Part shown: positions 1 through 34,675 of the stretch, one piece after another | Numbering within the stretch: the stretch's first letter is position 1 | Layout of the letters: every line of letters begins with the position of its first letter | Program-made: the position numbers and the translations under genes | Notes under the pieces: model-generated | The model's database searches: none | What the model saw: the letters and a program-made list of their open reading frames with translations, nothing else | What the model was told of the DNA's origin: nothing | From: Entrophospora sp. SA101 | Lineage: Eukaryota > Glomeromycota > Glomeromycetes > Entrophosporales > Entrophosporaceae | Assembly (NCBI GenBank): GCA_958430865.1 | Contig: CAUDNR010004096.1 | Location: forward strand, 34,129 to 68,803 | Length of the DNA: 34,675 nucleotides | Reading direction: 5' to 3'

Positions 1-874
1 GATTTTTGTGGCCTGACAAATATTTCCAAATCTATCAGGGTTTAAAGATTTGCAATTTTTTTGATGTCTTTAGATACAGCACACCATAATTGGGCAAAAC
101 CCAATCCAGTCCCCTATCCAAAATCATTAAATTGGTTAAACAGAGAATTTACGAAAATGATTATACAAAACAAACACTATTTTACAACTTTCCTCTTAAC
201 ATCAGAGTTCCAAATGCAATTTCAGGGCCACCAACCCTGCTCTGAATTGCGACCTCCTGTGCTTGAGCAAGTTGCAGGTTCTCGTTGCTTTGATGGATCT
301 GGATATTTACATGGCATTAAATTCATCAGCAGAGTTGCAACTTGATCACAGTGCCATCCTTGCCCTAGAGGTGAGATCGTTGGAGTTGACTTTTCGGCCA
401 GCGTGCCAGCGGCCTTCTCTGGTCTGGATGCTGTGAGGGAAGATTAGTGAAAGCGTCATTGACAATTGATGCAGTCTTGGTAAACTCCAGGGCCCCGTAT
501 TACCCCTGGAATGTGGTAGCATCATTGTATCATCGATCCATCAGGTCAGATTAGCCTTTTGAACACGAGGAACATGTGAGAATTATTGTAGTGTTCAAGG
601 TAGCATGCATGCTTGCTTCAACGCCTGTCAATTTCCTGTAATCAAATGTTGCATACTCAAAATGTTTCATATTCAATGGTGTGCTGCCTTGACATCTTCT
701 TGTGATTATAATATAATATTTATAATAATACTATTATTAATATTATTGATTACAAAAAGCAAAATATTATCAATGAAAATCTTGTAAATGCCCAGCAAGA
801 TCTGCTCCGCGTTTTGATTTCCAATTTAAAATGTATATAAACCAAAATAAAAATATCAATACAAGTAAAAAAAG
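1..874. other. Left edge, non-repeated, no confident gene
   Basis: This stretch lies outside the visible inverted repeat, although it may pair with sequence beyond the right window edge. It contains a GC-richer tract (about 230-560) in otherwise AT-rich DNA. A 94-codon frame at 61-345 starts with TTG and shows no recognisable domain, so I do not call it. The part from about 478 to 602 is a diverged copy of sequence at 2222-2340. Confidence 0.5.
478..602 (+). repeat. Dispersed repeat with hairpin, copy 1
   Basis: It shares with 2222-2340 the words TAAACT, TTACCCCT, TATCATCG, ATCAGGTCAGATTAGCC and CACGAGGAA in the same order. It contains a 7-bp stem, TCCAGGG (486-492) with CCCTGGA (504-510). 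The other copy has a different, longer stem at the matching place. Function unknown. Confidence 0.6.
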
Positions 875-1094
875 GTACCTCTGGTTAGTTATTAACACGT
901 TTTCTTTAGGAGACCCAAACCAAACCAAACAACAACACTCACGTTTTGTCATCTTGGACTCTGTCAAAAAATAAATTGTTTTTCCAAGAAAGAAAAAAAA
1001 ATCAATTCGCGTCTGTCCTACCAAAAAAAAACCAATAGGATAAATCAATGTACGCGTCGATCAAATCACAAACTTTTATTTTTTTTTATTAAAT

Positions 1095-1147
1095 ATGTCG
1101 TATCGGCCTAATAAAAGAAACAGACAAACTCAACAAGACATCGCTGG
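1095..1147 (+). CDS. Possible first coding exon with splice donor
   Basis: An ATG in good context (AAATATGTCG) opens an 18-codon basic, Gln/Arg-rich peptide beginning MSYRPNKRNR and running straight into GTAAGT at 1148, a consensus 5' splice site. A CCAAT box (CCAATAGG, about 1031) and pyrimidine-rich leader lie upstream. I found no convincing second exon; a short open stretch just downstream (about 1160-1215) encodes a Gly/Pro-rich peptide in another frame. It could be the 5' end of a gene cut off by the inverted duplication. Mirrored at 34403-34455 (-). Confidence 0.28.
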
Positions 1148-1831
1148 GTAAGTGTTTTAAGGATGTTGGTGGTGGTTATCGCCCGCCACCTGTCGTCATT
1201 ACTCTAGTTTCCTTTTTCAAAAAAGATTCAAATAATTGTTTTTAAATTTTATTTGAGACAAATTAGACAAATTTTTAGTATTAAAGTTATTAATTATAAG
1301 AGTTTGTAATTTTTCCAAAAGTATACTTTTTAAATAAAATTAAATATTTACAATAAAAAAATTACTTATCTCGTGACTCAAATGAGCACTTGGCTAAACC
1401 AACTAAACCATTTAGTCCATATGTTTAGTAACAACCAGAGTCAAGTTCAACAGGATCTTCTTTCCCCGCTGATTTTGCTAAGCCCATTATTATATATAGC
1501 ACATATATTGCTGTATTCCATTTATTTTTTTCAATATGTTATATAAAATATTTTTCTCTTGGTTGAATCAAAAATACATTTTTGGTACAACATAAAATTG
1601 CATCACCCGAGTAATGATAATACCAAGACCATGCAGTGATTTGAAAAAAGCCACATAATGATGTCCTTCCTGGCGGGTGGAGGACGAGGAATTTGGTAGA
1701 GTTTGGGGATAAACAAATCCTTTTTCTCTACTTGGTTCCCTTTTCTTGCGTGTGCGCTTTTCAATTGCCTACAATCATAAATTGTAGAGCTTTTCTAAAA
1801 ATTATTTCCAAAAGAATAAATCTGATGTTTA

Positions 1832-2110
1832 TTATAAACAGGGTTGGCATTGAACATGTTCAAAATGTGTTGTGGTTTGGTGTTCTTGATGATGGGGTTG
1901 CATTGGTGATGAATTTGATTGGATTGGTGGTTGAGATTGGGATGGTGAGGTCGGAGTGAAGGTTGTATGGTGATGCTGTTGTTGATCCACACTTAATATT
2001 ACGTGTGGATTATTGTCAGCATATGGTGATGGTGAATTTGGATTACAGCCAACGCCAACCCTGATTATGGGTGTCAGATTTAATAAATTTTTCCTTTCAC
2101 AAACAAGCAA
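1832..2110 (-). CDS. Possible exon, His/Gln/Ser/Pro-rich; product unknown
   Basis: The open frame has no ATG near its 5' end, so it would be an exon or fragment. It encodes a low-complexity segment rich in His, Gln, Ser and Pro (for example DQQQHHHTTF), of the kind found in disordered linkers of fungal regulators. No fold is recognisable. An AG precedes the richest part, compatible with a splice acceptor. An overlapping frame (1795-1992) is also open, so the reading frame is uncertain. It lies opposite to the exon-like start at 1095, so they would not be one gene. Mirrored at 33440-33718 (+). Confidence 0.3.
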   Translation of the reverse strand: MLVCERKNLLNLTPIIRVGVGCNPNSPSPYADNNPHVILSVDQQQHHHTTFTPTSPSQSQPPIQSNSSPMQPHHQEHQTTTHFEHVQCQPCL

Positions 2111-2221
2111 GCGTCATGCGATTGCAAACCTCAATAACTATAGAATTTTAATTTTCTACAGGTGAGGCAATTGAACAAGTTGGAAGGCTTCAGACAAGCA
2201 AGAAGCTTTAAACAACGTGAT

Positions 2222-2340
2222 TAATAAACTTCGGAGCGTCGTTACCCCTCCCCGAAGTTTAATCCCATTATTATATCATCGGGGGATCAGGTCAGATTAG
2301 CCTTTTTCACGAGGAAGATGTGAATAATTGTAATATTTGA
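2222..2340 (+). repeat. Dispersed repeat with hairpin, copy 2
   Basis: Diverged copy of 478-602. It contains a perfect 10-bp stem, TAAACTTCGG (2225-2234) with CCGAAGTTTA (2252-2261), around a loop holding TTACCCCT, a word shared with copy 1. Mirrored at 33210-33328. Confidence 0.6.
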
Positions 2341-2497
2341 ACCGCAATAAAATTTTGCATATCAAATCGTTTTTCAGTGTTCCCAGGTTGTCCAATAGCA
2401 GTTTCCTACATGTGTGTAATATATATTTAATGGTTATGTTATTGTCTTATAATCATTTTAATGATAATAATGAATGCTCACACAAAACAAATATATC

Positions 2498-3012
2498 AAT
2501 TGTTTGTTTATTATCACACGTGCCAAGGAGAGTACTTGAATAAGCTTCTCCTTACTGCATTCTGCAGAATGTACTTAAAAGTATAGATATCCTACCTTTT
2601 ATCAAGTGTGTTCCCAGTGAAGTAACTTACTGATATAGGATTTGGCACGCGTTATCTGTTGAAATATATTTTAATAATAATATTATAATTATTAGCAAAT
2701 ACACCAGTCGTTTTTTTATTATCACGCGTGACAAGGAATCTTATTTTCAACCTCCTTATTGCCTTATTGAAGGAGAGTGCTTTCACAAGCTTCTCCTTAC
2801 TGTCTCCACCCTCGATTCTGCAAAGTATAGATATCCTTCCTACCTTTTATTAAGCGTGTCCAGTGAGGAAACTAACCTGCTATTTGTTGGGTAACACTGT
2901 GAAAGAAGACTTGCTGGGATGGCCAGGATTTGCTGAAGAGCCATGTACCAAATGAAGAATATGATCTGGCACGCGTTGCCTGTTGGAACGTATTTAATAA
3001 TAATATTATAAT
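2498..3012 (+). repeat. Two-unit tandem repeat, about 0.2-0.3 kb units
   Basis: Unit 1 (about 2498-2689) and unit 2 (about 2708-3012) share in order: TTTATTATCAC, CGTG.CAAGGA, AAGCTTCTCCTTACTG, AAGTATAGATATCCT, CTACCTTTTAT, CCAGTGA.G.AACT, TGGCACGCGTT and TTTAATAATAATATTATAA. Each unit begins near CAC.CGTG.C and ends near GGCACGCGT, so the ends are roughly inverted, as in a small transposon. No gene is seen; the frame at 2840-3070 is repeat-derived. Mirrored at 32538-33052. Confidence 0.65.
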
Positions 3013-3246
3013 GTTTATTATTATTAATTAATAAATTTTTTTTTAAATAATGTTTTTTCATGGCGATCAATGATTTTTACGCCGTAGCTGTGGAATTATC
3101 ATTGTTCCCATGGAATAACTGATTTGTCCCATGGAGACTAACGTCCCGTGATTTAAAAAGTTTATTTTATTGTTTATTTTTTGTACAATAAAAATTTTAC
3201 TCATCTTTCATCCTTTTCTTTTATCACAACCTATTTTTACTAACTA

Positions 3247-3534
3247 ATGCGAGTGCTCTTCGTCTTCCCAAAAAGTTCCAGAGGCTCCAAAATCTACTTT
3301 GCTTCAAATCGGAATGGCTGATTCTATTTCTCAAGATACTTTAATATCATTTAAATTCAAGTTAAACTTAATTTTTATCGTCAAAAAGCTCTAATAACAA
3401 AAAACCAACATCTTGCTATTATGAATATTTTAACTCACGTCATAGAACCATCAAGTTTGCCTGAATTTTCTTTGGATGATATTCAAAAGAAATTTTCTAT
3501 TTTTAATTGTCATTTTAATAATGTGATTTTTTAA
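3247..3534 (+). pseudogene. Decayed gene fragment or terminal exon, unknown protein
   Basis: A stretch with coding character in two frames. The first part (about 3247-3357) encodes a Ser/Pro-rich peptide; the second (about 3357-3534) encodes a peptide containing RQKALITKNQHLAIMNILTH and ends at TAA (3532-3534). A single frame change near 3355-3360 would join them. Just upstream, TACTAAC (about 3238), the canonical branch-point word, is followed by AG, so this may be a 3' terminal exon. I do not recognise the family. Mirrored at 32016-32303 (-). Confidence 0.35.
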
Positions 3535-4167
3535 ATCTTAATAATTAATAATGTATATATGCCAGCAATTCTTTGTAGCATGGATAATAAAGTGAAATAA
3601 ATTATATTTCCACGGTTTTCAAAATATCACTATAAAGTTGATTTATGAACCAATTTATTCTTTGCGTTTATTATCACTTTTATATACGAAAGTATTAATT
3701 AAAATCATTTAGCCATTATTATAGTATTTCTATATTCTTTAGAATCCTACATCTAAATTTATTATAAAAGCTTACTACAAATATCCTCCTATTATTATGT
3801 TTATATCGATAATATAAAGTGATACATTTATTGTTGAAGACAGCATCTACTACATTGTAGATAATGATATTTCGTTCTCCTTCAAGTTCTTACTAGTCGG
3901 TACTTTCGTAAGGTTGAATTTGGATTTTCGATGATTACTTTCATATTTAATACATTTGTGTTATGAAATTTATATTTTTTTTTTACATGAAGAATGGAAA
4001 AAACAATTAAAACAATCAAAGCAAAAATGACACCATAATATAATATCGATAGAGCGTATTCAACAAAAGTCGCCTAAAATAAATATAATAAATAGCTGCA
4101 GATTTATAATTACATCCTTCCACAATTTACTACTGAAAATTTTCGATAATCATTTCCATATTTATAT
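3535..4167. other. AT-rich intergenic DNA of the left arm
   Basis: No gene, RNA or strong repeat recognised. Mirrored at 31383-32015. Confidence 0.5.
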
Positions 4168-4411
4168 ATACATATGTAAACTCGATAAGTCGGTCATGTG
4201 GGGGTGGGCTCATATGACCGATTTATCGAGTAAACCGACTTATCAAATTAAATTACTTAAATATTAAGAAAATGAGGTGAAAATTTTGGCCGACTTATCG
4301 AGTAACCGACTTATCGAGTGACCGACCTATCGAGTAACCGACTTATCGAGTGACCGACTTATCGAGTGACCGACTTATCGAGTGACCGACTTATCGAGTT
4401 TACATATGTAT
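4168..4411. mobile_element. Small palindromic element with 29-bp inverted ends
   Basis: The 29 bp at 4168-4196 and 4383-4411 are perfect inverted copies (ATACATATGTAAACTCGATA... in the first). Inside, a 16-bp word, CCGACTTATCGAGTGA and close variants, repeats seven times head to tail at 4290-4402; two more units lie near 4215-4250, and a reverse unit is part of the left end. No ORF. This looks like a non-autonomous inverted-repeat element whose end unit has expanded into a satellite. The flanks allow a TA target duplication, which I cannot prove. Another partial unit lies at about 4534. The mirrored copy is 31139-31382, and a diverged short relative is at 30375-30445. Confidence 0.7.
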
Positions 4412-5044
4412 ACGGGCACGGTAATCAGACCTATCAAAAGATCAAAACACGCGATTTTACAAAAATAAAAGAATCGTAAACCCAACAAGTTGGTCCGCTC
4501 AATCTTTTAATGCTTGATAATGATAAATAAATGGCCGACTTATCAAAAAATCATCTTTATTATTCACTTTTACAAGTATTCGAATCGTAAGTTTATTTTT
4601 ATTTTTTTCTAAATCTTCAAATTTATAAATACATTTGATTCATGTGATGGTTCTTCTTTGCAAAGATCTTTTATTTAGTTTATTAAATCCGTAAACAATT
4701 TCCCCTTGTATATGTAAATTTTTTAAATAAATAAATAAATAGATTTTTTGCTCAACGCAACGAATAAAATATGTGGTTGGCTAATGTTGATGCTCCGAAC
4801 AAATATACAGATACCTCGCGTTTGAGTGTAACATGTAAAGCCAAATCATACATAAACGCCATTTTGGCACTACGTGACTCGACCTTCGAATTCGAATGCA
4901 ATGTAAAAAGCAAATCCAATATTTTTTGCATTTTTGGGTGATAGCGGGTTTATTTATATGTTTTGTGGTAATTTATTAGACTACCCAATCATCTGGCCAT
5001 GAAATAGTCTATTTTATTAAAAATTGCACCATTGATCATGAATA

Positions 5045-5570
5045 CATGATAGGATTTTATGGTGCTTCGCATCCAGTGCTAATTTTGATGCTCCAAACTA
5101 TGTTTGACGAAATGTTACCACAGTTGTAAAACGTCAAATTCGCTGCCATTAAATCAAAAATGACTCACACAAAAAAAACTTATAAATATATATTACAGAA
5201 TCTTTTTTTTTTTGTATATTTTTTTTTGCATGCCTTGACCTCTTCTTTTTTTCATGAATTGTTTCCAAGGATCTAAGTTTTCTTTTGTTGAATACAAAAA
5301 TTCTATTCCCACAAACTCATTTACTAACTAAACTCGAACATTTCTTAATAACATGATACATGGTTGGGTTAGATAAAATCATGTTTCAAGGTCAACTAAT
5401 TTTAATGTTAATAAAAAAAATGTTAAAAAATATTTTTACAATTTACGAATTATCATTTGTACCATTGATTTAAAAAAGCATTATGTGTTTAATTATTTAT
5501 TTATTTGTTTATTACTAAAAACATTTTTTACTATTATCATATATCCTGTTTTTTTTTTAGATCATTGATT
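5045..5570. other. AT-rich intergenic DNA
   Basis: The inverted-repeat match ends at 5044. Long T and A runs; no gene, RNA or convincing repeat seen. Confidence 0.5.
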
Positions 5571-5823
5571 TGTAATTATGCATTTACAATTGAACTTATT
5601 ATTCAGTAACTTCTTAATTAATTGACAATTGAATTGATTATTATTACTAAAAACAAAGCACTGTGCATTTAATTAATAGACAATTGAATGGATTATTATT
5701 ACTAAAAATAGAGCATTGTGTGTCTAAATAAACTGATAATTGAATTAATTATTATTACTAAAAATAAAGCATCGTGTGTCTAATTAAACTGACAATTGAA
5801 TTAATTATTTGTTTATTACTAAA
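5571..5823 (+). repeat. Minisatellite, about 57-62 bp unit
   Basis: About 3.5 degenerate copies built on GACAATTGAATT.ATTATTATTACTAAAAA followed by AAAGCA...GTG and a short spacer. No coding role seen. Confidence 0.7.
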
Positions 5824-6410
5824 ATGCTTTGATCACGTCTATACATTCATTTTGCAAAGCTGGATTTCAAGCTTCATAAATCTTGACTTTAACACTTACT
5901 TTGATCAAACCCGTCTATATAATTATTGAATAATTGATAAGCATCTGTTTTGCAAGCTTCATAGATTTTGTCTAACATTTACTTTGATCAAGCCCGCCTA
6001 TATGATTATTTAATAATTGATAAAGCGTCCATTAAATATATTTTACAAACAGCTTCATAGATCTCGACTTTAACACTTACTTCGATCAAACCCGCCTATA
6101 TAATTATTGAATAATAAAACGTTTATTTTGGAAAACTTGATTTGCTGATAGATCTTGACTTTAGCACTTATTTCAATCGAACTCGCCTATATTTGAATAG
6201 TCGATAAAATATTCATTAATATATTTTGCAAACAACTTCACGGATCTTGCCTTAACACTTATTTTAATCACCTCTATACAAAATATTGAATAATTGATAA
6301 AGCATTCATTTGCAAAACTTGATTTTGCAAACTTCTTGATCTTGTATTTAACATTTACTTTGATTGCGCTTATACAAACTATTGAATAATTGACAAACGT
6401 TTCATAATTT
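5824..6410 (+). repeat. Degenerate minisatellite, about 85-100 bp unit
   Basis: Five to six diverged copies carrying CTTCATAGATCTTGACTTTA, CACTTACTTTGATCAAACCC, GCCTATATAATTATTGAATAA and TTGATAAAGC in order, starting near 5871, 5956, 6052, 6143, 6235 and 6335. A 111-codon reverse frame across it (6173-6508) is a by-product. Confidence 0.7.
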
Positions 6411-7139
6411 TTATTGTGTAATCTAAAAAAAAAAAAAAATTCAAATAATTCAATAGAATAAAATTTGTTCAATGAAATGTTGTAAACTATATATATCCCC
6501 ATGCACAACTTGAAATATAAGGCTCATTTTTCCATTACTAGTACTTGTCTCGGGGTAAGACATGCAATGGCGAGCCCATGTGACTCGCTTAAATGTGTTA
6601 TTAAAGTCCAGCGAGTGTGAGAATGGAACTCTTGCTGGTGGCTCATGCTGGGTGTATTGACCATTCATGACATACCTCTCTCTTTTGTTAATTTTTATTG
6701 TTTATTTTATTTAGAAGGAAACATTTTAAAAAAGAAAAAAAAAAGATAAATTTCGTTAATTGATTGATTGATTACATTTGTAATATATGAAAATCCATCA
6801 ATTATGAGAAAGCATTATTATTATAGCAACAAGTAGCAAACAATGAATCATCATTTTTTGAGGATGATAATAAAGATTAAGAACCGATTTTGTTTCATGA
6901 AAATACTCGAAAAAACGGTTATATCGTATTGGGTTTACAAAATAGACTACTGTGTCTTGGCCCGAGTGATATCATTTTTTTGCTCTTTGCAACGAAGAAG
7001 GTGCAACCCCAAGCCTAACTTAAAATAAATGATTTTTTGTTCTCGAGTAGCAGAAGCTCACATTGCGTTCTCAGTTGTAAGCTTGTTGTGTATTTAACAT
7101 AATATATTTATTGTATAATATTATGATGAATGAATGACA
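6411..7139. other. Intergenic DNA, no confident gene
   Basis: A GC-richer island at about 6500-6670 holds a 72-codon reverse frame without a recognisable domain. The rest is AT-rich spacer. Confidence 0.45.
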
Positions 7140-7442
7140 TCTGATGATCATTTATGGTGGTAAGGATTGGTGGCAGGAGGTGTTCTCATTCAAATGTAAA
7201 TTACAATCTCGATTAATATTTTCTTATAAAAAAGCTGGAGCCTGAATGTAACGTTTTCCAATATCTAATCGTATAAACAATTAATTACCTTAACTTAATA
7301 TAACATTAGTTTTTCTAATTAAATAATATTCATATATATTTACTATATCATCATGGTTAATTCCTCACATATAAACAATTAATTAGTTGACCACCGATTT
7401 TTAAAAAAAAATTTCATTTTGTGCGACAAACATTATCAAAAA

Positions 7443-8801
7443 ATGTTTGAAATAATAAATCGTTTGCCACTTGAACTTCTGGCTGAAATATTCAAATATA
7501 TTGAAGATGATTACCAAGCATTATACTCTTGTATTCTTGTCAACAAACAATGGCACAATATAAATATTCCAACTTTATGGAAGAATCCATTAGTTTGTAT
7601 TGTCTGCATCAAAATATTAATTAATTGTATGTTAGAAGAAGATAGGGATTTCTTAACTAGAAATTGCATTGAATTAACATTTGAATTATTGGGGAAACCA
7701 CCATTATACAATTATGCCAGATTTTGTACTATATTTTCCAAGCATTGTGGGGTTTATAGCCTGATAGAAAATAAAGAATTAAAGCAAGTTTTACAAAATA
7801 AATTAGAAAATTTTATTTTAGATCATTCAGCAGGCATTAAAAAGTTTAGTTCTCGTTATCTAGACTGTAATTTATTAATTAATCATCATAGATTTGATAA
7901 TTGTTTTCAAAATCTTTATGAAATAGATTATAGTAATTCTCATAGTGGTAAATTTTTTGATAAATTAGCAAAAGTTTGTAAAAATATTCAATCATTAAGA
8001 ATATATTATGATAGTAAGGTCAATAATTTATATAATTTAACACAGCTAATTAAAGCACAAAAGCAAATTAAATATTTATTTATTACATCATCAATGTTAC
8101 CAGATGAATTAAAAAAAGCAATATTAACACATTCACAATCAATAATTTTTTATGGATCTTCTGACATTAAAGATAATTTCTTATTACCAACTTTTAAGAA
8201 TTTAAGGACTTTAGAGTTATCAATTTATTCTAATAGTAAAATAAATTTGAAAAATATTTCATTGCCAAATATTGAATCTGTAAAATTATATATTGCTTCT
8301 CAACCACATATATCAGACTTGTCTGATTTTCTTAATATCAATGGAAAAAATCTTAAAAATCTGAATGTTTATGGTTATTATTACAATGTTGGATTTTTTG
8401 GAAAGCCATTTCAATCAATTGCACAATTTTGTAAAAATTTAGAAGATTTATCTATAATATATATGGATGAACTAAACCAGGAATTGATGAAAGTACTTAA
8501 TAATTGCATTAAGTTAAAAAGTATTAGATTTAATGAATATCTTAGGAGTATAGATTTTGATAAAATATTGACAGTATTAAACGAAACTTTACCAGGAAAA
8601 TTAAAGTCAATAACTTTTACTTATAGTGTTTATAATGTTAGTAACCACTCTTTGGATATTCTAATGAAGAATTGGAGAGGACCCAAACCTTTAGTGATAG
8701 GATTTGATGTATATAAGTATGAAGCTTTGCTAGTAAGTGATGGAAGAAAAATATTAGAAAAATATCAAGATTTAGGGTTTTTAATAATCAATAAACAATA
8801 A
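7443..8801 (+). CDS. F-box protein A
   Basis: A 452-aa protein with an N-terminal F-box (residues about 8-49): LPLELLAEIFKYIEDD, a conserved CILVNKQW core and a closing LW.NP. By family knowledge an F-box binds Skp1 and makes the protein a substrate receptor of an SCF ubiquitin ligase. The rest (about 60-452) is leucine-rich with spaced L..L.L strands (NLRTLELSIY, NIESVKLYIA, NLEDLSIIYM), suggesting an irregular leucine-rich-repeat solenoid; the target is unknown. I chose the ATG at 7443 because its MFEIIN start is shared with B; the 24 bases before it are open only from a TTG. No intron or frameshift. The last 60 or so residues are identical to C, while the middle differs. Confidence 0.9.
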   Translation: MFEIINRLPLELLAEIFKYIEDDYQALYSCILVNKQWHNINIPTLWKNPLVCIVCIKILINCMLEEDRDFLTRNCIELTFELLGKPPLYNYARFCTIFSKHCGVYSLIENKELKQVLQNKLENFILDHSAGIKKFSSRYLDCNLLINHHRFDNCFQNLYEIDYSNSHSGKFFDKLAKVCKNIQSLRIYYDSKVNNLYNLTQLIKAQKQIKYLFITSSMLPDELKKAILTHSQSIIFYGSSDIKDNFLLPTFKNLRTLELSIYSNSKINLKNISLPNIESVKLYIASQPHISDLSDFLNINGKNLKNLNVYGYYYNVGFFGKPFQSIAQFCKNLEDLSIIYMDELNQELMKVLNNCIKLKSIRFNEYLRSIDFDKILTVLNETLPGKLKSITFTYSVYNVSNHSLDILMKNWRGPKPLVIGFDVYKYEALLVSDGRKILEKYQDLGFLIINKQ

Positions 8802-10812
8802 TCTGGAAAATTGTAATTTGTTCAATTATTCTTAAAAACAGTTTGATGAATTAGAAAAAACCAGAAAAATATTTGAGGAAGCAGATAAAAAACCTTTTAA
8901 TTTTTCAACAATTATAGCAACTTTTCATCTAAATACTGTTTATACAAGTAGAATAATTGAATTTTATAACCCTACCTCAATTATTAGTATATCAGATGAT
9001 TTATTTAATTTACGAATAAATTTTATTCATTAATCTTTTTATTATTATATAAGTTACTTCAAACACAAGGAAGGGATTACTCTAAATTAAAATAGACAAG
9101 TATAAATAATAAGAAGTAGTTGTTCACCATGCCTCTTATTGTTATTATTATAATTATAATTATATTCAAGCATTTATAATTTATTTTTTAATATTTATAT
9201 TTTATTTTATTTTTGTATCCATAAATAATAAAAAATTTAATAAAGGTCATTAATAAATTAAAATAAAAGATTCCTTCTTTTTTAATTAATAAAAAAAAAA
9301 TTTCACTTGTCATGAAGCATTCCTCTAGTTTAATAACAAACAATGTTGTGTGTTGTGTGGGGCATCAATTATAAATGAAATTCAACCACATACAAATTTT
9401 CATGGGGGTAAATCAAGACCATTGAATCCAGAGACAGATTTTTTTTTAAATTTTGTAGCCCTTTAGCATTAACTTTTCCTAACCTCTCATTAGCATTAAT
9501 TTAATGTTAAAGATGATTAGTGGTGGGAAGTGGTCTTTGTAAAATGTAAATTACATTATTGATGGTTTCTAATTAATATTTCTAGAGTCCCTTTGGTTCT
9601 AAATAAGGTTTCTTGCCAAAATCTCTTAATGACTCCTGAAACTCTGCCAAAACTCTGATAAACAATTAATGTGCACCTTGCTGAAACCCTGCCAATCAAA
9701 ACTCTGCTGAAATTCCAATAAATGAATAAAAATAAAAATGATTAATAATTATTCTCAAAAATTGCAATTCTAAATATCTTTATCCAAAATTATTTAAATT
9801 CTGATTCAATAGCCAAAACTTTGGGTGGTTTTTTTACAACCATTAATATAGGGAATATGGAAAAGCCAGAATGTTATCAAAATATTTGGTAAATGCAAAA
9901 CCAATTTTGACCAACATGTATGACTCACACTGGCCATAAACACTCCTTTAGCTTACAAACTACAACTATTAATAATGTCTCTTTTATTATTACATAAATG
10001 AAAAAAAAATCAAAACACATTTGAATTGTCTTTAGTATCTGAATTTGAAACATATTAGGCAGGTCAATATTAGTACAGGGAAACTTTTGTATACACATGT
10101 TTGAGTCAACTTAAGGTTGCTTGCCAAAACCTCTTAGTGACTGTTAAAACTCTGTTGAAACTCTAATGAACAATTAGTATATACCTTGTCAAAACTCTGA
10201 CGATTGACAAAACTCCCAAATGCAAAACTCTAATAAATAAGTAATGTGTAACCTGTTGAAACTCTGTCAATTGATTTCTGGATGAGTTTCACTTATAACC
10301 TTATGTCAACTTGATGCTTTTTTCAAATTTGACTGTCAAGCTGTCTTTAATGTCCGAGTTTGAAACAATATAGATGCATTTTATCTGCACAGAGGGAATC
10401 TGAAAATTGTAAGATTCTTGGTGATGAAGTCCCTGCTAAGATTATTGGCCACCTTTAATGTATCACGGGTGCCTGCACTTAATTTCCTACACTTGATAGT
10501 TACTAATTAATCTTTTTTTATAAAAAGAGCTGGATCCCCCTTTGATTTTGAATATAACATTTTCCAATATCTAATCATATAAACAATTAATTACCTCAAC
10601 TTAATATAACAATAAATAATAATCAAATAATATTATATATATTTACTATATTATCATTTGATCATTTGGTTAATTCCTCACATCACATATAAACTATTAA
10701 TTAGTTCGATATCAATTACTGGAACAATAAATCTTCCCTTTCGTTTTCCAAAATAATTAAATAAAAATTTTTTTCATTTATATTGTGCAACAAACAAATT
10801 ATTCTTAAAAAA
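8802..10812 (+). repeat. Spacer between A and B, type-1 F-box spacer
   Basis: About 2.0 kb without a gene. It is nearly identical to the spacer between C and D (25537-27875), and part of it (about 9300-9500) recurs a third time at 30010-30210. Within it, two patches rich in AAACTCTG, AAAACTC and TTGCCAAAA.CTCTTA.TGAC (9606-9725 and 10117-10275) are degenerate direct repeats about 0.5 kb apart. The last 400 bases resemble the upstream regions of A, C and D, including TAACATTTTCCAATATCTAA, and are the likely shared promoter. Confidence 0.75.
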
Positions 10813-12192
10813 ATGTTTGAAATAATAAATAGTTTGCCACTTGAACTTCTGGCTGAAATATTCAAATATATTGAAAATGATTACCAAGTATTATATTCTT
10901 GTATTCTTGTCAACAAACAATGGCACAATATAAATATTCCAATTTTATGGAAGAATCCATTTTTTTCTAAAGGCAGTATCAAAATATTAATTAATTGTAT
11001 GTTAGAAGAAGACAAGGATTTCTTAACTAGAAATTGCATTGAATTAACATTTGAACTATTAGAGAGGCCACCATTATACAATTATGCTAGATTTTGTACT
11101 ATACTTTATTTTTATGATTTTCAATACTTGATAAAGAGGAAATTAAATCTACAAATTTTAGAAAATAAATTAGTAAACTTTATTTTAGATCATTCAGCAG
11201 GTATTAAAAAGTTTAGTTCTCGTTATCTAGATTGTAATTTATTAATTAATCATCATAGGTTTGATAATTGTTTTCAGGATCTTTATGAAATAAGTTGTAA
11301 TAGTTCTGGTAGTGGTGAATTTTTTGATAAATTAGCAAATATTTGTAAAAATATTCAATCATTAATATATTATGATAGTAATGGCAAAAGTATATATAAT
11401 TTAGCACAACTAATTAAAACACAAAAGCAAATTAAACATTTATCTATTGTATCACCAATGTTACCAGATGAATTAAGAAAGGCAATATTGACTCATTCAC
11501 AATCAATAATTTTTTATAAATCTCAGAGAAGTAATTTTAATAGTTTCTTATTACCAACTTTTAAAAATTTAAAAACCTTAGAATTAACAACTTGTGCTAA
11601 TAGAAAAATAATAAGTTTGAAAAATATTTCACTGCCAAATATTGAATCTGTAAAATTATGTATTGCTTCTCAACCACAGATATCAGACTTGTCTGATTTT
11701 ATTAATATCAATGGAAAAAATCTTAAAAATCTGATTGTTGTTGGTTACAATGATGGATTCTTTGGAAAGCTATTTCAATCAATTGCACAATGTTGTAAAA
11801 ATTTAGAAGATTTATCTACAATATATGAGGATGAATTAGACCAGGAATTGATGGAAGTACTTAATAATTGCATTAAATTAAAAAATATTAAATTTTATAA
11901 ATTTCCTAGAGGTGAATTAGATTATGATAAAATATTGACAATATTAAATGAAACACTACCAGGAAACTTAAAATCACTAACTTTTGCTTGTAATGTTTAT
12001 AATGTTAGTAACCATTCTTTGGATGTTCTAATGAAGAATTGGAGAGGACCCAAACCTTTAGTAATAGGATTTAATAAATTTATGTATGAAATTATGTTAG
12101 AAATTGATGGAAGAAAATTATTAGAAAAATATCAAGATTTAGGGTTTTTAATAATCAGAAAATATCGAAATTTTATGTTCAATTATTCTTGA
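10813..12192 (+). CDS. F-box protein B
   Basis: A 459-aa paralogue of A. The F-box is at residues about 8-49 (LPLELLAEIFKYIEND, CILVNKQWHNINIPILW), followed by a leucine-rich C-terminal region with the same landmarks as A (DHSAGIKKFS, LLINHHRFDNCF, ILTHSQSIIFY, HSLDVLMKNWRGPKP). Its likely role is an SCF ubiquitin-ligase substrate adaptor. The ATG at 10813 aligns with A; the upstream in-frame TTG at 10783 is unlikely to be used. The C terminus is seven residues longer than in A and ends RNFMFNYS, because the reading passes the point where A stops. The frame is intact. Its closest relative by flanks is pseudogene D, not A. Confidence 0.9.
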   Translation: MFEIINSLPLELLAEIFKYIENDYQVLYSCILVNKQWHNINIPILWKNPFFSKGSIKILINCMLEEDKDFLTRNCIELTFELLERPPLYNYARFCTILYFYDFQYLIKRKLNLQILENKLVNFILDHSAGIKKFSSRYLDCNLLINHHRFDNCFQDLYEISCNSSGSGEFFDKLANICKNIQSLIYYDSNGKSIYNLAQLIKTQKQIKHLSIVSPMLPDELRKAILTHSQSIIFYKSQRSNFNSFLLPTFKNLKTLELTTCANRKIISLKNISLPNIESVKLCIASQPQISDLSDFININGKNLKNLIVVGYNDGFFGKLFQSIAQCCKNLEDLSTIYEDELDQELMEVLNNCIKLKNIKFYKFPRGELDYDKILTILNETLPGNLKSLTFACNVYNVSNHSLDVLMKNWRGPKPLVIGFNKFMYEIMLEIDGRKLLEKYQDLGFLIIRKYRNFMFNYS

Positions 12193-12700
12193 TGAATTAG
12201 AAAAAATCTGAAAAATATTTGAGAAGCAGATAAATCATTTAATCTTTCAACAATTATAGCAACTGTTCATCCAATGCTATTTATATAAGTAGATTATTGA
12301 ATTTTACAAATCATCCTCAATGATTAGTAATAATTATTTGATTTATTGTTTATTTTAATGATATTTTTTAAAATATAATTTTAAATTATAAATAAATGAT
12401 TTATCTAATTTATGTATAAACTTTATTCACTAATCTTTTTATTATTATTATTATAAGCATTTATAATTTATTGCTTTAATATTTTGTATTTTATATATAA
12501 TAAATACTCTTATAAAGATAAATTTGTTTATTAATGTAGTGAATAATTACAGTACTGCTGCAAAAAAATGAGTATTTACTTCTTTTTTTTGCTTGTAAAA
12601 AATTATTAACAATTTATATACTTATACTTTTCTAAAATTTTTTTGTTGCATTGCAAATAAAGACTACTTTCTTTTAACTATTTATTGTTTACTTATTATG
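12193..12700 (+). repeat. 3' flank of B, homologous to the flank of D
   Basis: AT-rich, without a gene. It matches 29242-29742, including TTTTTTTGTTGCATTG.AAATAAAG and TTTTAACTATTTATTGTTTA near the end, then loses similarity at 12700/29742. That point marks the left boundary of the mobile-element region or the end of the duplicated block. Confidence 0.75.
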
Positions 12701-13116
12701 GATACACAATGCCACTTTGGGGGTTTTGAGACAAGCCCCCGTGGTGTTGTTGTGTGGATTTAAACGATTCTGCTATATATTTTTTTTAGCTTTAAATAAA
12801 TCTAACCAAAAAACGATTCCTTTCCATTTTCCGCGTACCTTGAATTACGATTGGTTTATATTTTCGTCGTACTTTTAATCGGATTTTGGGTATAAAAAAT
12901 GATTTCTTATCGGAAAACAGCCTACGGGAGGCTATAGAATCCTTAATTATCCTATTATCTTTAAACCGGTTTTGTTATCTATAAAGCCTAAAAGATATGC
13001 ATTTATAAATATAACCAAAAAATCTAGCCAAGAAATTTTTCGTAAAATTAATAGGTTTTTTAAGCTCTAAAGCGTTTTTATCCTCTTCTCATAAGGTAGA
13101 AAATTAGGACGGAAAT
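12701..13116. other. Left end of element region, non-coding
   Basis: It starts with a strong hairpin, GGGGG...CCCCC with inner TTG/CAA pairs (12719-12740), and has a second small one, AGCCT-ACGGG-AGGCT (about 12928-12942). The phrase TAACCAAAA occurs three times (about 12799, 13013 and 13117). No gene is seen. Confidence 0.5.
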
Positions 13117-13362
13117 CTAACCAAAATTTTCTTTAACTATATTAGCTTTTTCGCGTAATTTGTTAACATATCTAATCATATAAAATCCGCGTTTATGTAA
13201 ACCACATCTACCACAAGCAGAAGCAGTTGGTTTACCACAATCAGTGCAAGGAATACGTTTTTTACTATTATAATGATGTCGACAACCTTCAGATCTAATA
13301 CAAGGTCTATTACAAGTTTCTCCAGAATTGTGAAGATAATTACATGTATATCCAGCTTTCAT
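13117..13362 (-). CDS. 81-aa Cys/His-rich zinc-binding protein
   Basis: A short intact ORF with two Cys/His clusters. The first is C7, C17, C21, C27 with H29/H30 (G.TCNRPC...GCRHH); the second is C39-x2-C42, C49-x2-C52 and H56. The C-terminal 25 residues are basic and helical. The spacing suggests two small zinc-binding units, perhaps DNA- or RNA-binding or structural. Similar G.-C-..-C..H fingers occur in proteins of large DNA viruses and elements, but that is a pattern impression. It is divergent from the zinc-finger gene at 13495 across a 132-bp intergenic region. Function unknown. Confidence 0.7.
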   Translation of the reverse strand: MKAGYTCNYLHNSGETCNRPCIRSEGCRHHYNSKKRIPCTDCGKPTASACGRCGLHKRGFYMIRYVNKLREKANIVKENFG

Positions 13363-13494
13363 TTTGAAATAAGCTTATACATATAATAATATATTTTTTA
13401 TATGTTTAATAAAAATTAACGAATAAATATTTTAAATTGAACAAAAATATACGCATATATATAAAAAGAACGTTTCAGTTAGATTTATTATACC
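13363..13494. promoter_or_regulatory. Bidirectional promoter region
   Basis: 132 bp between two divergent starts. A TATA-like run, TATATATAAAAAG, lies about 13456-13468, some 30 bases before the ATG at 13495, whose context is ACCATGG. Confidence 0.5.
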
Positions 13495-14418
13495 ATGGCA
13501 AAAAAAATTAGAAGCGATAAAAAAAGTACAATTTGTGAACGTTGTGGATATACATGTGCAACCCCACAAAAACTTCTACAACATTTAAACCGAAAGAACC
13601 CATGCAGACCACAAAATTCTACACCTAACCCCGAAATAATTACCAATTCAAAGCCCATTCAGGTTTTACAACCCTGTGAGATAAAAAATCTTAATGATAG
13701 AAGGTCAGGTGAGTCTGTTAAGCAATGGGGGTCAAGATTACGAAAAAGATATAAAAAAGTAACTTATCAGGATTATGAACAACCAAAAACTTTAGCAGAA
13801 TGTAAACGTCTTTATAATGATTTAATTCAAATCGATCCAAATGCATTTAGTGGTACTCCAGAACATGAAGAAAACGATTTATTCTTACAAGAACAAAATG
13901 CTAACAATAATAGCGAAGCTGAATCTTTAGATAAACAGTCTGAAATAGCAATGCTAGAACGGTTAAATCTACTAAATGATGAATTTCAACGTCTAAGTAA
14001 TATTACAGAAGAAAATGGAGAAAATATAATATTTCGAGAACAACAGTTAGGCCCTGCTCTTAAAAGACGGGCTGTAGCCGTGCATAATGCCAAAGTACCT
14101 AGATTTAATCCAAATAATGGGAGCGATATAAGAAAAATGCTAGAGAGCCAAAGAAAACCATTACGGGATTTACTTGAAAAAGAATTTGATAAGCGTGGAC
14201 AATTCAAATTTGCATTATGCTCACTTTTAAAATTTATAGTAGATAAAAAACCAGGAGATAATGAGGAGGTAGACAAGAAAAATTCTACAAGAAGGGATTG
14301 GCTAAGAAATAAGCAAATTATAGTATATAATCGGGCTGAAATAGATGATTATTTAAGTAATGCTTTCGAACAAATTATATATCAAGTTGAGGAAAGAGGC
14401 GGAAAATCTAATTCTTAA
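13495..14418 (+). CDS. Zinc-finger protein; possible detached PolB N-terminal module
   Basis: A 307-aa intact ORF with a strong start context (ACCATGG). Residues about 13-37 form a C2HC finger: C-x2-C, twelve residues, H, then C (CERCGYTC...QHLNRKNPC). A basic linker and a Gln/Asn/Glu-rich middle follow. The C-terminal 90 residues (about 215-300; LRDLLEKEFDKRGQFKF..., EIDDYLSNAFEQIIYQVEE) resemble, from memory, the segment that precedes the catalytic part of Maverick-type polymerase polyproteins, which normally continues into a GSGW/GSNW motif. Here the protein stops instead inside a 22-bp-type repeat, so it may be a truncated polymerase N-terminal half or a separate DNA-binding protein. The stop overlaps that of the convergent integrase. 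Confidence 0.7.
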   Translation: MAKKIRSDKKSTICERCGYTCATPQKLLQHLNRKNPCRPQNSTPNPEIITNSKPIQVLQPCEIKNLNDRRSGESVKQWGSRLRKRYKKVTYQDYEQPKTLAECKRLYNDLIQIDPNAFSGTPEHEENDLFLQEQNANNNSEAESLDKQSEIAMLERLNLLNDEFQRLSNITEENGENIIFREQQLGPALKRRAVAVHNAKVPRFNPNNGSDIRKMLESQRKPLRDLLEKEFDKRGQFKFALCSLLKFIVDKKPGDNEEVDKKNSTRRDWLRNKQIIVYNRAEIDDYLSNAFEQIIYQVEERGGKSNS

Positions 14419-14437
14419 CCATTGCTAGCTCTGCTAA
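14415..14437 (-). repeat. 22-bp symmetric repeat, copy at convergent gene ends
   Basis: On the minus strand: TTAGC-AGA-GCTAGC-AATG-GTTAA, one base longer than the consensus. It supplies the overlapping stop codons of the zinc-finger gene (14416-14418) and the integrase (complement of 14415-14417), and encodes the integrase tail SRASNG. Confidence 0.85.
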
Positions 14438-15473
14438 GAATATACTTTGGAGGTAATTCAGTATCTAGAGGAACGATTTGCAATTCCTCTCTTACAAATG
14501 AGCGTTTTGGTCCATTATAAAGTTTATAGAGTACTGGTTGACCTTCTTTTATTAAATAAGAATCGATTGTAAAGGTTTCAGGACTCCAATTCATATCAGT
14601 TGCACGTTTTTTTCCACCTTCCAATTCTCCAGGTTCCAAAAGATGTCAAACTTCAGTATAGCTAGGCAATAGAATTTCATCATAGCCAATTGGTCTATTA
14701 TATTTTGTGGATGATTTAGCATATACATGTTTCTTTTTTCGAGCTTCAGCAGGGGACATATTAATCAAAATGGTTACAGAATTATCTAGCTTATTAAGAA
14801 AGATATAAAGATCCTTTACCCAAGCTCAACAACGTTTATTTAAAGATAATCTTAATTCTACAGCATCTTGAATATAAAATGCCCACTTTTGTAAAGTCAG
14901 ATTAAATCTTTCAACAATACCCATACTTCTTTTAGATTTAGCTAACAAATGTTTAACGCCATGATTTATCAACATTGCATGGCATTCTCCAAGAAATTCT
15001 ACTCCGCCATCAGTTTGCAACTTTTTTGGCCAGGAAAGTGGACATTTTTGAGAATTAAAAAGATATTTTAACCCTTTAGCAACACTAGTAGAATCGCGAT
15101 CAGTTAAAGGATAAGTCCATTTAGTACGACTAGCAATATCTACACAGTTAAGAGCATATTTATATATTTTTTTACCGATTTTATCATGAGGCATATAGCA
15201 CAAATCAGCTTGTATAACTTCCATTGGTACAGTAATGTTTATAAATGATGCATATGGAATAAAATTTGGCCGGGGTTTATGAACCTGAAAAATAGCCTGT
15301 TTATTTAACCAATTTTTTATATCAGTTAACGAAAAATTATAACCAGCATTTTTACATGCATTATACATTTTTTCAGCTGTTCTATAATAACCTTCAGGTT
15401 TATAGTAAATCTCACGCAAAATAATATTACGTTCTACAGAAGGATCAATTGATATTATAGGTACTAATGCCAT
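14415..15473 (-). pseudogene. rve-type integrase with two in-frame TGA codons
   Basis: A 353-codon frame from ATG at 15473. Residues about 13-65 are an N-terminal helical domain (GYYRTAEKMYNACKNAGYNF). The DDE core has D90 (IQADLCY), D155 (LQTDGGVEF) and E188 (GIVERFNLTL), with 32 residues between the last two. That short spacing, with the xVERFNxTL end, fits Maverick/Polinton-type integrases better than retroviral ones. The C-terminal part has GGKKRATDMNWSP and RSFVREEL. Two TGA codons interrupt it, at codon 216 (14826-14828, after RC, before AWV) and codon 276 (14646-14648, after EV, before HLLEPGE). Both fall where I recall Arg in relatives, consistent with CGA to TGA. All catalytic residues precede the first stop. 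Probably inactive unless the TGAs are read through. Confidence 0.85.
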
Positions 15474-17458
15474 CTTTAGAAGAACAAATCAACAAATTAG
15501 AAAAAATACTATCTAATAATGAGGTATATATTAATTATTTAGAAAAAGAAATCTCAAATCGGGATGAAGAATTGGAGGAGATAGAAATTCTTCGTAAGAA
15601 TAACATGAGCTTACAAAAGCGTCTAAAAAAAGCATTGTTAGATATTAACTATAAAGAAGAAACATTGGTTATACTAGATAATAAAATATATGATCTTCAA
15701 GAAGAAATAAATACTTTAAAAAATAGAATCCAAAATATAACGTCCAGAAAAAAATCAACAATGGATGAAATCCAAACTCTAGGCGAATCAATTAGAAATG
15801 CATTCATAAATATCAATAGTATATTTCAAAGAACACCAGACATACCTAGATCAATTATTGATAGAGAAATTACTGATATAAGAAATGCTGTAACTAGACT
15901 CCAAGGAATTTCAAACTTTGAAAAAAATCGAGCAAATACTGCAGAAGCTAAAATTAATCAAGATACCCAAACTATTTTAAGATTAAATTCTACAGTACAA
16001 AAATCCAATGATGAAATGAGGTTAATGACAATGGCATACTATAATGAAAAGGAAGAACGTCAGCATTGGTATTTCTCATACAAAGATAAGCATAGGAGGA
16101 TTGTTGAATTAGTAAGAGAAAAATTTGCTACCCAATTATTATTACGCACTAAAAGACAAAAATTGCAACAAAAATTAAATACTTGTCAGAATGATTTATT
16201 ACTTAGCGATATTCAACTTGATAATAAATGGGGCAAATGGAAAAATCGATCCAGAAATTATGAGCAAATAATTATTAATCAAAATCAAAATATTTTAAAT
16301 TTGCAAAATAATATAGCAAATCAACCAAACATGGCTACAATTCATGAAATATATTTAATATTACAATCGCCACTTAGTCAAATTCCCAATTATATAGGAA
16401 AAGAACCTCCAGATGAGTATTATCAAAAAATTATAAATGTTATTGATTCTATAAATACTGTAACTATGGCTGCCAATAATGCTAATGCAAATACTTTTAC
16501 TGATGCTCATATATGCGATATCTTAAAAGGTAAAATGGGCGAAAAGTTTTCTCCTGTACCAGCTAATGATCAATATACTGTAGGCAATCCTGCTATTAAT
16601 TCTCCAGCAACTTTTCGAGTTTGGCTTCGTCATAAATATCGAGAAGTAACATCAGGAAATTCAGAATTGGCTTTACAATCATTGATGCAAGAAAAATTTA
16701 ATCCATTAGATACTCCAGATACTTATGAAACTAGAATCCGAAAAATTATAGTTGGTTTTCAAGCTGATATGGTTATACCAGCATTATATACCCATCTTCC
16801 TCCCGATCTTCGTAGTACTGTAAAAATGTATATGTCAATAAGAGGTGGCAATACAACTATAGATAATTTCTTTGCAGACTTAAAAAAATGCTGGATTGAA
16901 CGGCAAGCTGGAAATAATAGTATACAACTGACATTAATAAATCAACAACAAACCAATAATGCATTAGATATATTAGCTAATTTAGCACAACGTTTGGGTT
17001 ATTCAGGGGATTTAACTGATTATAATCAAATGCAAAAATATATTGAAAATGATCTTTATAGAAATTATGGAAGGCAAATTCATAATATGAAAAATGAACC
17101 ATTTGAACCGCAAAGAAAAATATATGCTACAAAACAACCCGCTTCTAGAAAGGTAATTATAACAAATAAAAATTCAAGACAATGCTCAATTTGTAAAAAA
17201 GTTGGACATACAAAAAATAATTGCCCCAAACTTAAAAGAGTTAGAAGAGTTAATAATATTTCTCAATATGAAAATAACGAAAATGATGAAAATGAAGAAT
17301 ATATAGAATATGTAGAATATGATGAGGAAGAAATAATAGATGCGGATAATGAAGAAGTAATTTTAGAAGATGATGAAAATGAATATATCGATTTTGAACC
17401 GCAAGAAACAAACTGTTTTAATATAAAAAAAAAAGAGGCGTTTCTAGGATTCCTATAA
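15467..17458 (+). CDS. Gag-like protein, coiled coil plus zinc knuckle
   Basis: 663 aa in an intact frame. Residues 1 to about 280 are charged, heptad-rich coiled coil with few hydrophobic clusters. From M289 (MATIHEIYLIL) to about 500 is a helical region (YIGKEPPDEYYQKI, FRVWLRHKYREVTSGNSELA, FFADLKKCWIER) that matches the layout of retrotransposon Gag/capsid proteins. A CCHC zinc knuckle follows, C573-x2-C576-x4-H581-x4-C586, typical of nucleic-acid-binding Gag. The tail (600-655) is very acidic. Inferred role: particle-forming structural protein binding element nucleic acid. Its ATG (15467-15469) lies within seven bases of the divergent integrase ATG, leaving no 5' spacer. The frame ends just after a ten-A run (17425-17434) from which the protease frame opens at -1. 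I recall closely similar proteins being numerous in Rhizophagus; unverified. Confidence 0.85.
   Translation: MPSLEEQINKLEKILSNNEVYINYLEKEISNRDEELEEIEILRKNNMSLQKRLKKALLDINYKEETLVILDNKIYDLQEEINTLKNRIQNITSRKKSTMDEIQTLGESIRNAFININSIFQRTPDIPRSIIDREITDIRNAVTRLQGISNFEKNRANTAEAKINQDTQTILRLNSTVQKSNDEMRLMTMAYYNEKEERQHWYFSYKDKHRRIVELVREKFATQLLLRTKRQKLQQKLNTCQNDLLLSDIQLDNKWGKWKNRSRNYEQIIINQNQNILNLQNNIANQPNMATIHEIYLILQSPLSQIPNYIGKEPPDEYYQKIINVIDSINTVTMAANNANANTFTDAHICDILKGKMGEKFSPVPANDQYTVGNPAINSPATFRVWLRHKYREVTSGNSELALQSLMQEKFNPLDTPDTYETRIRKIIVGFQADMVIPALYTHLPPDLRSTVKMYMSIRGGNTTIDNFFADLKKCWIERQAGNNSIQLTLINQQQTNNALDILANLAQRLGYSGDLTDYNQMQKYIENDLYRNYGRQIHNMKNEPFEPQRKIYATKQPASRKVIITNKNSRQCSICKKVGHTKNNCPKLKRVRRVNNISQYENNENDENEEYIEYVEYDEEEIIDADNEEVILEDDENEYIDFEPQETNCFNIKKKEAFLGFL
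17425..17434 (+). promoter_or_regulatory. Candidate -1 frameshift site between Gag and protease
   Basis: Ten A's preceded by T. In the Gag frame this contains the slippery heptamer A-AAA-AAA twice. The protease frame lies at -1 relative to Gag and is open from 17422 on, with no stop before the protease ATG at 17491, so a -1 slip here would yield a Gag-Pro fusion while the Gag frame stops at 17456-17458. I did not identify a downstream pseudoknot. Confidence 0.55.
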
Positions 17459-17490
17459 AAAACAAAGCTATCAAGTCAACTAAGAAAAAA

Positions 17491-18360
17491 ATGATAGATG
17501 AAAATCAAGTATTCTTAGAATCGATTAAATATATAATATCATCATTAATTCCACATTGTCCAAAAGAAATTCTTTCAGAGTTATATGCATTTATTAGAAA
17601 ATTATTTCCAGAAATGGAAAACACATTCCACTCATATTATACAAAAAATTATTCTAGTAAAGAAAGAGATATGGTATGGAAAAATCTTATTAAGAAATAT
17701 CAATTTATTTTAGTACCATTGATTTATATTATTAATAGTCATAAAGAAAGTCAAAGTCAGGAATCTATTACTGATAACCGTTCTTTAAACCATGCAATAA
17801 AATTATATCAAGAAGCACAATTAATTCGAGATTGGCCTAATCCTTTAGAAATTAATTTCCTGCAAATAAAAGAACCAAACAACTATGCAACTATTCCATA
17901 TAAAATATATGATTTAGAAATACCTCATGCTTTACTTGATACGGGTTCTGATGGATCTCATCTTTCTGATAATATTGCAGATTATATTGAAAAATATTTT
18001 GGTTTAAAAATGGATAGAAAAAAGGCTTATAGGCTTTCAGGAGCCGTTGGAGAAAAACAATCTATAGGGACATTTCATGATATTCCAATAACTATAGGTA
18101 TAGGAAATGATACTGTAAATATTTCAGATGAATTTTCAGTTCTTCCAACGGAAAAAGATCATAATGGTAAAGATATATCATTATTTATTCTTGGTACCAG
18201 ATGGCAACATCGTGCTGGATGGGAACCTATTGTAAAAGGCGAATTTAAAGCTTCTTGCAATGGAAAAACCATTACTATTCCACTTTCCGTTCATAAACCT
18301 CAGCAAAATGTTTTTAGCAAAGCCAGCATCAATAATGTAGAAAAAAAAAAAATTAATTGA
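17491..18360 (+). CDS. Retropepsin-type aspartic protease (Pro)
   Basis: 289 aa from ATG 17491, or longer if made as a Gag-Pro fusion. The catalytic motif is D150-T-G-S (ALLDTGSDGSHLSD), followed by the flap-like region (YRLSGAVGEKQSIGTF) and the usual distal ILGTRW motif near residue 233. One DTG per chain means it would act as a homodimer, as retroelement proteases do, presumably cleaving the Gag-like protein. Residues 1 to about 110 are a helical extension I do not recognise (PHCPKEILSELYAFIRKLFP). The frame ends at a 12-A run (18341-18352), beyond which a zinc-finger frame is open in another register. Near the end, residues FSKASINN are encoded by a weak match to the 22-bp repeat (about 18313-18335). 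No reverse transcriptase follows. Confidence 0.85.
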   Translation: MIDENQVFLESIKYIISSLIPHCPKEILSELYAFIRKLFPEMENTFHSYYTKNYSSKERDMVWKNLIKKYQFILVPLIYIINSHKESQSQESITDNRSLNHAIKLYQEAQLIRDWPNPLEINFLQIKEPNNYATIPYKIYDLEIPHALLDTGSDGSHLSDNIADYIEKYFGLKMDRKKAYRLSGAVGEKQSIGTFHDIPITIGIGNDTVNISDEFSVLPTEKDHNGKDISLFILGTRWQHRAGWEPIVKGEFKASCNGKTITIPLSVHKPQQNVFSKASINNVEKKKIN

Positions 18361-18592
18361 TAGAACATGTCAATATTGTAATCAGTCTTTCAAATATCCT
18401 TGTAGATTAAAACCGCATTTAAAAAACTGTAAGCATAGAAAAAATGGCCTTGCCAGCTCTGCTGAAAATAACAGTGTTTCTACAGTTAATGAAAATGTTT
18501 TAACAGCAAATAACAGTGTTTCAACAAAAAATAATAGCAGAGCTAGCATGGCTAACGTTCTTACAGTTCCTATTCGATTATCATTAGCATAA
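18341..18592 (+). CDS. C2HC zinc-finger frame after the protease, no own ATG
   Basis: A frame open from just after a TAG (18338-18340) to TAA at 18590-18592 that encodes a finger, C-x2-C, twelve residues, H-x3-C (RTCQYCNQSF...HLKNC), then a Ser/Asn-rich tail. There is no ATG before the finger. It sits +1 relative to the protease; reading 11 rather than 12 A's would join it in frame to the protease. It may be a C-terminal domain reached by slippage, a gene split by a one-base insertion, or a sequencing error in the A run. The tail contains one clear and one weak copy of the 22-bp repeat, encoding SRASMAN and LASSAEN. Confidence 0.55.
   Translation, partial: KKKKLIDRTCQYCNQSFKYPCRLKPHLKNCKHRKNGLASSAENNSVSTVNENVLTANNSVSTKNNSRASMANVLTVPIRLSLA
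18445..18465 (-). repeat. 22-bp symmetric repeat, diverged copy
   Basis: On the minus strand: TCAGC-AGA-GCTGGC-AAG-GCCA. Several substitutions from consensus, but the pattern is retained. It lies in the zinc-finger frame. Confidence 0.55.
18534..18555 (+). repeat. 22-bp symmetric repeat, in coding frame
   Basis: ATAGC-AGA-GCTAGC-ATG-GCTAA. Read in the zinc-finger frame as SRASMAN. Confidence 0.85.
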
Positions 18593-18598
18593 TTGTAC

Positions 18599-19525
18599 TT
18601 AGCCATGTAGATTTTTTCTAAACGTAAATTTTTTTCGATTTTCCAGATTAGTTTCTGAATTATAGTACCTATTTACCCATAAACCTTTTTCAGCATAGGA
18701 AAAATAACTTTCTGGCTCAATTGTTCCATCCCTACCGCCATGTTGATTGAAAGATATAATGTGGTCATTGAGATTGATTATTTTTTGGTCCTTAGCATCT
18801 ATAATATCTTCTAATTGCTGACATTTATTTCCTAACTTATTAATTTTTTCCAAAGATGATTTGTTGCTTTCCTTTAATGCTACTATATAATTTTTATATC
18901 TTTTATTATCATCTGATAATTTGGCGATTTTTTTATCCTTTTCTTCTAATGTTTTACTATAATTCTTGGTATTTTGTGTCTCCATCGCAGAAACTTTGGA
19001 TTCATATTGATCTTCTATTTCTTGTTTCAAAATATATATATTTTTATTATTCTCATCAATAAGTTTATCGTATTCGTTTTTTACATTACTAATCTCAGTA
19101 TCTTTTTCATTGGTTAATTTTTGACGTTCAGCTTCAAGATATATCAAATTTTCTTGCTTTAGCCTATTAGTTAATTTCTGATTAAATATCTTTATATCTG
19201 CTGAAGAAGCTACATTATTACCAGTACAAAGTAAAGAAGATTCCGATTTTTGTGCATCCTGCTTATCTATTAATGTTACAGTATTGGATAATTTTGGCGG
19301 AGCCTGCTCTGATGAGTATTTTATACTTCGACGTTGTCTTTCTTTTTTCTTCTTATATTTTTCAACCTCATGTTTTAGAAAATTTTCAATTTCTGAGTTT
19401 ATATTACCTACCTCAACCTCTGTTAAAGGATTATTTTTTCGTCTTGTAAGACGTTTCCAAGATTCTTGTATTATTGATGGCGGTAATTGCTCAACCAAGT
19501 TTGAATAATTTTTGTGGAATTCCAT
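18599..19525 (-). CDS. Coiled-coil protein of unknown function
   Basis: 308 aa, intact. Residues 1-75 are basic with a KKKKERQRRS stretch that could bind nucleic acid or serve as a nuclear signal. From about 115 to 255 there is a long coiled coil (heptads with many Glu/Lys/Asn; LEEKDKKIAKLSDDNKRYKN). The C-terminal 45 residues (ESYFSYAEKGLWVNRYYNSE, then a basic tail) are globular-looking. No enzyme motif. It converges with the protease and finger frames and lies beyond an 11-bp repeat array that could hold its promoter. Residues NNVASSAD (about 19195) echo the repeat-derived peptides elsewhere. It could be a structural protein of the element. Confidence 0.75.
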   Translation of the reverse strand: MEFHKNYSNLVEQLPPSIIQESWKRLTRRKNNPLTEVEVGNINSEIENFLKHEVEKYKKKKERQRRSIKYSSEQAPPKLSNTVTLIDKQDAQKSESSLLCTGNNVASSADIKIFNQKLTNRLKQENLIYLEAERQKLTNEKDTEISNVKNEYDKLIDENNKNIYILKQEIEDQYESKVSAMETQNTKNYSKTLEEKDKKIAKLSDDNKRYKNYIVALKESNKSSLEKINKLGNKCQQLEDIIDAKDQKIINLNDHIISFNQHGGRDGTIEPESYFSYAEKGLWVNRYYNSETNLENRKKFTFRKNLHG

Positions 19526-19685
19526 AGAATATTCCTATAAAAGAATTCCAAAGAATTCCAAATAAAAAAATATTTATATTAATCATGTATAAATATCGTT
19601 CTTATAAAATTTTAATTATCTAAAAAAAGTATACTTTTAGTGATTGACATCCATAAATTAATTTCATACATAATTAATCTTATAC

Positions 19686-19762
19686 ATGAAGTATACATGA
19701 AGTATACATGAAGTATACATGAAGTATACATGAAGTATACATGAAGTACACATGAAGTATAT
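19686..19762 (+). repeat. Seven tandem 11-bp units
   Basis: ATGAAGTATAC repeated seven times; the last two units differ by one or two bases. The 11-bp period puts every unit on nearly the same face of the helix. Confidence 0.92.
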
Positions 19763-19817
19763 TCATAAACCGTTAATATTATATTAATTATATTATGTAA
19801 ACACAGTTTAAGTACAC

Positions 19818-19849
19818 TTGAAGTATACTTGAAGTATACTTGATGTAAC
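19818..19849 (+). repeat. Related array, TTGAAGTATAC units
   Basis: Two exact units of TTGAAGTATAC and a third degenerate one, 55 bases after the first array. It differs from that array only at the first base of the unit. Confidence 0.8.
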
Positions 19850-19942
19850 GTTGATAATTGTTATGTTGTACGATATAATTAATATTTTTTTCGTAATACA
19901 TATAATTAATATTTTGGACGAATTTATTTTCATTTAATAAAA

Positions 19943-20233
19943 ATGCCTATACCAATCAAAACTCATAATCCCGAAGCCTCGAATTTACATACTAATATTA
20001 GTAAAAGTATGCAAAATAACGTTTCTAGCCTTATTTCATCATTTATGTATAAAAAAATCAGAATTTCTTTACGTGTATTGTTAGCTATAGTTAAGCCGGA
20101 AATTCATAAACTAATTATAGATTCAATGATGATTAATAATAATAGCGGAGCTAGCATGGCTAAAACAGTTTATAATATATCTAAAGTAGATTCGTCTGAT
20201 GAAGATGAAGATGAAGTTGAAGATGAAGTTTAA
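19943..20233 (+). CDS. Small ORF with acidic tail, function unknown
   Basis: 96 aa. The middle (residues about 25-62) is hydrophobic-basic and helical (RISLRVLLAIVKPEIHKLII); the end is a run of Asp/Glu/Val. Residues SGASMAK come from a 22-bp repeat copy. After its TAA (20231-20233) the same frame stays open for 40 more codons to TAA at 20354-20356, again passing through repeat variants (FSGAFSITK, ISRANSS), so it may be a longer gene with a nonsense change. No known domain. Confidence 0.45.
   Translation: MPIPIKTHNPEASNLHTNISKSMQNNVSSLISSFMYKKIRISLRVLLAIVKPEIHKLIIDSMMINNNSGASMAKTVYNISKVDSSDEDEDEVEDEV
20142..20163 (+). repeat. 22-bp symmetric repeat, in coding frame
   Basis: ATAGC-GGA-GCTAGC-ATG-GCTAA inside the acidic ORF, read as SGASMAK. 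Confidence 0.88.
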
Positions 20234-20258
20234 CCAAAAGTATGTAAAAAAATTATTT

Positions 20259-20284
20259 TTAGCGGAGCCTTTAGTATAACTAAA
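20259..20284 (+). repeat. 22-bp repeat variant with altered centre
   Basis: TTAGC-GGA-GC at the left and ACTAAA at the right, with the central GCTAGC replaced by CTTTAGTATA. Confidence 0.5.
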
Positions 20285-20320
20285 GAAATTCCGATGTGTA
20301 CAACCCATATAATAATTAAT

Positions 20321-20335
20321 ATTAGCAGGGCTAAT
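20321..20335 (+). repeat. Half-size form of the symmetric repeat
   Basis: A-TTAGC-AGG-GCTAA-T: the outer arms with one triplet between, lacking the central GCTAGC. Confidence 0.5.
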
Positions 20336-20380
20336 TCCTCATATACAATAAAATAAAGTTATATGTAAATGTGGTTAAGA

Positions 20381-20468
20381 TATGCTAGAGTTGAGCTAGA
20401 GACGTGCTAGAATTTTTTCTATATATTTATATGTAAAATGATACACTCATGCTAGAGTCGTGCTAAAT
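20381..20468 (+). repeat. Cluster of GCTAGA words
   Basis: TATGCTAGAG, GAGCTAGAG, GTGCTAGAA, CATGCTAGAG and GTGCTAAA within 88 bases. Possibly decayed relatives of the GCTAGC repeat core. No gene here. Confidence 0.45.
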
Positions 20469-20470
20469 TT

Positions 20471-20952
20471 TTAGTAAATCATATTAGTTAAAACATTTCT
20501 AATTACTGCTTCTTCTTCTTCTACTACTTCTATAAAATCGAATTCATCATCATTATAGATAAATGGAATAACGTCCCCATCATACAATGTAAAAGTTTTA
20601 TTTTCAAAATCTACATTTTCCACATTTGCCTGAAACCATGGCCAACCCAATATCAGTGCGTTTTTATGACCAGGTTCCAATGCAATTTTTTGCTCAGGTT
20701 CATCAGTTACAAAAATTTCATTAACTTCTACTTGTTTCCATTTATTATCTTTGGTTTATGGATCATACCTAATATATTAAACATACTTGGTTTTCCTTCT
20801 GGTTCTGTATAGGAAGTATCGATTTTCAATTTTTTAGCGGAGCTAGCATGGCTAAAATGTCTTGCTAAGTCCATATCTACAATATTATAATTAGTACAGG
20901 AGCAACATCCAACCTCAACTGGTATATTATTAATTTTACAGGGTAAATTCAT
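20471..20952 (-). pseudogene. Degenerate retropepsin-like gene, frameshifted
   Basis: Two frames make one product. 20952-20728 starts MNLPCKINNIPVEV; a change of frame near 20750 leads into 20680-20471, which carries ALILGWPWFQANVE, the ILGxPW motif that follows the flap in retropepsin-like proteins. Where the catalytic DTG is expected (after the IPVEV strand) the sequence reads CCSCT, so no catalytic Asp is visible. The C terminus is acidic. A 22-bp repeat (20834-20855) has inserted residues HASSAK. By position it is co-oriented with the polymerase and could once have been a second protease or a Gag-Pol linker. Probably non-functional. Confidence 0.55.
20834..20855 (+). repeat. 22-bp symmetric repeat, perfect consensus
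   Basis: TTAGC-GGA-GCTAGC-ATG-GCTAA. Lies in the retropepsin-like gene, which reads it on the opposite strand as SHASSAK. Confidence 0.9.
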
Positions 20953-21029
20953 TATGGCGTTTTTATTAAAATAGTATATTTATATTAGAAAAAAATTTAT
21001 AATTTGTTTCAAGTAATATCTTTAGAAAT

Positions 21030-21051
21030 TTACCGGAGTTAACATGGCTAT
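21030..21051 (+). repeat. 22-bp symmetric repeat, diverged copy
   Basis: TTACC-GGA-GTTAAC-ATG-GCTAT. The centre GTTAAC is still self-complementary although its sequence has changed from GCTAGC. Confidence 0.7.
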
Positions 21052-21139
21052 TTTTTCCTGGAGTGGTACTTTTAGTCAACCGACAACATGTGTGGACGAT
21101 AATCATGTTTGTTACATTTTGGAAGATGATCTGCTATAA

Positions 21140-21161
21140 TTAGCGGAGCTAGCATGGCTAA
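21140..21161 (+). repeat. 22-bp symmetric repeat, perfect consensus
   Basis: TTAGC-GGA-GCTAGC-ATG-GCTAA in non-coding DNA just past the polymerase 3' end. Confidence 0.9.
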
Positions 21162-21234
21162 ATAACGTCTCAAAATATATTATATCTAAAAAAAATTGTT
21201 ATAATATGATTTCCAAATAATTATGTTATATAAA

Positions 21235-23776
21235 TTATTGATATTCGGGTTTGAGTGTTAATTTCATAGCCCTTTTTTCTGCTTCTTCAGGAATTACCCC
21301 TGATGCAACAAACTTTTTATATGCACGAATTCTCCAATGCCCATAAGGTAAAGTTCGGATTCCGTCAGATAAAATCCAGCGCTTATTGTCATAAGGATTC
21401 AGCCCTATTTTGTTAACGCGTTCTAAATAAATTTGATGATCATAGCTACGAAGCCCATACATGTCGTGCCTAGTAATTTTTCGAGTTTTTAAGCATTCTA
21501 GGAACTTGTCATGACGAAGCTCCCTTTTTACTACTGATTTTTTAACGCCCTTGGCCTTTTGTATGCCATGCTTTTTCTGCCAACCCTCTTCTTCTAACTC
21601 TTTTTCGAAATCCGCCTCTGTTTTTGGCGTTTTGGGATCATGACCAACTGGAAGAACTGAATACATTTTCGGCTTTAAGCATACAGCTTCACTAATTGGG
21701 ATTCCCTTACACTCATCTTTCATTAGAAATAAGTCTCCGGAATTATTAAGATCAAATAGGTCTGGCCTCTCTGCCCGGTCTTTATAAACGTCTTCAGTTT
21801 CAATCCACATAATTAGTGAATCGGTATCAGTATAAAGAAGGCGGGCCTTTTCCCCATAACGGGGTTTAATATAGCCATACCAAAAGTTATACATCATAGC
21901 CTTACTAATATCGAGAATTGCTTGTCCTACAAACATCGGCTTATTTAGAGTAATCTGACTTTTTAGCATATGGATGGCTGTAATTCCGCCTTCGAAAGCC
22001 TTAAAACCTACATATAAAGGAGATGAGGTAAGACGTTTAAGTTTTTTGTCCTCTTCAGGTTTAAGTAATTCTACTCTCATATGCTTTCGGACATTTTCCA
22101 TTTGCTTACCAAAGACGGCATTATTTTTTAATTTATAGTACATAACTCCGAATTCGTCCCCAGATGCTTTAGCAATTTTTCTTTTGCGAATATTTTCCTC
22201 TATATAGGGCTTCATCCATGGGGATTGATGGAATTTTAGAGCTTCATGAATTTTTGTAACCTTTATTCCAAGATTTATATAAAGTTGAAGGGCTCTGTAA
22301 TGAACCACATAATTTTTCTTAGGCAGGAGCGTCTGAAGTAGCTTTTCTCCTAATACATATTTTCCTCCGCCAATTTCCGAATCATTTACCAAGTCTTCAT
22401 TATATGGGCTAAGCCAGTTTTTAGGTACAACGCCTTTTTCAGGTGCTAATGGGTAATCATTGAATAAATCGTGCAAGTTTAACGGAACTTCCATATCAAC
22501 TTCAAGTAAATAGCCCTCTTCAGCATCAATCGGAATTTCTAAAATATTAGGAATTTCCTCAGGGGCTACCTTACCTAAAATTTCTGTTGGTAAATATTGT
22601 ATCATGGCGCCAGAATATAATGCATTCATATCCTCATACATAACCCATGAATTCGGCTTGCTTTCATCATAATCAGGACATTGCGGGTTATTAGCTTTGG
22701 CATAACGTTGACTAACCATAGACATGCCCCCACGAATGGCTCTCTCTACTAACATATATTGATCTAGGTCTGTCAGAAGTTTTATTTCGGCTCCGCTACT
22801 TTTGTATAAAGAATCATTAAACATACCAGGAGCCAAAACGTAATGGGATGGGTCTAAGCCATCATCTTTCAAACACATAATGGTATAATTCATAAAAACG
22901 TCCGCAAGTAGGAGTACATCTGTTTCAAGATATAAATCATGATATTCGCCAAAAGTTTTCATTTCGAATTTTTGCCAGACTTCTTGGGCATAGGTATAGT
23001 CTGCCTTACTAATGTTTTGCTGGTTAAGTAGAGAATAGAAATCTTTTCTGCGCGGTAAAGCCGTTTTTTTGAATTTATCCCAAGAATTGGTCCAGTCATA
23101 TGGAAAAACCCCTTTTCGAAATAGAAATTTGATTTGCTCTAATGAGTAGCCTTTATCGGCAAAATGCTTTTTAGTTAGGGGGAACTTTTCTAGATTGCCG
23201 TTCATACACTCAACAAGCTTATCAAGCCCCATAGACATATGCTGAAAGCTATCTAAAAAGCGCAATTGACCAACATCCATAGCCTTATATTTGCCTATGT
23301 TTTCCGGAATGCATTTAAGCTTATTGGAAGTAAATCTGCCGGCAACTTCTATAAGCAAGTGAGAATCGTAGCCTCGGAAATTATGACAGATAAGTGGTAC
23401 TTTGGTTTTGAAAGCGCCCATTTGTAGTTTTTTATTGCAATTGCTATGAGCTGGGCCTCTATATTTTCCATTAATATGGCAATGGTCCCGAACTTTTAAT
23501 AATCCTTGATCTAACATTTGACTATTACAATACATACATTTGTATGTTTCTTTGAATATTCCATTATCTGGAATACTAGGCTGTTGATACCATTTTGGAC
23601 CAATTATTTCGTTTTTTTGCTTACATCCTTGATGTGATGCTCCTTTATAATTTCCGGTATTAGGGCAACAAACCATTGTTTTGAGTATATTTTGATTTGG
23701 AAATTGCCATATTGTATCATCCCATGGGACTAAAATGTCATCTGCAGATTCCTTAATGTCATCATTATCATCTTCA
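21235..23776 (-). CDS. Protein-primed-type B-family DNA polymerase, 5' end in gap
   Basis: About 846 visible residues, uninterrupted. Counting the gap codons, an endonuclease VII-like finger spans residues 85-118: C85-x2-C88, then VRDHCHINGKYRG and H115-x2-C118. A weaker echo of its second half is at 46-59 (GNYKGASHQGCKQK). Exonuclease motif II is HNFRGYDSHL (136-145), and a YxxxD-type motif III lies in YLETDVLLLAD. Polymerase motifs are A, D387 in DMNALYSG; B, K553 in KLKNNAVFG; and C, YTDTDS with D655 and D657. Exonuclease motif I is not visible and should lie upstream, in or beyond the gap. The family (DNA_pol_B_2) copies linear DNA from a terminal protein in Mavericks/Polintons and linear plasmids. 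Base composition is clearly less AT-rich than the neighbouring genes, suggesting a different or younger origin. Confidence 0.92.
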
Positions 23777-23786
23777 NNNNNNNNNN
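23777..23786. other. Assembly gap of 10 N
   Basis: Ten N in a row interrupt the 5' part of the polymerase gene. The true distance and the linkage of left and right parts are uncertain, which affects every long-range statement made here. Confidence 1.
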
Positions 23787-23880
23787 TCAAACAATAGAAT
23801 CAACCGTAAGTCAGCGAGTAGGCTGTGTGTTGAGCTATAAATAACCTATTAAATAGGAAACTCGGATTGCACGCTCGCAC
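23787..23880. other. Unassigned sequence between gap and block 2
   Basis: 94 bp with no similarity to the F-box upstream regions, which start about 23881. Contains a near-palindrome, CCTATTAAATAGG. It could be the right end of the element. Confidence 0.4.
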
Positions 23881-24180
23881 TAATTAATATTTTCTTATTA
23901 TTGTAAAATACATGATTATCTTTGGTTCTGAATGTAACATTTTCCAATATTTAACCATATAAATAAATAATTACCTCAATTTAATGTAAATAATTCTTCT
24001 AATTAAATAGTTGTATAGATTTACTATATTATTTGATTGATTAAACTATTAACTAGTTAGTCATCAGTCTGACAAATCTGTCGTTTTATTCTCCAAAATA
24101 AAATTATTTTTAATTGGTTGGAAATAAATTTAATTTTTTTTTCATTTACATTGTGCAACAAACAAATCGTTTTTAAAAAA

Positions 24181-25536
24181 ATGAGTTTGCCACTTGAGCT
24201 TCTGACTGAAATATTCAAATATATTGAAGATAATTACAAAACATTATATTCTTGTGTTTTTGTCAATAAACAATGGCACAATATCAACATTCCAACTTTA
24301 TGGAGAGATCCATTTGTTACTAAAGGCAGTATCAAAATATTAATTAATTGCATACTGGAAGAAGATAAGGATTTCTTAACTAGAAATTGCATTGAATTAA
24401 CATTTGAACTATTGGAGAGGCCACCATTATACAATTATGCTAGATTTTGTACCATATTTTCCAAGCGTCAGGATTTTCAATACCTGCTAAAAAGGGGAGA
24501 ATTAAATCTACAAATTTTAGAAAATAAATTAGGAAATTTTATTTTAGATCATTCAGCAGGTATTAAAAAGTTTAGTTCTTGTTATGTAGATTGTAACTTA
24601 TTAATTAATCATCATAGATTTGATAATTGTTTTCGGAATCTTTATGAAATAGATTGTAGTAATTCTGATAGTGGTGAATTTTTTGATAAATTAGCAAATA
24701 TTTGTAAAAATATTCAATCATTAACAGTATATTGTAATAGTAATGACAAAAATATATATAATTTAACACAGCTAATTAAAGTACAAGAGCAGATTAAATA
24801 TTTATCTATTACATCACCAATGTTACCAGATGAATTAAAAAAAGCAATATTAACACATTCACAATCAATAATTTTTTATGAATCTTATGACATTGAAGAT
24901 AATTTTAATAATCTCTTATTACCAACTTTTAAGAATTTAAGGACTTTAGAGTTATCAATTTATTCTATTAGTAAAATGATAAATTTGAAAAATATTTCAC
25001 TGCCAAATATTGAATCTATAAAATTATATATTGCTTCTCAACTATTTCTATCAGACTTGTCTGATTTTATTAATATCAATGGAAAAAATCTTAAAAATCT
25101 GTATGTTTATGGTTGTTACAGTGATGTATCCTTTGGAAAGCTATTTCAATCAATTGCACAATATTGTAAAAATTTAGAAGATTTAACTATAATGTATATG
25201 GATGAACTAGACCAGGAATTAATGGAAGTACTTAATAATTGCATTAAATTAAAAAGTATTAGATTTAATAAATATCATGGGAGTATAGATTTTGATAAAA
25301 TATTGACAGTATTAAATGAAACTTTACCAGGAAAATTAAGGTCAATAACTTTCACTTATAATGTTTATAATGTTAGTAACCACTCTTTGGATATTCTAAT
25401 GAAGAATTGGAGAGGACCCAAACCTTTAGTGATAGGATTTGATGTATATAAGTATGAAGCTTTGCTAGTAAGTGATGGAAGAAAAATATTAGAAAAATAT
25501 CAAGATTTAGGGTTTTTAATAATCAATAAACAATAA
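24181..25536 (+). CDS. F-box protein C
   Basis: 451 aa. The F-box is at the very N terminus (MSLPLELLTEIFKYIEDN, VFVNKQWHNINIPTLW); relative to B a 15-base in-frame deletion after the ATG removes FEIIN. The remainder is leucine-rich with the family landmarks (DHSAGIKKFS, LLINHHRFDNCF, ILTHSQSIIFY). Likely SCF ubiquitin-ligase adaptor. The ATG at 24181 aligns with the starts of A and B; the in-frame TTG at 24118 would add a non-conserved extension. From about residue 380 to the stop it is identical to A, including the INKQ end, whereas the first two thirds differ at many positions. Confidence 0.9.
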   Translation: MSLPLELLTEIFKYIEDNYKTLYSCVFVNKQWHNINIPTLWRDPFVTKGSIKILINCILEEDKDFLTRNCIELTFELLERPPLYNYARFCTIFSKRQDFQYLLKRGELNLQILENKLGNFILDHSAGIKKFSSCYVDCNLLINHHRFDNCFRNLYEIDCSNSDSGEFFDKLANICKNIQSLTVYCNSNDKNIYNLTQLIKVQEQIKYLSITSPMLPDELKKAILTHSQSIIFYESYDIEDNFNNLLLPTFKNLRTLELSIYSISKMINLKNISLPNIESIKLYIASQLFLSDLSDFININGKNLKNLYVYGCYSDVSFGKLFQSIAQYCKNLEDLTIMYMDELDQELMEVLNNCIKLKSIRFNKYHGSIDFDKILTVLNETLPGKLRSITFTYNVYNVSNHSLDILMKNWRGPKPLVIGFDVYKYEALLVSDGRKILEKYQDLGFLIINKQ

Positions 25537-27875
25537 TCTGGAAAATTGTAATTTGTTCAATTATTCTTAAAAACAGTTTGATGAATTAGAAAAAACCAGA
25601 AAAATATTTGAGGAAGCAGATAAAAAACCTTTTAATTTTTCAACAATTATAGCAACTTTTCATCTAAATACTGTTTATACAAGTAGAATAATTGAATTTT
25701 ATAACCCTACCTCAATTATTAGTATATCAGATGATTTATTTAATTTACGAATAAATTTTATTCATTAATCTTTTTATTATTATATAAGTTACTTCAAACA
25801 CAAGGAAGGGATTACTCTAAATTAAAATAGACAAGTATAAATAATAAGAAGTAGTTGTTCACCATGCCTCTTATTGTTATTATTATAATTATAATTATAT
25901 TCAAGCATTTATAATTTATTTTTTAATATTTATATTTTATTTTATTTTTGTATCCATAAATAATAAAAAATTTAATAAAGGTCATTAATAAATTAAAATA
26001 AAAAATTCCTTCTTTTTTAATTAATAAAAAAAAAATTTCACTTGTCATGAAGCATTCCTCTAGTTTAATAACAAACAATGTTGTGTGTTGTGTGGGGAAT
26101 CAATTATAAATGAAATTCAACCACATACAAATTTTCATGGGGGTAAATCAAGACCATTGAATCCAGAGACAGATTTTTTTTTAAATTTTGTAGCCCTTTA
26201 GCATTAACTTTTCCTAACCTCTCATTAGCATTAATTTAATGTTAAAGATGATTAGTGGTGGGAAGTGGTCTTTGTAAAATGTAAATTACATTATTGATGG
26301 TTTCTAATTAATATTTCTAGAGTCCCTTTGGTTCTAAATAAGGTTTCTTGCCAAAATCTCTTAATGACTCCTGAAACTCTGCCAAAACTCTGATAAACAA
26401 TTAATGTGCACCTTGCTGAAACCCTGCCAATCAAAACTCTGCTGAAATTCCAATAAATGAATAAAAATAAAAATGATTAATAATTATTCTCAAAAATTGC
26501 AATTCTAAATATCTTTATCCAAAATTATTTAAATTCTGATTCAATAGCCAAAACTTTGGGTGGTTTTTTTACAACCATTAATATAGGGAATATGGAAAAG
26601 CCAGAATGTTGCCAAAATATTTGGTAAGTGCTAACTAATTTTGACCAACATGTATGACTCACACTGGCAATAAACACTTCTTTAGCTTACAAACTACAAC
26701 TATTAATAATGTCACTTTTATTATTACATAAATGAAAAAAAAATCAAAACATGTTTGAATTGTCTTTAGTATCTGAATTTGAAACATATTAGGCAGGTCA
26801 ATATTAGTACAGGGAAACTTTTGTATACACATGTTTGAGTCAACTTAAGATTGCTTGCCAAAACCTCTTAGTGACTACTAAAACTCTGTTGAAACTCTAA
26901 TGAACAATTAATATATACCTTGTCAAAACTCTAATGATTGACAAAACTCCCAAATGCAAAACTCTAATAAATAAGTAATGTGTAACCTGTTGAAACTCTG
27001 TCAATTGATTTCTGGAGGAGTTTCACTCACAACCTTATGTCAACTTGATGCTTTTTTCAAATTTTGACTGTAGTATACTTTAGAATAATAAAAATAATAA
27101 AATACAAATGTGTCAAGCTGTCTTTAATGTCCGAGTTTGAAACAATATAGGTGCATTTTATATGCACAGAGGGAATTTGAAAAATTGTAAGAATTCTTGG
27201 TGATGAAGTCCCTGCTAAGATTATTGGCCACCTTTAATGTAACACAGGTGCCTGCACTTAATTTCCTACACTTGGTGGTTACTAATTAATCTTTTCTTAT
27301 AAAAAGAGCTGGATCCCCTTTGATATCTAATCATATAAGCAATTAATTGCCTCAACTTAATATAACAATAAATAATTATCAAATAATAATATATATATTT
27401 ACTATATTATCATTTGATTATTATCATTTGATTATTTGGTTAATTTCTCACATCACATATAAACTATTGTCACCAATTAAATTTGGGAGAGCATGTTTTA
27501 ATTGGTGATAACAATTATTTTTGTTTTTGTGTGGATCAGAATGAATAGGTTATTAACGAATTGATTTTGTTATTAGCAAATAATTTTGTTTAAAGAAGAT
27601 AAAAGTTTTAAATAAATATTTCTATTTTAGTTTTATTTAGTCAAAACTAATTAACTTATTACCAAGTTTTCCTTAGTCAAAACTAATTAATAATTAATAA
27701 AATAAATAAAATAAAAATAAACATTAAGAATTTCGGAATTAGTTAATTACAGCCAAAAGAGCATCCAAATTTAATTCCGGTAACACTATTTGTTCCTCCA
27801 AAATAATTTATTTTTAAATAAAATTTTTTTTCATTTACATCGTGTAATGTTACAAACAAATTATCCTTAAAAAAT
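25537..27875 (+). repeat. Spacer between C and D, type-1 F-box spacer
   Basis: Near-identical counterpart of 8802-10812, with no gene. It keeps the AAACTCTG-rich patches (about 26341-26460 and 26850-27010). It differs by an insertion near 27072-27113 and by a 316-bp MITE-like element at 27469-27784 within the D upstream region. Confidence 0.75.
27469..27784. mobile_element. MITE-like insertion upstream of D
   Basis: A 316-bp AT-rich segment absent from the matching places upstream of A, B and C. Its ends are imperfect inverted repeats: GTCACC then AATTAAATTTGG on the left; on the right, read inward on the other strand, GTTACCGG then AATTAAATTTGG. The 6 bp ACTATT flank it directly on both sides (27463-27468 and 27785-27790), a probable target-site duplication. 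A second short hairpin reuses the left end (TTAATTGGTGA at about 27500). No ORF, so non-autonomous. Confidence 0.75.
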
Positions 27876-29241
27876 ATGATTGAAATAATTAGTTTGCCAT
27901 TTGAACTTCTGACTGAAATATTCAAATATATTGAAGATGATTACCAAGCATTATATTCTTGTATTCTTGTCAACAAACAATGGCACAATATAAATATTCC
28001 AACTTTATGGAAGAATCCATTTTTTTCTATAGGCAGTATCAAAATATTAATTAATTGTGTGTTAGAAGAAGATAAGGATTTAAATTGCATTGAATTAACA
28101 TTTAAACTCTTGGAGAGGCCACCATTATACAATTATGCTAGATTTTGTACTATACTTTATGATTATTATGATTTTTCAATACCTGGTAAAAAAAAGCAGA
28201 AAATTAAATTTACAAATTTTAGAAAATAAATTAGGAAATTTTATTTTAGATAATTCAGCAGGTATTAGAAAGTTTCACACTTATTATGTAGATTGTAATC
28301 TATTAATTAATCATCATAGATTTGATAATTGTTTTCAGAATCTTTATGAAATATATTGTAGTAGTTCTGATAGTGGTGAATTCTTTGATAAATTAGCAAA
28401 TATTTGTAAAAATATTCAATCATTAATAGTATATTGTGATAGTAATAACAATAGTATATATAGTTTAGCACAGCTAATTAAAGCACAAGAGCAATTAAAT
28501 ATTTATCTATTGTATCACCAATATTACCAGATGAATTAAAAAAAGCAATATTAACTCATTCACAATCAATAATTTATTATGAATCTCATCCCAGAAATAA
28601 TTTTAATAGTTTCTTATTACCAACTTTTAAGAATTTAAAGACTTTAGAGTTATCAATTTATGCTGATAGTGAAATGATAAATTTGAAAAATATTTCACTG
28701 CCAAATATTGAATCTGTAAAAATTATGTATTGCTTCTCAACCATATATATCAGACTTGTCTGATTTTATTAATATCAATGGAAAAAATCTTAAAAATCTG
28801 AATATTGTTGGTGGTTACAATGATGGATTATTGAGAAAGATATTTCAATCAATTGCACAACATTGTAAAAATTTAGAAGATTTATCTATGTTATATGAGG
28901 ATGAATTAGACCAGGAATTAATAGAAGTATTTAATAATTGTATTAATTTAAAAAGTATTAGATTTAATAATACTTTTAATGATGAAATAGATTTTGATAA
29001 AGTATTGATGGTATTAAATGAAATATTACCAGGAAAACTAAAGTCAATAACTTTTACTTATAATGTTAATAATGTTAGTAACCACTCTTTGGATATTCTA
29101 ATGAAGAATTGGAAAGGACCCAAACCTTTAGTAATAAGATTTGTTATGTATACTAATCATGACATTTTGCTAGAAAGTGAAAGAAAAATATTAGAAAAAT
29201 ATCAAGATTTAGGGTTTTTAATAATCAGAAACTTTATGTAA
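27876..29241 (+). pseudogene. F-box pseudogene D, three frameshifts
   Basis: A full-length paralogue of B broken in three places. The F-box (LPFELLTEIFKYIEDD, CILVNKQWHNINIPTLW) is intact. Frameshift 1 is near 28170, where a T run has one extra base. Frameshift 2 is near 28490, where one base is missing (GAGCAATTAA against GAGCAGATTAA in C). Frameshift 3 is near 28720, where an A run has one extra base. A 9-base in-frame loss near 28080 is also seen. Every fragment remains recognisable and the C terminus (LDILMKNWKGPKP, DLGFLIIRNFM) is preserved, so the damage is recent or is sequencing error in runs. If real, it would yield only about 117 aa containing the F-box. Confidence 0.85.
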
Positions 29242-29742
29242 TATGTTTAATTATTCTTGATGAATTAGAAAAAATCAGAAAAATATTTGAGAAGCAGATA
29301 AAACATTTAATCTTTCAACAATTATAGCAACTATTTATCCAAATGCCATTTATACAAGCATCCTCAATGATTAGTAACAATTATTTAATCTATTGTTTAT
29401 TTTAAATTATAAATTGATTATTTATCTTATTTATGTATAAATTTTATTCATTAATCTTTTTATTATTATTATAAGCATTTATAATTTATGCTTTTTTATA
29501 TATAACTTTTATAAATAAATTTATTTATTAATGTATGTTTTTGAAATTTGACACACGCATATTCTAATTGACAGACAAATTCATTGCTGCAAAAAAATGT
29601 GCAAAGATTCACTTCTTTTTTTGCTTATAAAAAATAATTAACAATTTATATACTAAAAAAAAATAAATACTTTTATAAATTTTTTTGTTGCATTGTAAAT
29701 AAAGGCTATTTTCTTTTAACTATTTATTGTTTATTTATTATG
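29242..29742 (+). repeat. 3' flank of D, homologous to the flank of B
   Basis: Matches 12193-12700. AT-rich, no gene. Confidence 0.75.
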
Positions 29743-29796
29743 AAACATATGCCCCAAGAATTCAATTTCCTTGTAGAAGGCCTTTTTATTGAATAC

Positions 29797-29991
29797 AAGG
29801 TTTAATTCTATCATCCACTTCAATTGCCTTAGATACACAGATATTTTCTCCTGGGCAAGCATATGTCATTCCAGTAGGTGTGCACATGTTCTAATAACTT
29901 CACTGGATAAGAATGTCCCTTTATTACTGACAAAATCCTTGGTCGAAGAATATAAAAGATTAAAAAAAAAAGGCTTCAATAAAATAAAATA
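29797..29991 (+). pseudogene. Fragment of a Pif1-like helicase C terminus
   Basis: One frame from about 29799 reads QGLILSSTSIALDTQIFSPG then QAYV, which fits the Pif1-family motif QGLTL...LD..IF.PGQAYVALSR. A shifted frame continues LITSLDKNVPLLLTKSLVEE then YKRLKKKGF, fitting the end of the same domain (I..LD......V..EY.RL). The helicase core is absent and at least one frameshift separates the two parts. It is probably a remnant of a Helitron or of a stand-alone Pif1-like gene. Confidence 0.6.
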
Positions 29992-30009
29992 ATTATTTTC
30001 CAATAATTT

Positions 30010-30210
30010 AAAAAAAAAAAGTCCACACTTTCCATGAAGCATTTCTCTAGTTTGAATAACAAACAATGTTGTGTGTTGTGTGGGACATCGAAGTTCAACC
30101 ACATACAAATTTTCACGGGGTAAATCAAGACAATCCAAAGACAGAATTTTTTTTACCGCCTTGTTAAATTTTGTAACCCTTCAGCATTAACCTTCCCTAA
30201 TCCCTCATAT
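30010..30210 (+). repeat. Third, partial copy of the F-box spacer
   Basis: Resembles 9300-9500 and 26035-26235: CATGAAGCATT.CTCTAGTTT, AACAAACAATGTTGTGTGTT, CAACCACATACAAATTTTCA and CAGCATTAAC in order. It implies that another F-box unit once followed D. Confidence 0.75.
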
Positions 30211-30505
30211 TCTTCTAGTGGAGGGTGTTCAAAATCAAGGTCATGCAATTTTTTTAATGAGGGAGCTCGGCTCACTGCAACATATATATTTGTCCTCAGC
30301 AAATGTGTTCTCGTTGATATTCAATGCATGTGGTAGGGTTAACTCTTGTGTCGTGTATAAGAATGGTTGAACACACATGTAAATTCGATAGGTTGGTCAT
30401 TTATTTATTTTAAACAATTTTCGACTTAATGAGCTTACATGTATATCTTTTGTGTGTGTGTGGCTGGTTAGTAGAGTGATAATTAACCCTAAAAAATTTT
30501 TTTAC
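30211..30505. other. Intergenic DNA before the right arm
   Basis: No gene. Contains a short relative of the palindromic element at 30375-30445 and a GTGTGTGTGTGG stretch. Confidence 0.5.
30375..30445. mobile_element. Diverged mini-copy of the 4168-4411 palindromic element
   Basis: The left end ACATGTAAATTCGATAGGTT and the right end CGACTTAATGAGCTTACATG are diverged versions of the 29-bp ends at 4168 and 4411, enclosing only about 20 bases. It lies outside the inverted arm, so it is an independent insertion. Confidence 0.6.
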
Positions 30506-31138
30506 TATTCATGATCAATGGTGCAATTTTTAATAAAATAGACTATTTCATGGCCAGATGATTGGGTAGTCTAATAAATTACCACAAAACATATAAATAA
30601 ACCCGCTATCACCCAAAAATGCAAAAAATATTGGATTTGCTTTTTACATTGCATTCGAATTCGAAGGTCGAGTCACGTAGTGCCAAAATGGCGTTTATGT
30701 ATGATTTGGCTTTACATGTTACACTCAAACGCGAGGTATCTGTATATTTGTTCGGAGCATCAACATTAGCCAACCACATATTTTATTCGTTGCGTTGAGC
30801 AAAAAATCTATTTATTTATTTATTTAAAAAATTTACATATACAAGGGGAAATTGTTTACGGATTTAATAAACTAAATAAAAGATCTTTGCAAAGAAGAAC
30901 CATCACATGAATCAAATGTATTTATAAATTTGAAGATTTAGAAAAAAATAAAAATAAACTTACGATTCGAATACTTGTAAAAGTGAATAATAAAGATGAT
31001 TTTTTGATAAGTCGGCCATTTATTTATCATTATCAAGCATTAAAAGATTGAGCGGACCAACTTGTTGGGTTTACGATTCTTTTATTTTTGTAAAATCGCG
31101 TGTTTTGATCTTTTGATAGGTCTGATTACCGTGCCCGT

Positions 31139-31382
31139 ATACATATGTAAACTCGATAAGTCGGTCACTCGATAAGTCGGTCACTCGATAAGTCGGTCAC
31201 TCGATAAGTCGGTTACTCGATAGGTCGGTCACTCGATAAGTCGGTTACTCGATAAGTCGGCCAAAATTTTCACCTCATTTTCTTAATATTTAAGTAATTT
31301 AATTTGATAAGTCGGTTTACTCGATAAATCGGTCATATGAGCCCACCCCCACATGACCGACTTATCGAGTTTACATATGTAT
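31139..31382. mobile_element. Palindromic element, right-arm copy
   Basis: Mirror of 4168-4411 with the same 29-bp inverted ends and seven head-to-tail 16-bp units, here reading CTCGATAAGTCGGTCA. It arose with the arm, not by separate insertion. Confidence 0.7.
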
Positions 31383-32015
31383 ATATAAATATGGAAATGA
31401 TTATCGAAAATTTTCAGTAGTAAATTGTGGAAGGATGTAATTATAAATCTGCAGCTATTTATTATATTTATTTTAGGCGACTTTTGTTGAATACGCTCTA
31501 TCGATATTATATTATGGTGTCATTTTTGCTTTGATTGTTTTAATTGTTTTTTCCATTCTTCATGTAAAAAAAAAATATAAATTTCATAACACAAATGTAT
31601 TAAATATGAAAGTAATCATCGAAAATCCAAATTCAACCTTACGAAAGTACCGACTAGTAAGAACTTGAAGGAGAACGAAATATCATTATCTACAATGTAG
31701 TAGATGCTGTCTTCAACAATAAATGTATCACTTTATATTATCGATATAAACATAATAATAGGAGGATATTTGTAGTAAGCTTTTATAATAAATTTAGATG
31801 TAGGATTCTAAAGAATATAGAAATACTATAATAATGGCTAAATGATTTTAATTAATACTTTCGTATATAAAAGTGATAATAAACGCAAAGAATAAATTGG
31901 TTCATAAATCAACTTTATAGTGATATTTTGAAAACCGTGGAAATATAATTTATTTCACTTTATTATCCATGCTACAAAGAATTGCTGGCATATATACATT
32001 ATTAATTATTAAGAT

Positions 32016-32303
32016 TTAAAAAATCACATTATTAAAATGACAATTAAAAATAGAAAATTTCTTTTGAATATCATCCAAAGAAAATTCAGGCAAACTTGAT
32101 GGTTCTATGACGTGAGTTAAAATATTCATAATAGCAAGATGTTGGTTTTTTGTTATTAGAGCTTTTTGACGATAAAAATTAAGTTTAACTTGAATTTAAA
32201 TGATATTAAAGTATCTTGAGAAATAGAATCAGCCATTCCGATTTGAAGCAAAGTAGATTTTGGAGCCTCTGGAACTTTTTGGGAAGACGAAGAGCACTCG
32301 CAT
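32016..32303 (-). pseudogene. Gene fragment, right-arm copy of 3247-3534
   Basis: Same two-frame coding-like stretch, ending in IQKKFSIFNCHFNNVIF, unknown family. Identical to the left copy where compared. Confidence 0.35.
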
Positions 32304-33439
32304 TAGTTAGTAAAAATAGGTTGTGATAAAAGAAAAGGATGAAAGATGAGTAAAATTTTTATTGTACAAAAAATAAACAATAAAATAAACTTTTTAAATC
32401 ACGGGACGTTAGTCTCCATGGGACAAATCAGTTATTCCATGGGAACAATGATAATTCCACAGCTACGGCGTAAAAATCATTGATCGCCATGAAAAAACAT
32501 TATTTAAAAAAAAATTTATTAATTAATAATAATAAACATTATAATATTATTATTAAATACGTTCCAACAGGCAACGCGTGCCAGATCATATTCTTCATTT
32601 GGTACATGGCTCTTCAGCAAATCCTGGCCATCCCAGCAAGTCTTCTTTCACAGTGTTACCCAACAAATAGCAGGTTAGTTTCCTCACTGGACACGCTTAA
32701 TAAAAGGTAGGAAGGATATCTATACTTTGCAGAATCGAGGGTGGAGACAGTAAGGAGAAGCTTGTGAAAGCACTCTCCTTCAATAAGGCAATAAGGAGGT
32801 TGAAAATAAGATTCCTTGTCACGCGTGATAATAAAAAAACGACTGGTGTATTTGCTAATAATTATAATATTATTATTAAAATATATTTCAACAGATAACG
32901 CGTGCCAAATCCTATATCAGTAAGTTACTTCACTGGGAACACACTTGATAAAAGGTAGGATATCTATACTTTTAAGTACATTCTGCAGAATGCAGTAAGG
33001 AGAAGCTTATTCAAGTACTCTCCTTGGCACGTGTGATAATAAACAAACAATTGATATATTTGTTTTGTGTGAGCATTCATTATTATCATTAAAATGATTA
33101 TAAGACAATAACATAACCATTAAATATATATTACACACATGTAGGAAACTGCTATTGGACAACCTGGGAACACTGAAAAACGATTTGATATGCAAAATTT
33201 TATTGCGGTTCAAATATTACAATTATTCACATCTTCCTCGTGAAAAAGGCTAATCTGACCTGATCCCCCGATGATATAATAATGGGATTAAACTTCGGGG
33301 AGGGGTAACGACGCTCCGAAGTTTATTAATCACGTTGTTTAAAGCTTCTTGCTTGTCTGAAGCCTTCCAACTTGTTCAATTGCCTCACCTGTAGAAAATT
33401 AAAATTCTATAGTTATTGAGGTTTGCAATCGCATGACGC

Positions 33440-33718
33440 TTGCTTGTTTGTGAAAGGAAAAATTTATTAAATCTGACACCCATAATCAGGGTTGGCGTTG
33501 GCTGTAATCCAAATTCACCATCACCATATGCTGACAATAATCCACACGTAATATTAAGTGTGGATCAACAACAGCATCACCATACAACCTTCACTCCGAC
33601 CTCACCATCCCAATCTCAACCACCAATCCAATCAAATTCATCACCAATGCAACCCCATCATCAAGAACACCAAACCACAACACATTTTGAACATGTTCAA
33701 TGCCAACCCTGTTTATAA
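33440..33718 (+). CDS. Possible His/Gln/Ser/Pro-rich exon, right-arm copy
   Basis: Mirror of 1832-2110. Open without an ATG at its 5' end; low-complexity peptide, no domain. An overlapping frame (33558-33755) is open as well, so the frame is not certain. Confidence 0.3.
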   Translation: MLVCERKNLLNLTPIIRVGVGCNPNSPSPYADNNPHVILSVDQQQHHHTTFTPTSPSQSQPPIQSNSSPMQPHHQEHQTTTHFEHVQCQPCL

Positions 33719-34402
33719 TAAACATCAGATTTATTCTTTTGGAAATAATTTTTAGAAAAGCTCTACAATTTATGATTGTAGGCAATTGAAAAGCGCACAC
33801 GCAAGAAAAGGGAACCAAGTAGAGAAAAAGGATTTGTTTATCCCCAAACTCTACCAAATTCCTCGTCCTCCACCCGCCAGGAAGGACATCATTATGTGGC
33901 TTTTTTCAAATCACTGCATGGTCTTGGTATTATCATTACTCGGGTGATGCAATTTTATGTTGTACCAAAAATGTATTTTTGATTCAACCAAGAGAAAAAT
34001 ATTTTATATAACATATTGAAAAAAATAAATGGAATACAGCAATATATGTGCTATATATAATAATGGGCTTAGCAAAATCAGCGGGGAAAGAAGATCCTGT
34101 TGAACTTGACTCTGGTTGTTACTAAACATATGGACTAAATGGTTTAGTTGGTTTAGCCAAGTGCTCATTTGAGTCACGAGATAAGTAATTTTTTTATTGT
34201 AAATATTTAATTTTATTTAAAAAGTATACTTTTGGAAAAATTACAAACTCTTATAATTAATAACTTTAATACTAAAAATTTGTCTAATTTGTCTCAAATA
34301 AAATTTAAAAACAATTATTTGAATCTTTTTTGAAAAAGGAAACTAGAGTAATGACGACAGGTGGCGGGCGATAACCACCACCAACATCCTTAAAACACTT
34401 AC

Positions 34403-34455
34403 CCAGCGATGTCTTGTTGAGTTTGTCTGTTTCTTTTATTAGGCCGATACGACAT
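34403..34455 (-). CDS. Possible first exon, right-arm copy
   Basis: Mirror of 1095-1147: ATG, 18 codons, then the GTAAGT donor. Its promoter, with the CCAAT box, lies toward the window end. Confidence 0.28.
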
Positions 34456-34675
34456 ATTTAATAAAAAAAAATAAAAGTTTGTGATTTGATCGACGCGTAC
34501 ATTGATTTATCCTATTGGTTTTTTTTTGGTAGGACAGACGCGAATTGATTTTTTTTTCTTTCTTGGAAAAACAATTTATTTTTTGACAGAGTCCAAGATG
34601 ACAAAACGTGAGTGTTGTTGTTTGGTTTGGTTTGGGTCTCCTAAAGAAAACGTGTTAATAACTAACCAGAGGTAC

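What the first reader, a model, noticed from the sequence alone, without database searches (positions are those of the whole stretch)
13117..23776. Gag, retropepsin and integrase next to a protein-primed DNA polymerase, with no reverse transcriptase
Seen: a CCHC-knuckle Gag-like protein, a DTG protease and a DDE integrase in one cluster, a B-family polymerase with endonuclease VII finger 3-5 kb away, and no RT motif (such as YxDD) in any frame I examined. Known: Maverick/Polintons pair PolB with rve integrase but use a jelly-roll capsid and cysteine protease; retroelements pair Gag/Pro/Int with RT. Inferred: either an element lineage in which a Gag-type particle serves a self-synthesising DNA transposon, or two nested remnants. 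Shared use of one 22-bp repeat across both halves (14.4-21.2 kb) slightly favours a common history.
Basis: partly seen in the sequence, partly recalled or inferred. Interest (0 to 1): 0.8.

Follow-up and report, generated by a model that had tools for sequence, protein, structure and literature searches.

The report
DNA transposons carrying a retrovirus-type capsid
In the genome of a root-symbiotic fungus, mobile DNA elements that encode their own DNA polymerase carry the capsid, protease and frameshift layout of retroviruses but no reverse transcriptase, which may be the missing capsid of long-known fungal Polintons.

Summary
The window comes from an arbuscular mycorrhizal fungus (PolB 100% identical to Entrophospora sp. 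SA101). An ~11.2 kb insert between tandem F-box genes carries integrase, Gag, retropepsin, a coiled-coil ORF and a Polinton-type PolB; it is a rearranged, decayed copy. Another copy (contig C1437, 12,450 bp) lies between inverted terminal repeats with open frames: integrase, fused Gag-Pro, coiled coil, C2H2-PolB; no RT, Ulp1 protease or ATPase, and no room for a jelly-roll capsid. The order recurs at five loci, at least four insertion sites. The Gag core model resembles retroviral/Copia/PEG10 capsids. In 26 of 30 loci Pro overlaps Gag in the -1 frame at an A8-A10 run, a retroviral-style layout. A second group joins the same Int-Gag-Pro cassette to an asfarvirus-like PolB and an A32-type ATPase. 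No RVT_1 match lies within 10 kb of 51 Gag loci. Best explanation: self-synthesising DNA elements whose virion module was replaced by a retroelement Gag-Pro module. Architecture is shown; that Gag packages element DNA is inferred. Nested remnants are rejected. Unresolved: target-site duplications, extent of group 2, any particle.

The parts
12714..23878 (.). insert (whole element copy as far as assembled) between tandem F-box genes
   Evidence: homology of the flanks to the other F-box spacers ends at 12713 and resumes at 23879
13117..13374 (-). cysteine-rich small ORF, also next to the left terminal repeat of the C1437 copy
   Evidence: 73.8% nucleotide identity to C1437 67917-68078, 74.1% to C235 (L070); ORF listed
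13495..14418 (+). 307-aa C2H2 ORF resembling the N-terminal part of PolB, displaced to the left end in this copy
   Evidence: blastp to the C1457 PolB N-terminus E 2e-12 (20% over 281 aa); to C235 58% over 55 aa
14415..15473 (-). DDE (rve) integrase with two in-frame stops in this copy (stop codons at 14826-14828 and 14646-14648)
   Evidence: PF00665 E 1e-9; frame read; 66 matches in the genome
15467..17458 (+). Gag: N-terminal coiled coil, capsid core, CCHC knuckle
16283..16966 (+). Gag capsid (CA) core used for the structure model
17183..17224 (+). CCHC zinc knuckle
   Evidence: PF00098 E 0.029, below its cut-off
17425..17434 (+). A10 run in the Gag/Pro overlap (17422-17458), candidate -1 frameshift site
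17422..18360 (+). retropepsin ORF in the -1 frame of Gag (first ATG 17491; DTG at about 17938)
18341..18592 (+). small C2H2 ORF
   Evidence: PF12756 E 0.02, below its cut-off
18599..19525 (-). coiled-coil protein whose N-terminal ~70 aa recur beside the cassette at other loci
   Evidence: 27 matches in the genome; Pfam only weak hits
20471..20979 (-). two overlapping ORF pieces that look by eye like a degraded second retropepsin
   Evidence: no Pfam match, so unconfirmed
21235..23776 (-). Polinton-type family B DNA polymerase, N-terminus lost at the gap; endonuclease VII finger about 23413-23550, DTDS motif about 21817-21828
   Evidence: PF03175 E 3.2e-7, PF02945 E 8.1e-4; relatives
23777..23786 (.). 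10-N assembly gap; the right terminus of the element is not resolved here

Best explanation
These are self-synthesising DNA elements of the Polinton kind whose virion-making genes have been replaced by a retroelement-type Gag-protease module. Proposed working: (1) the C2H2/endonuclease VII PolB copies the element as linear double-stranded DNA from its terminal inverted repeats; (2) Gag is translated and, by slippage on an A8-A10 run, a fraction continues in the -1 frame as Gag-Pro (in two copies Gag-Pro is one open frame); (3) Gag assembles through its capsid domain, its zinc knuckle binds nucleic acid, and the retropepsin trims it; (4) the particle encloses or escorts the element's DNA within the mycelium or between nuclei or hyphae; (5) the rve integrase inserts it. 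No reverse transcription is needed. A sister group in the same genome uses the same Int-Gag-Pro cassette with an asfarvirus-like DNA polymerase and an A32-type packaging ATPase, which suggests that DNA is what gets packaged there. Shown by sequence: gene content, order, terminal repeats, open frames, capsid-fold resemblance, frameshift layout. Inferred: steps 1 to 5 as activities.
Against: Only one copy has both termini, and its flanks show no target-site duplication (GTTTCT versus GAAATT). Of 12 terminal-repeat matches six belong to the copies described; the other six were not examined. C761's match to C1437 (99.8% over 1,217 bp) runs about 566 bp beyond the terminus, so five loci are at least four sites, not five; Gag blocks 95-97% alike sit beside PolBs only about 43% identical, so the elements are mosaics or partly mis-assembled. 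C1668 has PolB and a terminal repeat but no Gag hit; an N gap lies about 0.65 kb past PolB. Of 19 PolB places used, 14 lack Gag within 10 kb; many are fragments or a ~40% identical subfamily. Group 1 has no A32 ATPase within 10 kb (0 of 5). Five of the 23 Gag loci near an ATPase (C795, C1020, C896 three times) rest on 21-25% identical matches to the coiled-coil part alone. Foldseek: 0 of 430 matches at E <= 0.001, TM-scores about 0.24-0.29, rmsd 13-18 A. No Pfam gag family matches the 24 capsid sequences. Helical folds give middling Z by chance. The D-[ST]-G triad is kept in only 6 of 17 proteases. Group-1 Gag dN/dS is higher (window-C1437 0.49 at dS 1.2). No common RNA structure follows the A-run (26 loci). 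No expression or particle data.
Confidence: 0.74

Rival explanations
1. The Gag-Pro module is real and belongs to the DNA element but has been put to another use (for instance an RNA- or DNA-binding intracellular shell, as with Arc or PEG10) and does not package the element's DNA.
For: Group 1 lacks an A32 ATPase within 10 kb; 11 of 17 proteases have lost the Ser/Thr-Gly of the triad; the fold matches include Arc, PEG10, MOAP1 and PNMA2.
Against: Gag and Pro are kept together with a frameshift layout in 26 of 30 loci; group 2 pairs the cassette with an A32-type ATPase.
Confidence: 0.17
2. Two nested remnants: an RT-less LTR retroelement or retrovirus-derived fragment inserted into (or beside) a Polinton.
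For: The window copy is decayed; PolB and Gag blocks have different identities between copies.
Against: Same order and strands at at least four insertion sites, open frames within one pair of inverted repeats, no long terminal repeats found around Gag-Pro in 10-26 kb of the window, no RVT_1 nearby, and the same cassette with a second polymerase.
Confidence: 0.03
3. Fragments of endogenous asfarvirus-like giant viruses that acquired retroelement genes, rather than compact mobile elements.
For: The group-2 PolB matches an asfarvirus-like polymerase; a 1.5-Mb asfarvirus-like region is published for Rhizophagus irregularis (PMC10640383, passages).
Against: The window's PolB is Polinton-type; 28 of 51 Gag loci have Int and Pro in a compact order; group 1 is only 12.45 kb between terminal repeats.
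Confidence: 0.06

Closest known systems
Polinton/Maverick elements, including the Rhizophagus (Glomus intraradices) Polinton
   Same: Family B polymerase of the organellar/viral type with 43-45% identity to named animal proteins (Mytilus, Dendronephthya, Elysia, Gigantopelta, Argopecten; that such animals carry Polintons is recalled), rve integrase, terminal inverted repeats (an AG start is recalled as typical).
   Different: No ORF left for a double jelly-roll capsid, no Ulp1 protease or, in group 1, packaging ATPase found; a Gag and a retropepsin instead. PMC7805220 (passages) states that no major capsid gene had been found in the G. intraradices Polinton.
Ty3/Copia-type LTR retroelements and retroviruses (Ortervirales)
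   Same: Capsid fold resemblance, CCHC knuckle, DTG/DSG retropepsin in some copies, Gag/Pro overlap in -1 frame at an A-run, DDE integrase.
   Different: No RVT_1, no LTRs found, inverted termini, DNA polymerase, integrase on the opposite strand as a separate gene.
Asfarvirus-like DNA polymerase genes in AM fungi (PMC10640383, PMC5294986; passages seen)
   Same: Group-2 PolB aligns over about 980 residues with PDB 8ywg (E 1e-233); I recall that entry as the African swine fever virus enzyme, the listing says only 'DNA polymerase'.
   Different: Here the gene sits 2.1-5.9 kb from Pro in 10 of 26 places; PMC10640383 reads such genes as traces of infection by asfarvirus-like viruses.
Domesticated Gags (Arc, PEG10, MOAP1, PNMA2)
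   Same: Gag capsid domain outside a retroelement.
   Different: Those are host genes (recalled); this one is a gene of a multi-copy mobile element.

Membership tests
Polinton/Maverick | Polinton-type family B DNA polymerase | tested here: met
   PF03175 over its cut-off in the window and at C235, C1437, C1668, C1591 and C1887, not at C1875; 6,556 relatives with E <= 0.001 among 7,988 scored, the best 120 listed. Protein priming itself is inferred from the family.
Polinton/Maverick | rve (retroviral-type) integrase | tested here: met
   intact 354-aa ORF at C1437 and C235
Polinton/Maverick | terminal inverted repeats enclosing all genes | tested here: met
   C1437 67043-79492; one end seen at C235, C761, C1668 and, with 3 mismatches, C1457; not resolved in the window copy
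Polinton/Maverick | 6-bp target-site duplication | tested here: inconclusive
   the one copy with both ends shows none; its flanks may be recombined
Polinton/Maverick | double jelly-roll major capsid and single jelly-roll minor capsid | tested here: not met
   ORFs of 75 aa or more in the 12,450 bp C1437 copy were listed; no unassigned ORF is long enough for a major capsid protein. A small minor capsid is not excluded: no structure search of the small ORFs was made
Polinton/Maverick | Ulp1/adenain-type cysteine protease | tested here: not met
   no such Pfam match in the ORFs or ORF pieces of C1437 that were scanned; a retropepsin is present
Polinton/Maverick | FtsK/A32-type packaging ATPase | tested here: not met
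   0 of 5 group-1 loci within 10 kb, by a search with the group-2 ATPase; present beside 23 of 51 Gag loci, all outside group 1
LTR retrotransposon / retrovirus | reverse transcriptase | tested here: not met
   RVT_1: none within 10 kb of 51 Gag loci. RVT_2 inconclusive
LTR retrotransposon / retrovirus | long terminal direct repeats | tested here: not met
   direct repeats in 10-26 kb of the window are the F-box duplicates and short repeats; the C1437 ends are inverted
LTR retrotransposon / retrovirus | Gag capsid fold, knuckle and retropepsin | tested here: met
   the protease structure model failed (pLDDT 38)
LTR retrotransposon / retrovirus | Gag/Pro joined by frameshift or readthrough | tested here: met
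   layout only: 26 of 30 loci; the frameshift itself is not testable here
Asfarvirus-like endogenous giant virus | giant-virus core set (capsid, RNA polymerase, helicase) around PolB | not tested
   only about 14 kb around each of two group-2 loci was read

The most novel reading that the evidence does not exclude
Arbuscular mycorrhizal fungi host an undescribed class of DNA viruses or virus-like elements in which a retrovirus-type capsid packages double-stranded DNA. The Int-Gag-Pro cassette is the stable core; the replication enzyme is exchangeable (Polinton PolB or asfarvirus-like PolB), and one branch fills the Gag shell with an A32-type motor. This would be a capsid swap between two virus realms.
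Probability: 0.45. Interest if true: 0.97.

Novelty: categorically new. Interest (0 to 1): 0.9.

Why it matters
As far as I know, mobile elements pair Gag/retropepsin with reverse transcription, and Polinton-type polymerases with jelly-roll capsids. This family breaks both rules. It offers an answer to a printed open question, namely which capsid, if any, the Glomus/Rhizophagus Polinton has (PMC7805220, passage). It also gives a second explanation for the 15-33 asfarvirus-like polB copies per Rhizophagus genome reported without capsid or A32 genes (PMC10640383, passages). If the particle carries DNA, a Gag shell can be loaded with double-stranded DNA without a reverse transcriptase, and virion modules can cross between virus realms.

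Tried and rejected
Nested-insertion reading: rejected by the C1437 and C235 copies. The 22-bp repeat as evidence of common history: not used. Viral contigs: Gag, the capsid alignment and the group-2 ATPase found no relative in IMG/VR. PHROGs: of six window proteins only PolB matched (polymerase and endonuclease VII families). Retropepsin structure model: failed (pLDDT 38), not searched. Capsid profile against PDB sequences: nothing relevant. PolB and the group-2 ATPase against PDB sequences: none. Integrase against PDB: one weak match, 7z0h (2.9e-5), recalled as Ty1 integrase. RVT_2: no answer possible. RNA structure after the A-run: 26 loci, z from -2.4 to +2.3, two below -2 (C660, C1736), no common signal. 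Group-2 inverted repeats between the fetched ends: none, so its limits and any capsid gene beyond are unknown. hmmscan of the C1437 PolB pieces gave only endonuclease VII, while the genome search scored PF03175 there at 40.7 bits. dN/dS of Gag between window, C761 and C1457 rests on 6-35 changes (0.6-1.2) and says nothing. Paper searches (listings with the start of abstracts) showed no description of this combination; they cover only openly licensed PMC papers.

Rows dropped before counting: second pieces and weak fragments, leaving 51 of 66 Gag rows, 57 of 66 Int, 20 of 27 coiled-coil, 19 of 41 PolB, 51 of 92 ATPase, 60 of 71 RVT_1 and 26 of 69 PolB2; the 43 Pro rows were entered, one C1095 row was left out. 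In one search three entries (L037-L039) that repeat C1591, C761 and C1457 were removed from 33, giving 30.
Full report
WHAT IS THERE. The window lies on contig C1591 of a 101-Mb assembly. Its PolB is 100% identical to a protein of Entrophospora sp. SA101, an arbuscular mycorrhizal fungus (the taxonomic placement of this and the other fungi is recalled). Tandem F-box genes flank an insert: homology of the flanks to the other F-box spacers stops at 12713 and resumes at 23879. Inside are an integrase with two in-frame stops, Gag, a retropepsin ORF, a coiled-coil ORF and a Polinton-type PolB that runs into a 10-N gap. ORF 13495-14418 resembles the N-terminal part of PolB of other copies, so this copy is rearranged as well as decayed.

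OTHER COPIES. On C1437 a 12,450 bp copy runs from 67043 to 79492 between inverted repeats that start AGTAGGG; matching pieces at 81-100% reach about 0.66 kb in on the left and 0.54 kb on the right. It holds a cysteine-rich ORF, a 155-aa frame, an intact 354-aa integrase, a single 1072-aa Gag-Pro ORF, a 214-aa coiled-coil ORF and a 1636-aa C2H2-PolB ORF. Together they take up about 10.6 kb, so little room is left for another gene. C235 carries the same genes behind a different left flank and runs off its contig inside the repeat. C761 and C1457 carry the window's kind of Gag-Pro-coiled-coil block next to a third PolB type and end in related repeats. C761 and C1437 match at 99.8% over 1,217 bp that run about 566 bp past the terminus, so the five loci are at least four insertion sites. 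Near-identical Gag blocks beside distant PolBs mean module exchange, or in part mis-assembly. C205 has PolB with Pro and coiled-coil matches nearby but in another arrangement.

RETROVIRAL-STYLE GENE EXPRESSION. In the window, Pro overlaps the end of Gag in the -1 frame, and the overlap holds ten A in a row. Over 30 loci for which both ORFs were in hand, 26 show an overlap of 7-55 nt, the -1 frame and an A8-A10 run. The four others (C1894, C950, C1924, C204) do not overlap; two of them are +1. Such runs are otherwise rare in these ORFs (12 in 77,226 nt). In C1437 and C235 an A9 run is there too but the frame is continuous; a real fusion and a homopolymer error cannot be told apart. No common RNA structure follows, so ribosomal or transcriptional slippage are both possible.

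NO RT, AND A SECOND POLYMERASE. Of 51 Gag loci none has an RVT_1 match within 10 kb (RVT_1 counts are lower bounds). Integrase is on the opposite strand to Gag in 32 of 33 close pairs and Pro on the same strand in 35 of 36. Five of the 51 have the Polinton-type PolB near. Two others were read over about 14 kb each (C638, C1399): beside the same cassette lie an A32-type ATPase (PF04665, E 5.8e-14 at C1399; 3.9e-4, below cut-off, at C638) and, convergent with Pro, a DNA polymerase (1224 aa at C1399, PF00136 at 1.5e-48). It aligns with PDB 8ywg at 1e-233, which I recall as the African swine fever virus polymerase. Genome-wide the ATPase lies within 10 kb of 23 of 51 Gag loci, five of them weak coiled-coil matches only. 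This polymerase lies within 10 kb of Pro at 10 of 26 places, convergent each time. None of the 51 Gag loci had both the Polinton-type PolB and the ATPase near. dN/dS of Gag is 0.19-0.39 in nine group-2 pairs, as under purifying selection; between window and C1437 it is 0.49 at dS 1.2.

SPREAD. 53 Gag relatives were found with one sequence and 49 with an alignment, each among about 8,000 scored candidates. The named ones come from AM fungi (Entrophospora, Rhizophagus, Diversispora, Paraglomus, Acaulospora, Cetraspora); the rest are unnamed or 'hypothetical' proteins. No scan of viral contigs found a relative.

LITERATURE. PMC7805220 (passages) says that the Polinton of Glomus intraradices has no detectable major capsid gene. 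PMC4028283 (passages) reports nine Polintons that lack capsid, protease and ATPase genes together. PMC8647823 (passages) lists Maverick among recently expanded elements of Rhizophagus irregularis. PMC10640383 (passages) reports 15-33 asfarvirus-like polB copies per Rhizophagus genome and no capsid or A32 gene there. PMC5294986 (passages) places Rhizophagus DNA polymerase sequences within the Asfarviridae. A search for 'gag' in the texts of PMC4028283, PMC8647823, PMC10328495, PMC11071308 and PMC10120064 turned up no Gag-bearing Polinton; PMC4409740 was looked at for fungi only. My searches (listings) show none either, within openly licensed PMC papers.

WHAT IS SHOWN AND WHAT IS NOT. Shown: a recurrent element architecture that joins a DNA polymerase, an integrase and a retro-type Gag-protease module, in one copy between inverted termini, without RT or room for a jelly-roll major capsid (group 1). 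Not shown: target-site duplications, the limits of group 2 and hence the absence of a capsid gene there, protease activity, frameshifting, particles and cargo. The window copy taken alone would not have settled the matter; the related copies do.

Noticed in passing
window 875-5044 and 30506-34675: A perfect (100%) inverted repeat of 4,170 bp whose right arm ends at the contig end; either a recent inverted duplication or an assembly artefact.
   Followed up: no
C638 84.8-98.7 kb (L072, L013, L051, L071), C1399 37.5-52 kb (L074, L019, L073): Second group of elements: Int-Gag-Pro with an A32-type ATPase and an asfarvirus-like DNA polymerase; may explain published orphan asfarvirus-like polB genes in AM fungi.
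   Followed up: partly
C638 86307-87452 (L072): An F-box/LRR-like ORF (by eye) sits between the ATPase and the integrase of a group-2 element; captured host gene or later insertion.
   Followed up: no
C1399 40156-40821 and C638 87470-89143: An ORF with weak DUF2726 similarity next to the integrase at C1399 looks, from its C-terminal residues, fused to the integrase at C638.
   Followed up: no
window 18534, 20142, 20834, 21140 and about 14419: 22-bp near-palindrome; three copies lie at or just past the 3' ends of integrase, coiled-coil and PolB genes; a similar peptide reading occurs inside the C1399 ATPase ORF.
   Followed up: partly
window 19681-19761: 11-bp tandem array, 7.4 copies, just upstream of the coiled-coil gene.
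   Followed up: no
C1668 29780-36038 (L003): PolB with a terminal repeat but no Gag match on the contig; an N gap lies about 0.65 kb past PolB.
   Followed up: partly
C1077:20098, C362:25591, C1437:31848, C468:5306, C1453:38032, C2004:101863: Six further matches to the terminal-repeat start (0-3 mismatches), not beside the copies described; possibly solo ends or other families.
   Followed up: no
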